Source: Streptomyces sp. NBC_01235 (GTDB lineage Bacteria > Actinomycetota > Actinomycetes > Streptomycetales > Streptomycetaceae). From it: DNA of 64,000 nt. The notes below the pieces were generated by a model that worked only from the letters and a program-made list of their open reading frames with translations, did no database searches and was not told the origin of the DNA. A program made the translations under genes and the position numbers. Below are positions 1 through 64,000 of this stretch, piece by piece (the stretch's first letter is position 1; the number at the start of each line of letters is the position of its first letter). The stretch spans positions 2,170,001 to 2,234,000 of the forward strand of contig NZ_CP108513.1 of the NCBI RefSeq assembly GCF_035989285.1, written 5' to 3'.

Positions 1-1
1 G

Positions 2-943
2 ACCGTCTCCGGTGACCACTACACCTACACGCCCAACCAGAACTACTACAACAAGTCCGCGGTTCACTACGACAAGATCGTCATCAAGGTCGTCAGCTCG
101 ACCAACGCGGCGCTCTCACTGCTGAAGACCGGCGCCGCCGACGTGGCACAGGGCGACGTCAACACGCTGGACAGCGCCAAGAGCGCCAATCTCAAGACGT
201 ACTCCACCCTGGTCGCGGAGACCGGAATCCAACTGACCGGCCGTGCTAAGAACGCTGGGTCGAAGCCCCTGCGCAGCAAGCTCGTCCGGCAGGCACTGAA
301 CTACGCCGTCGACCGGAAGGCCATCGCCGAGGGGCTGTTGCACGGCACCGGCAAGCCAGTCAACCAGATCGGGACACCCGGCACGCCGGACTATCTCGAG
401 TCGGAAGCCGACCGCTACACCTACGACCCCGACAAGGCGAAGTCCCTGCTCGCGAAGGCGGGTTACCCGAACGGCTTCAGCGCCACCATGCTCAGCTTGA
501 CCGTGAACCCACCCGCCGGCGACGTCGCACAAGCCGTGATCTCGGACTGGGCCAAAATCGGTGTGAAGGTTCGCGTGGTCAACGCCAGCGACGGCGCCAA
601 GTACTCACGGGAGTATCTGAGCGGGGAGCATCCCATGGTGTCCTACGGATACGGCTACATCCCGTTCTTCCTCTACGCCAAGCAGTTCTACCTTCCGACA
701 CCTGGCCTCATCTACGGCGGCGACGACCCACAGCTGGCGTCACTGGTCAAGCAAGGCGACACGGCGACGGGCGCCGAGCAACGCTCGCTCCGCGACCAGG
801 CCACGCGGCGGGCCATCGACTTGGCCTGGCTCGTGCCGGTAACGAGCTTCTCGGTCTTCTACTACACCTCACCCAACGTGAAGGGTGTGAAGGTCGACCT
901 GCAGCGTCCGCTCCTCGACCTCACCGAACTCTCCCTCGCCTGA
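2..943 (+). CDS. ABC transporter substrate-binding protein, family 5 (C-terminal part)
   Basis: The frame is open from the first bases, so the N-terminus, lipobox and signal lie outside the window. About 313 residues are visible of a family that usually has 500-600. The segment with RQALNYAVDRKAI, the PDKAKSLLAKAGYPNGF stretch and the closing aromatic-rich lobe (VFYYTSPNVKGVKVD) are typical of the C-terminal lobe of oligopeptide/glycoside-type solute-binding proteins (SBP_bac_5). The protein would sit outside the membrane and deliver a ligand to an ABC permease, whose genes must lie further left or elsewhere. It precedes glycosidase genes on the same strand, so an oligosaccharide or glycoside ligand is a reasonable inference. 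The ligand cannot be read from the sequence. Confidence 0.85.
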   Translation, partial: TVSGDHYTYTPNQNYYNKSAVHYDKIVIKVVSSTNAALSLLKTGAADVAQGDVNTLDSAKSANLKTYSTLVAETGIQLTGRAKNAGSKPLRSKLVRQALNYAVDRKAIAEGLLHGTGKPVNQIGTPGTPDYLESEADRYTYDPDKAKSLLAKAGYPNGFSATMLSLTVNPPAGDVAQAVISDWAKIGVKVRVVNASDGAKYSREYLSGEHPMVSYGYGYIPFFLYAKQFYLPTPGLIYGGDDPQLASLVKQGDTATGAEQRSLRDQATRRAIDLAWLVPVTSFSVFYYTSPNVKGVKVDLQRPLLDLTELSLA

Positions 944-1134
944 CAGCGGCAATTCCGACGGCAGTCGTGCTCGGCGTGGACCCGGCGGTGCACCACCCCG
1001 CCTGGTGACATCGGCCTGGCGCGAGGGAAGTCTCGGGCCGGTGGCCAGAGACCCCTGCCACGTGGCCGTACGCGTGTCCGACCGGCCCACGACACCGTTC
1101 GAGCCGCACGCGGCCAACTGTCTCCGAACGAGAA

Positions 1135-3669
1135 ATGGACATCATGCTCTCAGCACAGTTCGAAGCCGCCGGCGCGGTGTTCGTCGGCTCGCCCGAGCGA
1201 CGCGTGGGCGAGCCAGGCGATCCGGCGGTGTACTTCCGGACCGAGTTCGAGGCCCACCCGGACCTCCTGAGCGCAACTCTCCACATCACAGCCCTCGGCA
1301 CCGTCGAGCCCTATCTGAACGGATCCCCGGTCGGCGACGAGGTCCTGGCCCCGGGCTGGACGACCTACCGGCACCGCCTCCTCGTCCGCAGCCACGACCT
1401 CACCGCCACGGTGCGCACCGGCACAAACGCGTTCGGCGCGATCGTCGGCGACGGATGGGCCGTCGGCCGCCTCGGCTTCGAGGAGATCACGCGTCCCCGG
1501 ATCTACGCCGACCGCCCCGCCCTGCTCTCCGTGATCGAACTGCGCTACCCGGACCGGACGGAGTACGTCGCCTCGGGCGAGAGGTTCCGGTGCGGGCAGG
1601 GCTCCGTACGCGCCAACTCCCTCTACGACGGGGTCACCATCGACGCAACGCTCGAACCAGCGGGGTGGAACGAGCCCGGATTCGACGACCGCACCTGGCA
1701 CAAGGCCGAACCGGTCGACTGGGACATGGCCACCCTGGCCGAGGCCACCGCGGAGCCGATCCGACGCGTCGAGGAACTGCCGCCACTGAAGATCTGGAAG
1801 TCCCCCGGAGCAACCACGGTCGTGGACTTCGGGCAGAACCTTGCCGGTTGGGTCCGACTCCGCCTGGACGGCCCCCGCGGAACCTCGGTCTCCGTGCGGC
1901 ACGCCGAAGTGCTCGCCGGCGGCGTGCCGGACTACACGACGCTGCGCACGGCCGAGGCGACCGACCAGTACGTTCTTGCTGGCAACGGCCCCGAGGAGTT
2001 CGAACCGCGGTTCAGCTACCACGGCTTCCGATACGCCGAGATCGGCGGGCTTCCCGGTGACCTGCTGCCGGATGACGTACGGGCCGTCGTCGTGCACAGC
2101 GACATGACCCGCACGGGATGGTTCGAGACGTCGAACGACCTGCTCAACCGGCTGCACGAGAACGTCGTCTGGTCGATGCGCGGCAACTTCGTCGGCATCC
2201 CCACCGACTGTCCGCAGCGCGACGAGCGACTCGGCTGGACGGGCGACATCAACGCTTTCGCCCCGACGGCGACGTACCTGTACGACGTGCGTGGGGTGCT
2301 GATGTCGTGGCTCGACGACCTCGCACTTGAGCAGAAGGACTTCGGCTTTGTCCCGTACGTCGTACCCGATGTGCAGCCGGGCCACGACACGCCGACGGCC
2401 CTGTGGAGCGACGTAGCGGTGCGGCTGCCCTGGCAGCTGTACTGGGAGTACGACGACGAAGAGATTCTCCGCCGCTGCTACGAATCGATGGCGTCGTTCG
2501 CGCGCAGCGTGGTGCCACTGCTCGATCCGACGGGCGTGTGGAACTCCGGCTTCCAGTTCGGGGACTGGCTCGACCCGTCCGCCCCCATGCACCAACCCGG
2601 CCAGGCCAAGGCCGACCGCCATCTCGTCGCCACGGCCTTCTTCCACCAGACCGCACGTGAAATGGCACGTGCTGCGGACGTGTTGGACCGTGCGGACGAC
2701 GCCGCGTACTTCACGGAGGTCGCGGATCGGGTCCGAGCGGGGTTCCGTGCCGAGTACGTGAGCTCCAGCGGCCGTATCACCGGCGAATGCGCGACGGCAT
2801 ACGCTCTGGCCATCAGGTTCGGCCTGCTCGACGAGGACCAACTCCCCCGTGCCGGCGCGCGCCTGGCCGACATCGTGCGGCGCGACGCCTACCGCATCTC
2901 CACGGGCTTCGCGGGCACGCCGCACCTAGCGCACGCCTTGACGACGACCGGGCACACGGACGACGCCTATCGCCTGCTGCTGCAGACACAGGCGCCCTCG
3001 TTCCTCGATCCAGTCGTCCGCGGAGCCACCACCATCTGGGAGCGGTGGGACGCCATCCTGCCCGACGGCACGGTGAACCCGTCCGGAATGACGTCCCTCA
3101 ACCACTACGCGCTCGGCTCCGTCGCGAACTGGATGCACACCGTCATCGGAGGTGTACGGGCGACAAGCCCGGGCTACCGGACGATGCGGATCGCACCACG
3201 GCCCGGCGGCGGCCTGACCCATGCCCGGACCGCGCACGACACCGTCCACGGGCGAGTGAGCCTCGAGTGGGAACACGAGCACGACGCCATGACCGTCCGT
3301 GTCACGATCCCGGACGGCGCCACCGCCGTAGTGGCGCTGCCCGAGCATCCGGACCGGGCGGAGCACGCCGTGGGTGCCGGCCAGCACACATGGACGTACG
3401 CGCTCACTGCGACACCCGACTTGCTCACTCTCGACAGCCCGGTGGAGCGCCTCGCCGCGCACGACGCGGTCCTCGCGTCGGTGTCCGGCATCCTCCGGGA
3501 TCACCTGCCTCCCCACCTGGACGTGGAGCAACTGCTCCGCCGGTCCATGGCCCTGCCGTTGTCCGTGCTCCTGAACGAGCTCCCCGGGGTGACCGACCAC
3601 ATGCGCCGCGAACTGAGGGCGGCCATCGAGTGCAACAACAACTCTTCCGAAAGGCCTCTGTTTCCATGA
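1135..3669 (+). CDS. alpha-L-rhamnosidase, GH78
   Basis: The 844-residue protein should hydrolyse terminal alpha-L-rhamnose from plant glycosides. The N-terminal beta-domains include the TLHITALGTVEPYLNG stretch usual in bacterial GH78 enzymes. The (alpha/alpha)6 catalytic domain carries DCPQRDERLGW at residues 358-368, with E364 as the likely general acid, and TTIWERWD, with E636 as the likely general base. No signal peptide is evident, so it is probably cytoplasmic and acts on imported glycosides. The tail of roughly 70 residues after the usual beta-domain is unassigned. A second ATG nine bases downstream (1144) is an equally good start; neither has a strong Shine-Dalgarno. The stop overlaps the next start (ATGA), so the next two genes are translationally coupled. 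Confidence 0.93.
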   Translation: MDIMLSAQFEAAGAVFVGSPERRVGEPGDPAVYFRTEFEAHPDLLSATLHITALGTVEPYLNGSPVGDEVLAPGWTTYRHRLLVRSHDLTATVRTGTNAFGAIVGDGWAVGRLGFEEITRPRIYADRPALLSVIELRYPDRTEYVASGERFRCGQGSVRANSLYDGVTIDATLEPAGWNEPGFDDRTWHKAEPVDWDMATLAEATAEPIRRVEELPPLKIWKSPGATTVVDFGQNLAGWVRLRLDGPRGTSVSVRHAEVLAGGVPDYTTLRTAEATDQYVLAGNGPEEFEPRFSYHGFRYAEIGGLPGDLLPDDVRAVVVHSDMTRTGWFETSNDLLNRLHENVVWSMRGNFVGIPTDCPQRDERLGWTGDINAFAPTATYLYDVRGVLMSWLDDLALEQKDFGFVPYVVPDVQPGHDTPTALWSDVAVRLPWQLYWEYDDEEILRRCYESMASFARSVVPLLDPTGVWNSGFQFGDWLDPSAPMHQPGQAKADRHLVATAFFHQTAREMARAADVLDRADDAAYFTEVADRVRAGFRAEYVSSSGRITGECATAYALAIRFGLLDEDQLPRAGARLADIVRRDAYRISTGFAGTPHLAHALTTTGHTDDAYRLLLQTQAPSFLDPVVRGATTIWERWDAILPDGTVNPSGMTSLNHYALGSVANWMHTVIGGVRATSPGYRTMRIAPRPGGGLTHARTAHDTVHGRVSLEWEHEHDAMTVRVTIPDGATAVVALPEHPDRAEHAVGAGQHTWTYALTATPDLLTLDSPVERLAAHDAVLASVSGILRDHLPPHLDVEQLLRRSMALPLSVLLNELPGVTDHMRRELRAAIECNNNSSERPLFP

Positions 3670-4475
3670 CGTATTCCGTGCAGCTCTACTCCGTTCGCAA
3701 CGCGCTGGCAGACGACTTCGACGGGGCGATCCGGCGACTCGCCGAGATCGGCTACCGCCGGGTCGAACCCTGCGCCTTCGAGACCCGCACCGAGGAACTC
3801 GCCGCGGCGTTCGCGGAGCACGACATCACGGCTCCGACGGGCCACACCCTCCTGATCCCCATTGGCGCCCCTGCGGACATCGCCGCCGACATCCCCGCCG
3901 AAACCCCGCCCGACCAGGACGAGATCTTCGCCGCCGCTCAGCGACTCGGCATCGGCACCGTGGTCCACCCCCTCGTCCCGGCCCAGCGCTGGCAGGACAT
4001 CGAGGCGATCCGCGACACCGCGGCCCACCTGAACGCCGCGGCGAAGAAGGGCGCGGACTACGGAGTTCGCGTGGGGTACCACAACCACGACTGGGAGATC
4101 TCATCGAAGATCAAGGGCGCCACCGCCCTGGAGGTCCTGGCGGACCTGCTCGACCCCGGACTCGTCCTCGAGGTCGACACCTACTGGGCCGCCGTGGGCG
4201 GCGAAGACCCCGCCAGGCTCCTGGAACGCCTCGGCGAACGCGTGGTCGCCATCCACATCAAGGATGGTCCGGCCACGAAGGACACGGCCGCGCAACTCCC
4301 CGCAGGGAAAGGCGAGATCGACGTGTGGGGGATCATGGAAGCGGCGAAGCACCTCGAGGTGGGCATCGTCGAGTTCGACGACTACGCCGGGGATATCTTC
4401 GAAGGCGTCGCCTCCTCGCTGCGCTACCTCGAGGCCGGCCCTGGCGCCGCCCGCACCGAGGGCGGTGCCCGATGA
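3666..4475 (+). CDS. sugar phosphate isomerase/epimerase-like TIM barrel
   Basis: This 269-residue protein belongs to the xylose-isomerase-like TIM-barrel superfamily. It opens with SVQLYSVRNAL, and candidate metal ligands occur in order in GYHNHDWE, LEVDTYW, IHIKDG and IVEFDDY. Such proteins isomerise or epimerise sugars, or handle 3-keto-sugar intermediates with a Gfo/Idh partner. The ATG overlaps the rhamnosidase stop by four bases, and the stop overlaps the start of the following oxidoreductase in the same way. The three genes are therefore one tightly coupled unit. The pairing with a Gfo/Idh/MocA enzyme suggests joint processing of a released sugar or of the glycoside itself. The exact substrate is unknown. 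Confidence 0.82.
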   Translation: MTYSVQLYSVRNALADDFDGAIRRLAEIGYRRVEPCAFETRTEELAAAFAEHDITAPTGHTLLIPIGAPADIAADIPAETPPDQDEIFAAAQRLGIGTVVHPLVPAQRWQDIEAIRDTAAHLNAAAKKGADYGVRVGYHNHDWEISSKIKGATALEVLADLLDPGLVLEVDTYWAAVGGEDPARLLERLGERVVAIHIKDGPATKDTAAQLPAGKGEIDVWGIMEAAKHLEVGIVEFDDYAGDIFEGVASSLRYLEAGPGAARTEGGAR

Positions 4476-5575
4476 GCCGTGGGCCGGTCGGGGTCGCCGT
4501 CATCGGCGCCGGCGTGATCAGCAAGGAGTACCTGGGCAACCTCACGACGTTCCCGGACCTGAAGGTCCACGCCGTAACCGATCTTCTCCCTGAAGCCGCG
4601 AAGGTCCGCGCGCGGGAGTACGGCATCCCTGAGCACGGCGCTCCTGAGCTCGCCCTGGACCACCCGGACGTGGAGATCATCGTCAACCTCACGACACCGG
4701 CAGCCCACGTCGAGATCGCGACCGCGGCGGTGCGGGCGGGCAAGCACGTGTGGAGCGAGAAGCCCTTCTCGCTGGACCGTGAGAGCGGGCTCCGGCTGCT
4801 GAAGGAGGCTGACGACGCCGGCCTGCGACTCGGGTGCGCGCCGGACACGTTCCTCGGAGCCGGTCTGCAGACGGCCCACCGGATCATCGAGCGCGGCGAC
4901 ATCGGGGTCCCGCTCACGGCCCAGACCATCTTCCAGACCCCGGGACCGGAGTCGTGGCACCCCAGCCCGGCATTCCTGTTCCAGCGTGGCGCGGGGCCGC
5001 TGTTCGACATGGGCCCGTACTACCTCACCGCACTGGTGCAGACCTTCGGCAGCGTCCGCCGGGTCTCGGCGGTCGGCTCCATGGCCAAGGCCACCCGCAT
5101 CATCGGCTCGGGCCCGCGAGCGGGCGAGGAGTTCGAGGTCGAGGTGCCCACGCACGTGAGCGCCCTGATCCAGTTCGCGTCCGGTGGCTCCGCGAGCAGT
5201 ACCTTCAGCTTTGAGTCCCCGCACATCCGGATGGGGTTCGTCGAGATCACCGGCACCGAGGCGACGCTCTCGCTGCCCGACCCGAACACCTTCGACGGCG
5301 AGCTGAAGATCTGGGGTATTGGCGACAGCGAGTGGACCAGTGTCGAGACCACCGGCCCGGCGGCTGGTCGCGGCCTGGGCGTGCTCGACATGGCACGCTC
5401 CCTGCGAGGCGGTGAACCGCATCGCGTCACTGGGCAGTTGGCCCACCATGTCCTGGACACGATGGTGTCCGTATCCGAGTCGATCGACACAGGCTCGTTC
5501 ATCGACGTCGCAAGCTCGGCGCTGGCCTCGGGTCCGCTTCCGGAGGGCTGGTCGCCGAGTGAGGCAACTTTGTAG
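4472..5575 (+). CDS. Gfo/Idh/MocA family NAD(P)-dependent oxidoreductase
   Basis: The 367-residue protein has an N-terminal Rossmann fold (VAVIGAGVISKEYL) and the family's EKP motif at residues 96-98 (VWSEKPFSL), where K97 is the conserved catalytic lysine. The C-terminal alpha/beta sheet includes DMGPYYLTAL, a version of the usual D-x-G-x-H-x-x-D. Enzymes of this family oxidise a sugar hydroxyl using a tightly held nicotinamide cofactor. It starts inside the stop of the isomerase-like gene (ATGA overlap), so the two are coexpressed. A strong stem-loop follows 60 bases after its stop and closes the transcription unit. Confidence 0.88.
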   Translation: MSRGPVGVAVIGAGVISKEYLGNLTTFPDLKVHAVTDLLPEAAKVRAREYGIPEHGAPELALDHPDVEIIVNLTTPAAHVEIATAAVRAGKHVWSEKPFSLDRESGLRLLKEADDAGLRLGCAPDTFLGAGLQTAHRIIERGDIGVPLTAQTIFQTPGPESWHPSPAFLFQRGAGPLFDMGPYYLTALVQTFGSVRRVSAVGSMAKATRIIGSGPRAGEEFEVEVPTHVSALIQFASGGSASSTFSFESPHIRMGFVEITGTEATLSLPDPNTFDGELKIWGIGDSEWTSVETTGPAAGRGLGVLDMARSLRGGEPHRVTGQLAHHVLDTMVSVSESIDTGSFIDVASSALASGPLPEGWSPSEATL

Positions 5576-5635
5576 CCTCCGTCTGATCTTGTGCGAGGAA
5601 CCCCTGGGCGTTCACGCCGGAGCCGCATGCCGGGT

Positions 5636-5663
5636 AGCGGCAGCGGCCGACACCGCTGCCGCT
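5636..5663 (+). terminator. GC-rich stem-loop after the rhamnosidase/oxidoreductase unit
   Basis: AGCGGCAGCGG and CCGCTGCCGCT form a perfect 11-bp stem with a 6-nt loop. The stem can be lengthened past one bulged base. It lies 60 bases after the Gfo/Idh stop and before the next gene's ribosome binding site. There is no U-tract, as is usual for Streptomyces terminators. Confidence 0.7.
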
Positions 5664-5822
5664 CACCTCCCCTGACCTGCCTGAAGCGGAGCATGGCGAC
5701 GGCCCCGATCGGCGCCGCCAGCGTTCACCACCGCCGCTGATGAGCGAGACCCAGGCGATCTGCACTGGCTGAGCTGATGCCTCACTTCGTGCCCCATCTG
5801 CCCCACAAGGAGACAACCGACG

Positions 5823-6974
5823 ATGAGCTCGACGAGCCAACCCTTGGCCGCGATACATGAGCGTATCCAGGCCGTGGTCGACGAAGGCATCTGGCCTGCG
5901 GCGCAGTTCGCCGTGGCCCGGCACAACGAGACCGTGGCGTTCGAGTCGTTCGGGGACGCCCGGGAATCCGACCGGTTCTGCCTGTTCTCAGCTACCAAGC
6001 CGATCGTGGCCTCCCTGGTGTGGCAGTTGATCGGGGAGGACCTGATCGGCCTGGAGACCCGGGTGGCCGAGGTATGGCCCGAATTCGGCGCGCACGGCAA
6101 GGACGTCGTCACCATCGAGCAAGTGCTGCTGCACACCTGCGGGTTCCCCAACGCCGCCATCGAGCGGGAGACCGCTGTCACGCGCGAGGGGCGATCCGCG
6201 CGCATGGCGGACTGGCGATTGGAGTGGGCGCCCGGCAGCCGCTATGAGTACCACCCCCTCGCGGCGCACTGGGTGCTGGCGGAAGTGGTCCAACGGGTGA
6301 CCGGACAGGACTACCGGGAGGCGCTGCGCGCCCGCGTGCTCGACCCGCTGGGGTTGGAGCGTCTCGAACTGGGCGTGCCCAAGGAGCGGCAGGGGGACCT
6401 CAAGCCGGTCATCGCAACCGGCAAGCATCCGATCGCAACGCTCGAAGCGCTGTCCGGACGCCGCGTCGACGAAGCGGTCCTGAAAGCGAACGAGTCGGTG
6501 GTGCTGTCGCTCGCGAACGACCCGGAACTCATCGCGGTGGGTGCGCCTGGGGGCGGGGTCTTCTCGGACGCGGCGAGTGTGGCGCTCTTCTACCAAGAGC
6601 TCATCTGGAACTCGACGGAGCTGTGGCGGCCGGACGTGTTGGCGGACGCCACGGGCCGTATCCGTAATACCTTCCCTGACCCGGACCGGGTGGGTGCGAG
6701 CGCCAACCGAAGCATCGGCCTGGTCATCGCGGGGCCGGACGACGGCGCGGTGCTGCGGGTGCCGTCGCGCGATGCCGCGATACCGATGCGGCCGTTCGGT
6801 GGCTGCACATCCCCGCGGGGCTTCGGGCATGGCGGAGCCGGCGGGCAGTCCGCTTGGGCGGACCCGGAGACCGGCCTTTCGTTCTGCCTGCTCACCAGCG
6901 GGCTCAACCGTGACGTTCTGGCCGATTACGAACGGCACATCCTGATCGAGTCGTTGGTGTCGCGGTGGGCGTGA
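5823..6974 (+). CDS. serine hydrolase, beta-lactamase/class C esterase fold
   Basis: The 383-residue protein belongs to the beta-lactamase-related (PF00144-type) serine hydrolases. The nucleophile motif S-x-x-K is at residues 56-59 (SATK). The second motif appears as RYEYHPLAAHW, and GHGGAGG near the C-terminus stands at the place of the third motif. No signal peptide is visible, so a cytoplasmic esterase (for example deacylating a glycoside) is likelier than a true beta-lactamase or penicillin-binding protein. AAGGAG twelve bases before the ATG is a good ribosome binding site. The gene lies between sugar-processing enzymes, suggesting removal of acyl decorations; this is inference. Confidence 0.82.
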   Translation: MSSTSQPLAAIHERIQAVVDEGIWPAAQFAVARHNETVAFESFGDARESDRFCLFSATKPIVASLVWQLIGEDLIGLETRVAEVWPEFGAHGKDVVTIEQVLLHTCGFPNAAIERETAVTREGRSARMADWRLEWAPGSRYEYHPLAAHWVLAEVVQRVTGQDYREALRARVLDPLGLERLELGVPKERQGDLKPVIATGKHPIATLEALSGRRVDEAVLKANESVVLSLANDPELIAVGAPGGGVFSDAASVALFYQELIWNSTELWRPDVLADATGRIRNTFPDPDRVGASANRSIGLVIAGPDDGAVLRVPSRDAAIPMRPFGGCTSPRGFGHGGAGGQSAWADPETGLSFCLLTSGLNRDVLADYERHILIESLVSRWA

Positions 6975-7089
6975 CGCTTCCGCACCACCACTCCACCCCC
7001 ACGAATGGACAGGTGACCACGTGATGCACCCCGCCCTGCACTGCAGCGTCAGCGAGAGCAAGATTTCCTGGAAGGAGCAGCGGTAACCG

Positions 7090-9522
7090 ATGAAGCGCAC
7101 TTCTTTCAACGACGGCTGGGAGTTCGGGCCGAAAGGCAACCAGTTCGCCGAACTCTCCGGCGGCACCACGCCGTACCGGCCGGTGCCGGTCCCGCACGAC
7201 GCCATGCTCGGCCGACAGCGCACCGCCGACGGGAACAGCGCGGGCGCGTACTTTCCCGGCGGCGCGTACGAGTACCGCAAGACCTTCCACGTGCCGGCCG
7301 AGGACGAGGGCAAACGCATCCTCGTCGAGTTCGAGGGCGTCTACCGAGGCGCGATGGTCTACGTCAACGGCGCCTACGTGACCCAACGCCCCTACGGCTA
7401 CTCGCAGTTCCGCGCCGACATCGGACCGCACCTGCGCTACGGCGCGACGAACGAGATCCGGGTCGAGGCCCGAACCCACCAGGACTCCCGCTGGTACACC
7501 GGCGCCGGCATCTACCGGGACACCTGGCTCCTGATCGGCGGTCCGGTACGGATCGCACCCGAAGGCGTCCGCGTCACGACGCTGGAGAGCGACCAGGAAC
7601 GGGCCGTGGTGGAGGTCGCCGTCCGGATCGAGAACGACGAGCGCGTACTGCGCACCGTCCGACTCGGCATGGAGATCACGGACGCCGACGGCCGCGCCGT
7701 GGCCACCGGCACGGCGCCGGTCACCGCGGAACCGGGACAGCAGGCGATCGCCCGGCAACGGCTGTACGTCCGAGACCCCGCCCTGTGGAGCCCCGAGCAG
7801 CCCGCGCTCCACACCGCCACCATCACGCTGGACGACGACCGGGACACCACCGAGCACACCACCTTCGGTATCCGCACCCTGCGCCTCGACCCGACGCACG
7901 GCCTGCGCCTCAACGGAACTCCGGTGAAGCTGCGCGGCGCCTGCGTGCATCACGACAACGGCCCGCTCGGCGCGGCCACGTACGCCCGCGCCGAAGAGCG
8001 CCGCGTGGAACTGCTCAAGGACGCCGGCTTCAACGCCATCCGGATGTCCCATCACCCCATGAGCAGCGCGATGCTGACGGCCTGCGACCGGCTCGGCATG
8101 TTCGTCGTCGACGAGACCTTCGACATGTGGACGTCGGGGAAATCCGCCTTCGACTACAGCCTCCACTTCGCCGAGTGGTGGGAACGCGACCTGGAGGCAA
8201 TGGTCGCCAAGGACTACAACCACCCCAGCGTCATCATGTACTCGATCGGCAACGAGATCCCCGAGACCGCCTCACCCGTCGGCCCCGTGTGGGGCCGTCG
8301 CCTTGCCGAGAAGACCCGTGCGCTCGACCCCACCCGCTATGTCACCAACAGCATCAACACCACCCTGGCCGTCATGGACGACCTGTCCGCCATGGACCAG
8401 AACGAGGACGCCCAGCAGGCGGACGAAGACGGCACGGGCATCAACACGTTCATGGCCGACGCGGCCGCTCACATGGACGCGATCAACACCTCCGAGCTGG
8501 TCACGCGCAAGACCGAGGAGTCCTTCGCGCTCCTCGACGTGGCCGGCATGAACTACGCAGAGGCCCGCTACGACCTCGACCGCAAGCTCTTCCCCAACCG
8601 CATCATCCTCGGCACCGAGACCCTCCCCACCCACATCGACCGCATCTGGCCCCTGGTGAAGGAACACGGCCATGTGATCGGCGACTTCACCTGGACCGGA
8701 TGGGACTACCTCGGCGAGGTCGGCATCGGCCGCCCTCAGTACCGCACGGAGGGTGAGCCACCAGAGAGCTTCATGGCGGCCTACCCACACCTGACGGCCG
8801 ACTGCGGCGACCTCGACATCACCGGCCACCGCCGACCCGCCTCCTACTACCGCGAGATCGTCTTCGGTCTGCGCACCGACCCGTACCTCGCGGTCCGCCG
8901 CCCGCAGCACCACGGAAAGACCTACGCAGGCACGCCCTGGGCGTGGAGCGACGCCATCTCCTCCTGGACCTGGCCGGGCTTCGAGGACGCACCCGTCACG
9001 GTCGAGGTCTACGGCACTGGAGACGAAGCCGAACTCTTCATCAGTGGCCGCTCGCAGGGTCGACGGCCGCTGGAATCCTTCCGTACCGAGTTCGACGTCC
9101 CTTACGAACCAGGTGAGTTGCTGGCCGTCACCTATACCGGTGGCGCGGAGACCGGCCGCCACGCGGTGCGGACCGCCGGAGCCCTGGACCGCCTGCGGGC
9201 GGAGAGTGATCGTGGCGTCATCACGGCCACCGGCGGCGACCTGGCTTTCGTCTCCCTCACCCTCACCGACGCGACCGGCACCTGCCACCCGGCCGCCGAC
9301 CGCTCCGTCCGCCTCGAAGTCACCGGCGACGGAGTCCTGGCGGGCTTCGGCAGCGCCCGCCCCTCGACCGACGAACGCTTCGACATGCCGGACCACCACA
9401 CGTACGAGGGCCGCGCGCTCGCGATCCTGCGTCCCACCGGGCCGGGCGAGATCTGTCTGGTCGCTTCGGCGCGGGACTGCGACCCCGTGAAGGTCACGGT
9501 CGCGGTGCAAGAGGGTCGTTGA
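7090..9522 (+). CDS. beta-galactosidase-type glycoside hydrolase, GH2
   Basis: The 810-residue protein has the GH2 order: a sugar-binding jelly roll (residues about 1-170, including GAYFPGGAYEYRKTF), an immunoglobulin-like domain, a TIM barrel, and a C-terminal beta-region resembling DUF4982. The acid/base is E389 in IGNEIPE and the nucleophile is probably E510 in ILGTETLPTHIDRIW. The lack of a signal peptide indicates action on imported sugars. A ribosome binding site (GGAAGGAG) precedes the ATG. Specificity could be beta-galactoside or a related beta-glycoside. Together with the rhamnosidase it could strip disaccharide-type decorations from plant glycosides. Confidence 0.9.
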   Translation: MKRTSFNDGWEFGPKGNQFAELSGGTTPYRPVPVPHDAMLGRQRTADGNSAGAYFPGGAYEYRKTFHVPAEDEGKRILVEFEGVYRGAMVYVNGAYVTQRPYGYSQFRADIGPHLRYGATNEIRVEARTHQDSRWYTGAGIYRDTWLLIGGPVRIAPEGVRVTTLESDQERAVVEVAVRIENDERVLRTVRLGMEITDADGRAVATGTAPVTAEPGQQAIARQRLYVRDPALWSPEQPALHTATITLDDDRDTTEHTTFGIRTLRLDPTHGLRLNGTPVKLRGACVHHDNGPLGAATYARAEERRVELLKDAGFNAIRMSHHPMSSAMLTACDRLGMFVVDETFDMWTSGKSAFDYSLHFAEWWERDLEAMVAKDYNHPSVIMYSIGNEIPETASPVGPVWGRRLAEKTRALDPTRYVTNSINTTLAVMDDLSAMDQNEDAQQADEDGTGINTFMADAAAHMDAINTSELVTRKTEESFALLDVAGMNYAEARYDLDRKLFPNRIILGTETLPTHIDRIWPLVKEHGHVIGDFTWTGWDYLGEVGIGRPQYRTEGEPPESFMAAYPHLTADCGDLDITGHRRPASYYREIVFGLRTDPYLAVRRPQHHGKTYAGTPWAWSDAISSWTWPGFEDAPVTVEVYGTGDEAELFISGRSQGRRPLESFRTEFDVPYEPGELLAVTYTGGAETGRHAVRTAGALDRLRAESDRGVITATGGDLAFVSLTLTDATGTCHPAADRSVRLEVTGDGVLAGFGSARPSTDERFDMPDHHTYEGRALAILRPTGPGEICLVASARDCDPVKVTVAVQEGR

Positions 9523-9841
9523 GGGACATCCTGTGCTCTCCATCGCCGGTCGGCACCTTGTCCCGCCAGAGCAACTGCCTCGCGCGGTCTCGGTGTCGAT
9601 GGCCGGGCGGTCCGGCCCTGTCCCTGTCCTGGTCGCCGGCCCTGCCGAAGAAGGCGCATGCACAGAAGTTCGGTTCACAGAAGTGCAGTTCACGGATGCG
9701 CAACTGTGCACTGCCGGCGCATTTCAAGCGCAGCGCCTACTCCCTAAGGTTGCGGCCGCCGCAGATCCGCCGTTCCGAGGCGTGCCGGATGACCTCAGGC
9801 ACGGAGTCCGGCAATGTCCTTCCTGCTTCCGAGGAGAAGTC
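9523..9841. other. 319-bp intergenic stretch with a short 15-bp tandem repeat
   Basis: No convincing gene is visible between the GH2 enzyme and the tannase relative. At 9661-9690 the unit CACAGAAGTNCNGTT occurs twice in tandem, with a decayed third copy after it. One frame would read as five-residue repeats (TEVRF, TEVQF, TDAQL), but nothing supports translation. A GC-rich hairpin (GGCCGG, 5-nt loop, CCGGCC) at 9601-9617 could weakly terminate the upstream gene. Confidence 0.5.
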
Positions 9842-11488
9842 ATGAGATCCGCCCTTGTGCGTGCACTGGCAGCAGCCGTCGTCGCGGTGCCCGCGATGGT
9901 CTCGCTCCCGGCAACGGCCGGGGCCGCGACGGCGCCGCCCTCCACATGCGAAGAGCTCACCGAACTGGCCATCCCCGCCGACGCCCTGGACCTCCCGACA
10001 TCGGGAGGACGTGTCACCGAGACGAAGACCGTCCCCGCCACCGGAACGGGTTCCGGGGCCATCGGCGAGTACTGCCAGGTCGACGCGGAACTGTTCCCCG
10101 TCGACCCCGAAGCCCCGAACATCGAGATGCGCATCGCGCTCCCGGCCGAGTGGAACGGCAAGGCGATGATGTTCGGTGGCGGAGGCTACGACGGCGCCAT
10201 TCCTTCGCTCACCGACAACGTCCCCTTCGGCGACGCCGACGAGGGTGTTCCCCTGGCCCGCGGATTCGCCGTCTTCGCCAGCGACTCGGGCCACCAGCTC
10301 GCCCCGAACGACTGGAACCACGCGGGCGCCTTCGCGATGAACGACGAGGCACTGCGCAACTTCGCCGCGGACGCGCTCAAGAAGACGCGCGACGCCGCGA
10401 TGTTCCTCATCGACGAGCGCTACGGCAGCCAGCCCCGCCGCTCCTACTTCGCGGGTGCATCCAGCGGCGGCCGCGAGGCCCTGGCCGTGGCGCAGCGCTG
10501 GCCCCGTGACTTCGACGGAGTGATCTCCGGCGCTCCGGCCTGGAACGCCGCCACGCTCGACCTGTGGTTCGGTCACATGACGCAGATACTGCAGCGTCCC
10601 GGCGCCTTCCTGAGCCGCGAGAAACAACAGTTGATCTACGACCGGGTCATGCAGAGCTGCGACGGCGACGACGGGGTACGCGACGGCGTCATCTCCGACG
10701 AGGCCGGATGCGACTTCGACCCGAAGGTCCTGCGCTGCGCCGGCGGCAAGGATCGCGGCCCCACCTGCCTGTCCGACGCGCAGGTCAAGGCGGTCCGGGA
10801 CCTGTCCTCACCCGTCAAGTGGGGCTACAAGCTGGCCAGCGGTGAACGCGGCTATCCCGGCACTCCCTTCTTGTCGGGGGCGGATCTGAGCACTCCGGGG
10901 CTCGGGATCGGCAGCAGAGCCCCGGCCCACCCCCTGGACTTCACGGCAGCCTTCGCCGCCCTGTTCTGGGACCAGTGGGCGAAGTACTTCATCACACGCG
11001 ATCCCGACTTCGACGGACTGAAACTGGACCCTCTCACGCCCGGGAAGTGGAAGAAGCGCATCAGCGAACTGACCGCACTGCAGGACATCAACAACCCCGA
11101 CCTCACCGAGTTCACCAAGGCCGGCGGCAAGCTCCTGCTCGTGCACGGGACGGCGGACCCGACCGTCAGCCATCGCTCAACTGCCCAGTATTACCAGCGG
11201 GTCCGCGCCACAATGGGGGCACGAGCCACCTCGAAGTTCCTGCGGATGTACGCCATCCCCGGCATGGGCCACGGAGGCCCCGCCGCGTTCACGGCCAGCT
11301 GGGACTCGCTGAGCGCCATACAGCGGTGGAGCGAGAAGGGAATCGCACCGCACGAGCCGGTCGTCACCGACATCAACCCGGCCGCCAACGGGCGTACCCG
11401 GCCGCTGTGCGAGTACCCGGAATGGCCCCGATACAACGGTCTTGGCGACCCCGACCGGGCAGAGAACTTCAGCTGCGTGCGCTCGTGA
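9842..11488 (+). CDS. secreted tannase/feruloyl esterase family protein lacking the CS-D-HC cysteines
   Basis: The 548-residue protein starts at the ATG preceded by GAGGAG and has a clear Sec signal peptide (MRSALVRALAAAVVAVPAM, then an AGAAT-type cleavage site). Family features include MMFGGGGYDGAIPS, SYFAGASSGGREAL, DFDGVISGAPAWN and LLLVHGTADPTVSH. The catalytic triad is inferred as S207, D439 and H477. In most family members Cys precedes the serine and Cys follows the histidine, forming a disulfide. Here those positions are Ala (GAS) and Gly (GHG). It should hydrolyse ester bonds in gallate-, ferulate- or similar plant phenolic esters outside the cell. It fits the downstream acyl-CoA ligase and transporter genes. 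Confidence 0.88.
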   Translation: MRSALVRALAAAVVAVPAMVSLPATAGAATAPPSTCEELTELAIPADALDLPTSGGRVTETKTVPATGTGSGAIGEYCQVDAELFPVDPEAPNIEMRIALPAEWNGKAMMFGGGGYDGAIPSLTDNVPFGDADEGVPLARGFAVFASDSGHQLAPNDWNHAGAFAMNDEALRNFAADALKKTRDAAMFLIDERYGSQPRRSYFAGASSGGREALAVAQRWPRDFDGVISGAPAWNAATLDLWFGHMTQILQRPGAFLSREKQQLIYDRVMQSCDGDDGVRDGVISDEAGCDFDPKVLRCAGGKDRGPTCLSDAQVKAVRDLSSPVKWGYKLASGERGYPGTPFLSGADLSTPGLGIGSRAPAHPLDFTAAFAALFWDQWAKYFITRDPDFDGLKLDPLTPGKWKKRISELTALQDINNPDLTEFTKAGGKLLLVHGTADPTVSHRSTAQYYQRVRATMGARATSKFLRMYAIPGMGHGGPAAFTASWDSLSAIQRWSEKGIAPHEPVVTDINPAANGRTRPLCEYPEWPRYNGLGDPDRAENFSCVRS

Positions 11489-11506
11489 GCGACTCTCCCA
11501 GAGGCT

Positions 11507-12424
11507 TCACACCCCCGGGGCGGAGGTGGTGGACAGCACGTTGCCCATCTCCTGCATCGTCCGCCTGAGTTGCTTCACCATGGCGGCGACCGCGGGGCGT
11601 CGCAGGGTGTCCTCGCGGGCGACGAGCCAGTAGGCCATGTCGACCGTGACCTCGTCGGGCAGCAGCCTGACGAGGCCACGGTGCGGAGCGATCATGAAGG
11701 TGGGCAGCAGCCCGATGCCGCCGCCGGCACATGTGGCCTCGATGTGGGCGAAGACGTTGGTGGACGTCACCGCGTCACGCATCTCGGGGAGATAGCGGCG
11801 TCCCACGTCCAGGTCGTCGACCTGGAGCATGGACGAAATGAAGTAGATCAGGCGATGCTGGGCCAGATCGTCGAAGCCCGTCGGCATGCCGTGACGCGCC
11901 AGATACTCGGGGGTGGCGTACAGGCCGAGGACGTACCCGCCGAGCCGGAGCGCCCGGGCTCGCAGCACGCGTGGCTCGCCGACGACGATCTCGATGTCCA
12001 GGCCGGAGCGGTGCTGCGCAGCGCGCCGGGTCGCGGAGACGATCTCTACGCTGATTCCCGGGTGGTCCTGGTGCAGACGGGCCGCCGCAGGGGCGGCGAC
12101 GAACGTGGTGAAGCCGTCGGGCGCCGACAGCCGGACAACGTCCTCGATCTCCGCCCCGACCTCGGAGCCGGACTCCAACTTCTGCAGCACACCGTCGACT
12201 TGCTCCGCTGCCGCCAGCGCACGGCGGCCGAGGTCGGTGAGTTCCCATCCGGAAGCCGCACGGACGAGCAGCTTGCCGCCGACCGCACGCTCCAGCGCGG
12301 CGATCCGCCGCGAGACGGTGACCTGGTTGACACGCAGGGACTCGGCAGCCCTGCTGAACCGGCCGCTGCGGGCGACCTCCAGAAGGACAAGGAGATCGTC
12401 GGCGCTCGGACGCGAGGTCTGCAT
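11507..12424 (-). CDS. LysR-family transcriptional regulator
   Basis: The protein of about 305 residues has an N-terminal winged helix (FSRAAESLRVNQVTVSRRIAALE) followed by a linker helix and a periplasmic-binding-like effector domain. It is transcribed away from the transporter/ligase/SDR genes that begin 213 bases to its right, the usual layout for a LysR protein controlling its divergent neighbour. An alternative GTG start lies six bases upstream at 12430; neither start has a clear Shine-Dalgarno. A CTGCA-N6-TGCAG dyad overlaps the start, so the mRNA may be leaderless and autorepressed. An aromatic acid is a plausible effector given the neighbours. The gene converges on the tannase relative with only 18 bases between stops. 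Confidence 0.88.
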   Translation of the reverse strand: MQTSRPSADDLLVLLEVARSGRFSRAAESLRVNQVTVSRRIAALERAVGGKLLVRAASGWELTDLGRRALAAAEQVDGVLQKLESGSEVGAEIEDVVRLSAPDGFTTFVAAPAAARLHQDHPGISVEIVSATRRAAQHRSGLDIEIVVGEPRVLRARALRLGGYVLGLYATPEYLARHGMPTGFDDLAQHRLIYFISSMLQVDDLDVGRRYLPEMRDAVTSTNVFAHIEATCAGGGIGLLPTFMIAPHRGLVRLLPDEVTVDMAYWLVAREDTLRRPAVAAMVKQLRRTMQEMGNVLSTTSAPGV

Positions 12425-12440
12425 CTGCACATTTTTGCAG
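12425..12440. promoter_or_regulatory. candidate LysR-type operator at the LysR start codon
   Basis: CTGCA, six bases, TGCAG form a perfect dyad that straddles the possible GTG start of the LysR gene. Binding here would let the protein repress itself and reach the divergent transporter promoter. This rests on position and symmetry alone. Confidence 0.35.
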
Positions 12441-12636
12441 GGCGGTACTGCGAATCAAGCCCTTCACTGCTCATTGACCTGACTTTCCTGTCGATCGAGA
12501 CTCTGTCGCACGCCACCCGCCGACGCGATCCACCTCGCAAGACGTGTGTACGGGACGCGTGTTGTGCCTCCGCGGTCCCTGGACCTGGTGCGCCCGGTCC
12601 GGCTCCGTCCCGCATCGACCACGGACAGGAACTTCC

Positions 12637-13995
12637 ATGCCCCATAACCCCGCTCCCGAAGGTTCCCGCGGCCCCGCGCTGCGACGCATCGTGTACGCGT
12701 CCATGGCCGGCACGGTCGTCGAGTGGTACGAGTTCTTCCTCTACGCCACGGCAGCGACGCTGGTCTTCGGGAAGCTGTTCTTCCCACCCGGCGACAGCGA
12801 ACTGGAGGGCATCCTCGCGGCGTTCGTGACGTACGCCGTCGGCTTCGCCGCCCGTCCGCTGGGCGGGCTGGTCTTCGGCTACTTCGGCGACCGGTTCGGC
12901 CGCAAGTCGCTCCTGCAGGTCAGCCTCGTCCTGGTGGGCGTCGCAACGTTCGGAATGGGGTGCGTCCCGAGCTTCGACGCGATCGGCTACGCGGCCCCGG
13001 TGATCCTCGTCGTCCTGCGCTTCGTCCAGGGCTTCGCGGTGGGCGGCGAGTGGGGAGGGGCGGTGCTCCTGGTCGCCGAGCACAGCCCCGACGCGCGACG
13101 CGGCTTCTGGTCGAGCTGGCCGCAGGCGGCCGTCCCGGTCGGGAACATCCTCGCCACAGCCGTCCTGCTGCTCCTCACCTCGACTCTGTCCGACGAGACC
13201 TTTCTCGCCTGGGGTTGGCGCATCGCCTTCTGGCTCTCCGCGGTGATCGTCCTGATCGGCTACTACGTACGCACGCACGTCACGGACGCGCCGGTGTTCC
13301 AGGCGGCGCAGGCCGAAGCCGCCCAGCGGTCGGCCGAGCAGTACGGCGTGTTCGAGGCGGTGCGCAGGTATCCCCGTGCGGTGCTCATCGCGATGGGTCT
13401 CCGGTTTGCCGAGAACCTCATGTACTACCTGGTGGTCACCTTCTCGATCACCTATCTGTCCGTCGTCGTGGAGACCGGCACCGAGCGCATCCTGCGCCTG
13501 CTGCTCCTCGCCCATGCCCTGCACTTCGTGGCAGTCCCGCTGGCCGGCGCCCTCACGGACCGGATAGGCCGTCGTCCCGTCTACGCGGCCGGTGCCGTCC
13601 TCAGCAGCGGCTGGGGTTTCATCGCCTTCCCGATGATGGACACCGCCCACGACGGCATCATCCTCGCCGCGATCGCGATCGGCCTGCTCGTGCACGCGCT
13701 GATGTACGCGGGGCAGCCCGCGCTGATGGCAGAGATGTTCCCCACCCGTATCCGCTACTCCGGGATCTCCCTCGGCTACCAGGTCACCTCGATCGCCGCC
13801 GGCTCGCTCGCGCCGATTGTTGCGGTCGCGCTCCTGGAGCGCTTCGACAGCTCAACCCCGATCGCCCTCTATCTCGCTGGGGCCTCGGTCGTCACCCTCG
13901 TCGCGGTTGCCTGCGCCAGGGAGACACGCGGCATCTCCCTGGCGGCCCTCGATCGTTCTGCCGACTCCCACCAGCGCAAGGAAGCCCGCATATGA
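12637..13995 (+). CDS. MFS transporter, metabolite:H+ symporter (MHS) type
   Basis: The 452-residue integral membrane protein starts at the ATG after ACAGGAAC; an in-frame ATG 93 bases upstream would add a basic, non-family N-terminus. It has about 12 hydrophobic segments and the MHS hallmark near the start (MAGTVVEWYEFFLYATAA). The MFS loop 2-3 motif follows (GYFGDRFGRKSLL), and GGEWGGAVLL lies in the fourth segment. MHS members import carboxylated substrates such as aromatic acids, alpha-ketoglutarate, proline or shikimate with protons. The stop overlaps the ATG of the acyl-CoA ligase (ATGA), so the imported acid is probably that ligase's substrate. Confidence 0.9.
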   Translation: MPHNPAPEGSRGPALRRIVYASMAGTVVEWYEFFLYATAATLVFGKLFFPPGDSELEGILAAFVTYAVGFAARPLGGLVFGYFGDRFGRKSLLQVSLVLVGVATFGMGCVPSFDAIGYAAPVILVVLRFVQGFAVGGEWGGAVLLVAEHSPDARRGFWSSWPQAAVPVGNILATAVLLLLTSTLSDETFLAWGWRIAFWLSAVIVLIGYYVRTHVTDAPVFQAAQAEAAQRSAEQYGVFEAVRRYPRAVLIAMGLRFAENLMYYLVVTFSITYLSVVVETGTERILRLLLLAHALHFVAVPLAGALTDRIGRRPVYAAGAVLSSGWGFIAFPMMDTAHDGIILAAIAIGLLVHALMYAGQPALMAEMFPTRIRYSGISLGYQVTSIAAGSLAPIVAVALLERFDSSTPIALYLAGASVVTLVAVACARETRGISLAALDRSADSHQRKEARI

Positions 13996-15527
13996 ATTCC
14001 GCTACCTTCCAGCACACTTGGGACTCGGCCGTGCGTCGGCACACCGACTCTCCCTTCCTCGTCTTCCGTGCGGAATCGGGAGAGGCGTCCGAATGGACGT
14101 ACGGGGAGTTCGACGCCGTAGTGGCCCGTACGGCCGGTGGCTTGCGGGCCGCCGGGGTCAGCCCCGGCTCGGCGGTGCACGTCGCCCTGCGCAACTGCCC
14201 CGCCTTCGTGGCGCTTTGGCTGGCAGCGTCCCGTCTGGGCGCCTGTCTGGTGCCGGTCGATCCGGCCTCCTCCCCGCGCGACATCGCCCGGCAGGTGCGC
14301 CGGGTGCGGCCGGCGGTCGGAGTGTGTGCGTCCGCCCGCGAAGCCGTTTACCACGAGGGCGTGAGCACCAGGGTCCCGGCAGTTCTGGCGCTGGCGGAGG
14401 ACGCCCGCGACGTGAACGGCGCGGAGACCCCCCTGTTCTGCACGGAGCGCGTGGAGAAGGGCGAGCGGGTGCAGCCCGATGACCGCCTCGCGGTCATGTT
14501 CACCTCCGGCACCACCTCGGAACCCAAGGGCGTGGTCCTCACCCAGGCCAACTACGCCCACGTTGCCACAGTGATGGCGAAGGTGGCACGGCTGCGACCG
14601 CACCACCGCTGGCACGTCGCCCTGCCCCTGTTCCATGCCAACGCCCAGTACTACTGCTTCGCACCGGCTATCGCCGTCGGCGCGAGCGTCGCACTGAGCT
14701 CTGCCTTCAGCGCCTCCGGATGGGTACCGCACGCCCGCGAGCTGGGGGTCACCCACGCGAGCCTGTTCGCCGCTCCGATCCGGATGATTCTGGCCCGCAC
14801 CGCGAGCGAGGAGCCGCCGCTCCAACTGGAGCACGTGTGGTTCGCGCAGAGCCTGGGCGCCGAGCACTACGAACGGTTCGCGCGACTGGCCGGCACCCGC
14901 CCCCGGCAGCTGTACGGCATGACCGAAACAGTCGCGATCGTCAGTGCCGACTCGGGCGCGCACCCCGTCCACGACGTGATCGGCACCCCTGTCGCCGGCC
15001 GCCGCATCCGTGTGACGGACCCAGCGAACGGGAACGCGGCGGCACCGGGTGCGACGGGAGAACTCCACGTGCTCGGCACCCCCGGACGCGACCTCTTCGT
15101 CGGCTACCTCGACGACGAGGAGACCACTGCCAGGGCCTTCTCCACCGGGCCGGAGGGCACCTGGTTCGCCACCGGCGACCTCGTCTCCCGTGGCGTCGAC
15201 GGCGTGCTGCGGTTCACCGGCCGCGTCGACGATGTCATCAAGGTGTCGGGCGAGAACGTCAGCCTCACCGAGGTCGAGGCTGCCGTGGCACAGGCCCCCG
15301 GTGTCCTGGAGGCAGCGGTCGTCGGTGTGTCCGACCCCCTGCGCGACACGGTCCCCGTCGCCTACGTCGTGGCCCGCGACCCCAACGAGCCACCCCACGC
15401 GGAAGACCTGGACGAGTGGGCCGTCCGCAACCTCGCGCCCGCAGCCCGACCACGCGCCTGGCACCTCATCGACGAACTCCCGCGCACCAGTGTCGGCAAG
15501 GTCCGACGCTTCCGCGTCGGCAACTGA
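13992..15527 (+). CDS. AMP-dependent acyl-CoA synthetase/ligase
   Basis: The 511-residue ANL-superfamily enzyme should activate a carboxylic acid to its CoA thioester through an acyl-adenylate. Visible motifs, in order, are the phosphate-binding loop MFTSGTTSEPKGVVLTQ (around residue 170), LYGMTETV, TGDLVSRG, the hinge RVDDVIKVSGENVS and the C-terminal GKVRR lysine. The gene overlaps the transporter stop by four bases and has AAGGAAG as ribosome binding site. Its position beside a tannase/feruloyl-esterase relative and an acid importer suggests an aromatic or hydroxycinnamic acid. Crotonobetaine/carnitine-type ligases look similar, so the substrate remains open. Confidence 0.88.
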   Translation: MNSATFQHTWDSAVRRHTDSPFLVFRAESGEASEWTYGEFDAVVARTAGGLRAAGVSPGSAVHVALRNCPAFVALWLAASRLGACLVPVDPASSPRDIARQVRRVRPAVGVCASAREAVYHEGVSTRVPAVLALAEDARDVNGAETPLFCTERVEKGERVQPDDRLAVMFTSGTTSEPKGVVLTQANYAHVATVMAKVARLRPHHRWHVALPLFHANAQYYCFAPAIAVGASVALSSAFSASGWVPHARELGVTHASLFAAPIRMILARTASEEPPLQLEHVWFAQSLGAEHYERFARLAGTRPRQLYGMTETVAIVSADSGAHPVHDVIGTPVAGRRIRVTDPANGNAAAPGATGELHVLGTPGRDLFVGYLDDEETTARAFSTGPEGTWFATGDLVSRGVDGVLRFTGRVDDVIKVSGENVSLTEVEAAVAQAPGVLEAAVVGVSDPLRDTVPVAYVVARDPNEPPHAEDLDEWAVRNLAPAARPRAWHLIDELPRTSVGKVRRFRVGN

Positions 15528-15560
15528 CACCCCACCCACGAGAGCATCCGGAGCACGACA

Positions 15561-16331
15561 GTGAGCGCACATTCTGCACCACCGAATCCGCACCCCCGCG
15601 TCGCCCTGGTCACCGGGGCCGCACAGGGCATCGGCGAAGCAATCGCCCAACGGTTCATCGCCGACGGCGACATCGCCGTTCTGCTGGACATCGCGCCGGC
15701 AGTCAAGGAGACGGCAGACCGGATCGGGGCTGCGGACGCGGTGCGCGTGGACGTACGCGACATCCCCGCACTTCAGTCCTCCGTACACGACGTCGCCACC
15801 CGCTTCGGCCGGCTCGACATCCTCGTCAACTGCGCGGGCACGTGCGGACGCGAATCCTTCGAGGAACTCAGTCCCGCCACCTGGCAGCGCGACATCGACA
15901 CCAACCTCACCGCGATGGCGTTCGCCTGCCAGGCAGCGGTCTTCCCTCACATGAGGGGGCAAGGGAGCGGCCGCCTGATCAACATCGCTTCCGTCTCCGG
16001 CAAGGTCGGCGGCATCGGCCCGGTCGATCCGTCCGGCAGCGGCGGTCGATCCGGCGCGGCCTACACCTCGGCCAAGGCCGGAGCCATCAATCTGACCCGC
16101 TGGATCGCCCGACAGGTCGGCGCCTGGGGGATCACCGCGAACGCGGTGGCTCCCGGGCCGATCGCATCCCCCATGGCGGCAGGAGCCGAGTACGGCGTGT
16201 CCCAATCGCCCATACCCCGCATGGGCGAGCCCGCAGAGGTGGCGGCGGCCGTCGCTTACTTGGCCGGTCCCGATTCCTCCTACACGACCGGCACCTGCCT
16301 GCACGTCGACGGCGGATACGTGCTGGCGTAG
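15561..16331 (+). CDS. short-chain dehydrogenase/reductase (SDR)
   Basis: The 256-residue classical SDR has the cofactor motif TGAAQGIG near residue 20, NCAG in strand 4, the catalytic serine in NIASVSG and the Y-x-x-x-K motif in AAYTSAKAG. It ends with the usual HVDGGYV segment. It would oxidise or reduce a hydroxyl/carbonyl with NAD(P). It starts with GTG 34 bases after the ligase stop and is probably in the same operon. Confidence 0.9.
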   Translation: MSAHSAPPNPHPRVALVTGAAQGIGEAIAQRFIADGDIAVLLDIAPAVKETADRIGAADAVRVDVRDIPALQSSVHDVATRFGRLDILVNCAGTCGRESFEELSPATWQRDIDTNLTAMAFACQAAVFPHMRGQGSGRLINIASVSGKVGGIGPVDPSGSGGRSGAAYTSAKAGAINLTRWIARQVGAWGITANAVAPGPIASPMAAGAEYGVSQSPIPRMGEPAEVAAAVAYLAGPDSSYTTGTCLHVDGGYVLA

Positions 16332-16732
16332 GTACAAGAGAACACCGTCCGCGAGCCACACAACTCGCCTGGCCGGTAAAGGACTTCGACCACCGGGCAG
16401 AATCGGCTCGGAGGGAAAGGGGAACCGCCCGCAGTGGTCGACGTCGCTGTGACCGTAACAGCAGCGTCGGCAACTACCGCGTAGCCGCCCGCCCCGGCGT
16501 CGTCCGGCTCGACACGATCGGCCCCATGGCGCTGACGATGGCCGGGCAGATCCCCTCTCCCGGTTCACCGACCCCATGCTCGGGCTCGACGAGGAAGGCG
16601 TCCACGCACTGACCGCGGCGGCACGCGCCGAGACCGAAGGCGGTACTGGTGCCGAGGCCAACGCCCGTACCCCGCCCACACCCCTCCCACGCCGGCCGCC
16701 GCACAGCCCGCCCCTGACAAGAGGAGCCATCC
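16332..16732. other. 401-bp intergenic stretch, no gene recognised
   Basis: Short open frames cross this interval on both strands, but none has a ribosome binding site and a recognisable domain. One + frame (WPGRSPLPFTDPMLGLDEEG onward) looks faintly protein-like and could be a decayed fragment. The ribosome binding site AAGAGGAG near the right end belongs to the next gene. Confidence 0.4.
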
Positions 16733-17689
16733 ATGATGAAGACGCATCCGCAGCACACGTTCCATCCCCAACTCGCCGAGCGCATACGGAAGGTGCCCGG
16801 CAAGCCGGCTGAAGACCTCACCGCCCGCGACTTCGACCCGCTCACCGAACCGTACGGTCCGTACGAGGACTGGGAGTTGGCGATCAACGAACGGGAGGTC
16901 CGGGGGCCGAAGACGCCGATCCCGGTGCGGGTCTACCGCCCGGCCGAGCCTGCGTCGTCCCCGCGCCCCTGTCTCGTCTGGATGCACGGCGGCGCCTGGG
17001 TCGGCGGTGACCTCGACATGCCCGAGGCGCACGAGACCGCCCGCGGGGTCGCTGGGCGGGCGGATGCCGTCGTCGTCTCCGTCGACTACCGCCTGTGCGG
17101 TGCGGAGGTGCACTTCCCCGCCCCGCACGACGATGTCGTCGCCGCCTACCGCTGGGTGCGCGACCATGTCGCCGAGCTCGGCATCGACCCGGCCCGCATC
17201 GCCGTCGGCGGGGCCAGCGCCGGCGGCACCCTCGCGGCCGGAGCCGCGCTGCGCCTGCGCGACGAGGGCGAAACCCCCTGGCAGGCACTGCTGATCTATC
17301 CGCTGGTGCACGCCCCGCTGCCTGAGCCCTCGGACGAACTCGGCGCCGCCCTCGCCGAACTCCCGGCTCCCTTCGCCCTGCTCACCGAACACCTGGACCA
17401 GGTGTTCGGCCCCTACCTGGGCGACGTACCGATCGAGGCAGCACCCCCGTACGCCTTCCCGGGCCTGGCGGGGGACCTGAGCGGCTTCCCGCCCACCTAC
17501 ATCGACAACGACGAGTTCGACCACCTGCGCAGCAGCGGCGAACTCTTCACCGACCAGCTCCGCTCAGCCGGGGTGGACGTGAAGCAGGCGATCTCGGCAG
17601 GGGTGCTGCACGGACACCTCAACCTCGTGGGCCTCGACACCGCGCACGCCACGCTCGACCGGATGGCAGACCGCCTGCGCAAGCGCTGA
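16733..17689 (+). CDS. alpha/beta hydrolase, hormone-sensitive-lipase (HSL) family
   Basis: The 318-residue protein has the HSL signature HGGAW (oxyanion hole) near residue 85, and GGASAGG with nucleophile S162. This is the usual GDSAGG with Ala for Asp. A late acid lies in YIDNDEFDHL and the histidine in VLHGHLNLV. There is no signal peptide, so it is a cytoplasmic esterase. Two ATG codons are adjacent; AAGAGGAG serves either. It follows the transporter/ligase/SDR genes on the same strand after 401 bases and is probably transcribed separately. A short-chain or aryl ester substrate is likely. Confidence 0.88.
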   Translation: MMKTHPQHTFHPQLAERIRKVPGKPAEDLTARDFDPLTEPYGPYEDWELAINEREVRGPKTPIPVRVYRPAEPASSPRPCLVWMHGGAWVGGDLDMPEAHETARGVAGRADAVVVSVDYRLCGAEVHFPAPHDDVVAAYRWVRDHVAELGIDPARIAVGGASAGGTLAAGAALRLRDEGETPWQALLIYPLVHAPLPEPSDELGAALAELPAPFALLTEHLDQVFGPYLGDVPIEAAPPYAFPGLAGDLSGFPPTYIDNDEFDHLRSSGELFTDQLRSAGVDVKQAISAGVLHGHLNLVGLDTAHATLDRMADRLRKR

Positions 17690-17833
17690 CGGTCTGCGCT
17701 GCACGCTGCAGGACCACAGGAAGGCCGGCTACGGGGATCCGGAGGGCGAAAGAGTGGGGCCCGGTCGAGAAGAAGATCGGCCACGGCTTCGCCGACCGGC
17801 CCTACGACTGAAACGAAAGTATGGACCGGCTTC

Positions 17834-17863
17834 TTGACGCGAAGTAAAGCTCCGCCCTACCTT
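17834..17863 (+). promoter_or_regulatory. sigma70-like promoter ahead of the DUF6351 remnant
   Basis: TTGACG (17834-17839) and TACCTT (17858-17863) are separated by 18 bases. They lie about 80 bases upstream of the GGAGGAG ribosome binding site and ATG of the collapsed gene. The similar strings CGAAGTAAAG and CGACGTAAAG repeat around it and could be a regulator site. Confidence 0.4.
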
Positions 17864-17941
17864 AACTCGACGTAAAGAATGTGGCGCTTCCCTGTAACGC
17901 CCACCCGCTCCCCTGTCCGCAACCACACGCACGGAGGAGAG

Positions 17942-18331
17942 ATGCCCCTTTCCCGTTCGTGCCGTCGCGCAGCCGGGACGACATCGCGGTCGATGCATCC
18001 GTCGGCGAGCACGAGCGTGCGCTGGCGGTTGCTGACCGCTCCGGGCATGGCCGCGTCCCTGCTCCTGGCGACCCGCACCTCGCCGCCGGTGCCCGGGTCA
18101 CGGACGACGTCACGAGGTGCCGGATCGTGCCGCTCGACCGCGACGCGTACGGACGGCACCTCACGGACGCGCAATGGGACCGCCTGCGCGCGATCTTCCC
18201 CGACGGCGTGTGCGGCCCACAGCCAGGAGAGCGTCGGCGCCCAGCCGTCCATCCCCTGGCTGACCTACGAACAGCGGCCCGACGGTGCCCCGTTGGGCTC
18301 CGCTCCGCATTCGCGTCTCACGGCGGAGTGA
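17942..18331 (+). pseudogene. DUF6351 secreted protein, collapsed by internal deletion and frameshift
   Basis: The start looks intact: GGAGGAG just before an ATG that opens a basic N-terminus (MPLSRSCRRAAGTT). Within about 70 codons the sequence jumps to what I recall as the conserved C-terminal end of DUF6351 proteins. This includes GDPHLAAGARVTDDVTRC, IVPLDRDAYG and LTDAQWDRLRAIFPDGVC in one frame, then GAQPSIPWLTYEQRPDG in another, ending at the TGA at 18329-18331. Intact members are several hundred residues long, so most of the body is missing and at least one frameshift lies near 18212-18235. The promoter, start and terminator remain around the wreck. Family assignment is from memory of conserved strings. 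Confidence 0.6.
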
Positions 18332-18347
18332 GCCACTCCCCCTCACT

Positions 18348-18389
18348 CCGGCTCGGCGCGCCGCCCCTGACCCCGGCGCGCCGAGCCGG
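18348..18389 (+). terminator. perfect 15-bp stem-loop after the DUF6351 remnant
   Basis: CCGGCTCGGCGCGCC and GGCGCGCCGAGCCGG pair without mismatch around a 12-nt loop. The stem begins 17 bases after the pseudogene stop and ends 27 bases before the next start codon. It is a strong terminator of the Streptomyces type, without a U-tract. Confidence 0.8.
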
Positions 18390-18416
18390 GATCCACAACA
18401 GGCAATGGAGGCCAAT

Positions 18417-19775
18417 GTGCGACGGAAGAGAAGGTTTGTCATGCTCGCGGTATGCACGGCAGTCACCCTGCTTTTGTCGTCCGCCGGCCCGGCCCGTGCG
18501 GACGATCCCGGCGGGAACGAGCCGCTGCCCGGCTACACGGACGGCACCCCACCGCTGGCCCCGCTCATGGTCGATGGCCAACCCACCCGCGTGGTCCAGG
18601 GCATGTACCGTCATGCGGCCTACTACCTGGAAGTTCCGCCCAAGTGGAACGGAGAGCTGGTCGTCTGGGCCCACGGCATGCAGGACAACGGGAAGGTCCT
18701 CAAGGCGGAGGCGCCGGTCAGCGGGCTGCGCAAGCAGTTCATCGAGGAGGGCTACGCCTGGGCCGCTTCGAGCTTTCCCACCACCGGCTACGACGTGGGT
18801 CCCGCGGTCACGAGCTCCCGGGATCTCGCCGAGTACGCCGCCACCGAACTGCTCGGTCACCGGCCCAAGCGCACCTACATCACCGGCGGTTCCATGGGCG
18901 GTCACGTGGTCGCCCGTTCGTTGGAGGAATACCCGGGGTACTACGTCGGTGCGCTGTCGCTGTGCGGGCAGGTTGCCGACCGCCGCGTCTACGACTACTT
19001 CCTCGACGCGAACCTCGCGGCCCAGGCCCTGTCCGGCGTCGACGCCTATCCGGCCGGGGACGACTACCAGACGGACGCGCTGCCGCTGATCGAGAAGCGG
19101 CTCGGCCTCACCGGCCTGAAGCCGGGCGAGAACCCCACGACCGTGGCCGGTCGGCAGTACCAGCAGATGTTCACCGAGCTGACCGGCGGCCCACGGCCAG
19201 GGGCGGACGCGGCCCTGGGCATCTACGTGCATGCCATGCTGGAGTCTGCGCCGGCCACGAGTGCCGGCTATCAGCAACAGAACCTCACCACGCGCTACAA
19301 GCCGACCACGCCGGTGGACATCAACCCGATCGTCGAGCGCGTGGCCCCGGACAGCTGGGACGAGCGCAACAGCATGGAGCTCAACAACATGCCCCGTGTT
19401 CTGGGCAAGCCGGGTGTTCCCGTGATGAGCATGCACACCATGGACGACATGCTCGTGCCGCTGTCCCTGGAGCAGACCTACACCAGGAGGGTGGCCGTCA
19501 ACGGTCAGTCCGACCTGCTCGTCAACCGCGAGATCCGGTCCGCCATGCACTGCGACTTCTCCGACGCCGAACTCGGCAAGGCGTGGAAGGACCTCACCAG
19601 CTGGGTGGAGCGCCGCGAGGCTCGTGGAGACAAGGCGGCCCGCCCCGCCGGCGACGACGTCCTCAACCGGAAGAAGGTCGCGTCCTTGACATTCGGCTGC
19701 CGCTTCACCGACCCCGAGGCACCCGCAACGCCCACCAGCGAATCGCGGAAGCTCTTCCCCTCCTGCCCTAAGTAG
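18417..19775 (+). CDS. secreted alpha/beta hydrolase
   Basis: I chose the GTG at 18417 because GGAGG lies five bases before it; the ATG at 18405 has no such site. The 452-residue product opens with a Sec signal (VRRKRRFVMLAVCTAVTLLL, then an A-x-A site before DDPGG). Hydrolase features are PPKWNGELVVWAHG, the nucleophile elbow TGGSMGGHV with S159, and a late histidine in SAMHCDFSD. The family is not certain: it resembles prolyl-oligopeptidase-like or tannase-related secreted esterases. It follows the collapsed DUF6351 gene, and the two may once have worked on the same extracellular ester. A strong terminator separates them. Confidence 0.8.
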   Translation: MRRKRRFVMLAVCTAVTLLLSSAGPARADDPGGNEPLPGYTDGTPPLAPLMVDGQPTRVVQGMYRHAAYYLEVPPKWNGELVVWAHGMQDNGKVLKAEAPVSGLRKQFIEEGYAWAASSFPTTGYDVGPAVTSSRDLAEYAATELLGHRPKRTYITGGSMGGHVVARSLEEYPGYYVGALSLCGQVADRRVYDYFLDANLAAQALSGVDAYPAGDDYQTDALPLIEKRLGLTGLKPGENPTTVAGRQYQQMFTELTGGPRPGADAALGIYVHAMLESAPATSAGYQQQNLTTRYKPTTPVDINPIVERVAPDSWDERNSMELNNMPRVLGKPGVPVMSMHTMDDMLVPLSLEQTYTRRVAVNGQSDLLVNREIRSAMHCDFSDAELGKAWKDLTSWVERREARGDKAARPAGDDVLNRKKVASLTFGCRFTDPEAPATPTSESRKLFPSCPK

Positions 19776-19965
19776 GGTACGCCTCACGGGGGTTGGGGTT
19801 GACGCTCACCGACTCCGCCCCGCAGGCGCGCAACGGTCACGGCCGTCATAGCGACCGCCTGGCCCTCGCCGGACTGACGTCCGCCGTGGCGGCGCACACG
19901 CGAGGGGCAGCCGACCCGGGCCACTGTGCAGGGGCCTCTCGACTCGCCTGCCCCCGACGGCACAA

Positions 19966-20080
19966 CACGACTGGCTCGCCCATGACCGTCCGACCCGGTA
20001 TGAGAGCGTCCAGTCGACGGTGCGGGTGCCGATACTCGACGGCACCCGCCTCGCGCTGGCCGTCTCCCGGCGGTACCGGG
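19966..20080 (+). pseudogene. N-terminal remnant of a CocE/NonD-like hydrolase (tentative)
   Basis: One frame reads YESVQSTVRVPILDGTRLAL, close to the V-x-V-P-M-R-D-G-T-x-L-A opening of CocE/NonD (X-Pro dipeptidyl-peptidase-like) hydrolases. The similarity ends at a 22-bp tandem duplication. No start codon or downstream domain remains. Confidence 0.3.
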
Positions 20081-20114
20081 ACCGCTCGAGGGCGGTACCG
20101 GGACCCGCTCGAGG
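20071..20114. repeat. 22-bp tandem duplication
   Basis: CGGTACCGGGAC(C)CGCTCGAGG occurs twice head to tail (20071-20091 and 20093-20114), differing by one inserted C. It sits at the end of the CocE-like fragment and looks like local sequence decay. Confidence 0.6.
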
Positions 20115-20147
20115 CTGCACGCACCCCTGGAAGGCCCAGGAAGCAGT

Positions 20148-20400
20148 GTCGACATTATCTGCGGCGAGGCATGGAGCAGCGAGCGGGATCTTCTCCTCAT
20201 TGATGAGCTGTACGCCTTCGTGGCCCGGGACCCCCGGCTGCGCGCCGGCCGTCATGAGCGACTGTCTGCAGGCCGGCAGGGACGCTCTGACACAGCACTT
20301 CGACCCCGCCCCCGCCCCCGTCAACCGTGCCGACATCGTCGCGATCGTGCGGACCGTCGCGGAACGCCACAAGGATTCGGGGTCGCGTCAACGAGCTACG
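20148..20400 (+). pseudogene. C-terminal remnant of a TetR-family regulator
   Basis: The frame beginning near 20148 reads GEAWSSERDLLLIDELYAFV then ARDPRLRA. After a frameshift near 20247 it continues as VMSDCLQAGRDALTQHFDP and VNRADIVAIVRTVAERH. These resemble the ligand-binding half of one TetR subgroup (typically ...DELYALAARDPAFR...ASRKALERHFDP...). The DNA-binding N-terminus is absent and the frame is broken. Nearby fragments suggest a small graveyard of decayed genes. Confidence 0.45.
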
Positions 20401-20627
20401 AGGACGATCCGCTGGAGCACTTCGCCGACGACTCCAGTCGTGTATAGGCGTGAACGCGGTCTTCCGGCGCGGCGCCATTGATAGACCGACTCCTCACTCA
20501 CCTGTAACTCCCGGGCGATGCTCTGGACTTTCACGTCGTCTGTGAAGAGGTCAGCGGCCCGCATGCGTACCCCTTTCCGGCGCTTTCGCTGCTCGGCGGT
20601 CAGCCCGCCCGCGTCCGGATACCGCAT
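20388..20627 (-). mobile_element. remnant of an IS630-type transposase, N-terminal helix-turn-helix
   Basis: On the - strand an ATG opens RYPDAGGLTAEQRKRRKGVR, then MRAADLF and VQSIARELQVSEESVYQWRRA. This is the usual start of IS630-family transposases in Streptomyces (M-R-Y-P-x-G-G-L-T-A-E-x-R). The similarity stops after the helix-turn-helix; the catalytic DDE part is missing. No inverted repeats could be assigned. Confidence 0.55.
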
Positions 20628-20763
20628 ACGTCCGGGCTACCAGCCCCGACGGATCTTGCAACCCAGCCCAACGAAACCCAGACGTTATACGCCAGGGTCA
20701 GTTCACAGACCTGCGGCAGCAATGGGCCCGCTTGCACCCCAGGCCTGGTCCCTGTCTTCTGGT

Positions 20764-21516
20764 TCAGTCCTGAACAAGAGTCGCGCGGGCATCGCCGGCT
20801 GAGCGCCGTACTGCGGTATCGGTCAGTTCCTTCACTGTGTCTGCGGGTACCAGGAGGCCCGAGGCCTCGGAGAACCAGTGCCACTTCTCCGCGTCGGTCA
20901 GCCCTTCGGGCTGTGCGGGCAGATACGGCTGGACGTAGACGGGGGTGCCCGGCTCGCTGCGCCAGCTGTCGGCAAGGGTTCCGATGTCGACAGCGTCGTA
21001 GCCCAGCGCATCCAGCAGCTCGGCCACCTGTGCCTTGGCGAGGTCGTCGTCGCCGGCGATGGGCAGGGCACTGCGGTCGTCGGCGCCGGCGGGCCGGGCG
21101 GAGGTGAACAGTCGCACGAAGTCGATGTTGTTGAAGGCCTTGACCACGTTGGAGTTGGCCAGGTGCCTCTGCACCAGGGCGCTGGAGGTCTGCTCGCCGG
21201 CATCGAGCTCGGGGATCCGGTCGTCGCGCTCAGGGTAGTAGTTCATAGTGTCGATGACGGTCTTGCCGACCAGGTCGGCGGCGGGGAGCTGCTGGTAGGT
21301 GTTCAGCGGGACCGTCGCCACGACCAGGTCACCGGCCTGTGCGGCCTCGGTGGGTGTGGCCGCGCGTGCGCGCTCGCCGAGTTCAGCGACAAGGTCGGAG
21401 AGGGTCTCGGGGCCGCGGGAGTTGCTCAGTACGACATTGAGGCCGGCGGCGACGGCGAGACGTGCCAGCGCGCTGCCGATGTTGCCGGCGCCGATGAGTC
21501 CGAGGGTCTTGGCCAT
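20764..21516 (-). CDS. NADPH-dependent F420 reductase-like oxidoreductase
   Basis: The 250-residue protein begins with a Rossmann fold (LGLIGAGNIGSALARLAV, then NSRGPETL for the NADP phosphate). It contains VIDTMNYYPERDD and VKAFNNID, features of the F420_oxidored/NADP-binding family. Homologues either transfer hydride between NADPH and F420 or are uncharacterised NADPH oxidoreductases. The ATG has GGAG nine bases upstream. It is transcribed divergently from a TetR gene 343 bases away, which probably represses it. Confidence 0.8.
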   Translation of the reverse strand: MAKTLGLIGAGNIGSALARLAVAAGLNVVLSNSRGPETLSDLVAELGERARAATPTEAAQAGDLVVATVPLNTYQQLPAADLVGKTVIDTMNYYPERDDRIPELDAGEQTSSALVQRHLANSNVVKAFNNIDFVRLFTSARPAGADDRSALPIAGDDDLAKAQVAELLDALGYDAVDIGTLADSWRSEPGTPVYVQPYLPAQPEGLTDAEKWHWFSEASGLLVPADTVKELTDTAVRRSAGDARATLVQD

Positions 21517-21771
21517 GGGTCATGTCTCCATTTCGGTGGGTAGATGCGGGAATCACAATGCGATATTTCGACTGCGCAGGCTCAGGCCTTTGTCAGGGGC
21601 CACTGCTGACTGGACTGATCCAGGTGGCGCCGTCGGAGAAGAGGACGGCGACGGCGAAGTCGGCGGCCGCGCGCCGATACCGGTCACGCCGTCAGCAATA
21701 ACGATCCGCTCGGCGCTGCAGACACCTCATGATTCTCTCCCACGCCGCACTGAATGAGCGCCCTTTTTGAA

Positions 21772-21799
21772 ACACTCACCCCTCTGTGAAACTGAGTGT
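21772..21799. promoter_or_regulatory. candidate TetR operator between F420-type reductase and TetR genes
   Basis: ACACTCA and TGAGTGT form a 7-bp inverted repeat separated by 14 bases, in the 343-bp divergent interval. The position suits repression of both promoters by the adjacent TetR protein. The rest of the interval (21517-21771 and 21800-21859) shows no gene. Confidence 0.4.
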
Positions 21800-21859
21800 C
21801 ATGCAGAGGACTGTAGCTCATCACTGTGAGTCGAGTTCAAGGGGAGGTAGGATCGCGGG

Positions 21860-22453
21860 GTGACTGGAGCAGTACGTACGACCACGAGAGACATCGCACG
21901 GGCCGCCATCCGGTCGGAGCTGGCCCACGTGGCCTTCGACCTGTTCCGCCGCGAAGGCTTCGAGAACGTCACCGTCAACGACCTGGCCACGGCCGCCGGA
22001 GTATCCCGCAGCACTTTCCTGCGCTACTTCGGCAGCAAGGAGGATGCTGTCCTTGGCGCCGTTGACGCTCAGGGCGAGCAGATCGCCGATGCTGTACGGG
22101 CCCGACCCACCGACGAAGACGACTGGACAGCATTGCGGCGCGCACTGGACACCGTCATCAGGTCCCACCGCCAGGACACGGACGGCGCACTCGCAATGTC
22201 CCAGCTGATCATGCAGACGCCCGCACTGTGTGCCCGCAGTCTGGAGAAGCAGAACGGCTGGCGCCCCGCCATCGCACAGGCGCTTGCCGAGCGCGGCGAC
22301 CCGGCGCGGCCTCCCACTCTGGGCCCTCTGGTGCGCGCCGCCGCTGCGGTGGATTGTCTGAACATCGCGGTCAACCACTGGACCGCCTCCGACGGCCACT
22401 GCGACCTCGACGACCTGCTCGACGAAGCCTTCGCCGCACTCGCCCCGCGCTGA
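21860..22453 (+). CDS. TetR-family transcriptional regulator
   Basis: The 197-residue protein starts with GTG. Its N-terminal helix-turn-helix reads FDLFRREGFENVTVNDLATA then AGVSRSTFLRYFGSKED, a standard TetR DNA-binding domain. The C-terminal part is alpha-helical and would bind an unknown ligand. GGAGG lies 13 bases before the GTG, a little far. It is divergent from the F420-type reductase gene, its most likely target. Confidence 0.9.
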   Translation: MTGAVRTTTRDIARAAIRSELAHVAFDLFRREGFENVTVNDLATAAGVSRSTFLRYFGSKEDAVLGAVDAQGEQIADAVRARPTDEDDWTALRRALDTVIRSHRQDTDGALAMSQLIMQTPALCARSLEKQNGWRPAIAQALAERGDPARPPTLGPLVRAAAAVDCLNIAVNHWTASDGHCDLDDLLDEAFAALAPR

Positions 22454-22808
22454 ACAAGACGTCGGATTGGAGTATCCGGGTCGCACGCAAGGACGGCGCT
22501 CCACTTCGATGTCGTGGGGCGGGCCGCCGGTCGGTCGATCAGCCGGCGGATGACAGCGGGCCGGGTCGATGTCGGCCAAAAACCCTCCGCGCCGGAGCGA
22601 CGCACGCTCCTCGCGGCCCTGCCTCCGGGGGAGCCACCGCCATGGACCGGTGGCCAGGTCAGCGGCTGTTCCCGTGACAGTCGAGCGGGGCAGCACCTGA
22701 GGTATCCGGGTGGGGCGAGCCATGCGCCGCCTGTCGAGGCCGAGCCGAGGCGAACAGATCTCGGGCCGGGCGTCCATCCAAGGGTTCCCCGACCGGACGC
22801 TCAGGGCG
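22454..22808. other. 355-bp gap between convergent genes, no gene recognised
   Basis: Open frames here lack ribosome binding sites and recognisable domains. The stretch separates the TetR gene (+) from the terminator of the aldo-keto reductase gene (-). Confidence 0.4.
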
Positions 22809-22832
22809 TTGGCCCCGCGGGTGCGGGGCCAA
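22809..22832 (-). terminator. 10-bp perfect stem-loop after the aldo-keto reductase
   Basis: TTGGCCCCGC, loop GGGT, GCGGGGCCAA. It lies 24 bases beyond the stop of the - strand reductase gene and is well placed to end its transcript. Confidence 0.7.
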
Positions 22833-22855
22833 TGATCTGCGGGAGTGCCTCAGCA

Positions 22856-23869
<1,014 letters not shown>

Positions 23870-23885
23870 TCAGCCAGGCCATCGT

Positions 23886-23906
23886 CAAACCAGACTGTTT
23901 GGTTTG
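23886..23906. promoter_or_regulatory. TetR operator, site 1
   Basis: CAAACCA and TGGTTTG form a perfect dyad around a 7-base centre. Read on the - strand it begins CAAACCAAACAGTC, nearly identical to site 2. It lies 38 bases upstream of the reductase start. Confidence 0.65.
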
Positions 23907-23933
23907 AGTGTAGGCGCCAGTCGCCTGCAATGC

Positions 23934-23950
23934 CAAACCAAACAGTTCGG
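23934..23950. promoter_or_regulatory. TetR operator, site 2
   Basis: CAAACCAAACAGTTCGG repeats site 1 in inverted orientation (13 of the first 14 bases match). It ends 18 bases before the TetR start codon, so a bound repressor would block a very short leader. TTATCCT just after it may be the -10 element, in which case the TetR mRNA would be nearly leaderless. Confidence 0.6.
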
Positions 23951-23967
23951 CCGCTTATCCTGGTCGT

Positions 23968-24615
23968 ATGCCTCGCCCCGCCACCACCGACCCGACCGCC
24001 GAGCCCGCTGCCCCTGACGGCGCCGACTCAACCCGTGAACGCATCGTCACCGCCGCCACGGATGAGTTCGCCCGTCACGGAATCGCCGGCGCCCGGGTGG
24101 ACCGCATCGCCAAGCAGGCCAGGACCAGCAAGGAACGCGTCTACGCGTACTTCCGCGGCAAGGAAGCGCTCTACGGCCACGTTGCAGCCAAGGAGCTGAC
24201 CGAGCTCGCGGAGGCCACCAAGATGGATCCGGCCGACCTGCCCGGCTACGCGGGCTGTCTCTTCGATCACTTCACGGCCCGCCCCGATCACCACCGCCTG
24301 ATCACCTGGGGACGCCTCGAACTGGCCGACTCGGCTGTAGCCGACACCGGAGGCGATCCCACAAGGGCGGCCATCGCCCGCAAGCTCGACCAGCTCCGGC
24401 AGGCGCAGCGGGCCGGACAGCTCGACCCCGCATGGGACCCGGTCCACGTCCTCGCCCTGGTCAACCAAATCGCCACCACATGGGCCGCTCAGCCCGAGAT
24501 TGGTGCGGCCGCCGCCGAACAGGCCGCAGACAACTCCACCTCCGCCCGCCGGGAAGCCGTCGTGGCCGCGGTCGAGCGCCTCTTCCCACGCATGAAGCAG
24601 GGACGAGCCGGCTGA
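23968..24615 (+). CDS. TetR-family transcriptional regulator
   Basis: The 215-residue protein has a typical TetR helix-turn-helix (TRERIVTAATDEFARHGIAG, then ARVDRIAKQARTSKERVYAYF). Its helical C-terminal domain includes ITWGRLELAD. No Shine-Dalgarno precedes the ATG, consistent with a short or absent leader. Both nearby operator copies suggest autorepression and control of the divergent aldo-keto reductase. The inducer is unknown, perhaps a toxic aldehyde or quinone. Confidence 0.9.
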   Translation: MPRPATTDPTAEPAAPDGADSTRERIVTAATDEFARHGIAGARVDRIAKQARTSKERVYAYFRGKEALYGHVAAKELTELAEATKMDPADLPGYAGCLFDHFTARPDHHRLITWGRLELADSAVADTGGDPTRAAIARKLDQLRQAQRAGQLDPAWDPVHVLALVNQIATTWAAQPEIGAAAAEQAADNSTSARREAVVAAVERLFPRMKQGRAG

Positions 24616-24726
24616 CCGGTTCGGGATCGGCTACCGGGGCGCCGTGCACTCACCGCCACGACGGCTGGGGACGGCAGCGCCCTGAGCGCGGAACTTGTTC
24701 TACGGCCGGGGCGAGTCCGGTCGAGG

Positions 24727-26189
24727 TCAGCCCGAGGTGGACCACATCGGGGCAGATGAGCCTGCCGCCTCGAACGGCCGCTCCCAGAAGAGCGGGGTCT
24801 CCTCGATCGCGACGGGGAACCTGAGCCGCTTCACCGGACGGCCGTCACCGCTGACGAAGATGCGCTCCTCGTACGGCCCGTGGAGGGGCAGGCGGATCTC
24901 CGGTTCCTCGGCGACGTGGCCCGCGCTGATCAGCATCGCGGCGGTTCGGGCGAGCGAGAGACGGGAGACAGAGCCTTCACCTGTCGTCACTCGATGCGTC
25001 AGCCCCCGGATCGCGGCGCCGGCGATCTGGTATCCGGTCGCGAAGTCGAGTGCCTCGACGGGCAGGTGCCGGGGCCGGTCGGCGCCGACGAGCCTGCCGA
25101 GCGCGTTGATCGGTGTCCTGTTCTCCGGGTCGGCGAGGGCCCAGGCCGTCGTCGCGTCGGCGAGGCCGCTGCTGAACTGGACCAGGGTGTCGAAGCCTCT
25201 GCGGTCCTTCCATGGCCCTGTCCAGCCGTAGGCGTTGAGCGCCACTTCCACCAGGCCGGGTCGTACGGCGGCCCGGACCTCCGGGGCGACGAGGCTGTCC
25301 AGGCCCCCGGGGCGGTAGCCGTGGACGAGCACGTCCGCCTCGGACAGCAGCTTGAGGAACCGGTCGCGGCCGTCCTCGGTCCGCAGATCGAGGAACGCCC
25401 ACCGCTTGCCCAGCATGATGTCGCTGCCCCGCCCGAAGACGCTGCTCTCGTCGGAGCCGGGTCGGTCGAGGCGCAGCACCTCGGCACCGGCGGCCGCCAG
25501 GAAGCGGGTCGCCATCGGTCCGGAGATGACCCGGGTCAGGTCGAGCACGCGAATGCCGGCCAGCGGACGTCCCGGTGTCGGCTTCCAGGCGTCGCCGCCC
25601 GCTTCACCGGTCTCGATGTGCACGACGGGTTCCGTGGCCACGGCCCGGCCCTGAGCGTGTCGTCGCCATTCCTCGACCGAGCGGCTGACCGCGACAGCCG
25701 CGCCCGCGTCCACCAGGAGCCGCTCGATGTCCTCCGCGGGATGCTTGCGGATCTCGGTCTCGAACTCGTCCCGGTCCTCCCTCGTTCCGAGGGCGTGCGC
25801 GATGCGGGAACGCAGCGTCGGAAACGTGGCCTGCATGCGAAGCCATCGGTCGTCGGCCGTCTGGAACTCGCACATCCAGGTGTGGGAGACCTGCTGCCGC
25901 GCCGAGGGGTCGAGGGGCTGAGATGGGCCGACCGGCAGATCGAACCATCCGCTGGCAAGGATCCGGTCCACCCTTACCCGCGCTCCCCTGCCGCCGACCG
26001 TGGCGAGGAGGTCGCTGAGGGCCAGCCCTGCTGCGGCGAACGACGCCGCGGCCAGGTCGGTCACCGCGAACGGCGACCGCAATGCACCGTGTCCCTCGAA
26101 CCGCACTCGGTCCAGCGCTTCCTTCTGCCCTCCCAGCGAGTCCCAGATCTCGGAGAGGAAACCCCGCGCGGCGGGGTGATCGCAGTCGT

Positions 26190-26193
<4 letters not shown>
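24727..26193 (-). CDS. CaiB/BaiF family III CoA-transferase
   Basis: The 488-residue enzyme should move CoA between an acyl-CoA and a free acid. The family core is seen in [20 protein letters not shown], then [16 protein letters not shown] and [15 protein letters not shown]. The helix with [18 protein letters not shown] has Asp at the catalytic position (equivalent to Asp169 of formyl-CoA transferase). It is the last gene of the long - strand operon, and its ATG overlaps the stop of the aldehyde dehydrogenase before it. It probably activates the acid made by the dehydrogenases in the same operon. Confidence 0.88.
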
Positions 26194-27674
<1,481 letters not shown>

Positions 27675-27675
27675 G

Positions 27676-29226
27676 TCAGTGGCGGCCGAACATCTGCGGG
27701 TTGCCCTCGTCGATCCAGACGGACTTGGTCTCGGTGTAGTCGTCGAGCGCGTCGGGGCCCAGTTCGCGGCCGATGCCGCTCTGCTTGAACCCGCCGAACG
27801 GCACGGCGTAGTGGACGACGCGGTAGGCGTTGACCCAGACCGTGCCGGCGCGCAGCCGCTTGACCATGCGGTGGGCGCGGCCGATGTCCCCCGTCCACAC
27901 GGCAGCGGCGAGACCGAAATCGATGTCGTTGGCGAGCCGGGCCGCGTCGTCCTCGCCGCTGAACCGCACGACGCCGGCCACGGGCCCGAAGATCTCCTCC
28001 TGGGCGAGCCGTGAGGAGTTGTCGACGCCGGAGAAGACGGTGGGCCGGACGAAGAGGCCGCGGGCCAGCTCCGTGGTGGAGGCGTCCCGGACACCGCCCG
28101 CGGCCAGGCGCGCCCCTTCGGACTGCCCGATGTCGATGTAGTCGAGGACCTTGTCGAACTGGTTGCGGCAGGCGAGCGGGCCCACGTCGGTCGCCGGGTC
28201 GAGCGGGTCGCCCAGGACCAGCTTGTCCGCGGCCGCCGACAGGGCGTCGACGAACTCGTCGTACACGCTGTCCTCGACCAGGACCCGGGAGCCTGCCATG
28301 CAGGTCTGACCGGTCGCCGCGAAGATGCCGCCCATGACTCCGTGCACGGCGTTGTCGAGATCGGCGTCGGCGAAGACGATGTTGGGTGACTTTCCGCCGA
28401 GTTCCAGGGTGACCCGCCCGATGCGGGGTGCGGCGGCGTTGAGCATGGCCTTGCCCGCCGCGGTCGATCCGGTGAACGCGATCTTGTCCACGCCGGGGTG
28501 TCCTGTCAGCGCGGCGCCGGTCGGCTGCCCGAAGCCGGTGACGACGTTGACGACGCCCTTGGGGAAGCCGGCCTCCTCACACAGTTCGGCGAGGCGCAGG
28601 GTGGAGGTGGGAGTCACCTCGGACGGCTTGATGACGAGCGTGCACCCGGCCGCGAGCGCGGGAAACAGCTTCCACGACAGCAGGGTCAGCGGCGAGTTCC
28701 ACGGGGTGATCGCCGCGACGACGCCGACTGGCTCAGGCACGGTGTATGCGGTGAAGCCGGGGTGGGCGGAAAGGGTGGAGCCGTGGTGGTTCTCCGCGAG
28801 CCCCGCCACGTAGCGGGCGTGGGCCGCCAGCGCCCGTGCTCCGGGCAGCATCTCGCTGATGAGTTTGCCGTTCTCGTGGATCTGGATGAAGGCCAGTTCC
28901 TCGGCGTGCTCCTCGATGAGGTCGGCGAGCTTGCGCAGCAGGCCTGCGCGCAGCGCGGCGGGGGTGCGTGACCAGCCGTCCTCGTCGAAGGCCCGCCTGG
29001 CCGCACGTACGGCCCGGTCGACGTCCTCCGCGGTGGCGGCGGGGACGCGACCCCAGGAACGGTTCTCGTACGGGTCGAGGCAGGAGAAGGTCTCGCCGCC
29101 GGAGGCGGGTACCCACTCGCCGTCGATGAGCATCAGGTAGTCGCGGTCCATCCCGGCCGGGAAGCGCTCCGAGCGCGAGGGGGCCGCCGTGGCCGCCGTG
29201 TGGTCCGTCATTTCTCGTTTTCCCAT
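27676..29226 (-). CDS. NAD(P)-dependent aldehyde dehydrogenase
   Basis: The 516-residue ALDH has [27 protein letters not shown], the Glu in [12 protein letters not shown] and the Cys in [23 protein letters not shown] and [14 protein letters not shown] complete the pattern. A second in-frame ATG 15 bases later (29211) is a possible start. It sits between the ferredoxin reductase and a second ALDH gene in the - strand operon. With the upstream P450 and SDR it would complete oxidation of a methyl or alcohol group to an acid. Confidence 0.92.
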
Positions 29227-29247
29227 CTGAGTGGTTCTCTGCGTGGC

Positions 29248-30492
29248 TCAGAGCAGTTGCTTGAGGGGGACCGACAGGTCCTGGAGCGCTTCCGGGGCGA
29301 CCTGGGCGCGGGCCGCGACCAGCTTTCTGGCGGCGGTGAAGTCCCGGGGGCTGCAGACCACGTCCGCGGCGCGGACCTGGCCGTCCTTGAGGTAGAAGGC
29401 CGCGAACGACCGCCCGGCCTCGGCAGTGCCGCGGATGACGACGTCGTCGTATCCGGTGGACAGCCCTGTGGTCTGGAGCTTGACGTCGTACTGGTCGGAC
29501 CAGAACCACGGGATGGCGGTGTACGGCTGAGGGTTTCCGGTCACGGTGGCGGCGGCGACCCTGGCCTGTTCGGAGGCGTTGGGCACCGACTCCAGTCTGC
29601 GGCGTCCGCCGTGCTCGCCGCAGGGGTGGCTGGTGCAGTCGCCTATGGCAAGGACGGCGGGGTCCTCGGTACGGCAGTGCTCGTCCACGACGATTCCGTT
29701 GTCGACGGCGAGCCCGGCCTGCTCGGCGAGTTCGGTGTTGGGGACCAGTCCGATGCCGACGAGGACGATGTCAGCGTCGATCCGCTCGCCGCTCTTGAGT
29801 TCCACGGCGGCCACCGAGCCGTCAGGGGCGAAGGCGAAGCCGGTCACCGCGGTGTCGACGCGGATGTCCACGCCCTCCTCCGCGTGCACCCGCTGGTAGA
29901 ACGCGGAGACCTGCGGCGCGGTCACCCGGGCCAGGACGCGGGGCAGCGCTTCCAGGACCGTCACCTCCAGACCGAGCTGTCGGGCGACGGCGGCCACTTC
30001 GAGCCCGACGTAACCGCCGCCGACGACGACGAGGCGGGCGCCCGGCACGAAGCGGTGCCGCATGGCGGTCACGTCGGCGAGGGTTCTGAGGTAGTGGACG
30101 TTGGGCGCGTCGTCGAGTCCAGGGGCGGGCAGTCTGCGCGCGCGCCCGCCGGTGGCGAGCACCAGGTGCGCGTACGGCAGCCGCTCACCATCCGCGAGGA
30201 TCACGTGGCGGGCGGTCCGGTCGATCGCGGTCACCCGGGTGCCGGTGCGCAGGTCGATGCCCTGCTGCTCGTACATGGCGGGCGGCCGGATGTGCAGGTC
30301 CTCGGCTGTGGCCTTGCCGGACAGGTACGCCTTGGACAGCGGCGGGCGGGCGTAGGGGTAGCCGGGTTCCTCGCCGACGAGGGTCACAGGCCCCTGGTGG
30401 CCGGCCATGCGCAGGGAGGCGACGAAGTCCGCGCCGGCCTGACCGCCGCCGACCACGACGATACGGTCGGTCGCACTGGGTTCGATGTTCAT
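29248..30492 (-). CDS. ferredoxin reductase, FAD/NAD(P)H-dependent
   Basis: The 414-residue flavoprotein resembles putidaredoxin/rhodocoxin reductases. It has the FAD motif IVVVGGGQAGADFVASLR, PYARPPLSKAYLSG, and a second dinucleotide fold VVVGGGYVGLEVAAVA for NAD(P)H. The FAD-binding IGDCTSHP and the W-S-D-Q-Y segment of the interface domain follow. It passes electrons from NAD(P)H to the [2Fe-2S] ferredoxin encoded 19 bases upstream. The start has GGGAG nine bases before the ATG. With that ferredoxin and the P450 at 36.6 kb it makes a complete class I electron-transfer chain. Confidence 0.93.
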   Translation of the reverse strand: MNIEPSATDRIVVVGGGQAGADFVASLRMAGHQGPVTLVGEEPGYPYARPPLSKAYLSGKATAEDLHIRPPAMYEQQGIDLRTGTRVTAIDRTARHVILADGERLPYAHLVLATGGRARRLPAPGLDDAPNVHYLRTLADVTAMRHRFVPGARLVVVGGGYVGLEVAAVARQLGLEVTVLEALPRVLARVTAPQVSAFYQRVHAEEGVDIRVDTAVTGFAFAPDGSVAAVELKSGERIDADIVLVGIGLVPNTELAEQAGLAVDNGIVVDEHCRTEDPAVLAIGDCTSHPCGEHGGRRRLESVPNASEQARVAAATVTGNPQPYTAIPWFWSDQYDVKLQTTGLSTGYDDVVIRGTAEAGRSFAAFYLKDGQVRAADVVCSPRDFTAARKLVAARAQVAPEALQDLSVPLKQLL

Positions 30493-30511
30493 GGTGTGCT
30501 CCCGCCCCGTC

Positions 30512-30835
30512 CTACTTCTGGGTCTTCGGGATGTGCACGACGATGCCGTCCAGCGAGGCGTCCAGCGTGATCTGGCAGCACAGCCGGCTGGCGTCGGTGG
30601 GTTCCTCGGAGGTCGCCTCCAGCATCTCCTCCTCGTCCTCCGACCGCGCGGGCAGCGCCCCGAGCCACTGCTCGTCCACGAAGACGTGACAGGTGGCGCA
30701 GGACAGCTCGCCACCGCATTCGGCGACGATTCCGGGTACCAGATTGGCAGTGGCGGCCTGCATGACAGAGGCTCCGTCGGCGGCGTCGGCCTCCTGCTTG
30801 GTGCCGTCCGGACGGACGAATACGACACGGGGCAT
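30512..30835 (-). CDS. [2Fe-2S] ferredoxin, adrenodoxin/putidaredoxin type
   Basis: The 107-residue protein has the cysteine pattern C40-x5-C46-x2-C49-x36-C86 (ECGGELSCATC ... LCC), which ligates one [2Fe-2S] cluster. Length and spacing match bacterial P450 redox partners. CAGGAG precedes the ATG. It lies directly upstream of its reductase and in the operon of the P450 at 36.6 kb, its probable acceptor. Confidence 0.95.
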   Translation of the reverse strand: MPRVVFVRPDGTKQEADAADGASVMQAATANLVPGIVAECGGELSCATCHVFVDEQWLGALPARSEDEEEMLEATSEEPTDASRLCCQITLDASLDGIVVHIPKTQK

Positions 30836-30882
30836 GGCGGTCTCCTGATCAGGTTGCGCGGGTACGGGGTGCGGGAGAGGGG

Positions 30883-33192
30883 TCAGTGGGTGAACGACGG
30901 TCGGTCAACGCTGCCGAGGAGCGCGTCGAGGGAGCCGTCGTCCAGGTGCGCGGCGTTGTCGCCCAGGGTGGGTGCGGGAGCAGGGTCGGGCGGCATGTGG
31001 CCGTGCAGGATCATGGGGAATCCCTTCAGCCACTCCGGGACGCGCAGCGCCGCGCGGCGCTCGCGGTAGCGAGGGTCCCTGGCACGGTCGGCGGCCGTGT
31101 TAACGGGCACGGCTGGGACACCGGCGCGGCGGAGTTTCGCCACGGCCTTGTCACGGGGGTGCCGGGCCGTCCACTCCGAGATGGTCGCGTCGACGGTGTC
31201 CTGGTGGTTCAGCCACCAGTCCTCCGGCTCGTGGCCGGGCAGTGCGGTGATCACTTCGGCCAGCGCCCGCCGGTGTCCGGCGCTGGTGCAGGCGATCGCC
31301 AGCCAGCCGTCGGGCTCCGCGGTGGGGTAGGTGTCGTGCGGGGCGGCGCCGGGGCGGCGGTTGCCGTCCGGTGCGGGCATGCGCCCCGTCCAGACGTACT
31401 CGCCGAGCTGATCGGCCAGGGTCCAGGCGACGGCCTCCCGCTGCGAGACGTCCAGGTGGATGCCGCGTCGGCCGCTGGTGACGGCGTCCGCGACCAGCGC
31501 GGCACCGACGAAGGACACCACCTGGTCCGGGTAGTTGACGTCGCCGCCCGACCACATGGGCCGCTCCCCCGGGTAACCGGTGACGGCCGCGAGGCCGGAG
31601 AGCAGGTCCAGGGTCGAACCGAAGGAGCCGTACGAGGCCTCCGGTCCGAAGACGCCCTGACTCGACAGGGACAGGTAGACCAGGTCGGGGTTGAGCCGGT
31701 GGGCGGTGGCGTAGTCGATGCCCATGCGGGCGGTGACGCCTACCCGGAAGTTCTCGACCAGGACATCCGCCCTGCGGATGAGTCGGTGGGCGACGGCCCG
31801 GCCGTGTTCGGTCTTCAGATCGAGGCTCAGACCGCGCTTGCCGGCGTTGTTGGAGGCGAACATCGGGGAGGCCGGTGCCTGTGTCCCGGCCGCCTTGTCG
31901 GCGCTGCCCGGCATCACCCACGCCCGGAAAGGATCCGGGCGGCCCTGCGACTCGATCTTGACCACAGTCGCGCCGTAGTCGGCGAGCAGTCGGCTCGTGG
32001 CCGCCCCGGCTGTGATGGTGCCGAAGTCGAGGACGACCAGACCGTCCAGGGGCGCCGCGTCCCTGTGCTGCGCGGCCACGCTCGCGCGCGGCGTGCGGAC
32101 CGCCGCCGGTCGTGGCCCGGCCGTGAAACTGCCACCGTCGTCGCCCAACCGGGGTGCCGCGACCGTTGATGACGGCGCTCCAGGCACGGTCCACGGAGGG
32201 TCGACCACAGGTGTGTCCCTGCGGCGCATACCGGGCGGAAGGACGAAGCCCCGGGTGCGGAGCTGTTGGTCGGCCATCAGGCTCTCGGCGTCGGCAGCAT
32301 GGCCGAAGGGCAGTCCGAGGCGCTGCGCCTCGGTGTACAGCTCCACGGCCTCACGGCTTGCCGCCGCCTCCGCGATCACGGCCCACCACTCCTGCGAGCG
32401 CTGGGCACGCTGCTCGGGGTCGTCGAGGCCGGGCGCGTTCAGGCGGGGGTCGCCGAAGAGTTCGACGAGGGCGGGCCATTGGTGTGCGGAGAAGATGACT
32501 CCGACCCAGCCGTCCTTGGCGCGCACCACGCGCCAGCCGCCCTGCGAGGATCCGGCGCGTTTGGGGACACCGCCGCCGTGGTCGTGCAGGACGTCGCTCT
32601 TCCAGTCCATATAGGCGGCGACGTCGCTCAGGGCGACCTCGACGACGTCTCCGCGTCCCGTGCGGTCGCGGTGGCGCAGGGCGAGCATGGCGCCGTACAG
32701 GCCGACGAAGGCGGCTGCGTGGGCGCTCTGTTCGCCGCCGAGGCTGAGCGGGCGCCGGTCCGGCTCACCGATCATGGTGGCCAGTCCGCCGTACGCCTCC
32801 GCCAGGAGGCTGTCGCCGACGCTCTCGGCGTACGCTCCGGTCAGCCCGAATGCGGTGAGCGAGACGGTGACCAGTTGGGGGAACCGTTGCCGGAGCTGGT
32901 CGAAATCCAGGCCTTCGGCGGCGGCCGCGGCCGGCGTGAGATCGGTGATCAGGACGTCTGCCGTGGCGAGCAGGCTCGTCTCGTGGGCGGCCAGTTGCTC
33001 GGGGCGCAGGACGGTGCTGCGCTTGCCGGCGCCCAGGGCCGCGAAGGTGAACTCCCTTGCCCGCAGCGGCGTGCCGGTGGGCGGTTCGCACAGCAGGACG
33101 TCGTGGCCGAGGGCGGCGAACAGGCGTCCGCATGCCGCTCCCGCGACCGACTCGGTGACCTCGACCGCCCGGAAGGTGCGCTGCCCGGACAT
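30883..33192 (-). CDS. tandem (two-domain) CaiB/BaiF CoA-transferase
   Basis: At 769 residues this is about twice a normal family III CoA-transferase. It contains two recognisable CaiB domains. The N-terminal half has VAGAACGRLFAALGHDVLLC and SLGGEQSAHAAAFVGLYGAM; the C-terminal half begins at LDGLVVLDFGTITAGAATSR. In the N-half the position expected to hold the catalytic Asp is E154 (GGEQ). In the C-half the matching segment is SGGDVNYPDQVVSFVGAAL, with Asp. The C-half is therefore the likelier active site. Tandem CaiB proteins occur in actinobacterial sterol and terpenoid catabolism. The ATG shares one base with the stop of the crotonase gene. Confidence 0.88.
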   Translation of the reverse strand: MSGQRTFRAVEVTESVAGAACGRLFAALGHDVLLCEPPTGTPLRAREFTFAALGAGKRSTVLRPEQLAAHETSLLATADVLITDLTPAAAAAEGLDFDQLRQRFPQLVTVSLTAFGLTGAYAESVGDSLLAEAYGGLATMIGEPDRRPLSLGGEQSAHAAAFVGLYGAMLALRHRDRTGRGDVVEVALSDVAAYMDWKSDVLHDHGGGVPKRAGSSQGGWRVVRAKDGWVGVIFSAHQWPALVELFGDPRLNAPGLDDPEQRAQRSQEWWAVIAEAAASREAVELYTEAQRLGLPFGHAADAESLMADQQLRTRGFVLPPGMRRRDTPVVDPPWTVPGAPSSTVAAPRLGDDGGSFTAGPRPAAVRTPRASVAAQHRDAAPLDGLVVLDFGTITAGAATSRLLADYGATVVKIESQGRPDPFRAWVMPGSADKAAGTQAPASPMFASNNAGKRGLSLDLKTEHGRAVAHRLIRRADVLVENFRVGVTARMGIDYATAHRLNPDLVYLSLSSQGVFGPEASYGSFGSTLDLLSGLAAVTGYPGERPMWSGGDVNYPDQVVSFVGAALVADAVTSGRRGIHLDVSQREAVAWTLADQLGEYVWTGRMPAPDGNRRPGAAPHDTYPTAEPDGWLAIACTSAGHRRALAEVITALPGHEPEDWWLNHQDTVDATISEWTARHPRDKAVAKLRRAGVPAVPVNTAADRARDPRYRERRAALRVPEWLKGFPMILHGHMPPDPAPAPTLGDNAAHLDDGSLDALLGSVDRPSFTH

Positions 33193-34004
33193 CAGCCCTG
33201 CCCCGGGTTGCGCTCGCCCGACCGGAACCGGTCGAGGCCCTCGGCCAGAGCGGTGCTGCGGCCGCGGAGTTCATCGGCGATCTCATGCCCGTAGGCGATG
33301 GCCTCGGTCCACTGGGAGATCTCGCCGGGGATCTTCCACAGGGCCTTCTTCGACCATTCCAACGCGGTCGCGTCGAAGGAAGCGACGCGTTCGGCGAGGG
33401 CGGTGACCGCAGCGTCGAGTTCCTCCAGAGGAACGGCCAGGTTGACCAGCCCCCACTCGGCCGCGGTGGTGCCATCGATGCGTTCGGCGGTGAGCACCAG
33501 CCAGGCCGCGTGCTTGGGCTTGAGCCGCAGTTGGGCGGCGGGCCCGGCGAGGGTCGGATAGAGGCCGAAGCCGATCTCCGGCATGCCGATCTGCGCCTCG
33601 TGGGCCGCGATGGCCAAGTCGGCGACGTTGATCAGGGTGGAACCGCCGCCGAGGGCGGTGCCGTTGACGGCGGCGATGACGACGGCGGGGTGATTGCGGA
33701 TCTCCTCCTGCACGGCCGCCCACTCGCTGCGCCGGTCGAGTTCCGCGTCCCCGGTGCTGACGTCGCCCTCTTTGAGGTCGACACCGGCGCAGAAGGCGGA
33801 ACCGTTGCCGGTCATCACGATGACCTTGGAGCGGCCGCGGCACTCGTCCAGAGCGCGCACGATCCCGACACGTGCCGCGCGGTTCATGGCGTTGCGCTTG
33901 TGAGGGCGGTTGAAGGTGATGCGGGAGACGCCGCCCGCCAAGTGCTCGACGAGGACGACCTGTTCGGTTTCCGCAGGGGAGGCGGAGGCGGTCGTCGCGC
34001 TCAT
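33192..34004 (-). CDS. enoyl-CoA hydratase/isomerase (crotonase) family protein
   Basis: The 270-residue crotonase-fold protein has NRPHKRNAMN near the N-terminus, the first oxyanion segment GSAFCAGVDLKEGD, the second ALGGGSTLINVADL, and MPEIGFGLYPTLAG. Of the two catalytic glutamates of classical hydratases, the second is present (E143 in MPE). The first (normally in GGGCEL) is T123 here. It may thus catalyse isomerisation or another crotonase reaction rather than plain hydration. ATGA overlap with the DUF35 gene upstream shows coupled translation. It belongs to the acyl-CoA part of the operon. Confidence 0.88.
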   Translation of the reverse strand: MSATTASASPAETEQVVLVEHLAGGVSRITFNRPHKRNAMNRAARVGIVRALDECRGRSKVIVMTGNGSAFCAGVDLKEGDVSTGDAELDRRSEWAAVQEEIRNHPAVVIAAVNGTALGGGSTLINVADLAIAAHEAQIGMPEIGFGLYPTLAGPAAQLRLKPKHAAWLVLTAERIDGTTAAEWGLVNLAVPLEELDAAVTALAERVASFDATALEWSKKALWKIPGEISQWTEAIAYGHEIADELRGRSTALAEGLDRFRSGERNPGQG

Positions 34005-34414
34005 GCCGACACCACCTTGAACTTCGGGATGGCCCGGTCCTCGCCTATCTGATCGAAGACGACCTCCAGCGGCATGCCGCACTGCAGGTTCTCCGGCGGG
34101 TCCACGAGGGTGGTCATCACGTACGGCCCCTCCTCCAGCTGCACGAAGGCCACCAGGTAGGGGACCTCGTCGGCGAAGGCGGGAAAGTACTTCTGGTGCA
34201 TGACGATCCAGGACCACAAGGTGGCCCTGCCGCTGGCCGCACGCCATTCGAAGTCCGCGGCGAGGGTCACCGGGTCGACCGGCGCCTCGGGGTAGCGGGG
34301 GATGCCGGAGTCGCCGTACTGGAGGCGGAGTTCACCGGCGAGGGCTCCCTCCCAGAAGTCGCGGTTGGCGTCCGTGACCGGCGGGAGCATCTCGATGAGT
34401 TTCTTGTTGTCCAT
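34001..34414 (-). CDS. DUF35 (OB-fold) protein without the zinc-ribbon cysteines
   Basis: The 137-residue protein matches DUF35/acyl-CoA-associated OB-fold proteins: ANRDFWEGALAGELRLQY, YPEAPVDPV, then ATLWSWIVMHQKYFP and PYLVAFVQLEEGP. Typical members carry four zinc-binding cysteines in the N-terminal rubredoxin-like ribbon (C-x2-C ... C-x2-C, just after LRLQY). Here that stretch has none, and the only cysteine is in LQCGMP. I start at 34414, where GGAGTGAG lies seven bases upstream. A GTG at 34426, overlapping the thiolase stop, is the alternative. Partners of this family are thiolase-fold proteins, and one lies directly upstream. Confidence 0.82.
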   Translation of the reverse strand: MDNKKLIEMLPPVTDANRDFWEGALAGELRLQYGDSGIPRYPEAPVDPVTLAADFEWRAASGRATLWSWIVMHQKYFPAFADEVPYLVAFVQLEEGPYVMTTLVDPPENLQCGMPLEVVFDQIGEDRAIPKFKVVSA

Positions 34415-34422
34415 GGGCTTGC

Positions 34423-35559
34423 TCACTCCCCGACCAGGACGTGCGACGTGGTGATGGGCGAAGCGCAGATGTACTGGGCGACGTTGCAGTCCGCCACCTG
34501 GCGCGGGCCGGCCTCGCCGCGGATCTGGCGCACCGCCTCGACGTGGTGGCCCCAGCCCTGCATGTAGCTCTCGCCGGTGTGCCCGCCTGCGGTGTTGACG
34601 GGCATTTCGCCGCCCCGGGCGATGCGGTCGGCGGTCGCCCACTTCCAGGCCTCGCCGCGCGGCGCGTGGTCGAAGCCCTCCAGGCTGAACAGGACGGTGG
34701 GGGTGAAGTTGTCGTAGATCTGCAGGCAGTCCATGTCCTGCGGGCCGTAGCCCGAGGCCGCGTACACCCGCCGGGCCACGTCCTGGGAGGCGGAGTAGAA
34801 GAAGTCCGTGCTCGTGTAGTAGTTGCTGACGCTGGCCCGAGCAGCAGTGGCCGCCACCCGTACCGGCCGCTTGGCCAGGTCGCGGGCCTTCTCCACGGTG
34901 GTGAGGATCAGCGCGACGCCGCCGTCGTTGATGATGCAGTAGTCGTACAGGCGCAGCGGGTCGGCGATGTAGCGGGAGGCGAGGTACTGCTCCTCGGTGA
35001 TCTCCTCGCGCATCACGGCCACCGGGTTGAGGGCGGCGTTGCGGCGGTTGTTGATCGCGATCGGGGCGAGGGCGCCGTCGGGCACGCCGTAGTCGTGCGC
35101 GTAGCGGCGGTACATCATGCCGACGTACGCGCCCGGGGACGTCATGCCGTACATCGCGTCGTAGCGGGTGGTGGGGCTGTCGGTGTAGGCGCCGCCGTAG
35201 GTCATCTTCACCGAGCGGCCGTTGTTGCCGTATACGCAGGCCACGATGTCGGCCTGGCCGGTCTCGATCAGGGAGACGGCGTGCTGGACGGCGACGCCGC
35301 TCATGCGGCCCGATCCCTCGAGGGCGTTGATGACACGAGGACTGGGGATGCCAAGGACATGTGCGCCGTGCTCGTAGTGGATGCGGGCGGTGAGGAGGCC
35401 GTCGACCTCGTCCTTGCGCAGGCCGGCGTCGTCGAGCGCGAGGCGTAGGGCCTGCGCGCCGAGGGCGTAGGCGTCGCGGTGCGCGTCCTTGTTGGCGTAG
35501 AGGGCGCCGAAGTCGGTCTGGCCGACGCCGACGATCGCAACTTGCCTTCGTTCAGGCAT
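34423..35559 (-). CDS. thiolase-fold protein, Ltp2-like (probable acyl-CoA aldolase/lipid-transfer type)
   Basis: The 378-residue protein aligns along its length with SCP2/Ltp2-type thiolase-like proteins. It has VAIVGVGQTDFG, YRRYAHDYG, ADPLRLYDYCIINDGGVAL, IYDNFTPTVLFSLE and GGHTGESYMQGW. There is no cysteine between residues 60 and 107, where thiolases carry the nucleophile (EGSGRMSGVAVQHA here), so it is not a Claisen thiolase. Ltp2 proteins instead catalyse retro-aldol cleavage with active-site tyrosines; Y282 (IYDNFTP) and Y332 (ESYMQGW) are candidates. The DUF35 gene follows after eight bases, mirroring the Ltp2-DUF35 complex of steroid side-chain degradation. The acyl-CoA substrate here is unknown. 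Confidence 0.8.
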   Translation of the reverse strand: MPERRQVAIVGVGQTDFGALYANKDAHRDAYALGAQALRLALDDAGLRKDEVDGLLTARIHYEHGAHVLGIPSPRVINALEGSGRMSGVAVQHAVSLIETGQADIVACVYGNNGRSVKMTYGGAYTDSPTTRYDAMYGMTSPGAYVGMMYRRYAHDYGVPDGALAPIAINNRRNAALNPVAVMREEITEEQYLASRYIADPLRLYDYCIINDGGVALILTTVEKARDLAKRPVRVAATAARASVSNYYTSTDFFYSASQDVARRVYAASGYGPQDMDCLQIYDNFTPTVLFSLEGFDHAPRGEAWKWATADRIARGGEMPVNTAGGHTGESYMQGWGHHVEAVRQIRGEAGPRQVADCNVAQYICASPITTSHVLVGE

Positions 35560-35578
35560 GGTTCAGTCCTGAGTTCTG

Positions 35579-35595
35579 GTCATTCCGGGAATGAC
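35579..35595. promoter_or_regulatory. 17-bp perfect palindrome before the thiolase-like gene
   Basis: GTCATTCC, one central base, GGAATGAC. It lies 20 bases upstream of the Ltp2-like start, in the only sizeable gap (186 bp) within the - strand operon. It may be an operator for an internal promoter. Confidence 0.4.
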
Positions 35596-35745
35596 GGAGT
35601 GCCGCGATGGGCCGTCATGGCGCGGTTTCCGCTACGCGGCCGCCGATCGCGGAAAGGTGAGGAGTGAAACGGAGAATCCGAGGGGGCGGGTGACCCTGGA
35701 GCCGACTGCCACGCGTGGGGTGTCGCGGACGGCGAAGGGTTCTGC

Positions 35746-36606
35746 TCAGCCCTGGGAGAAGGGGCACTGGGACGCGTCGCCCGTGCCGTCGTGAGCGTGG
35801 CCGTCCGGACCGTCCAGGAGGGGAAGAGCCTGGATGTCGGCCATGAGATCACGCGCGTGCTCCATGGCGAAGGCACGGCTGTGCGGGTTGGTGGCGATGA
35901 CCGCCGTGCCCTTCAGCAGGCCGTCGAAGGCCATGCCGGCCACCTCGGCGGACTCCTGGGCGAACGGTTCGATGGCGGCGGCCGCATGCGGATCGGCGGC
36001 GACGAGCGCGCTGACCCTTTCGGTGCGGACCCAGCCGGGGGCGAGGAGGGAGACGCCGACGCCGAAGTCCTTCAGGTCGCGGCGTGCCGTGTCGGTGAGG
36101 CCGAGCGCGGCGTACTTCGACGCGGTGTACGTACTCATGGGCATCACGTGGGGTGGAACGCCAAGAGAGTGCTCGGAACCGGTATTCAGGATGTACGCCG
36201 GTCCGCCTCGCGCGGCAGCGTCCTTCAGCAGCGGTGCGAAGGCGTGGACGACGTGGAACATGCCCAGCACATTGACGTCGAAGAGACGTTTCGCCTCGCC
36301 CGGGTCCACGTCCTGGAGTGCACCGGCCACACCGATGCCGGCGTTGTTGCACACCACGTTGACAGCACCGAACCGCTCGACGGTGGCCTCAGTCAACCTT
36401 TTGACCTGCGAGTAGTCCGAGGTGTCGGTCCGCAGCCAGTCCGCTGCGCCGCCGTTGGCCTGCAGACTCTCCACCGCCGCGCTCGCGTCCTCCACATCGG
36501 CGATCATCACCCGGGCGCCGCGGGCCGCGGCTTCGCGGGCGAGGGCCAGTCCGATGCCGGTGGCACCGCCGGTCACAACGACGACGGCATCCGTCAGAGT
36601 GGTCAT
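35746..36606 (-). CDS. short-chain dehydrogenase/reductase (SDR)
   Basis: The 286-residue SDR has the cofactor motif VVVTGGATGIGLALAREA, acidic D for NAD preference after MIAD, NNAGIGVAG, the catalytic serine in LNTGSEHS and Y-x-x-x-K in TYTASKYAAL. It has a longer C-terminal tail than usual. The ATG overlaps the P450 stop (ATGA), so it is translated with the P450 and probably oxidises the alcohol that the P450 makes. Confidence 0.9.
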   Translation of the reverse strand: MTTLTDAVVVVTGGATGIGLALAREAAARGARVMIADVEDASAAVESLQANGGAADWLRTDTSDYSQVKRLTEATVERFGAVNVVCNNAGIGVAGALQDVDPGEAKRLFDVNVLGMFHVVHAFAPLLKDAAARGGPAYILNTGSEHSLGVPPHVMPMSTYTASKYAALGLTDTARRDLKDFGVGVSLLAPGWVRTERVSALVAADPHAAAAIEPFAQESAEVAGMAFDGLLKGTAVIATNPHSRAFAMEHARDLMADIQALPLLDGPDGHAHDGTGDASQCPFSQG

Positions 36607-37844
36607 GAGCGGGCCTCCCGCCGGTCCGCCGCGGTGACGACGATGGGCAGCGACAGCAGCTTGTTGATGAAGGTGCTCCAACCCCGCCTGGGCTCACCGT
36701 TCAGGGCGATGGAGACACCGCGACGGTGCATCTCCTCAAAGAGGATCTTGAGTTCGAGCTTGGCAAGGTTCTTGCCGATGCAGTGGTGCGGACCGTTGCC
36801 GAACGCCATGTGCTCGTTCGCGGTCCGCAGCGGCTCGAAGCGGTGCGGGTCGGCGAAGACGGCCGGGTCACGGTTGGCGGCGGTGAAGAACATCTGCACC
36901 AGGTCGCCCTTGCGCATCTGCGTGCCGTGGAAGTCGATGTCACGGGTCACCGTGCGAGCCATGTTCATGGCCGGGGTGACGTACCGCAGGAACTCGTCGA
37001 CCAGCCCGTCCAGGTTGCCGGCGGCGATGGCCCGGTCGGTGGCATCGGCGATCTGCGGGTCCTCCAGGATCAGCCGTATCGACTGGGCTATGACCGTGTG
37101 AGTCGTCTCGAATCCGGCGATGAGGAGCAGGGTGAGGTAGTGCAGGTACTCCGGATCAGTGATCTCACCGCGCTCGGCGCACTGGGCGAGCACGGTGGCG
37201 AAGTCGTCCTGGGGGTCTCGCAGCTTGTCCGTTCGCAGTTGTTCCAGGTACGCGTGGACGTCCGGAAGCAGCGCCAGTATCGACTCGCCGCCGTTGGGCT
37301 GCTCCGCGGCGTCGAAGATCGTCAGGGTCCAGTCCACGATGCGCTGGCGGTCCTGGTGCGGCACGCCGATCACCCGTGCGATGACGCGGGACGGGACGAT
37401 GGCCGCTACGTCGCCCACCCAGTTGACCTCGCCGCGGGCGGTGATGTCCTCCAGTACCTCCACGACGATCTCGCGGACCCAGGTGTCGAAGTTCGCGATG
37501 ACCCGCGGTCCGAACGAACGGGCGGCGGCCCGCCGCAGCCGGCTGTGGACCGGCGGGTCGTTGTACATGATGTTGTGGCTGAACTCGGGATGCGGCGCGG
37601 GAAGCGTCGGGAAGAAGGGACCCCACTGGGAACTGAAGACCTCAGGGTTCCGTTCGATCTCGACGATGTCGGCGTGCCGGGTGATGCACCAGAAACCGCC
37701 GTTGAGCGTGCCTGCCTTCGCCGGCTGCCAGTACAGCCCGGGCATCTGCCTGACCGCATCGAAGGTCTGATGGGGTACCCCGGAGGCGAAGGTCGCTGGG
37801 TCCGACAGGTCTGGTATCGCCGGGGCGATGGTGTCCGTACTCAT
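36603..37844 (-). CDS. cytochrome P450 (class I, canonical)
   Basis: The 413-residue P450 has a normal I-helix oxygen-activation motif AGFETTH (residues 243-249, acid E246 and alcohol T247), the ExxR motif E284-R287 (EFLRY) and the haem loop FGNGPHHCIG with C355. AAGGAAG precedes the ATG. It is the first catabolic gene of the - strand operon and is coupled to an SDR. The same operon encodes its ferredoxin and reductase. The likely role is hydroxylation of an unactivated carbon of a hydrophobic compound, starting its conversion to alcohol, aldehyde, acid and CoA ester. The haem-loop style recalls terpene/sterol-acting actinobacterial P450s, but the substrate cannot be assigned. Confidence 0.95.
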   Translation of the reverse strand: MSTDTIAPAIPDLSDPATFASGVPHQTFDAVRQMPGLYWQPAKAGTLNGGFWCITRHADIVEIERNPEVFSSQWGPFFPTLPAPHPEFSHNIMYNDPPVHSRLRRAAARSFGPRVIANFDTWVREIVVEVLEDITARGEVNWVGDVAAIVPSRVIARVIGVPHQDRQRIVDWTLTIFDAAEQPNGGESILALLPDVHAYLEQLRTDKLRDPQDDFATVLAQCAERGEITDPEYLHYLTLLLIAGFETTHTVIAQSIRLILEDPQIADATDRAIAAGNLDGLVDEFLRYVTPAMNMARTVTRDIDFHGTQMRKGDLVQMFFTAANRDPAVFADPHRFEPLRTANEHMAFGNGPHHCIGKNLAKLELKILFEEMHRRGVSIALNGEPRRGWSTFINKLLSLPIVVTAADRREARS

Positions 37845-37952
37845 TTCCGCACTTCCTTGTGCTCTTGGTGTTCTTGCCGACTTCCTCGGCTTCTTCCGTG
37901 TTGTGGGGTTCCTGGTCCGTGAGCCGTCCGCAGGCAGCCGTCCTCGACGGCG

Positions 37953-38627
37953 TCAGTCGGCTTCCCCCTTCAGCAGGCCCATCGCGACCTTGGCGGACGC
38001 TCTGGCCGCGGAGACATGGCGACGGGCCACCTCGGCCGCGTCGGCGGCTGAACGGCGCTGGATCGCCTCGATGAGATCGGCGTACTCCTGCTTGGTGACG
38101 GTCATGCGGCCAGGGGTGGCGGCCGAGATGCGGCGCAGGGCGTGGATCCGGCTGTACAGGCCGCCGAGCAGTTCCGCCAGCATGGGGTTGCGGCAGCCGG
38201 CGAGCAAGATCCCGTCGAAGCGGTCCAGCACGTCCTTGTTGGCGTCGCCCCCCGGGTTCAACTCTTGGGTGACGGAGGCGAGTTCGTCGACCTCCTCCTG
38301 GGTCGCACGCTCGACGAACAAGCGCACCGCGAGCGGTTCCAGTTCGGCGCGGATCTCATAGATCTGTTCGATCTCCTCCGCGGTCGGAGTCGTCACCCGC
38401 AGCCCTCGACTGGGCGACTCCTCGACCAGCCCCTCGGCCTGGAGACGCCTCAGCGCCTCCCGCACGGACGTGCGACTCACTCCGGTGAGCTCGGTCAACT
38501 CACGCTCGGTGAGTCGGCGACCAGGCTGCAGGGCCCCGTCCAGGATGGCCCGACGCAGCGCGTCGACGACCTTGTCCCGTACGAGCTTGTCCTGCGTCAC
38601 CCGAAGATCGAGTCCAGACCCGGCCAC
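37953..38627 (-). CDS. GntR/FadR-type regulator with FCD domain
   Basis: The 224-residue protein has a winged helix (LRRAILDGALQPGRRLTERE, then LTGVSRTSVREALRRLQAEG) and a C-terminal FCD helical ligand domain. I chose the GTG at 38627 because AGAGGTG lies just before it; upstream codons in the same frame lack family similarity. It sits in front of the P450 operon in the same direction and is its obvious local regulator. Its own upstream region carries several dyads. Confidence 0.9.
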   Translation of the reverse strand: MAGSGLDLRVTQDKLVRDKVVDALRRAILDGALQPGRRLTERELTELTGVSRTSVREALRRLQAEGLVEESPSRGLRVTTPTAEEIEQIYEIRAELEPLAVRLFVERATQEEVDELASVTQELNPGGDANKDVLDRFDGILLAGCRNPMLAELLGGLYSRIHALRRISAATPGRMTVTKQEYADLIEAIQRRSAADAAEVARRHVSAARASAKVAMGLLKGEAD

Positions 38628-38657
38628 GTCACACCTCTGCTTCCCAGGGATGAACTT

Positions 38658-38673
38658 TGTATGACGGAATACA
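38658..38673. promoter_or_regulatory. candidate GntR/FadR operator
   Basis: TGTAT, six bases, ATACA. This form (T-G-T-A-N-A-C-A-like dyad) is common for FadR-subfamily regulators. It ends 31 bases upstream of the GntR start codon. Confidence 0.45.
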
Positions 38674-38674
38674 G

Positions 38675-38735
38675 AGTGCCGTGTACCAGGAGCCGTCGTC
38701 AATGGGGCAGAGGGGACCTTCTTGTACACGGCACT
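38675..38735. promoter_or_regulatory. 12-bp inverted repeat upstream of the GntR gene
   Basis: AGTGCCGTGTAC (38675-38686) and GTACACGGCACT (38724-38735) are exact inverse copies separated by 37 bases. Each arm contains a GTGTAC/GTACAC half-site similar to the TGTAT-N6-ATACA dyad beside it. The arrangement suits cooperative binding or DNA looping by the GntR protein. Confidence 0.45.
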
Positions 38736-38771
38736 GAGCGAATGAGCTGTGCCGCCGAGATCCAGATGCAC

Positions 38772-39430
38772 AAGTGCGGGCGACGACTCCGCGGACCAGG
38801 CAGACCTTCGGCCAATCGATCAACGCCGTGAGTGGAACCGGTCAGAGGGGCAGCCCTTTCCGGACCGGCCCAGGAGCATCAGCGGTTGGAGTACGCCGCC
38901 AGGCCGGTCCACACTTGGTCGCCCGCGCAGAACCGAATGCGAGGCCGAAACCCGGTGCTCCGTGCCGCGGGCCGCCCTGTCGGCGTACGTCCGCCCCCAT
39001 GGCTTCACCGCGCCCGGCGATCAGCCCTGTTGGTACACACGTCGCGCAGGCCCATACAGTGAGTGCCAGCAGATTCCCGGGTCCCTGGAGGGACGCCTGC
39101 GGGCGCCCGTCCACCAAGCGAGCAGGAACGCAGCCGGCACCGGACCGCCACCCACACCGTGCGAGTCATGTCCGACGGATACTGCTGAACACGTTCCGAG
39201 CGATCGGCTGCGTTTCCGAACCGGTGGGCGACACAATCACACGACGGCGCAACCGAGTTGACCGCATACCGGGGACCATCACCCGGGCGCCCCACTCACC
39301 AGCACCACAAACCCTGCAACTCGCACACCGGGCCGCATGCCCTTGACAGGCCCAGCCCTCATGGGCGCGGGAACCACCTGTGCCGGGCCCTCCGCTGGGC
39401 GGATGCACCTCCAGCACCTCAGTCAGGTGC
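38772..39430. other. about 660 bp without a recognisable gene
   Basis: Several open frames cross this interval, but none has a ribosome binding site together with a known domain, and their composition is arginine- and proline-rich as expected of frame shadows. It precedes a LysR remnant and probably consists of decayed sequence. Confidence 0.4.
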
Positions 39431-39655
39431 ACACCATCTCTTGCGCTCGTACGAGCCGGGCTCGGCGTCTCCCTGGTCCCGGCGGCGGCCATGCGTCCGC
39501 ACTTCGACGGCGTGGTCGTCCGTCCGGCAACCGGGGTGGTAGTCAACCCTATTGAGCTGCACCTTGCGTGGCGCAGGAACAACGACAACCCCGCCCTCAC
39601 CGCACTGATCGCAGCCATCCTGCCGCCTGCTCGAGACATTGCGGACTGGCCGGGT
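39431..39655 (+). pseudogene. C-terminal remnant of a LysR-family regulator
   Basis: One frame reads TPSLALVRAGLGVSLVPAAA, then FDGVVVRPATGV and IELHLAWRRNNDNPALTALI. This is the end of a LysR effector domain (A-x-G-L-G-V-x-L-V-P ... P-x-E-L-x-L-A-W-R-x-x-x-x-N-P-A-L). The DNA-binding domain and most of the effector domain are absent, and the frame runs on past the normal end. Confidence 0.55.
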
Positions 39656-39887
39656 CAGGTTCGGGTGATCAGCTCGATCTCGTGCAGCACTTGGCCAAGC
39701 TTGTTGATCGCCCTGGCCGGAAGGCCGACAACGAAGCGCACCGGATGGTCATGGGCATCGGACCGGGGCTTGGCAGGCAATCGGCCGAGATGGCCGCGGA
39801 AGTCCTGGGCGTACTGCCCTGTGACCAGGGGACCCGTCCCGAGTAGTGGACACCTCTGAGCCTGGCGCCGCCAGGGGCCGGGGAGGA

Positions 39888-40039
39888 GAGCCCGAACAGC
39901 ACCGCCTCCATCTGCGCTGTGAACAAGTCAAGCCGGTCGGATCGCGGACGTGCGCGTCACCCACGATGACATCCGCGACCCCGGCCACCAGGAACAACAA
40001 GAACAGCGGCTGCCGGCGCCGACGCACGGCATGGTCCAC
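39888..40039 (-). pseudogene. remnant of a second copy of the MFS transporter N-terminus
   Basis: In the - orientation this reads VDHAVRRRRQPLFLLFLVAG, then after frameshifts MSSWVTRTSAIRP and AQMEAVLFGLSS. The intact MFS gene at 42.2-43.4 kb begins MDQAVRRRRHALFLLFLLAG, MSSWVTRTPAIRD, then HMGLVLFGLSL. The nucleotide similarity covers roughly 150 bp of coding sequence and appears to continue into the leader. Frameshifts, an in-frame stop and an ATG-to-GTG change mark it as dead. Confidence 0.65.
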
Positions 40040-40130
40040 GAGAGAGCTTCTCCGTGCGAGCGGGGACGACTGACGGTTCGGGCATCGGCGCCCGCCCGGA
40101 GTGGACCGATACACACCCGTTCATCTGAGG

Positions 40131-40143
40131 GAGAAAGCGCTTA
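40131..40143. promoter_or_regulatory. LacI-type half-palindrome upstream of the MFS remnant
   Basis: GAGAAAGCGCTTA contains the symmetric core AGCGCT with a GAAAGCGCT half. A related element lies at the same relative place upstream of the intact MFS gene (43.53 kb). The form resembles LacI/CcpA-type operators. Confidence 0.35.
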
Positions 40144-40176
40144 TGAACCAACCGCCTCGTCGCGCCGCACCATTGG

Positions 40177-41100
40177 TCAGCCGATCTCAAGCACGATCTT
40201 GCCTCGGACCTGTCCGGTCTGGCTGAGGCGGAAGGCGTCGGCGGCCTCTGCCAAGGGCAGCACGCGGTCGATGTGCACGGTGAGCTTGCCGGCGTCTGCG
40301 AGGCTCGCGAGGGCGGCGAGGTCCGAGGGATCGGGCTGGGTCCATACCTGGTGTCCGCCGCGCTGAGTCACCTCGGGGTCAACGATCGAGGCGACCCGGG
40401 AGGGGTCCTTCAGCAGTTCCTGGGAGACAGCCACGGCGTCACCACCCACGCAGTCCACGGCGGCGTCCACACCCTCGGGAGCCAGTTCCCGCACGCGCTC
40501 GGCCAGGCCATCGCCGTAGACGACGGGTTCGGCGCCCAGGGAGCGCAGGAACTCGTGGTTGCGTTCGCTGGCCGTACCGATGACCCGCGCGCCCCTGGCC
40601 ACAGCAATCTGCACGGCCACGGAACCGACACCGCCGGCCGCAGCGTGCACCAGGACCGTCTCCCCCGACCGGGCACCCACCCGGGACAGCGACTGCAGCG
40701 CGGTGAGCCCGACGAGCGGGAGGCCGGCCGCCTGCTGCCAGGTCAGCGACGCGGGCTTGCGCGCGAGGGTGTGCACAGGTGCGGCGACGAGTTCAGCGTA
40801 GGTGCCGTACTGCACCTGCTCCGTGCGGACGTAGCCGAAAACCTCGTCACCGACGGAGAAGTCTGTGACGCCAGGCCCGATGGCCTCGATCACGCCCGCG
40901 ACGTCGAAGCCCGGCACCAGCGGAAGGCTGACCTCGAGGATCGAGTTGAGGTGGCCGGCGACGACGTGCCAGTCGACCGGGTTGACCCCCGCGGCCTTCA
41001 CCCGTATCAGCACCGATCCGGCACCGGGCTCCGGCTTGTCGATCTCCATCAGCTCCAGGGCCTCAGGGCCGCCGTAGCGCCGGGCGACAACCGCTCGCAT
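40177..41100 (-). CDS. NADPH:quinone oxidoreductase-like MDR enzyme (zinc-free type)
   Basis: The 307-residue medium-chain dehydrogenase starts MRAVVARRYGGPEALELM, with AGVNPVDWHVVAGHL and the cofactor motif HAAAGGVGSVAVQIAVARGA. It lacks the four structural-zinc cysteines, pointing to the quinone/enone-reductase branch. AGAGG lies before the ATG at 41100. It is divergent from a MerR gene, and a MerR-type dyad lies within the elongated spacer of its promoter. Induction by an electrophile or quinone is therefore likely. Confidence 0.9.
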   Translation of the reverse strand: MRAVVARRYGGPEALELMEIDKPEPGAGSVLIRVKAAGVNPVDWHVVAGHLNSILEVSLPLVPGFDVAGVIEAIGPGVTDFSVGDEVFGYVRTEQVQYGTYAELVAAPVHTLARKPASLTWQQAAGLPLVGLTALQSLSRVGARSGETVLVHAAAGGVGSVAVQIAVARGARVIGTASERNHEFLRSLGAEPVVYGDGLAERVRELAPEGVDAAVDCVGGDAVAVSQELLKDPSRVASIVDPEVTQRGGHQVWTQPDPSDLAALASLADAGKLTVHIDRVLPLAEAADAFRLSQTGQVRGKIVLEIG

Positions 41101-41164
41101 ACGCCTCTCACCATTCCTCTTGATCCATGACGCCCGGGGATCGGGCACGACCGTTACGCTAGAA

Positions 41165-41182
41165 CCTCACATTGGTGTCAGG
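41165..41182. promoter_or_regulatory. MerR-type operator between oxidoreductase and MerR genes
   Basis: On the - strand CCTGACACCAATGTGAGG is an 18-bp imperfect dyad (CCT-x-ACA ... TGT-x-AGG). It lies between a TTGCCC -35-like box and a CTAGCG -10-like box about 19 bases apart. The long spacer with a centred dyad is the hallmark of MerR-activated promoters. Confidence 0.6.
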
Positions 41183-41220
41183 GGCAAGGCCCGTGTCGAG
41201 GGTCACAAGCTGGGGGCGAC

Positions 41221-41598
41221 ATGCGGATCGGCGAGCTGGCGTCACGTTCCGGCGTCAGCGTCCGCTCCCTGCGTTACTACGAGGAGCAGGGTCTGCTCAC
41301 CAGCACCCGCAGTGCCAGCGGACAGAGGCACTACACGGACATCGACGTGGAGCGGGTCGAATTCGTCCAACGGTTGTTCGCGGGCGGGCTGTCCAGCCGT
41401 ACGATCGCGGAACTGCTGCCGTGCGTCGACGCACCCAGTGAGAGAAACTCCGACGCCGCGCTGGAGCGCATGGAGCAGGAGCATGACCGGTTGACCCGGC
41501 ACATCGCCGACCTCGTGCGCACCCGGGACGCGCTCGACGCGCTGATGACCAGTGCCCGAGCCCATCGCGAGGCGCTGCGAGCCGCAGCGGTCGACTGA
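41221..41598 (+). CDS. MerR-family transcriptional regulator
   Basis: The 125-residue protein has the MerR winged helix MRIGELASRSGVSVRSLRYY then EEQGLLTSTRS and YTDIDVERVEFVQ. A long dimerisation helix follows (LERMEQEHDRLTRHIADLVR). It has no metal-binding cysteine cluster, since C67 is alone, so it probably senses an organic or redox signal. It is divergent from the quinone-oxidoreductase-like gene, its evident target. Confidence 0.9.
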   Translation: MRIGELASRSGVSVRSLRYYEEQGLLTSTRSASGQRHYTDIDVERVEFVQRLFAGGLSSRTIAELLPCVDAPSERNSDAALERMEQEHDRLTRHIADLVRTRDALDALMTSARAHREALRAAAVD

Positions 41599-41626
41599 CT
41601 TGCGGCGCCGGACGCGACAACGGTCC

Positions 41627-41846
41627 TCACGCCCCCGCGCCGGGGCCGCCCATTCGTCGTGGGGCCTCTGCCGCGCCCCCTTCCTCGATCCGGCGCACCG
41701 CGACCTGCAGGTCATCCAGGTGACGACGTGCCACTTCCTGTGCGGACATGACTGTCCTGCGCCAGGTCACGTTGACGCACCCCAGCACCTCCCCGTTCAC
41801 ACGGATCGGAACGGCGATCGAGTTGCGGCCGTCGAAGTCGTACTCC
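41627..41846 (-). pseudogene. C-terminal remnant of an IclR-family regulator
   Basis: On the - strand the sequence reads EYDFDGRNSIAVPIRVNGEV, LGCVNVTWRRTV and SAQEVARRHLDDLQVAVRRI up to a proper stop. This is the end of an IclR effector domain. Everything before EYDFDG, including the DNA-binding domain, is gone. The break point coincides with the beginning of a BioY fragment on the other strand. Confidence 0.6.
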
Positions 41847-42118
41847 GTGGCTTCGTCCTCGCCACCGCCCTCGTCGGCGAACTCGCCCGCCGCGGCAACG
41901 ACCGCGGCATCCTGGGGACCATGGGGCTGATGACCCTGGGCAACGCCGTCATCTACCTGGCCGGAACAGCGCGGCTGACCATGGACCTGCACCTCGGCGC
42001 CCAGCGCGCCATCGCCCTGGGCGTCACCCCGTTCCTCGTCACCGACGTGCTCAAAACCACCCTGGCGGCAGGACTGCTGCCGCTCGCCTGGCGAGGCGTG
42101 GCGTACCTGCGGCGCTGA
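41847..42118 (+). pseudogene. bioY: C-terminal remnant of the biotin transporter BioY
   Basis: The + frame reads VLRGFVLATALVGELARRGN, then GILGTMGLMTLGNAVIYLAG, ALGVTPFLVTDVLKTTLAAG and LLPLAWR, ending at a stop at 42116-42118. These are the last membrane segments of BioY, the substrate-binding unit of the biotin ECF transporter. The first half is missing. Its 5' break abuts the IclR break, as if one deletion removed the divergent start regions of both genes. Confidence 0.6.
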
Positions 42119-42152
42119 AGGACTTCGCCCTCCGGCGTCGGCGCGTGCGTGC

Positions 42153-42173
42153 CACCGTGCGGTGAGCACGGTG
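42153..42173 (-). terminator. stem-loop after the MFS transporter
   Basis: CACCGTGC, loop GGTGA, GCACGGTG. It is an 8-bp perfect stem, 12 bases beyond the MFS stop on the - strand. Confidence 0.6.
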
Positions 42174-42184
42174 TCGCCCGTGGT

Positions 42185-43432
42185 CTACGCCGAGCCCACG
42201 TCGTCGGCCGTGGCGGGTACGTCGGCATCGACGGCGCGCCTCCCGGCCGAGCCCCCGGTGTGGGCCCCGGTCTCCACCGCAGGGGCCAGGAAGGCGGCGC
42301 ATACGACACAGGCCAGAACGACGAGCATGGCGGGGCGCAGGCCGACGTGGCCGCCGAGAAAGCCGAGTCCGGGCGGTCCGACGAGAAAGGCGACGTAGCC
42401 GATGACGGCGACCAGACTGACCCGGGCCGTCTGGTCCGGTCCGGATTCCCCCGCGGCCGAGAGCGCGAGAGGAAAGCCGAGCGAGGCGCCCAGCCCCCAG
42501 AGCAGTACGGCGGCTCCGGCCAGGACAGCGTTGTCAGAGACGATGACGATGAGCAGGCCGAGCGCACCGGAGAGGGCGCTGGCGCGGACGACGACTGTGC
42601 GGCCGAAACGGTCGAGGAAGAAAGTGCCGCCAAAGCGGCCCAGCGTCATCGCGGCGGCGAAACCTGCGTACACGAGGGAGCCCGCTGTGGCGTCCATGCC
42701 GTGTCCGTCGACCATCAGCAGCGGCAGCCAGTCGTTGGCCGACCCCTCGGCTAACGCCATGGCCAGCACGATTGCGCCGATGAGCACAAGCCTCCCGTCC
42801 TTCCACACCGCCGGGCGCCGCTTGCCCACGTCGGCCTCGTGCGGCTCTTCGGGGGCGGCACGGCCGGTGCCCTCCGGGATGGCGCGTGCCGCGTAGACGA
42901 GGAGTCCAGCGGCGAGCAGGACGATCGCCGCCAGGTGCCAGTGCACCGGTACGCCGGCCGCCGTCGCCGCCATGCCCGCCCCGGCGCCCAGCACCGTGCC
43001 CAGGCTGAAGCAGCCGTGCAGCGCGGGCAGCGTGGTCCTGCCGCCGATCCGCTCGACATCCGTGCCGTCGACGTTCACCGCGACGTCGCCGACGCCCAGC
43101 CCGGCGCCGAAGGCGCACAGGCCCGCGGTCACCATCGGCGCCGAAGCGGAGGCGCTCCCCCAGCAGATCGCGGCCATCCCCGCGATGAGGACCCATGTCC
43201 CCCAGACGATGATGGGACGCGTCCCGAACCTGGACACCAGCCGCCCCGAGCAAGAGATGCCCGCCATCGAGCCGAGCGACAGCCCGAACAGCACCAGTCC
43301 CATGTGCGCGGTGGAGAGTTCCAGCCGGTCGCGGATCGCGGGCGTACGGGTCACCCATGAGGACATGGCGATCCCGGCCAGAAGGAAGAGCAGGAACAGC
43401 GCGTGACGCCGCCGACGCACGGCCTGGTCCAT
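42185..43432 (-). CDS. MFS transporter, YbjJ-like
   Basis: The 415-residue membrane protein has about 12 hydrophobic segments. The opening RRRRHALFLLFLLAGIAMSS, then WVTRTPAIRDRLELS and LFGLSLGSMAG, resembles YbjJ-type MFS proteins. The family charge motif appears as RLVSRFGTRP. Substrate is unknown; small sugars, acids or drugs are possible. The ATG at 43432 has GGAGAAG eight bases upstream. A LacI-type element lies about 100 bases upstream, and a decayed copy of this gene's start lies 3.4 kb to the left. Confidence 0.88.
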   Translation of the reverse strand: MDQAVRRRRHALFLLFLLAGIAMSSWVTRTPAIRDRLELSTAHMGLVLFGLSLGSMAGISCSGRLVSRFGTRPIIVWGTWVLIAGMAAICWGSASASAPMVTAGLCAFGAGLGVGDVAVNVDGTDVERIGGRTTLPALHGCFSLGTVLGAGAGMAATAAGVPVHWHLAAIVLLAAGLLVYAARAIPEGTGRAAPEEPHEADVGKRRPAVWKDGRLVLIGAIVLAMALAEGSANDWLPLLMVDGHGMDATAGSLVYAGFAAAMTLGRFGGTFFLDRFGRTVVVRASALSGALGLLIVIVSDNAVLAGAAVLLWGLGASLGFPLALSAAGESGPDQTARVSLVAVIGYVAFLVGPPGLGFLGGHVGLRPAMLVVLACVVCAAFLAPAVETGAHTGGSAGRRAVDADVPATADDVGSA

Positions 43433-43525
43433 GAGAACACTTCTCCGTCCGACGCGGGGCAGTTCCCGGCTGGGCCTCGACACCACCCCCGGCCGGGATA
43501 AATGTACATGCCATTTCATCATGAC

Positions 43526-43539
43526 AGAGAGCGCTTTCA
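43526..43539. promoter_or_regulatory. LacI-type palindrome upstream of the MFS transporter
   Basis: The string AGAGAGCGCTTTCA has core AGCGCT and the half GAAAGCGCT on the - strand. It overlaps the likely promoter region of the MFS gene and is shared with its dead copy. No LacI-family gene is in this window. Confidence 0.4.
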
Positions 43540-43557
43540 ATGTTGAGGTGCAGCGCT

Positions 43558-43953
43558 CTACGAGGCGGATCCGCCCGCGCCCTCCACAGGCGGATCCAAG
43601 CGCGTGTAGGCGTGCACGCGGCTCTCCAACCCCCGCGGATTCGGAGCGTAGACGGCCACCATGCGGGCGTACTCCGGTGCCCAGTAGCGGCCGATGCTTC
43701 CGGCCGGCACCCGGACGACGTCGCCCGTGACGGCCTCGACGGTCTCACCGTCACAGGCGACGAACAGGTGCCCTTCCAGCACGTAGTTGAACTCGTCGTG
43801 CGGGTGCTCGTCCGTCCATGACTCGCCCCGCAGTTCCCACTCCATCAGGGCGACTCCTGGCCGAGGACCCTCGCCCGGGGGCACGAAGGCGTGGCCTTGG
43901 GGCCGCCCTTCCCGGCGAACGAGGGGACTGGAGGGGTACTTGTGCGGCGCCAT
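43558..43953 (-). CDS. cupin-domain protein
   Basis: The 131-residue protein has a single cupin barrel. Motif 1 is WTDEHPHDEFNYVLEGHLFV (its histidines and Glu/Asp are candidate metal ligands) and motif 2 is VRVPAGSIGRYWAPEYARM, where the usual histidine is not evident. It could be a small metal-dependent isomerase/dioxygenase or a sensor. The ATG lies 11 bases after the TetR stop, so it is cotranscribed with that regulator behind the operator pair at 44.66-44.72 kb. Confidence 0.82.
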   Translation of the reverse strand: MAPHKYPSSPLVRREGRPQGHAFVPPGEGPRPGVALMEWELRGESWTDEHPHDEFNYVLEGHLFVACDGETVEAVTGDVVRVPAGSIGRYWAPEYARMVAVYAPNPRGLESRVHAYTRLDPPVEGAGGSAS

Positions 43954-43964
43954 CGTCTGTCCCT

Positions 43965-44615
43965 TCAGTCCTTGGCGAGTTCCAGCAGGGCGAGGGTGGC
44001 CCTGTTCGCTTTCTCGGCCAGCGGTGCGAGCGACCGTCGCTTGCCGTCCCACATGGCCCAGCGGTTCGCGCCTTCGAGGACCGTCATGACGAGCTTGACC
44101 TGCTGGACCGAGGCGCCGAAACCCATGTCCTCGGCCGCGGCGCGGTAGAGCGCCTCGTACAGATCGACCCAGGCGTCGACTTCGTGGCGGAGCGTCGGCG
44201 GCAGGAAGTGGACGACCTGGTCGGTCGCCACCAGCAGGTCCCACAGGTTGCTCTCGGGAAGCTCGATCTGTCGGGTCAGGTGCACGTGCACCATCCGGCG
44301 CCAGCCCTCCCCGGCGTCCGTGATCCCTCGCACCTCGTCGAGTACTGCGGCACCGAACTTGTAGAAGTGCCAGCGAAGGGACTCGGCCACGATCTCGTCG
44401 CGGCCGTCCGGGAAGTGGTTGTACAGGCTCGGGGCCTTGATGGACATCTCCTTGGCGATCATCCGCATGGTGACCGAGTTGAAGCCGTTCTCGGTGGCCA
44501 GCCGGAGGAACGCCTCCAGGATCGCCCGCCGAGAGGCGCTCTGCCGACTCCAGTCGAGCTCGCTGAGATGCTTGTCGAACTCCTCGACCGCGCGGGGCCA
44601 CCGCTCCTCGGCCAC
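43965..44615 (-). CDS. TetR-family regulator, probable master of the 43.5-58.8 kb cluster
   Basis: I start at the GTG (44615) because AAGGAGG stands five bases before it; an ATG seven codons upstream has no such site. The 216-residue protein has an N-terminal helix-turn-helix (ASRRAILEAFLRLATENGFN, SVTMRMIAKEMSIKAPSLYN, HFPDGRDEI) and a helical ligand domain. Two copies of a 20-bp semi-palindrome lie between it and the divergent FAD/Fe-S oxidase gene. Two further copies lie upstream of the 2-hydroxyacid dehydrogenase/LysR pair and of the reductase-flavodoxin-P450 operon. Control of all of them is a strong inference; the ligand is unknown. Confidence 0.9.
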   Translation of the reverse strand: MAEERWPRAVEEFDKHLSELDWSRQSASRRAILEAFLRLATENGFNSVTMRMIAKEMSIKAPSLYNHFPDGRDEIVAESLRWHFYKFGAAVLDEVRGITDAGEGWRRMVHVHLTRQIELPESNLWDLLVATDQVVHFLPPTLRHEVDAWVDLYEALYRAAAEDMGFGASVQQVKLVMTVLEGANRWAMWDGKRRSLAPLAEKANRATLALLELAKD

Positions 44616-44658
44616 TGACTCCTCCTTCGCCCGCATGCACCGCCGTGCGGCGCAGGAA

Positions 44659-44678
44659 ACTACCTTACGTTAGTCAGG
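44659..44678. promoter_or_regulatory. regulon operator, copy 1
   Basis: ACTACCTTACGTTAGTCAGG. It matches copy 2 in its first 19 bases except at two positions and is 43 bases from it on the same strand. It lies 44 bases upstream of the TetR start codon. Confidence 0.65.
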
Positions 44679-44701
44679 ATCAACGACGCCGCACTAGCGA
44701 A

Positions 44702-44721
44702 GCTACCTTACGTTAGTTAGC
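44702..44721. promoter_or_regulatory. regulon operator, copy 2
   Basis: GCTACCTTACGTTAGTTAGC is a near-perfect palindrome (8 of 10 pairs). It ends seven bases before the FAD/Fe-S oxidase start codon, so a bound repressor would cover the transcription start. Confidence 0.7.
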
Positions 44722-44728
44722 CTGAGGC

Positions 44729-47518
44729 ATGCCCGTTGACGCACAGCACGACCTCGCCGCCGCTCTTCGCACTGCAGGGGTCGAGTTCGACGACTCGCCC
44801 CTGACACGAGCTCTGTACTCTTCCGACGCGAGCCTCTACCGCGTCGTCCCGTCCGCGGTCGTGAAAGCGCGCGGCGAGGACGACGTGATCGCGGCCCACG
44901 AGGTGGCGCGTGAGTTGCGGGTACCGGTGACGATGCGCGGCGCGGGCACCAGCATCGCCGGCAACGCGGTCGGCAGCGGCATCGTCATCGACACCCGTCG
45001 CTTCAACCGGGTGCTCGACATCGACCCGGTCGCGCGCACGGCGCGGGTGGAACCGGGCGTGGTGCACGCCGATCTGCAACGCGAGGCTGCCCTTCACGGG
45101 CTGCGGTTCGGACCGGACCCGTCCTCGCACAGCCGCTGCACGGTCGGCGGCATGATCGGCAACAACGCCTGCGGGTCGCGGGCGCTGGGCTACGGGCGGA
45201 CGGTGGACAACGTCGAGTCGTTGCGCGTGCTGTACGGAAACGGCGAACTGTCCCTGGAACAGGCCGGCCGGGTCGGCGGCGACACCGCAAGACGGCTGGC
45301 GGCCGTCGGGGACGCCCACCTGGCCCATCTGCGTACTGAGTTCGGCCGCTTCGGCCGCCAGGTCAGCGGCTACGGACTGGAGCACCTGCTGCCCGAGCGG
45401 CGCCGCATCGAACGGTTCCTGGTCGGCAGCGAAGGGTCGCTGGCCACGGTCCTTGAGGCGACCGTCCGGCTGGTCGACGACCGGGTCGAACGCAGGATGC
45501 TGGTGCTCGGATACCCGACGATGGCCGAGGCGGCCGATGCCGTACCGGCGCTGCTCGCCGCGGCGCCGGGCCGGCTCGTCGCGTGCGAGGGCATGGACTC
45601 GCGCATCGTGGATCTGGTGCGGGCCAAGGGTTCGCCGGTGCCCGATCTGCCACGGGGGCAGGGCTGGCTGTTCGCGGAAGTGGCTGGCGATGACGCGACC
45701 GACGCGGTGCGGCGGCTCGTAGCAGCGGCCGCCGCGCTGGACACGCGGCTCGTCGACGACCCTCGTGAGGCCGCCGCGTTGTGGCGCATCCGTGAGGACG
45801 GTGCCGGGCTCGCCGGCCGGTCGCTGTCCACGCCGGCGTACGGCGGATGGGAGGACGCCGCCGTACCGCCGGAGCACCTCGGTGCGTGGCTGCGCGACTT
45901 CGAGGAACTCCTGCGGGCGCACGGCCTGCAGGGCGTTCCGTACGGGCACTTCGGCGACGGCTGCGTCCACTGCCGCATCGACTTCCCGTTCCGGCCCGGC
46001 GACCCGGCCTCGGCCGCGGTGTTCCGCGAGTTCATGACCGCCTGTGCGACACGGCTGCGTGACTACCGCGGCACGCTGTCCGGAGAGCACGGTGACGGCC
46101 GGGTCCGCGGGGAGCTGTTGCCATTGATGTACGACGAGATGTCCCTGTCCCTGTTCCGGCAGGTCAAGACGGTGTGCGACCCGGACGGCATCCTCAACCC
46201 CGGCATCATCGCCGACCCGGTTCCGCTCACCGACGACCTGCGCCCGGTGCGCCCCCAGGCGCCGGTGCGTCCAGGTCTGCGGCTGGTACACGACGCCGGT
46301 GACCTGGGCGCCGCCGTGCATCGCTGCACCGGCGTCGGGAAGTGCGTCGCTCCGAAGACCGCAGGAGTGATGTGCCCGTCCTATCTCGCCACGAGCGACG
46401 AACGGGACTCGACTCGCGGCCGGGCCCGGGTGCTGCAAGAGGCACTCGACGGCGGCCTGCTGAGCGGTGGTCTGCAGGACCCTGCCGTGGCCGAGGCGCT
46501 CGATCTGTGCCTCGCGTGCAAGGGATGTTCGAGCGACTGCCCAAGCGGCGTCGACATGGCCACCTATAAGAGCGAGGTGCTGCACCAGCGGCACGACGTC
46601 GCCGGGCTGCGCCGGCCGCGTTCGCATCTGTTCCTCGGGCGGCTCCCGAAGTGGGCTCGGCTCACGGCACCGCTGGCGCGGCCCGCCAACCTGCTCCTGC
46701 GTGCCGGACCGCTCGCCGCGCTGGCCAAGTGGGCCGCCGGCATCGACCAGCGGCGGTCCGTACCGCGGTTCGCCTCCCCCACCCTGAGAAAGGCGACAGA
46801 CGCGGCGCACGCGAGGGACACACCGCCCGATGTGTGGATCTGGGCCGACTCCTTCACCGACCACTTCTTCCCGGTCTCCGGCCTGGCGGCGATCCGGTTC
46901 CTGGAGTCGCACGGCCTCACGGTCCGTGTCATCCGGGAGGACGCCTGCTGCGGCCTGACCTGGATCACGACCGGCCAGCTCGACCGGGCGCGGACCATCG
47001 TCGACCGGACCCTGCGAACCCTGGCGCCCTACGTCCGCAGCGGAATCCCCGTGATGGCTCTGGAGCCGTCGTGTCTCGCGACAATGCGCAGCGACGCGGC
47101 AGAGTTGTGCGACGCCGAGGAGGCGGACGTGGTGGCGTCGGGGCTGCTGAGCTTCGCCGAGCTCGTCGAGCGCCTCGACCTGCCGCTGCCCGACCTGACC
47201 GGTGTGGAGGTGGTCGCGCAACCTCATTGCCACCACAGCGCGGTCATCGGCTGGGACACCGACCAGCGTTTGCTGGAGAAGGCCGGCGCGACGGTCACCA
47301 AGGTGCAGGGGTGCTGCGGCCTGGCCGGCAACTTCGGTGTGGAGAAGGGACACTACGAGGTCAGCGTTGCGGTCGCCGAGACACATCTGCTGCCGGCGGT
47401 GCGGGCCCTCGGGGACGCGGTGGTGCTGGCGGACGGCATGTCCTGCCGCGTCCAGCTCGACGACCTGGCCCACGTGCCGACGCAGCATCTGGCCGAGCTG
47501 TTCGCCTCCCGCGTCTGA
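44729..47518 (+). CDS. FAD-linked oxidase with C-terminal 4Fe-4S and CCG domains (D-2-hydroxyacid dehydrogenase type)
   Basis: The 929-residue protein fuses a GlcD-like flavoprotein to a GlcF-like iron-sulfur protein. The FAD domain has VTMRGAGTSIAGNAVGSG and CTVGGMIGNNACGSRALGYG. The FAD-oxidase C-terminal domain holds the substrate pocket (GHFGDGCVHCRIDF, LSGEHGDGRVRGEL). Iron-sulfur ligands follow at C533 (RCTGVGKC ... MCPSY) and C594/C597/C600/C604 (CLACKGCSSDCP). Two CCG-type motifs end it (EPSCLATM, QGCCGLAGNFG). It would oxidise a D-2-hydroxy acid and pass electrons to the quinone pool. The operator pair just upstream links it to the TetR regulon. Confidence 0.9.
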   Translation: MPVDAQHDLAAALRTAGVEFDDSPLTRALYSSDASLYRVVPSAVVKARGEDDVIAAHEVARELRVPVTMRGAGTSIAGNAVGSGIVIDTRRFNRVLDIDPVARTARVEPGVVHADLQREAALHGLRFGPDPSSHSRCTVGGMIGNNACGSRALGYGRTVDNVESLRVLYGNGELSLEQAGRVGGDTARRLAAVGDAHLAHLRTEFGRFGRQVSGYGLEHLLPERRRIERFLVGSEGSLATVLEATVRLVDDRVERRMLVLGYPTMAEAADAVPALLAAAPGRLVACEGMDSRIVDLVRAKGSPVPDLPRGQGWLFAEVAGDDATDAVRRLVAAAAALDTRLVDDPREAAALWRIREDGAGLAGRSLSTPAYGGWEDAAVPPEHLGAWLRDFEELLRAHGLQGVPYGHFGDGCVHCRIDFPFRPGDPASAAVFREFMTACATRLRDYRGTLSGEHGDGRVRGELLPLMYDEMSLSLFRQVKTVCDPDGILNPGIIADPVPLTDDLRPVRPQAPVRPGLRLVHDAGDLGAAVHRCTGVGKCVAPKTAGVMCPSYLATSDERDSTRGRARVLQEALDGGLLSGGLQDPAVAEALDLCLACKGCSSDCPSGVDMATYKSEVLHQRHDVAGLRRPRSHLFLGRLPKWARLTAPLARPANLLLRAGPLAALAKWAAGIDQRRSVPRFASPTLRKATDAAHARDTPPDVWIWADSFTDHFFPVSGLAAIRFLESHGLTVRVIREDACCGLTWITTGQLDRARTIVDRTLRTLAPYVRSGIPVMALEPSCLATMRSDAAELCDAEEADVVASGLLSFAELVERLDLPLPDLTGVEVVAQPHCHHSAVIGWDTDQRLLEKAGATVTKVQGCCGLAGNFGVEKGHYEVSVAVAETHLLPAVRALGDAVVLADGMSCRVQLDDLAHVPTQHLAELFASRV

Positions 47519-47530
47519 CGCCCGGTTCTT

Positions 47531-47557
47531 CCGGCCGCCGCCGTTCGCGGCGGCCGG
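47531..47557 (+). terminator. tight 11-bp stem-loop after the FAD/Fe-S oxidase
   Basis: CCGGCCGCCGC, five-base loop, GCGGCGGCCGG. It starts 13 bases after the stop codon and is the first of two consecutive terminators. Confidence 0.7.
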
Positions 47558-47567
47558 ACCTGGCAAA

Positions 47568-47609
47568 CGTCTGCGGAGCCGAGCCCCCGGGGGCTCGGCT
47601 CCGCAGACG
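47568..47609. terminator. perfect 42-bp palindrome, bidirectional terminator
   Basis: The first 21 bases (starting CGTCTGCGGAGCCGAG) are exactly the reverse complement of the last 21 (ending CTCGGCTCCGCAGACG), with no spacer. It lies between the ends of two convergent genes, 16 bases from the FAH-family stop. A perfect arm of this length with no spacer is unusual for a simple terminator. Confidence 0.75.
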
Positions 47610-47625
47610 GGTGATGCGGGGCAGC

Positions 47626-48510
47626 TCAGTGGATCTCGTTGCGCAGGGTCCCGACCTTCTCCAGGACGACCTCGACCTTGTCGCCCGGACGCAGCCACAG
47701 GGGCGGGTTCCGCTTCGCCCCGATGCCCTCGGGGGTGCCGGTGGCGATGACGTCGCCGGGGCCGAGGGTGAGGAACTGGCTGATGTAGGAGATGACCCTC
47801 GCGACCGGGAAGATCATGTGCCTGGTGTTGGAGCCCTGGACGCGGGTGCCGTTGACGAAGGTCTCGATGTCCAGGGCCTGCGGGTCACCGATCTCGTCCA
47901 GGGTGACGATCGCGGGCCCGAAGGGCGTCGCCCGGTCCACGGCCTTGCCCGCGAGCCACTGGGTGCCGCGGTACTGCAGGTCGCGGGCGGTGATGTCGTT
48001 GAGGACGGACAGGCCCGCCACGTACGCCAGGGCGTCGCTCTCCTCCACACGGCTGCACTCCCTTCCGATGACGACCGCCAGTTCGCCCTCGAAGTCGAGG
48101 TTGTCGGTGACGTCGGACCGGTCGATGGCGTCGTAGGGGCCGATCAGGCTGCTGGCGAACTTGGCGAACAGGTCGGGATGGGCCGGCATGGCGCGGCCGG
48201 TCTCGCCGACGTGGTCCGAGTAGTTCAGGCCTACGCACAGGACCTTGAGCGGGTCGGTGACCGGTGGTCCGAGCCGCACGGAGTCAAGGCTCCCCACGGG
48301 CTTCAGGGCCCCTTCGTCGAGGACCGGTCCGATGGCTGCGGCGATCTGAGGCAAGTGGCCGCCGTGTGTCTGGAGGAAGGCGCGGACGGACGGGAGGTCG
48401 GAGGAGGCCCGGCACCCCGCGGCCCATAGCGCGGCATTGAGGCTGAACACCTGGTCACCGTGGAGAAGGCCCGGCTGCCAGGCGCCGGATTCGTAGGAAA
48501 CGAGCTTCAC
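47626..48510 (-). CDS. fumarylacetoacetate hydrolase (FAH) family protein
   Basis: The 294-residue protein has an FAH domain: VLCVGLNYSDHVGETGRAMP, then the metal site DFEGELAVVIGRECSRV (two Glu) and VAGLSVLNDITARDLQYRG (Asp). GDVIATGTPEGIGAKRNPP follows near the end. Members hydrolyse or isomerise C-C bonds in 3-keto acids or decarboxylate oxo-acids. I start at the GTG at 48510, which follows GAAGGA. It precedes the shared palindromic terminator and is in line with the ALDH and monooxygenase genes on the - strand. Confidence 0.88.
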   Translation of the reverse strand: MKLVSYESGAWQPGLLHGDQVFSLNAALWAAGCRASSDLPSVRAFLQTHGGHLPQIAAAIGPVLDEGALKPVGSLDSVRLGPPVTDPLKVLCVGLNYSDHVGETGRAMPAHPDLFAKFASSLIGPYDAIDRSDVTDNLDFEGELAVVIGRECSRVEESDALAYVAGLSVLNDITARDLQYRGTQWLAGKAVDRATPFGPAIVTLDEIGDPQALDIETFVNGTRVQGSNTRHMIFPVARVISYISQFLTLGPGDVIATGTPEGIGAKRNPPLWLRPGDKVEVVLEKVGTLRNEIH

Positions 48511-48619
48511 GTCATGTCCTTCGGGTGTGAGTCGCAGGGCGGTGTGTGTGCCGTTCACGGCTGCGCCCTGCCCGCCGGGGAGGGTTGCGGGCAGGGCGCC
48601 GTGTGCGGGGCGGAACCCG

Positions 48620-49990
48620 TCAGGAGAGACGGATGGTCTTCTTGTTGGCGAACTCGTCCAGGCCGAGCCGACCGAGCTCACGGCCGATCCCGGAGGCCTT
48701 CACGCCGCCGAAGGGCAGGTCGGGCTGGCTGCGGATGAGGGTGTTGAGGCCGACCATGCCGACCTCCAGACGTTCGGCGATGTCCGCGGCGAGGTCCTCG
48801 TCACGGGTGAACACGGCCGACCCGAGCCCGAAGCGGGAGTCGTTCGCGAGGTCGACGGCCTCCTCGACGGAGTCGACCTTGTACAGGACGGCGACGGGGC
48901 CGAAGAGCTCCTCGCTGTGGGCGCGCATGTCCGGTGTGACCCCGGTGATGACGGTGGCCGGGTAGAACGCACCGGGGCCGTCGGGGACCACGCCACCGAG
49001 GTGCAGTTCGGCGCCCTTGGACACGGCGTCCTCGACCTGCTCGGCGATCTCCTGCCGGCCGGACTCGGACGCCATCGGTCCGATGCGTGTCTCCGGGTTC
49101 AGCGGATCGCCGGTGTTCCACTGTTTCGCGCGGTCGAGGAACCCTTCGAGGAAGCGGTCGTAGACGTCGCTGTGGACGATCATCCGCTTGGACGACGTGC
49201 AGGACTGGCCGGCGTTGCTGAACCGGCCGGTCGCGGCCAGGTCGAGCGCGAGATCGAGGTCGGCGTCGGGCAGGACGATGAAGGGGTCCGAGCCGCCGAG
49301 TTCGAGGACGCACTTCTTGAGATGCCGGCCGGCCTGTTCGGCCACCGTCCGGCCGGCTTCCTCGGAGCCGGTCAGTGAGACGCCCTGGAGACGGATGTCG
49401 GCGATGAGGGCGCCGATCTGCGAGGACGACACGATGAGGTTCTCGTAGACGCCCTTCGGGGCGTTGGCGTCGGCGACGACAGCGTCGATGAGGAGCGCCG
49501 TGCGGGTGCAGGAGCGGGCGTGCTTGAGCAGGACGGTGTTGCCGAGCAGCAGGTTCGGGGCGACGAACCGCGCCACCTGGTAGAGCGGGAAGTTCCACGG
49601 CATGATCCCGAGCACAGGGCCCGTGGGCGCCGTCCGGACAACAGCCCGTCCCCCGGCTCCGACCTCGATCACCTCGTCGGCCAGCAACCGGGCGCCGGCA
49701 CCGGCGTAGTACTCGTAGATCGAGGCCGAAAGGTTGACCTCGCCCTCGGCCTGGGCGAGCGGCTTGCCCATCTCGGTCGCCATCGCCTCGGCGAGTTCGG
49801 CGCCGCGTTCCCGGTGCAGCTCGGCGATACGGGCGAGCACGGCGACCCGGTCCTCGATCCGGGCGCGGGCCCAGTCGCGGTAGGCGTCGGTGGCCCGGGT
49901 GAGCGCCTCGGCGGCCTCGGTGTCGGTCATCATCGTGTACTCGGCGAGCACCTCACCGTTGAGCGGCGAGATGGTCTGGTAAGTGGGCAT
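48620..49990 (-). CDS. aldehyde dehydrogenase (succinate-semialdehyde-type)
   Basis: The 456-residue ALDH lacks the long N-terminal extension of typical ALDHs, as SSADH-like YneI proteins do. It has the PWNFPLYQVARFVAPNLLLG segment, VSLTGSEEAGRTVAEQ, the Glu in VLELGGSDPFIV and the Cys in [25 protein letters not shown] closes it. I chose the ATG at 49990 with GGAGAAG upstream, rather than the ATG five codons earlier. The monooxygenase gene is 36 bases upstream and certainly cotranscribed. It would oxidise an aldehyde released after ring cleavage. Confidence 0.9.
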   Translation of the reverse strand: MPTYQTISPLNGEVLAEYTMMTDTEAAEALTRATDAYRDWARARIEDRVAVLARIAELHRERGAELAEAMATEMGKPLAQAEGEVNLSASIYEYYAGAGARLLADEVIEVGAGGRAVVRTAPTGPVLGIMPWNFPLYQVARFVAPNLLLGNTVLLKHARSCTRTALLIDAVVADANAPKGVYENLIVSSSQIGALIADIRLQGVSLTGSEEAGRTVAEQAGRHLKKCVLELGGSDPFIVLPDADLDLALDLAATGRFSNAGQSCTSSKRMIVHSDVYDRFLEGFLDRAKQWNTGDPLNPETRIGPMASESGRQEIAEQVEDAVSKGAELHLGGVVPDGPGAFYPATVITGVTPDMRAHSEELFGPVAVLYKVDSVEEAVDLANDSRFGLGSAVFTRDEDLAADIAERLEVGMVGLNTLIRSQPDLPFGGVKASGIGRELGRLGLDEFANKKTIRLS

Positions 49991-50026
49991 GGCGTGCTTC
50001 TCCAAACCGCTTGCGGGGGTGGGGGG

Positions 50027-51649
50027 TCAGACCGCGGACGGGACGCGGACCTCGTAGCTGGGATATCCCTGGGCCGCTTCGGCCTCGGAGATCGCGATGT
50101 ACTTGTCGAGACCGCCGACGTAGAAGTTGGCGGTGCGGGCCTTGCGTTTGCCGGGGATGTTGTTGCCGAAGATCCAGGAGCCGGTCTCCAGGAACAGGGA
50201 GCCCTTGAGCTCGTCGAGGCAGGTCCGCAGCCAGTTCTCCTCGGCCTCCTCGCGCAGCCAGATCGAGGCGCCGGGGGTGTCCCTGACGCTCTTGACGGCC
50301 TGGGCGATCCACTTGGCCTGGACGCCGATGCCGGAGGGGTTGTTGACGAACGGGCCGTTGGGTCCGAGGACCATGAACAGGTTCGGGAAGCCGGACACGG
50401 TCATGCCCATGTGACTGCGGGGGGCGTCGGCCCAGTGCTCCTTGAGGGTCCTGCCGCCGATGCCGCGGATGTCCATGTTCCGGTAGCTGCCCTCGACGGC
50501 GTCGAAGCCGGTGGCCAGGATCAGGACGTCCAGCTCGTGAAGGGTGCCGTCCTGGGTGACGATGCCGTCGGCCACGAACTCCTCGATGGGGTTCTCCCGG
50601 GTGCTGACGAGGGTGACGTTGGGCTGGTTGAAGATCTCGAAGTAGCCGGAGTCGCAGATGGGGCGCCGAGCGAACAGCTCGGTCGGGGTGAGCTTGCGTG
50701 CCGTCTCCGGGTCCTTGACGATCTCCTTGATCTTCCGCTTGATGAAGTCGGCGGCGAGCTCGTTGGCGGCGCGGTCGCTGGTGACGTCGCAGAAGGTCTC
50801 GTTGGCGAAGGTGTAGTTGCCGCCCTTGCGCCAGGCCCACTCGAAGATGGCCTCGCGCTCCTCCTCCGAGACACTCCAGATGCTGCGCGTGGTCTCGTCG
50901 ACACCGAAGCCGATCTTGGAGGTGCGGAACTCCTCCCAGCGGTCCTCGCAGGTGGCCTTGAACTGCTCCAGCTCGGCCTCGGACCACTCGCGGTTGCCGG
51001 CCGGGACGGTGTACTGCGCGGTGCGCTGGAACGAGGTCAGGTGGGCGACGGTTTTGGCGGCCTCGGTCATGAACTGGATGCCGGTGGAGCCGTTGCCGAT
51101 CACGCCGATGCGCAAGCCCGTGATGTCGAGGTCCTCTGGCCAGTCGGCGGTGTGGACGATGCGGCCCTCGAACCGGTCGATGCCGGGGAAGTCGGGGATG
51201 TTGATCCGGGAGAGCAGGCCGGCGGCGGTGATGAGGAAGCGGGCGCGGAACTCCCCCTTGTCGGTGACGACGTGCCAGCGTGCGCTCTCCTCGTCGAAGG
51301 CCGCGCGGAGCAGGCTGGTCTCCAGCTGGATCCGGGAGCGCAGGTCCCAGAAGTCGACGGCGTCCTCGACGTACCGGCGGATCTCGGGGCCGGGGACGTA
51401 GCGGGTGCGCCAGTCGGTCCGCTGGAACAGTTCCCTGTCATAGGGCAGCTGGTACATGAAGCTCTGCGTGTCGGAGAGCGCCCCCGGGTAGCGGTTCCAG
51501 TACCAGGTACCGCCGACCTTCGGCGCCTTGTCGATGGCGATCGCGTCGAGGCCGGCGTCGGCGGTGAGGGTGCGCAGTGCCATGACGCCGCCCATGCCGG
51601 TTCCCACGACGAGCGCATCGATTTCACGCACGGTTTCTTCGCTGCCCAT
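50027..51649 (-). CDS. flavin-containing Baeyer-Villiger-type monooxygenase
   Basis: The 540-residue flavoprotein has the FAD motif G16-T-G18-M-G-G21, then VGGTWYWNRYPGALSDTQS. The Baeyer-Villiger fingerprint F160-x-G162-x3-H166-x3-W170 is intact (FEGRIVHTADW), and the NADPH motif is IGNGSTG. The late ILATGFDA motif is also present. It resembles cyclohexanone/cycloketone monooxygenases, which insert oxygen beside a ketone to give a lactone or ester. AAAGGAG six bases before the ATG marks the start. It leads a - strand unit of monooxygenase, aldehyde dehydrogenase and FAH-type hydrolase, a logical order for opening a cyclic ketone. Confidence 0.92.
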   Translation of the reverse strand: MGSEETVREIDALVVGTGMGGVMALRTLTADAGLDAIAIDKAPKVGGTWYWNRYPGALSDTQSFMYQLPYDRELFQRTDWRTRYVPGPEIRRYVEDAVDFWDLRSRIQLETSLLRAAFDEESARWHVVTDKGEFRARFLITAAGLLSRINIPDFPGIDRFEGRIVHTADWPEDLDITGLRIGVIGNGSTGIQFMTEAAKTVAHLTSFQRTAQYTVPAGNREWSEAELEQFKATCEDRWEEFRTSKIGFGVDETTRSIWSVSEEEREAIFEWAWRKGGNYTFANETFCDVTSDRAANELAADFIKRKIKEIVKDPETARKLTPTELFARRPICDSGYFEIFNQPNVTLVSTRENPIEEFVADGIVTQDGTLHELDVLILATGFDAVEGSYRNMDIRGIGGRTLKEHWADAPRSHMGMTVSGFPNLFMVLGPNGPFVNNPSGIGVQAKWIAQAVKSVRDTPGASIWLREEAEENWLRTCLDELKGSLFLETGSWIFGNNIPGKRKARTANFYVGGLDKYIAISEAEAAQGYPSYEVRVPSAV

Positions 51650-51881
51650 GTATTGCTCCTTTGCGGGATCTCGCGCACAGAAAAGCGACTCGACCGGCAG
51701 GGCGGACGCAGGCGCTGACACACGGTCATTTGTTACGCCTGGATTGCCGGATGGGAGTCGAGTGCGATTTCGACAACGTGACGTTACGTCCGGGAAATGT
51801 TGATCGCCAGATGGAATTGATGCGAAGGTGGCGGACGATTGTTTCCGGAACTGAAATGATCAATGCGGCGACGAGAGTGTT

Positions 51882-52808
51882 TCAGGCGACGGCGGACGAG
51901 CGTTCGCGCTGCAGGTAGCGGCGCAGGTGGCCGAGTGCGGCTTCGACGGGTGGGTCGGCGGACGCGGATCGCCACGCCGCGCGCAGGTGGACGTCGGGTA
52001 CGAGTTCGCATTCGCGTCGGGTGAGCGGGACGAAGACGACGTTGGGATTGGCCGTCGAGCGGGAGACGGATCGCAGGGCGAGATGGCAGCCGACCTCGGC
52101 CCCGACCAGCGCCAGACAGGAGGAGGTGTCGGGAGCGAACTGGACGTTGTTGATGCCGCCGGTGCCGTGGGCGTAGCCGAGGCGCCACAGCCGGTCGGTG
52201 GTGACCGATCCGGTGGCGTAGGGCAGGGAGACGAACGGCTCGGCGGCCACGTCCTGGAAGGAGACGACCTGGGAGCCGGCGAGCCGGTGGGTCCGGGGCA
52301 CCGCGACCACGAGCGAGTCGTTGATCAAAACCTCGCTGTCGAGGCCGGGGGGCAGGTTGTCGAAGCGGCCGAGCCCGACGTCCACCTCTCCGTCCAGCAG
52401 GCGGCGGATCGTCGGCCTCGAGACGGCCTGTGAGGTCAGATCGAGGCGGATGCCGGGGTGGTCGGCGCGCATGCCGCGGGAGAGGGCGGCCACCAGAGGA
52501 TGCGCCGCGACCCCGCAGAACTCGACCCGGACGGTGCCGGACTCGCCGGAGACGGCGGCGCTGACCGCGGCTTCGGCGACGGCGACCGCATCGAGCACCT
52601 CACGGGCCGGCCCCACGAGGGCTTTGCCGGCGGGAGTGAGGGAGACCGATCGGGTGTTGCGCTCGAACAGGCGGCTGCCGAACTCGCTCTCGAGGGCCTG
52701 GATGGTTCGGCTCAGGGGCGCCTGGGCCATGAAGAGCTGCTCCGCGGCGCGGCCGAAGTGCAGGTGTTCGGCGACCGCGAGGAATGCCTGAAGTTGTCGC
52801 ACGTTCAC
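51882..52808 (-). CDS. LysR-family transcriptional regulator
   Basis: The 308-residue protein starts at the GTG after GGAGG (nine bases). Its winged helix reads VRQLQAFLAVAEHLHFGRAA then EQLFMAQAPLSRTIQALESE. The effector domain follows (VRVEFCGVAAHPLVAALSRG). It resembles BenM/CatM-like regulators of aromatic and alicyclic catabolism. It lies upstream of the monooxygenase unit in the same direction and divergent from the 2-hydroxyacid dehydrogenase gene. One TetR-regulon operator lies in the divergent interval. Confidence 0.9.
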   Translation of the reverse strand: MNVRQLQAFLAVAEHLHFGRAAEQLFMAQAPLSRTIQALESEFGSRLFERNTRSVSLTPAGKALVGPAREVLDAVAVAEAAVSAAVSGESGTVRVEFCGVAAHPLVAALSRGMRADHPGIRLDLTSQAVSRPTIRRLLDGEVDVGLGRFDNLPPGLDSEVLINDSLVVAVPRTHRLAGSQVVSFQDVAAEPFVSLPYATGSVTTDRLWRLGYAHGTGGINNVQFAPDTSSCLALVGAEVGCHLALRSVSRSTANPNVVFVPLTRRECELVPDVHLRAAWRSASADPPVEAALGHLRRYLQRERSSAVA

Positions 52809-52849
52809 GGTCGTACACCTCCGCTTGTGACGCTCGACACCTACCATAG

Positions 52850-52869
52850 GCTAACGTCCGTTAGTTAGC
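52850..52869. promoter_or_regulatory. regulon operator, copy 3
   Basis: GCTAACGTCCGTTAGTTAGC aligns without gaps to the copies at 44.7 and 55.8 kb and has perfect 6-bp outer arms (GCTAAC/GTTAGC). It lies 41 bases from the LysR start and 160 bases from the divergent dehydrogenase start. Confidence 0.65.
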
Positions 52870-53028
52870 TAGAGTCTCGGGGCAACGAGATTAATCCAGT
52901 TCCGACAACACACCGTTTCCAGTTCGGACGTATTCCGATCCCATGGCGCGGGACCCGTTGACTGGCAGTTCGGCGGTCCTTACGTTTCATTTCACTTTCC
53001 CCGCGAACAGATTTAGGCGGCTGTTGAA

Positions 53029-54012
53029 ATGTCTCTTGCAAGCAGCACCGAAATCCCGGTCGGCACCGCCGGTCGCGCCGGTGGTTTGCTCCTTGTCGGT
53101 CCTCAGCAATACCCGAGCCTGGAGCGGGAGCGGGCGCTGGCCGAGGAGTTCGGGCTGGACTTCGTGGTGGCGCCGGACCGGAAGGCGTTCCGTGCGTCGA
53201 TCCCGGAAGCGACCGTGGTCATGGTGACCCCGTACGCGCCCGTGGAGGCCCAGGACTTCGCCGCGATGAAGAAGTGCATCGCCGTGGTGCGATACGGCAT
53301 CGGCTACGACAACATCGACGTGACGGCCGCCCGGACGAAGGGTGTGCCGGTCGCGATCGTGCCGGGTGCGGCGACCGAGGAGGTCGCGTCGCACGCGCTC
53401 ACCATGGGGCTGCTGCTGGCGCGGCGCATCCCGGCGGGGCAGTCGGCCATCGAGGCCGGCCGGTGGGCGGGCAGCGTCGGGATGGACACGCCGCGGTTCT
53501 CACAGCTGGACGTCGCGGTCGTGGGCATGGGCCGGATCGGCCGCCAGGTCGCCCGGTGGTATGCCGCCCTGGGCACGAACGTGCGCGCCTACGACCCGTT
53601 CGCGACCTTCGACTCGGTACCCGCCGCGCCGCTGAGGGAACTGCTCGAACAGTCCGACGTGGTGTCGCTGCACCTGCCGCTGTCGGCCGAGACCCGAAAC
53701 CTTGTGTCGGCCGAGGTCATCCGGCGTATGCGGCCACGCTCGGTCATCGTCAACGTCTCGCGCGGCGGGCTCGTCGACGAGGCCGCTCTGGCGGACGCGC
53801 TGCGGTCCGGCCATCTGGCGGGGGCGGGTCTGGACACCTTCACGACCGAGCCGCTGCCGGCGGACCACGTACTGCGCGGTGTGCCGAACCTGGTGATGAC
53901 CCCGCACGTCGCGTGGCGGTCCGACCTGGCGATGGACGCACTCCAGGAGGCCGTCGTGCTGCGCGCCCGACAGGCGCTGACAGGCCGGCCCCTGTCGGAC
54001 CTGGTCACCTGA
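53029..54012 (+). CDS. D-isomer specific 2-hydroxyacid dehydrogenase
   Basis: The 327-residue protein has the fold of phosphoglycerate/2-hydroxyacid dehydrogenases. The catalytic domain includes VVRYGIGYDNIDV and VPGAATEEVASHAL. The NAD motif is VAVVGMGRIGRQVARWYAAL with an acidic residue after it (RAYDP). The catalytic Arg is in NVSRGGLVDE and the His in MTPHVAW. It interconverts a 2-oxo acid and a D-2-hydroxy acid. The FAD/Fe-S oxidase controlled by the same operator would act on the same class of compound. No Shine-Dalgarno is obvious. An APC permease gene follows in the same direction. Confidence 0.9.
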   Translation: MSLASSTEIPVGTAGRAGGLLLVGPQQYPSLERERALAEEFGLDFVVAPDRKAFRASIPEATVVMVTPYAPVEAQDFAAMKKCIAVVRYGIGYDNIDVTAARTKGVPVAIVPGAATEEVASHALTMGLLLARRIPAGQSAIEAGRWAGSVGMDTPRFSQLDVAVVGMGRIGRQVARWYAALGTNVRAYDPFATFDSVPAAPLRELLEQSDVVSLHLPLSAETRNLVSAEVIRRMRPRSVIVNVSRGGLVDEAALADALRSGHLAGAGLDTFTTEPLPADHVLRGVPNLVMTPHVAWRSDLAMDALQEAVVLRARQALTGRPLSDLVT

Positions 54013-54198
54013 CCGGACCGGCATCCCGCCGCGACCACCTTCCCCCACACCAGAACGTCTGCGCGGACATCGGTGCCGGCGCAGCGAGCTCCACGCGGTG
54101 AGCCCGTACCTGAAGAGGACGGCATCACACGGGGAGGCGACACCTACACCCAACCGGCCCCGCGGTAGCTCGGTGGGCCTCACCAGGAAGAGAAACTC

Positions 54199-55671
54199 AT
54201 GGCACGACACGAGCAGGTCCCCACCGTGAGTGGTGAAAGACGAAGGGCGGAGGTCGTGGACCAGCCGCGGCATCTGCAGGGCAACATGGGCGTCGGCGAG
54301 CTCGCCATGAGCGTACTCGCGTTCTCCGCGCCGCTGACCACGGTGGCGGGGTTCATCCCGGTGCTGCTGATGTTCGGCGGCAAGACCGGGCCGGCGATCT
54401 ACATCGTGGCCACGGTCATACTCCTGGCCTTCTGTGTGGGCTTCACCGTGATGGGCCGTACCGTTCCGAACCCCGGCGGCTTCTACGCCTTCGTGACACA
54501 GGGACTCGGCCGCTCGGCCGGTCTGGGCGGCGCGCTCCTGGCGACCTTCGGCTACTTCATGATCGGGTTCTTCGCCCCACCGTTCTTCGCCATCACCATC
54601 CAGGGCTACGTGGAGAAGAACCTCGGCGGTCCCCACATCGGCTGGGGCTGGTATGCGCTGGCGATCGTCGCGGTGACCACCGCTCTCGCCTACCGGCGCA
54701 TCGACCTCTCGGCGAAGGTGCTGACCGCGGTCATGGTGCTCGAGGTCATAGTCGTCGTCATCTTCGATGTCGCGTCGTTCGCGCACGGGGCCCCGTCCGG
54801 CGCGGGGGGCGCCTCGCTGAGCCTGCCGTGGGTCACCGACCCCAACATCGGTGTCGCCCTCCTGTTCGTGGTCGGCAACTTCTTCGGTTTCGAGGCGACC
54901 GTTATCTTCCGCGAGGAGGTCAAGGACCCCGACAGGACCATCCCGCGGGCCACCTACCTGTCCGTGGCGGGCATCGGCGTCTTCTACGCCCTGGCCGCGT
55001 GGGCCTACATCGCCTTCACCGGCGCGGACAAGGCTCAGGCGGCCGCCACGGCCAACATGGGCGGGATGTTCACCGACGCGATGACCGCGCTGGTCGGCAA
55101 GACCGTGGTGGACGTCGTCACCGTCCTGCTGATGACCTCGATCCTGGCGTCGATGCTGTCCATCCACAACGTCACGGCGCGGTACATGCACTCCCTCGGT
55201 ACCGACGGTGTGGTGCCGACGGCACTGGGCAAGGTGCACCCCAAGCACGGCTCGCCCTACGCGGCCGCGTCCATCATCGGTGCGCTGTGGGCGATCGGCG
55301 TGGTCCTGTTCGTGGCGCTGGGCAGCGACCCGAACGTCCTGTACGCACGTGCCTCCGGAATCGGTTCCTTCGCGATCCTGCTGCTCCTGTTCGCGGCCAG
55401 TGTGGCGGTGTTCTTCTACTTCCGCCACAACCCGTCCTCCCAGCCCGTGTGGAAGACAGCGGTGGCACCAATCCTGTCGGCCGCCGGAATCGGCGTGGTC
55501 GCGTACCTCGCGGTGACGAACTACTCGGACCTGCTCGGCGGCTCCGGCTTCTTCACCTCGTTCTTCCTGTTCTTCACGTTCGCCCTGTTCCTCGCCGGGA
55601 TGGCCTACGCACGCGTTCTGCGTCGCCGACGCCCCGAGGTCTATCAGCGCATCGGCCGCCAGGAACTGTGA
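54199..55671 (+). CDS. APC-family amino acid/amine permease
   Basis: The 490-residue protein has about 12 membrane segments and the APC opening (LQGNMGVGELAMSVLAFSAP, FGGKTGPAIYIV, PGGFYAFVTQGLG). GNFFGFEATVIFREEVKDPD follows in the sixth segment and HPKHGSPYAA after the eighth. CAGGAAGAG precedes the ATG. It is a paralogue of the permease at 61.7 kb, sharing this layout and the ending RRxRPEVY. It probably imports an amine, amino acid or related organic compound used by this cluster. Confidence 0.9.
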   Translation: MARHEQVPTVSGERRRAEVVDQPRHLQGNMGVGELAMSVLAFSAPLTTVAGFIPVLLMFGGKTGPAIYIVATVILLAFCVGFTVMGRTVPNPGGFYAFVTQGLGRSAGLGGALLATFGYFMIGFFAPPFFAITIQGYVEKNLGGPHIGWGWYALAIVAVTTALAYRRIDLSAKVLTAVMVLEVIVVVIFDVASFAHGAPSGAGGASLSLPWVTDPNIGVALLFVVGNFFGFEATVIFREEVKDPDRTIPRATYLSVAGIGVFYALAAWAYIAFTGADKAQAAATANMGGMFTDAMTALVGKTVVDVVTVLLMTSILASMLSIHNVTARYMHSLGTDGVVPTALGKVHPKHGSPYAAASIIGALWAIGVVLFVALGSDPNVLYARASGIGSFAILLLLFAASVAVFFYFRHNPSSQPVWKTAVAPILSAAGIGVVAYLAVTNYSDLLGGSGFFTSFFLFFTFALFLAGMAYARVLRRRRPEVYQRIGRQEL

Positions 55672-55751
55672 CGACCTCCCTCTGACGGCGGCCGGCCGAC
55701 CTCGATCAAGCAATCACGCCCTTCGCCCGACCGGGGTCGGCACCCGCCTTC

Positions 55752-55774
55752 TATACTTACGACCGTTAGTTAGT
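55752..55774. promoter_or_regulatory. -10 box overlapped by regulon operator, copy 4
   Basis: TATACT (55752-55757) is a good -10 element. The operator ACTTACGACCGTTAGTTAGT (55755-55774) overlaps it and aligns without gaps to the other copies. A repressor here would block the reductase-flavodoxin-P450 operon directly. Confidence 0.65.
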
Positions 55775-55824
55775 CACGCGTTTCATCGCACCTGTCGAAC
55801 CCTTCCGCAGCAACCGAGGTAGCC

Positions 55825-57102
55825 ATGAAAACTCCGGCACAGACAGCGCACGCGATCCCGTTCCGGGTCGCGGTCGTCGGCGCCGGCCCCAGCGGGTGTT
55901 ACGCGGCCCAGGCTCTGCGCAAGGGGCAGCCGGACGTCGAGATCGCCGTCTTCGACTCGCTGCCGACGCCGTTCGGGCTGGTCCGGTACGGCATAGCACC
56001 GGACCACCAGGGCGCCAAAGCGGTGTCGCGGCAGTTCGAGCGGGTCTTCGGACAGCCGGGAGTGGAGTTCGTCGGGAACGTGTCCATCGGGATCGACATC
56101 GACTTCGAGTCCCTTCTCGAGAACTTCCACGCGGTGGTGCTCGCGACCGGGCTGGGGGCGGACCGGCAACTGGACATCGACCTGGATCCGGACGCCCGGG
56201 TCGTAGGCGCAGGAGATCTCGTCCGGCTGTTGAACTCGGACCCGGACGCCCGCCTGCGTCACCGGCGAGCCGGTCTCGAAAGCCTCGGTGCCGAAGTCGT
56301 GATCCTCGGCACCGGGAACGTCGCGGTGGATGTCGCACGACTGCTGTCGAAGTCCGACCTGGACTTCATCGCGTCCGACGTCGACGACGACGCACTGCGC
56401 GCAGTGGCGCCGAGCCCCGTACGGACCATTCACATCCTGGGGCGGTGTCAGTCCCATCTGGCCAAGTGGGACGCGTCGATGGTGAAGGAACTCGCCCAAG
56501 TCGTCGGCGTCCAGGTGAGCGTCGACGGCACGCCCTTGCTCCATGAGCCCACGATGTCCCCGCGCACGACGGTGAACGTGCGGTTCCAACAGGTGCCGAC
56601 CTCCATTCGGCGGCACGACGGCCGCATCCGCGTGACGACGCACCGTACAGGCGACAGCGACCTGGTCGACCATCTCGACGCCGACACCGTCATCACGGCG
56701 CTCGGGTTCGACACCTCTTCGGCACAGCTGGCGCAGTTCGCCGGCCTTGAGGCTCCGAACGTCTTCCGGGTGGGCGGTCCGGCCACCGGCCGCCTGGGCA
56801 ACCTGGCGGAGAACCGGAAGCTGGCGGCAGACACGGCGAAGGGCGTCCTCGCCTTCCTGCGCGGCCAGGAACCGCGGCACCGTCCGGGCCTGGACGGGCT
56901 CCGCGGCCACCTGCCCGCCTCGACCGTGAGCTTCCAGGCATGGCAGCGCATCGACGACGCCGAGATCCGGCGTGCCCGGCCCGACAGGTGCCGTACCAAG
57001 TTCACTACCCGGGACGGACTCCTCGCCGCAGCGGCGGGTTCCGATGCCCTGCCTTCCATCCCGCTGGCCACTACTGGGCCACCGGCAACACAGGAGAAGT
57101 GA
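55825..57102 (+). CDS. FAD/NADP-dependent reductase, adrenodoxin-reductase/FprA-like
   Basis: The 425-residue flavoprotein has the FAD motif VAVVGAGPSGCYAAQALRKG, PTPFGLVRYGIAPDHQG (the adrenodoxin-reductase signature) and the NADP motif VILGTGNVAVDVARLL. Near the C-terminus the usual G-W-x-K-R-G-P-x-G-x-I-G-T-N flavin/NADP segment is changed to RVGGPATGRLGNLAENR. A tail of about 80 residues follows that I cannot place. The flavodoxin start lies one base after its stop, and the P450 follows. It should transfer electrons from NADPH to the flavodoxin, as XplB does for XplA. Confidence 0.88.
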   Translation: MKTPAQTAHAIPFRVAVVGAGPSGCYAAQALRKGQPDVEIAVFDSLPTPFGLVRYGIAPDHQGAKAVSRQFERVFGQPGVEFVGNVSIGIDIDFESLLENFHAVVLATGLGADRQLDIDLDPDARVVGAGDLVRLLNSDPDARLRHRRAGLESLGAEVVILGTGNVAVDVARLLSKSDLDFIASDVDDDALRAVAPSPVRTIHILGRCQSHLAKWDASMVKELAQVVGVQVSVDGTPLLHEPTMSPRTTVNVRFQQVPTSIRRHDGRIRVTTHRTGDSDLVDHLDADTVITALGFDTSSAQLAQFAGLEAPNVFRVGGPATGRLGNLAENRKLAADTAKGVLAFLRGQEPRHRPGLDGLRGHLPASTVSFQAWQRIDDAEIRRARPDRCRTKFTTRDGLLAAAAGSDALPSIPLATTGPPATQEK

Positions 57103-57103
57103 A

Positions 57104-57556
57104 ATGACTGTCGTACACGTCCTGTTCGGGACCGAGTCGGGCAACGCCGAAATGGTCGCGGACGACATCGCTGCCGCCTTCGGCGACCAGGGATTCGAGA
57201 CCGTCACCGCGGAGCTGACCGACGTCGAGGTTTCCGACCTGGCCGACATGCACATCGCGGTGTTCGTCAGTTCCACCTACGGGGAGGGTGGACTGCCGGA
57301 GACTGCTGCGCCCTTCTACGACGCCCTCATGGCGGAGCGCCCCGACCTGACCGGTGTGAGGTTCGCGGCGTTCGGACTCGGCGACAGCGTCTACGAGACG
57401 TTCAACAACGCGATCGAGACCCTCCGCACGGCGCTCCTGGAGCTCGGCGCGGAACAGATCGGAACCACGGCCAGGCACGACGCGGCCTCGACCACCCCCG
57501 CCACGGAACTCGCCGAGGCATGGGCCCGTGACCTCCTGGCCCTCATGCCCGCCTGA
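57104..57556 (+). CDS. flavodoxin (FMN)
   Basis: The 150-residue protein has the FMN phosphate loop FGTESGNAEMVADD at the N-terminus. The two isoalloxazine-contact regions follow: SSTYGEGGLPETAAPFYDAL and AAFGLGDSVYETFNN. Length and motifs are those of short-chain flavodoxins or the flavodoxin domain of fused P450 systems. CAGGAGAAG precedes the ATG. Its place between an adrenodoxin-reductase-like flavoprotein and a P450 shows it is the P450's electron donor instead of a ferredoxin. Confidence 0.93.
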   Translation: MTVVHVLFGTESGNAEMVADDIAAAFGDQGFETVTAELTDVEVSDLADMHIAVFVSSTYGEGGLPETAAPFYDALMAERPDLTGVRFAAFGLGDSVYETFNNAIETLRTALLELGAEQIGTTARHDAASTTPATELAEAWARDLLALMPA

Positions 57557-57605
57557 CGCTGCCTCGGCCTGCCCAGATTCGCCAGATTCGAAGGAGTGAC
57601 CGCAG

Positions 57606-58817
57606 ATGAGCTTGACCATCGAGGACGCCTCGGCGCTGTTCCCGTGGAACGACGAGGGATTCCGGGCCGACCCGTACCCGGCCTACGAGCGGGCGCGGGC
57701 GATCGCGCCGGTGCACCGGACCACGGAGAACACGTATGTGGTGCTGAACCACGCGGACACCATGCACAACGCGAAACTGCCCTGTATGCGGATCGCGGAG
57801 CCGCCCTCCTTCGCCGCCCCCGGCGGGCCGCCGCACCCGTGGACCGCGTTCGACAACACGGTCCTGTCGAAGGACGCACCGGAGCACACCAGGATGCGAC
57901 GCCTGACGAACCGCTGGCTGACGCCGAAGATGATCGGCACCTGGGCCCGGTCGACGCATGACTTCACGGCCGAGGCGCTCGACCGGCTCACCCCGGGCGA
58001 GGTGGTGGACGCCCACTTCGACCTCGGCGTGATGCCGACCCACCTCACGATGTGTCGCATCCTCGACATGCCCGTCGGTGACGTGGAGGGGATGTTCTGG
58101 GCCCTGTGGGACGCGATGCTCATCAACGCGACCGCACCGGGCGAGGGCATCCACGCCAGATCACTGGCCGGCATGAACTTCATGTTCGCCGAGACGGAGC
58201 GGTACGTGCGAGAGAAGCAGAGCGCGGAGGAGCCCGGAAACGGGCTGGTCGACGAGCTCCTCGCGGCCCACTCGCGCGGTGAGCTCACCTGGCGCGAAGT
58301 CCTGGAGACCACCGTCCTGCTGTACATGTCGGGCGGCCCGAACCCCGCCTACCTCATCGGTGCCGGATTCAAGCTGTTCGCCGAACGACCGGACCTGATG
58401 GCGGAGTTCGGGCAGCGGCCGGAGATCCGGGACGCCTTCATCAACGAGCTGGCACGGCTGAACCCGGTGGAACTCATCATCACGCGCTTCCCGAACGAGG
58501 ACATCGAGATCCAGGGCGTGCGGATCCCGGCCGGCTCGTGCATCAAGTACCCGATCGGCGCCGCGAACCGGGACCCCGCTGTATTCGAGAAGCCCGACGA
58601 GTTCGACTACAACCGTCCACCGGAGGCAAGCCGGAACCTCACTTTCGGGCTCGGTACCCACGCCTGCGCCGGGCAGTTGCTGGCACGGGCCGAGACCAGT
58701 GTGATCCTCGGCCTCGTCGCCGAGCGGTACTCCTCGGTCGAACTCGTCGGCGAGCCCTCCGAGGTCCGCACCGATCGTCTGGTCGCGTTCGACAAGCTGC
58801 CCGTCCGGCTGACGTGA
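57606..58817 (+). CDS. cytochrome P450 lacking the I-helix acid-alcohol pair
   Basis: The 403-residue P450 has the ExxR motif E281-R284 (NELARL) and the haem loop FGLGTHACAGQ with C354. In the I-helix, where A-G-x-(D/E)-T-T is expected, it has S-G-G-P245-N246-P247 (YMSGGPNPAYLIGAG). The proton-relay acid is Pro and the threonine is Asn. P450cin has Asn at the Thr position and XplA lacks the pair altogether; both use flavodoxin partners. AAGGAG precedes the ATG. It is the third gene of the reductase-flavodoxin-P450 operon. It probably oxidises an oxygen-containing or otherwise self-assisting substrate, or is a reductive P450. Confidence 0.92.
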   Translation: MSLTIEDASALFPWNDEGFRADPYPAYERARAIAPVHRTTENTYVVLNHADTMHNAKLPCMRIAEPPSFAAPGGPPHPWTAFDNTVLSKDAPEHTRMRRLTNRWLTPKMIGTWARSTHDFTAEALDRLTPGEVVDAHFDLGVMPTHLTMCRILDMPVGDVEGMFWALWDAMLINATAPGEGIHARSLAGMNFMFAETERYVREKQSAEEPGNGLVDELLAAHSRGELTWREVLETTVLLYMSGGPNPAYLIGAGFKLFAERPDLMAEFGQRPEIRDAFINELARLNPVELIITRFPNEDIEIQGVRIPAGSCIKYPIGAANRDPAVFEKPDEFDYNRPPEASRNLTFGLGTHACAGQLLARAETSVILGLVAERYSSVELVGEPSEVRTDRLVAFDKLPVRLT

Positions 58818-58819
58818 GC

Positions 58820-59141
58820 CGGACCGTCGGCCGGGGCGGCCGTCGGCGTCCCGGTCCTCCCAGATGTCGTCGCGATAGACGGCCATGTGGTCGTGGAATC
58901 AGGCTTCCGGGAAGAGGGCTGCGTTCAGGGTGTGGTCCGGGTGGTGATGGCTGAAGACCACGTCGGTCACCTCCTGGGGCGCAATGCCGAATTCGGCGAG
59001 CGGGCCGAGGATGAGCCGACGGTCCGCGACCATGCCGGGGTCGACGACGACCACCGCGTCACTCTCGGTGGGCAGGGTAACGGTGCTGGCGACGCGGTCG
59101 TGGGCGTAGCCGGTGGTCAGGACAGGAATCATGGCGGGCAT
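58820..59141 (-). pseudogene. metallo-beta-lactamase-fold hydrolase, nonsense mutation and truncation
   Basis: From an ATG with AGGAG upstream it reads VVVVDPGMVADRRLIL and VTDVVFSHHHPDHTLNAALF (the H-x-H-x-D-H metal motif). A TGA at 58901-58899 then follows. Past it the same frame continues with family-like sequence (FHDHMAVYRDDIWEDRDADG). A single CGA-to-TGA change would explain the stop. The frame then meets the P450 3' end, so the rest of the roughly 250-residue family is gone as well. Confidence 0.7.
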
Positions 59142-59204
59142 AAGCGGCTCCTGGGATCTGGTCGTCGTGGGGACTGCACGACTGGGAGGTCTTGTGCGCT
59201 TCCC

Positions 59205-59816
59205 TCAGTGGTCGAGCAGGTCACGGAAGCCGGTGAGCAGGGCGTGCAGGCCGATGTCGAAAGCACGCGCGGCCCGGCTCTGATCGGTGGGTGTGTGGTC
59301 GAGGGCGATGCTGAGGTGTGGGACGGTGTCGCGGGCGACGTCGGAGAGCATCACGGAGGGCGCCACCAGGTCGAGGGCGGAGCCGAGGACAAAGCTCTCC
59401 AGGGCGGTGATCACAGGCATGACCTGGCCCTCGGCGAATCCGCCTGTGAGGAGGAGTTCGGCGACCTTTTCGTACATCGTGTGCATGAAGGGTTCGGCGA
59501 GTGGTGCGGTGGCGAGCAGGGGGACCGCTCCCGGGTGGGCGGCGAAGGCGGAGAGGTAGGTGCGTGCCCAGTCCTCCAGGCCTCGGTCCCAGGGTTGTGA
59601 CCAGTCCTTGTCGCCGCCGGTCGTGAGCACGAGTTCTTCGCGCATGAGGGAGATGATCTCGTCCCGCCCGGACACGTGGTGGTAGAGCGCGGAGGGTGCC
59701 ACGCCGAGAGCCGTGGCGAGGGCGGGGATGGTCAGGGTGCCCTTCTCGTCGGCCAGTGCCAATGCTGCGGCACCAATGCGCCGACGGTCGAGTAGGGGGG
59801 TGCGTGGCCGTGCCAC
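59205..59816 (-). CDS. TetR-family transcriptional regulator
   Basis: The 203-residue protein has a TetR helix-turn-helix (RRRIGAAALALADEKGTLTI then PALATALGVAPSALYHHVSG) and a TetR_C-type helical domain. It is divergent from the amidohydrolase/permease pair. Two similar dyads 60 bases apart lie between them, so autorepression and control of those genes are likely. Confidence 0.9.
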   Translation of the reverse strand: MARPRTPLLDRRRIGAAALALADEKGTLTIPALATALGVAPSALYHHVSGRDEIISLMREELVLTTGGDKDWSQPWDRGLEDWARTYLSAFAAHPGAVPLLATAPLAEPFMHTMYEKVAELLLTGGFAEGQVMPVITALESFVLGSALDLVAPSVMLSDVARDTVPHLSIALDHTPTDQSRAARAFDIGLHALLTGFRDLLDH

Positions 59817-59886
59817 GGGCGCTCCTCGCTGTTGTGTCGCGGGTCCGAGCCTGTCGGAGCACTCAGCCCTCGCCGTAACCCAGACG

Positions 59887-59907
59887 TTACCGAATGCCTT
59901 TCAGTAA
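59887..59907. promoter_or_regulatory. TetR operator, upstream copy
   Basis: TTACCGAATG, central C, CTTTCAGTAA: a 21-bp palindrome with 8 of 10 pairs matching. It lies 71 bases from the TetR start. Confidence 0.6.
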
Positions 59908-59948
59908 AACTCTTCCCGTTATCACGGGCGGCGTCTACATTACCCGAA

Positions 59949-59968
59949 ACCGAACGCCTTTCAATTAA
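59949..59968. promoter_or_regulatory. TetR operator, downstream copy
   Basis: ACCGAACGCCTTTCAATTAA repeats the first copy in the same orientation exactly 60 bases away (17 of 20 bases identical). It lies 34 bases before the amidohydrolase start. Confidence 0.6.
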
Positions 59969-60001
59969 GCGGTCGGGTGAGAGAAGGGCGCCGTCACACC
60001 C

Positions 60002-61657
60002 ATGCATGCCGACATCGTCTTCACCGGCGGGACCGTCCGTACGGGAGCCTCGGACGCCCTCGTCCACGAGGCCCTCGCCGTCGTGGACGGCCGGATCAGC
60101 GCCCTGGGGGCGGCTGCGCTGGCCGCCCGGGGTCCTCACACCACCGTCGTCGATCTGGCGGGCGGCGCACTGCTCCCCGCCTTCGGCGACAGCCATGTGC
60201 ATCCCGTGATGGGCGGGCTGGGACTGCGTGGGGTTCCGGTCCGGGACCGTGAAAGCGCCGAGGACATCGTCGAGGCCGTACGGCACTGGGCCGCAGAGCA
60301 CCCCGAAGCCGAGTGGATCAGCGGCGACGGCTTCGACCCGTGGCTGGCACCCGACGGCCGGTTCGACGCACGGTGGCTGGACGCCGCCGTCCCCGACCGC
60401 CCTGTCGTCCTGCGCACCATGGACCACCACACGGCCTGGGTGAACAGCGAGGCGCTGCGCCGCGCCGGGTACACGGCAAACACCCCCGATCCCGACGGCG
60501 GCGAGATCCTGCGCCGGGAGGGATCCAGTCAACCGCTGGGGACCCTGCGCGAGTTCGGCGCACTGAGCCCCGTACTCGCCCTCATCCCCCCGGCGTCCCA
60601 CGAGGCGCAGGTGGCCGCGCTGCGGGAGGCCGCTGCCCGGTTCGCCGCCGCTGGGGTGACCTGGGTGCAGGATGCCTGGGTCGAACCGCACCACGTCGAC
60701 GTCTGGATCGCCGCCGCGACCACGGAGCCGGGTCTGCCCGTCCGCGCCGACCTCGCCTTCACTCTGGAACCCGACGGCTGGCGCGAGCGGATCGCCCGTT
60801 TCGCGGCCGACCGGGACCGCGTGGAGAGCGCGGCGCCCGGACTGCTCACCGCCCGTACCGTCAAATTCTTCGCCGACGGCGTCATCGAGTCGGGCACCGC
60901 CGCCCTGCTGGAGCCCTACACCGACTGCGCGCACTCGCACGGCATCGCCAACTGGTCGTCCCGGGAACTCACCGAGGCCGTCACCGCGGTGGACGCGCTC
61001 GGATTCCGGCCACACATCCACGCCATCGGCGACGGCGGGGTCCGCACCGCCCTCGACGTCATCGAGGCCGCGGCCCGGATCAACGGCCCCCGCAACCGCC
61101 GCCCCGTCATCGCCCACGCCCAGCTGATCCACCCCACCGACCTGCCGCGCTTCGCCGAACTCGGGGTGATCGCCAGCCTCCAGCCGCTGTGGGCCCAGTC
61201 GGACCCTCTGATGACCGAGCTCACCCTGCCGAGGATCGGCCCCGAGCGCGGCAGGCGGCAGTACCAGATCGCCGCCCTGCTCGCCTCCGGTGCCCGGGTC
61301 TCCTTCGGCAGTGACTGGCCGGTCACCGCCCATGAGCCACTGCGGGGCATCGCCACCGCCGTGACCCGCCAGACGCCCGACGGGACCCCCGACGGCGGCT
61401 GGCTCCCCGAGGAGCGGATCGACATCGAGACCGCTCTGACCGCCTACTCCGCCGGATGCGCCCATCAGGCGTTCGAGGAGAAGGAATGGGGCGTCCTGCG
61501 CCCCGGCATGCGCGCCGACCTGGTGCATCTCGCCGCCGACCCGGTCGAGACCGCACCTGCCGCGCTCGCGGGCCTGCCCGTCCTGGGCACCTGGCTCGCC
61601 GGTCGGCCCACCCACCTGGCCGCCCCTTCCGAACACGTTCCCGCCGGGAGACGATAG
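60002..61657 (+). CDS. metal-dependent amidohydrolase, YtcJ-like
   Basis: The 551-residue amidohydrolase has a composite N-terminal beta-sandwich (HADIVFTGGTVRTG, then ALLPAFGDSHVHPVMGGLGL with the H-x-H metal pair). Later metal/catalytic positions are HIHAIGDGGVRTALDV, IAHAQLIHP and FGSDWPVTAHEPL (terminal Asp). YtcJ/AtzF-like enzymes hydrolyse amide or formamide-like bonds of small N-containing compounds. It is followed after 85 bases by an APC permease on the same strand, so import and hydrolysis of a nitrogenous substrate are the likely joint role. Two TetR operators precede it. Confidence 0.88.
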   Translation: MHADIVFTGGTVRTGASDALVHEALAVVDGRISALGAAALAARGPHTTVVDLAGGALLPAFGDSHVHPVMGGLGLRGVPVRDRESAEDIVEAVRHWAAEHPEAEWISGDGFDPWLAPDGRFDARWLDAAVPDRPVVLRTMDHHTAWVNSEALRRAGYTANTPDPDGGEILRREGSSQPLGTLREFGALSPVLALIPPASHEAQVAALREAAARFAAAGVTWVQDAWVEPHHVDVWIAAATTEPGLPVRADLAFTLEPDGWRERIARFAADRDRVESAAPGLLTARTVKFFADGVIESGTAALLEPYTDCAHSHGIANWSSRELTEAVTAVDALGFRPHIHAIGDGGVRTALDVIEAAARINGPRNRRPVIAHAQLIHPTDLPRFAELGVIASLQPLWAQSDPLMTELTLPRIGPERGRRQYQIAALLASGARVSFGSDWPVTAHEPLRGIATAVTRQTPDGTPDGGWLPEERIDIETALTAYSAGCAHQAFEEKEWGVLRPGMRADLVHLAADPVETAPAALAGLPVLGTWLAGRPTHLAAPSEHVPAGRR

Positions 61658-61742
61658 CCGTCCGTCGTCGCCACGACCGGCCCCGCGTGTCCGGGACACC
61701 ACGCTCCCTCCCTCGATCACACGTATCACGCGGAGACCTTCC

Positions 61743-63227
61743 ATGACCGAGCCTCAAGTCCCCACCGCAGCCCAACCCCGATCCCCGCAGCCCGCGGGGC
61801 CCGAGACAAGCCCTCACCTCCAGCGCGGCACCCTCGGCGTCGCCGACATCGTCTTCTTCGTCGCCGCCGCGGCCGCCCCGCTCACCGTGATGGCCGGCGT
61901 CGCCCCCCTCGCCATCCTCTTCGGCGGCATCGGAGCCCCGGCCGCCTATGTCGGCGTCGGTGTCCTGCTGTGCCTGTTCGCGGTCGGCTTCACCGCGATG
62001 ACGCCGTACATCCGCAACGCGGGAGCGTTCTACGCGTACGTCGCCCGCGGGCTCGGCCGCCCGGCCGGGCTCGGCGCGGCGCTGCTCGCCCTGTTCTCCT
62101 ACAACGCCCTGCAGATCGGCGTGTTCGGGGCCTTCGGCTTCTTCTCCGCCTCCACTATGAACGACCTCCTCGGCGTCGACCTGCCCTGGCCGGTGTACGC
62201 CTTCGCGGGGATCGCCGTCGTGTGGTTCCTCGGCTTCCGCTCGATCAACTTCGGGGCCAAAGTCCTGGCTCTCCTCCTCGTCGCGGAGACGGCCGTCCTG
62301 CTGCTGCTCGCCGTCGCGATTCTCATCAAGGGCGGGGCGCACGGGCTGACCCTGGACTCCTTCGCCCCCTCCAACGTCTTCACCTCGAAGATGAGCGGTC
62401 CGCTGGGCCTCGCCGTCGCGGCCTTCATCGGCTTCGAGGCCACCGCCATCTACCGCGAAGAAGCCCGGAACCCCGACCGCACCGTCCCCCGCGCCACCTA
62501 CCTCGCCGTCGGCTTCCTCGGCCTCTTCTACACCTTCATCACCTGGGTCATCGTGCAGGCCTTCGGCAGCGACCAGGCGGTCGGGGCAGCCGCACAGAAC
62601 CCGGCCGAGATGTTCTTCACCGCCATGACCCGCTACGTCGGCGGCTGGGCCACCGACCTCCAGCGCATCCTGATCATCACCAGCCTGCTGGCCGCGCTGC
62701 TCTCCTTCCACAACGCCATCACCCGCTACGCCTACGCGCTGTCCGCCGAACGGGTCGCTCCCGCCACCCTGGGCAAGGTCCACCCGCGCCACGGCTCGCC
62801 ATGGATCGCCGGCATCGCCCAGAGCGCCCTGGCCGTCGTTGTCGTCGCCGTCTTCGCCGCGATCGGCGTCCACCCCTACAACCAGTTCTTCCTCTGGGTG
62901 AACACCCCCGGCGTGGTCGGCATCCTGGTCCTGCAGGCCCTGGCCGCCTTCGCCGTGGTGGCTTTCTTCCGCCGCAACCCCGCCACGCGGGGCGAGGGAC
63001 GCCTGCGCACCCTGGTCGCACCAGCATCCGCAGGCATCCTCCTCACCCTGACCACGGGGCTGGTCTGCGAGCGCCTCGACCTGTTCACCGGCGCCGGTCC
63101 TGCCGTCAACTGGACGCTCGCCGCGCTCACCCCGGCCCTGTTCCTGACAGGCGTGTTCGTCGCCCTCCGCATCCGCCGCACCAGGCCCGAGGTCTACGCC
63201 AAGCTCGCCACCACCGACATCGACTGA
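61743..63227 (+). CDS. APC-family amino acid/amine permease
   Basis: The 494-residue membrane protein has about 12 segments with APC features: LQRGTLGVADIVFFVAAAAA, NAGAFYAYVARGLGRPAGLG, AAFIGFEATAIYREEARNPD and HPRHGSPWIAG. GCGGAG precedes the ATG. It is a paralogue of the permease at 54.2 kb. Being next to the amidohydrolase, it probably imports that enzyme's substrate. Confidence 0.9.
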   Translation: MTEPQVPTAAQPRSPQPAGPETSPHLQRGTLGVADIVFFVAAAAAPLTVMAGVAPLAILFGGIGAPAAYVGVGVLLCLFAVGFTAMTPYIRNAGAFYAYVARGLGRPAGLGAALLALFSYNALQIGVFGAFGFFSASTMNDLLGVDLPWPVYAFAGIAVVWFLGFRSINFGAKVLALLLVAETAVLLLLAVAILIKGGAHGLTLDSFAPSNVFTSKMSGPLGLAVAAFIGFEATAIYREEARNPDRTVPRATYLAVGFLGLFYTFITWVIVQAFGSDQAVGAAAQNPAEMFFTAMTRYVGGWATDLQRILIITSLLAALLSFHNAITRYAYALSAERVAPATLGKVHPRHGSPWIAGIAQSALAVVVVAVFAAIGVHPYNQFFLWVNTPGVVGILVLQALAAFAVVAFFRRNPATRGEGRLRTLVAPASAGILLTLTTGLVCERLDLFTGAGPAVNWTLAALTPALFLTGVFVALRIRRTRPEVYAKLATTDID

Positions 63228-63476
63228 TCGACGCCGCCCGCCCCCGGCACACGGAGGCGACTTCCCGCCCGCGGCGGACCACGTCCGTCCTGCCCGCCGT
63301 GCCGGGCACCACGCCCCGCTGCCACGCATCCGACCACGAGACGGTGCATCCTCATGATTCTCGGGCGCCACAAGAAGCCGGCTCGGTCACGTCCGCCGAG
63401 GTGGTGTATCGACGGCCACTCGGCCTTGGTCAGTGGGCCGAGTCCCATGTTGCGGCGTGGACGGGGAACCGCGCAA

Positions 63477-64000
63477 TCAACCGATGTCAGGACAACAGTT
63501 ACCGGTGTCGTGCAGCTGCTCGCGAGCAGTTGCGAGCAGGAGGCTGGTGTCGCTCGTCGAATGAACACCACCGAACACGTAGTGGTCAGGACGAGCGAGC
63601 ACCGCTTCGCACGAGTGTCGACGCATCCACGCGTCCAGGAGGTGGTCTTCCTCGCGGTATTCGTCCTGGCCGGCCGGCGTCTCGGCGACCAGACGGACGA
63701 CGCGGATCGGGAATCCACCTTCCGCCCGGTGCGCGCGCATGGCCGACTCGGCTGCGGCTTCGTCCGTGTCGTGCCGGATCACCAGCCGGAAGGTGCTCCC
63801 GGCGTACTCGTCGAGCAGCCCGGTCCTGTCCCGGCTGTCGGTCACTGTCGGTTGCGGAAGAATGTCGCCGCGCGCGGGGAAATGTTCCGGTGCGAGGAAG
63901 CCCGCCAGCAGTCCTGGGATCAGAGACTGGCGGATGGTTCCTTCCGGCGTGGCCTTCAGTTCTGCCAGCAGGTCTGCGTCCCGCTTGGCGGCGGTGGCCT
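63477..64000 (-). CDS. FAD-dependent aromatic hydroxylase, MhpA-like (C-terminal part)
   Basis: The frame is open to the right edge, so the FAD-binding N-terminal two-thirds lie outside the window. The visible 174 residues include KRDADLLAELKATPEGTIRQ, SLIPGLLAGFL, PARGDILPQPTVTD and the thioredoxin-like tail ending in AVLARPDHYVFGG. These are typical of the C-terminus of 3-(3-hydroxyphenyl)propionate hydroxylase and related class A flavin monooxygenases. The enzyme would ortho-hydroxylate a phenolic compound with NAD(P)H and O2. Reading is convergent with the permease; the 249-bp gap between them shows no gene. Confidence 0.75.
   Translation of the reverse strand, partial: ATAAKRDADLLAELKATPEGTIRQSLIPGLLAGFLAPEHFPARGDILPQPTVTDSRDRTGLLDEYAGSTFRLVIRHDTDEAAAESAMRAHRAEGGFPIRVVRLVAETPAGQDEYREEDHLLDAWMRRHSCEAVLARPDHYVFGGVHSTSDTSLLLATAREQLHDTGNCCPDIG

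Follow-up and report, generated by a model that had tools for sequence, protein, structure and literature searches.

Gene Content of the Cluster

The window analysed here is a stretch of 64,000 nucleotides from Streptomyces sp. NBC_01235 (contig NZ_CP108513.1, positions 2,170,001 to 2,234,000). On its forward strand, three consecutive genes encode an FAD reductase, a flavodoxin and a cytochrome P450 (Table 1), so the three components that an earlier note had read as one chain are all present. The reductase and flavodoxin genes are 1 base apart, and the flavodoxin and P450 genes are separated by 49 bases, with AAGGAG ahead of the P450. Two of the upstream enzymes are classified with some latitude: the FAD/Fe-S dehydrogenase obtains 343 bits with the NCBIfam YdiJ-like model, below its cut-off of 1350, and the aldehyde dehydrogenase 361–505 bits with the NCBIfam succinate-semialdehyde dehydrogenase (SSADH) models, also under their cut-offs. 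A PDB search with the APC permease returned no match.

Table 1. Genes and sites of the proposed regulon (window coordinates).
Feature	Position	Strand	Evidence or context
TetR-family regulator, proposed regulon sensor/repressor	43965..44636	-	PF00440 E 1.3e-9
Predicted operator site 1, ACTACCTTACGTTAGT, 2 mismatches to ACTAACGNNCGTTAGT	44659..44674		between TetR gene and 44729 gene
FAD/Fe-S D-2-hydroxyacid (D-2-hydroxyglutarate-like) dehydrogenase	44729..47518	+	Pfam FAD_binding_4, FAD-oxidase_C, 4Fe-4S
Fumarylacetoacetate-hydrolase-family (FAH) enzyme, start codon uncertain	47626..48567	-	PF01557 E 3.8e-70
Aldehyde dehydrogenase, succinate-semialdehyde-dehydrogenase type	48620..50005	-	PDB SSADH 4ogd E 1.4e-113
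Cyclohexanone-monooxygenase (CHMO)-type Baeyer-Villiger monooxygenase (BVMO)	50027..51721	-	top PDB match the cyclohexanone monooxygenase 7v8o, E 1.2e-178
LysR-family regulator	51882..52847	-	Pfam HTH_1 + LysR_substrate
Predicted operator site 2, GCTAACGTCCGTTAGT, 1 mismatch	52850..52865		between LysR and D-2-hydroxyacid dehydrogenase genes
D-isomer-specific 2-hydroxyacid dehydrogenase	53029..54012	+	PF02826 E 7.8e-53
APC-family permease, proposed substrate importer	54199..55671	+	PF00324/PF13520
Predicted operator site 3, ACTTACGACCGTTAGT, 1 mismatch	55755..55770		54 bases upstream of reductase start codon
FAD reductase, adrenodoxin-reductase/FprA/XplB type	55825..57102	+	FprA 1lqt E 3.1e-35 over residues 12-237
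Short-chain flavodoxin, proposed electron donor	57104..57556	+	PF00258 E 8e-30; best PDB match cindoxin 4oxx E 2e-28
Cytochrome P450, XplA (CYP177-like) clade	57606..58817	+	XplA 4ep6 E 2e-104; Foldseek top match XplA 2wiy, TM 0.93
Pro245-Asn246-Pro247 codons, I helix (acid position, alcohol position, next residue)	58338..58346	+	

An Unfused XplA/XplB-Type System

XplA is a bacterial enzyme that degrades the explosive RDX and is used in RDX clean-up; the XplA of RDX-degrading Rhodococcus is CYP177A1 (PDB 2wiv, 2wiy, 4ep6). It is the best PDB match of our P450 by sequence (353 bits, followed by 251 for 8q5j and a drop to 131) as well as by fold, and at 42–43% identity it is the closest solved relative. 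In P450 nomenclature, more than 40% identity defines a family and 55% a subfamily, so that at 42% the P450 is distinct from XplA at the subfamily level, in agreement with the earlier note, while it lies close to the family line. The resemblance, which the note had also pointed out, extends to all three components: over aligned columns, identity is 43% for the P450, 56% for the flavodoxin (with the flavodoxin domain of XplA) and 41% for the reductase (with XplB; 38% by tblastn), and in both systems an adrenodoxin-reductase-type gene adjoins the P450. The difference lies in the arrangement, since the N-terminal flavodoxin fusion of XplA is absent here and flavodoxin and P450 are separate ORFs. 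Judged from sequence, the module is an unfused XplA/XplB-type system and not an unknown kind, which makes the description “new three-component system” too strong.

In a quick phylogenetic tree, for which the program warned of long-branch joins, XplA groups with this P450 apart from ordinary P450s with a branch support of 100 (69 clade rows, a few genes appearing twice, e.g., L010/P0016 and L018/P0062, vs. 8 outgroup rows). The trees took in 32 of 67 database relatives, P450cin not being among the rows; those 67 come from the best 120 of 1433 matches (7997 candidates scored). In two other searches, 4 candidates per genome were scored. XplA itself is absent from these 120 proteins, and relatives were therefore missed there. 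One of the locus surveys below covers 36 loci, including L031, which is 24% identical, falls outside the clade and has no row in the tree; L009 and L051 belong to one genome. We found no description of the clade in the literature consulted, largely non-subscription and including parts of PMC8081977, PMC9405906 and PMC10820124.

The next nearest solved P450, SscaCYP of Streptomyces scabiei (PDB 8q5j, 34% identity), also lacks the acid–alcohol pair of the I helix (GHLDV). The module further resembles the P450cin/cindoxin system of Citrobacter braakii (CYP176A1) in its stand-alone flavodoxin gene beside the P450, cindoxin being the nearest solved flavodoxin, but the two P450s do not appear close, as the 60 best sequence and 50 best fold matches shown for our P450 include no chain named P450cin. 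The reductase shares the fold of FprA and adrenodoxin reductase and keeps the FAD (GxGPSG) and NADP (GxGNVAxD) motifs. In those enzymes, an Arg-Arg pair binds the 2'-phosphate of NADPH; here, in contrast, the GRR motif of FprA reads GRC, and the second Arg is replaced in 22/22 aligned family members, whereas both FprA paralogs of the genome keep it. The altered C-terminal NADP segment pointed out earlier is real too, GWI(K/R)RGP of these two paralogs (with its Trp) corresponding to GGPATGRLGNLAEN.

Loss of the Acid–Alcohol Pair

Aligning G243 with the Gly that is conserved in the I helix places P245 at the acid position and N246 at the alcohol position. The P-N-P at residues 245–247 reported in the earlier note thus stands where ordinary P450s among the matches listed in the same search have E-T (52/53) or E-G (1/53), and the aligned residues 234–262 contain no such pair elsewhere. 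The heme motif (FGLGTHACAG) and the ExxR motif (ELAR) are intact. Across this P450 and its 67 listed relatives (45–94% identity, three of them partial), N246 is conserved in 68/68 rows and the complete P-N-P in 63/68, which indicates that the motif is not due to chance. Over the 69 aligned clade rows, from both actinobacteria and proteobacteria, Asp or Glu never occupies the acid position; the alcohol position holds Asn in 62 rows, Asp in 5, Ser in 1, Ala in 1 and Thr in none, and the sole row with Ser has Gln at the acid position. XplA likewise lacks the pair, but reads Met-Ala-Ile instead of Pro-Asn-Pro. P450cin, a monooxygenase, has Asn at the Thr position and, unlike our P450 with its Pro, keeps the acid position.

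The earlier note had seen in these cases a shared principle, in which flavodoxin supply goes with a modified proton relay. This does not hold. On the one hand, a basal group of S. canus-type P450s is ferredoxin-associated: in the one locus of the group with annotation, the P450 is followed directly by a ferredoxin gene (annotation and Pfam), two other genomes of the group show no flavodoxin match at E 1e-10, and the P450s of all three lack the pair (Leu-Asp). On the other hand, a P450–flavodoxin–reductase fusion encoded in the genome of NBC_01235 itself keeps an intact AGHETT. Loss of the relay therefore tracks the XplA clade and not the donor, which separates two ideas that had been tied together. 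A whole-genome search located XplA-type flavodoxins on the contig of the P450 in Mesorhizobium and Mycobacterium and on another contig in Ensifer; because flavodoxins are present in these genomes, the independence of the relay loss is argued only from the ferredoxin-type group and the own-genome fusion.

The dispersed arrangement in rhizobia (about 15 kb between P450 and flavodoxin in Mesorhizobium, separate contigs in Ensifer) might suggest that the flavodoxin serves another partner and that the two genes are merely neighbours. We consider this highly improbable, given that flavodoxin and P450 form a single polypeptide in 24 of the 67 listed relatives, with at least 4 changes of fusion state on the clade tree, that their evolutionary distances are correlated (r = 0.84), and that the module flavodoxin is the only stand-alone one among the 3 flavodoxin matches of the genome at E 1e-4. 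The fusions, scattered within one clade, probably arose more than once, and would offer a natural series on the origin of self-contained P450s.

A Permease, a TetR Regulator and a Palindrome Accompany the Module

A related APC permease (tblastn E 1e-40) occurs in 25/35 family loci, compared with 1/20 other P450 loci of the genome. Of the 35 loci examined, 24 besides this one hold a relative of the TetR regulator at E 1e-30 or better, with 31–91% identity. The palindrome ACTAACGNNCGTTAGT has, at up to 2 mismatches, only 4 distinct sites in the 11.09-Mb genome, 3 of them inside this cluster, while 38 loci yielded 42 sites against 0–3 in 20 Markov controls. TetR gene and operator are found together in 19 of 35 loci and are both lacking in 8, with 6 loci having TetR only and 2 the operator only; the 6 among the 25 TetR-bearing loci have no site within 250 bases upstream of the module genes, but 4 of them have one farther off. 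This pattern suggests that the TetR protein binds the predicted palindrome.

The distances of P450, reductase, flavodoxin, APC permease and TetR run parallel in all 10 pairs (r = 0.82–0.92; TetR vs. P450, r = 0.92 over 21 loci), and none of 999 permutations reached the observed value for any pair, although transfer of entire loci as units would produce such parallelism as well. New here are the association of the module with an APC permease and a TetR regulator, and the palindrome as a mark of its regulon. The XplA loci differ in this respect: the TetR, operator and BVMO of this cluster are absent from two 17-kb xplA stretches, and its APC family has no match at E 1e-40 in XplA loci, strain DN22 having another amino-acid permease nearby.

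Proposed Function and Alternatives

From these sequence-level observations (clade, motif, gene order, regulon sites and co-occurrence), we propose that the unfused XplA/XplB-type monooxygenase catalyses the first oxidation in a TetR-controlled catabolic regulon (43965–58817) acting on a small imported, probably amine, substrate, a reading that we regard as evenly balanced. The APC permease would bring in a small polar compound, probably an amine, although APC permeases also transport amino acids and other organic cations. Electrons would pass from NAD(P)H through the FAD reductase and the FMN flavodoxin to the P450, which would hydroxylate the carbon adjoining the nitrogen, releasing an amine or dealkylated product and leaving a cyclic ketone. 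In the absence of the pair, Asn246 and the polar or charged group of the substrate may position O2 and protons. The BVMO would then convert the ketone into a lactone, to be carried to central metabolism by the aldehyde dehydrogenase, the FAH-family hydrolase and the D-2-hydroxyacid dehydrogenases. Tropane alkaloids, calystegines, rhizopine-like inosamines and cyclohexylamine are candidate substrates, each a loose fit.

The downstream genes vary among loci. The BVMO and LysR families occur together in 8/36 loci, from 7 genomes (Streptomyces, Modestobacter, Nocardia and Mycolicibacterium). In fused-type loci, the APC and reductase genes diverge from a gap bearing the operator, and the APC gene comes first in a tightly packed series of genes on one strand that includes an IolC-type kinase scoring above its NCBIfam cut-off. 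A cyclic ketone or a polyol as product would fit both contexts. Against the proposed pathway, the loci of Klebsiella and Serratia comprise reductase, flavodoxin, P450, TetR and APC genes (plus an MFS gene in Klebsiella), with neither BVMO nor dehydrogenases beside the module, which shows that the downstream route varies.

The BVMO could also belong to a route like that of 1,8-cineole, in which a cyclic ether or terpenoid is hydroxylated by the P450, the alcohol yields a ketone and the BVMO a lactone, Asn246 holding the substrate oxygen as Asn242 does in P450cin. The CHMO type of the BVMO, the cindoxin match of the flavodoxin and the Asn at the Thr position agree with this. Yet no chain named P450cin appears among the 60 best PDB sequence matches or the 50 best Foldseek matches shown, a volatile terpene should not need the permease that accompanies the module in most loci, and the fused-type loci carry cyclitol-like genes, with a BVMO as well in only 1/6; we thus hold such a hydroxylase to be unlikely.

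Membership in the clade of XplA and the shared loss of the pair raise another possibility, namely a reductive P450 in which suppressed O2 activation would allow a nitro, N-nitro or N-oxide substrate to be reduced even in air. According to passages of a review (PMC8081977), XplA acts reductively on RDX, and loss of the Asp/Glu-Thr motif is tied to reductive chemistry in air; the reductive action of XplA, the characterised member of the clade, also speaks against our main proposal. Against a reductive role here, the BVMO and the aldehyde and hydroxyacid dehydrogenases of the pathway suggest an oxygenated carbon skeleton. Moreover, the pair is replaced by Met-Ala in XplA but by Pro-Asn here, and P450cin uses Asn at that position as a monooxygenase, all of which renders a reductive role quite improbable. 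A biosynthetic P450 of a secondary-metabolite cluster would suit the chromosome of a Streptomyces, on which the 31 P450-like matches (E 1e-10) include the present one, but it can be nearly discounted: the ten scanned neighbour proteins (44729 to 63227) are catabolic types, regulators or permeases, with no assembly-line type among them, and Modestobacter, Nocardia and Mycolicibacterium share much of the gene set.

The proposed amine-oxidizing role can be extended, tentatively and with more doubt than confidence, to the clade as a whole: a widespread group of flavodoxin-driven P450s might cleave C-N bonds of imported cyclic amines by hydroxylation next to the nitrogen, with Asn and the ammonium group of the substrate replacing the pair, under a conserved TetR/palindrome switch, XplA being a recent recruit to RDX. 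If so, the substrates would be plant alkaloids, aminocyclitols or similar compounds, the clade would be mostly undescribed, the switch would be conserved from actinobacteria to enterobacterial plasmids, and XplA would have gained its own flavodoxin fusion without the ancestral switch. For the natural role of the relatives of XplA, the permease, the regulator, the operator and the two distinct downstream pathways provide handles.

Relationship of the Module to XplA/XplB

The closely spaced reductase, flavodoxin and P450 genes form a real and well-delimited module of the XplA/XplB kind (the flavodoxin–P450 fusion of RDX-degrading Rhodococcus and its reductase), as a variant. Among the PDB matches listed, the closest solved structure to the P450 by sequence is XplA (4ep6; E 2e-104, 353 bits), followed by a Streptomyces scabiei P450 (8q5j, 251 bits) and then a fall to 131 bits, while Foldseek, run with an AlphaFold2 model of the P450 (mean pLDDT 89.4), also returned XplA first (TM 0.93, 42% identity) and 8q5j second. 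The flavodoxin is 56% identical to the flavodoxin domain of XplA and the reductase 41% identical to XplB, the references being the DN22 genes; these match strain 11Y's XplA/XplB with 100% identity, according to PMC10820124. Moreover, of three flavodoxin matches in the genome (E 1e-4), this one alone is stand-alone, the other two lying inside large proteins.

Features of the window (2170001-2234000 of the 11.09-Mb chromosome), in window positions
Feature	Position	Strand	Remarks
Putative operator site	44659		gap TetR/dehydrogenase
Putative operator site	52850		gap LysR/hydroxyacid dehydrogenase
Putative operator site	55755		ahead of reductase
FAD reductase, 425 aa	55825-57102	+	Pfam and NCBIfam agree on type
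Flavodoxin, 150 aa	57104-57556	+	Pfam and NCBIfam agree on type
P450, 403 aa	57606-58817	+	Pfam and NCBIfam agree on type
MBL-fold hydrolase N-terminus, 80 aa	58899-59141	-	PF00753, E 1e-10; terminated by stop

The earlier note had described the C-terminal NADP segment of the reductase as altered, rightly so: its Trp is absent from ten actinobacterial members aligned (the window's and nine others) and kept in twelve. The second Arg of GRR, which bears on NADPH preference in FprA, is replaced in 22/22 aligned members of the reductase family but kept in 2/2 FprA paralogs of the same genome. Read against FprA biochemistry, these changes point to a reductase with relaxed NADPH preference. XplB assays with NADH are cited in a table of one review (PMC8081977).

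I Helix and Electron Donor

A predicted-protein search yielded, among the matches listed, 67 relatives of the P450 at 45–94% identity, the next ones not exceeding 33%. Over the resulting 68 rows, the window's P450 counted, N246 is always kept (68/68) and Pro-Asn-Pro nearly so (63/68), which bears out the reported replacement of the acid–alcohol pair by P245-N246-P247; of the 53 ordinary P450s that the search also listed, 52 carry Glu-Thr. Across the 69 clade rows of the tree, Pro occupies the acid position in 54, the other residues there being His (6), Met and Leu (3 each) and Gln, Ser and Ala (1 each); at the alcohol position 62 rows have Asn, five Asp, one Ser and one, XplA itself, Ala. Modelling of the I helix, proposed in the earlier note, goes as far as a predicted interruption at residues 243-244, immediately ahead of the motif. 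A quick P450 tree, for which the program warned of long-branch joins, places the S. canus-type group at the base, followed by two single rows and XplA, then by a 63-row group (support 98) having Asn in 62/63.

The proposed rule that flavodoxin supply goes with a modified proton relay fails in both directions. On the one hand, a protein of the same genome (genome position 8726578) combines P450, flavodoxin, FAD and NAD domains (Pfam) with an intact AGHETT; on the other hand, all three S. canus-type P450s read GHLDV, the annotated one has a 4Fe-4S ferredoxin gene next downstream, and two genomes related to that locus gave no flavodoxin match at E 1e-10. Of flavodoxin supply and relay loss, neither requires the other. 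Co-occurrence with flavodoxin is general in the clade genomes examined (Sinorhizobium and Sphingobium plasmid loci being read at locus level only), the S. canus-type group excepted, though the gene is not always adjacent to the P450. Finally, P450–flavodoxin fusion takes a minimum of four state changes on the tree, gains or losses; multiple origins are probable, with XplA's fusion separate from that of the Rhodococcus–Mycolicibacterium–Arthrobacter group.

Gene Surroundings

When ORFs were clustered across 36 loci (35 holding clade members and one stray, two being from one genome), 25 loci had the reductase, 26 an APC permease and 23 TetR. By tblastn (E 1e-40), the permease occurs in 25/35 family loci vs. 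1/20 loci around other P450s in the window's genome (Fisher p 1e-6, ignoring kinship and stretch lengths, 7–31 kb vs. 19 kb). Reductase and flavodoxin are absent from these control loci (0/20 each), and TetR appears only where one stretch overlaps the module's cluster. The sole control locus with a permease (L004, G000:C1:6225736-6231726) holds a P450 31% identical to ours, about 3.4 kb from the APC gene. Pairwise distances among P450, reductase, flavodoxin, APC and TetR run parallel (r 0.82–0.92; for all 10 pairs, 0/999 permutations reached the observed value), which indicates joint travel rather than contact, since shared descent of the whole locus would give the same pattern.

The window's BVMO is of cyclohexanone monooxygenase type. 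BVMO and LysR occur together in eight loci, which belong to seven genomes (Streptomyces, Modestobacter, Nocardia and Mycolicibacterium, the last beside a fused P450), with aldehyde dehydrogenase (7/8), D-2-hydroxyacid dehydrogenase (7/8), FAH hydrolase (6/8) and FAD/Fe-S dehydrogenase (5/8), some stretches stopping within the cluster. In six fused-type loci, Gfo/Idh oxidoreductases are among the genes shared instead; the one scanned (L032) encodes IolE-like, levoglucosan-dehydrogenase-like and aldolase-like proteins and an IolC kinase (above the NCBIfam cut-off), these cyclitol-type genes standing close together in one run that includes the APC gene.

A Candidate Regulon

The palindrome ACTAACGNNCGTTAGT (≤2 mismatches) has four distinct sites in the 11.09-Mb genome, three of them inside the cluster, the backward control pattern giving three forward matches genome-wide. 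In 38 loci (777,759 bases), 42 sites were found vs. 0–3 in 20 Markov controls, the 42 being inflated by related genomes and overlapping sites. A variant, ACGAACGNNCGTTCGT (≤2 mismatches), lies ahead of the reductase or permease in Pseudomonas, Pseudorhodoferax, Serratia and Klebsiella loci. When the sites counted are those up to 250 bases ahead of a module gene, 19 of 35 loci have both TetR and a site, six TetR only, two a site only (L046 and L047, with no TetR within the fetched stretch) and eight neither; the two XplA loci lack both. Judging from these sequences, the palindrome appears to mark a regulon with TetR as candidate regulator, of which we found no published description in the literature on XplA kin and flavodoxin–P450 clusters, searched mostly outside subscription journals.

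Proposed Working

From the gene types, clade, motif, regulon sites and co-occurrence directly observed, we infer the following steps. A small amine would be imported by the APC permease and sensed by TetR; electrons would pass from NAD(P)H through FAD and FMN to the heme, and the P450 would oxidise the carbon adjoining the nitrogen to give a ketone, Asn246 and the substrate taking the place of the acid–alcohol pair. The ketone would be taken on by the BVMO in the window's cluster and by inosose-type enzymes in the fused type. The amine step, the weakest part, is suggested because of the permease, a 2,4-diaminopentanoate-dehydrogenase-like gene adjoining XplB (166 bits vs. a cut-off of 400) and glutamine-synthetase-like genes close to S. 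canus-type members and in the locus L048.

Borders and Distribution

To the right, the cluster borders on 58820-59141 (minus strand), which looks like a broken MBL-fold remnant: beyond the stop, the same frame briefly keeps MBL-like residues, by eye, up to the P450 region. Next to it on that side, 59205-63227 encodes TetR, an Amidohydro_3 amidohydrolase and a further APC permease (39–41% identical to the first), with no operator palindrome (≤2 mismatches). Elsewhere, three ferredoxin-type loci (L037, L049, L050) neighbour a second P450 and glutamine-synthetase-like, extradiol-dioxygenase-like, FAH and aldehyde dehydrogenase genes, and L037 folate one-carbon genes too, surroundings that look like methylated aromatic amine catabolism.

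In the samples searched, the P450 is a rare accessory gene, present, own genome counted, in 4/392 genomes of the genus sample (E 1e-80) and 5/394 of the class sample (alignment search, E 1e-90). One species, a related Streptomyces (G254; L038, L041, L046), bears equal-scoring copies of the P450 close to both chromosome ends, their mirror positions suggesting terminal inverted repeats. Multiple XplA-clade P450s, two or three per genome or plasmid, occur in L028, L034, L070/L071 and G775 (the carriers being Ponticaulis, a Sinorhizobium plasmid, a Mycobacterium and Mycolicibacterium P9-64), one adjoining flavodoxin and reductase in L028 and L071. Plasmid-borne clade members amount to 12 records; Klebsiella plasmids (L035, L097) bear a set of reductase, flavodoxin, P450, MFS, TetR and APC genes.
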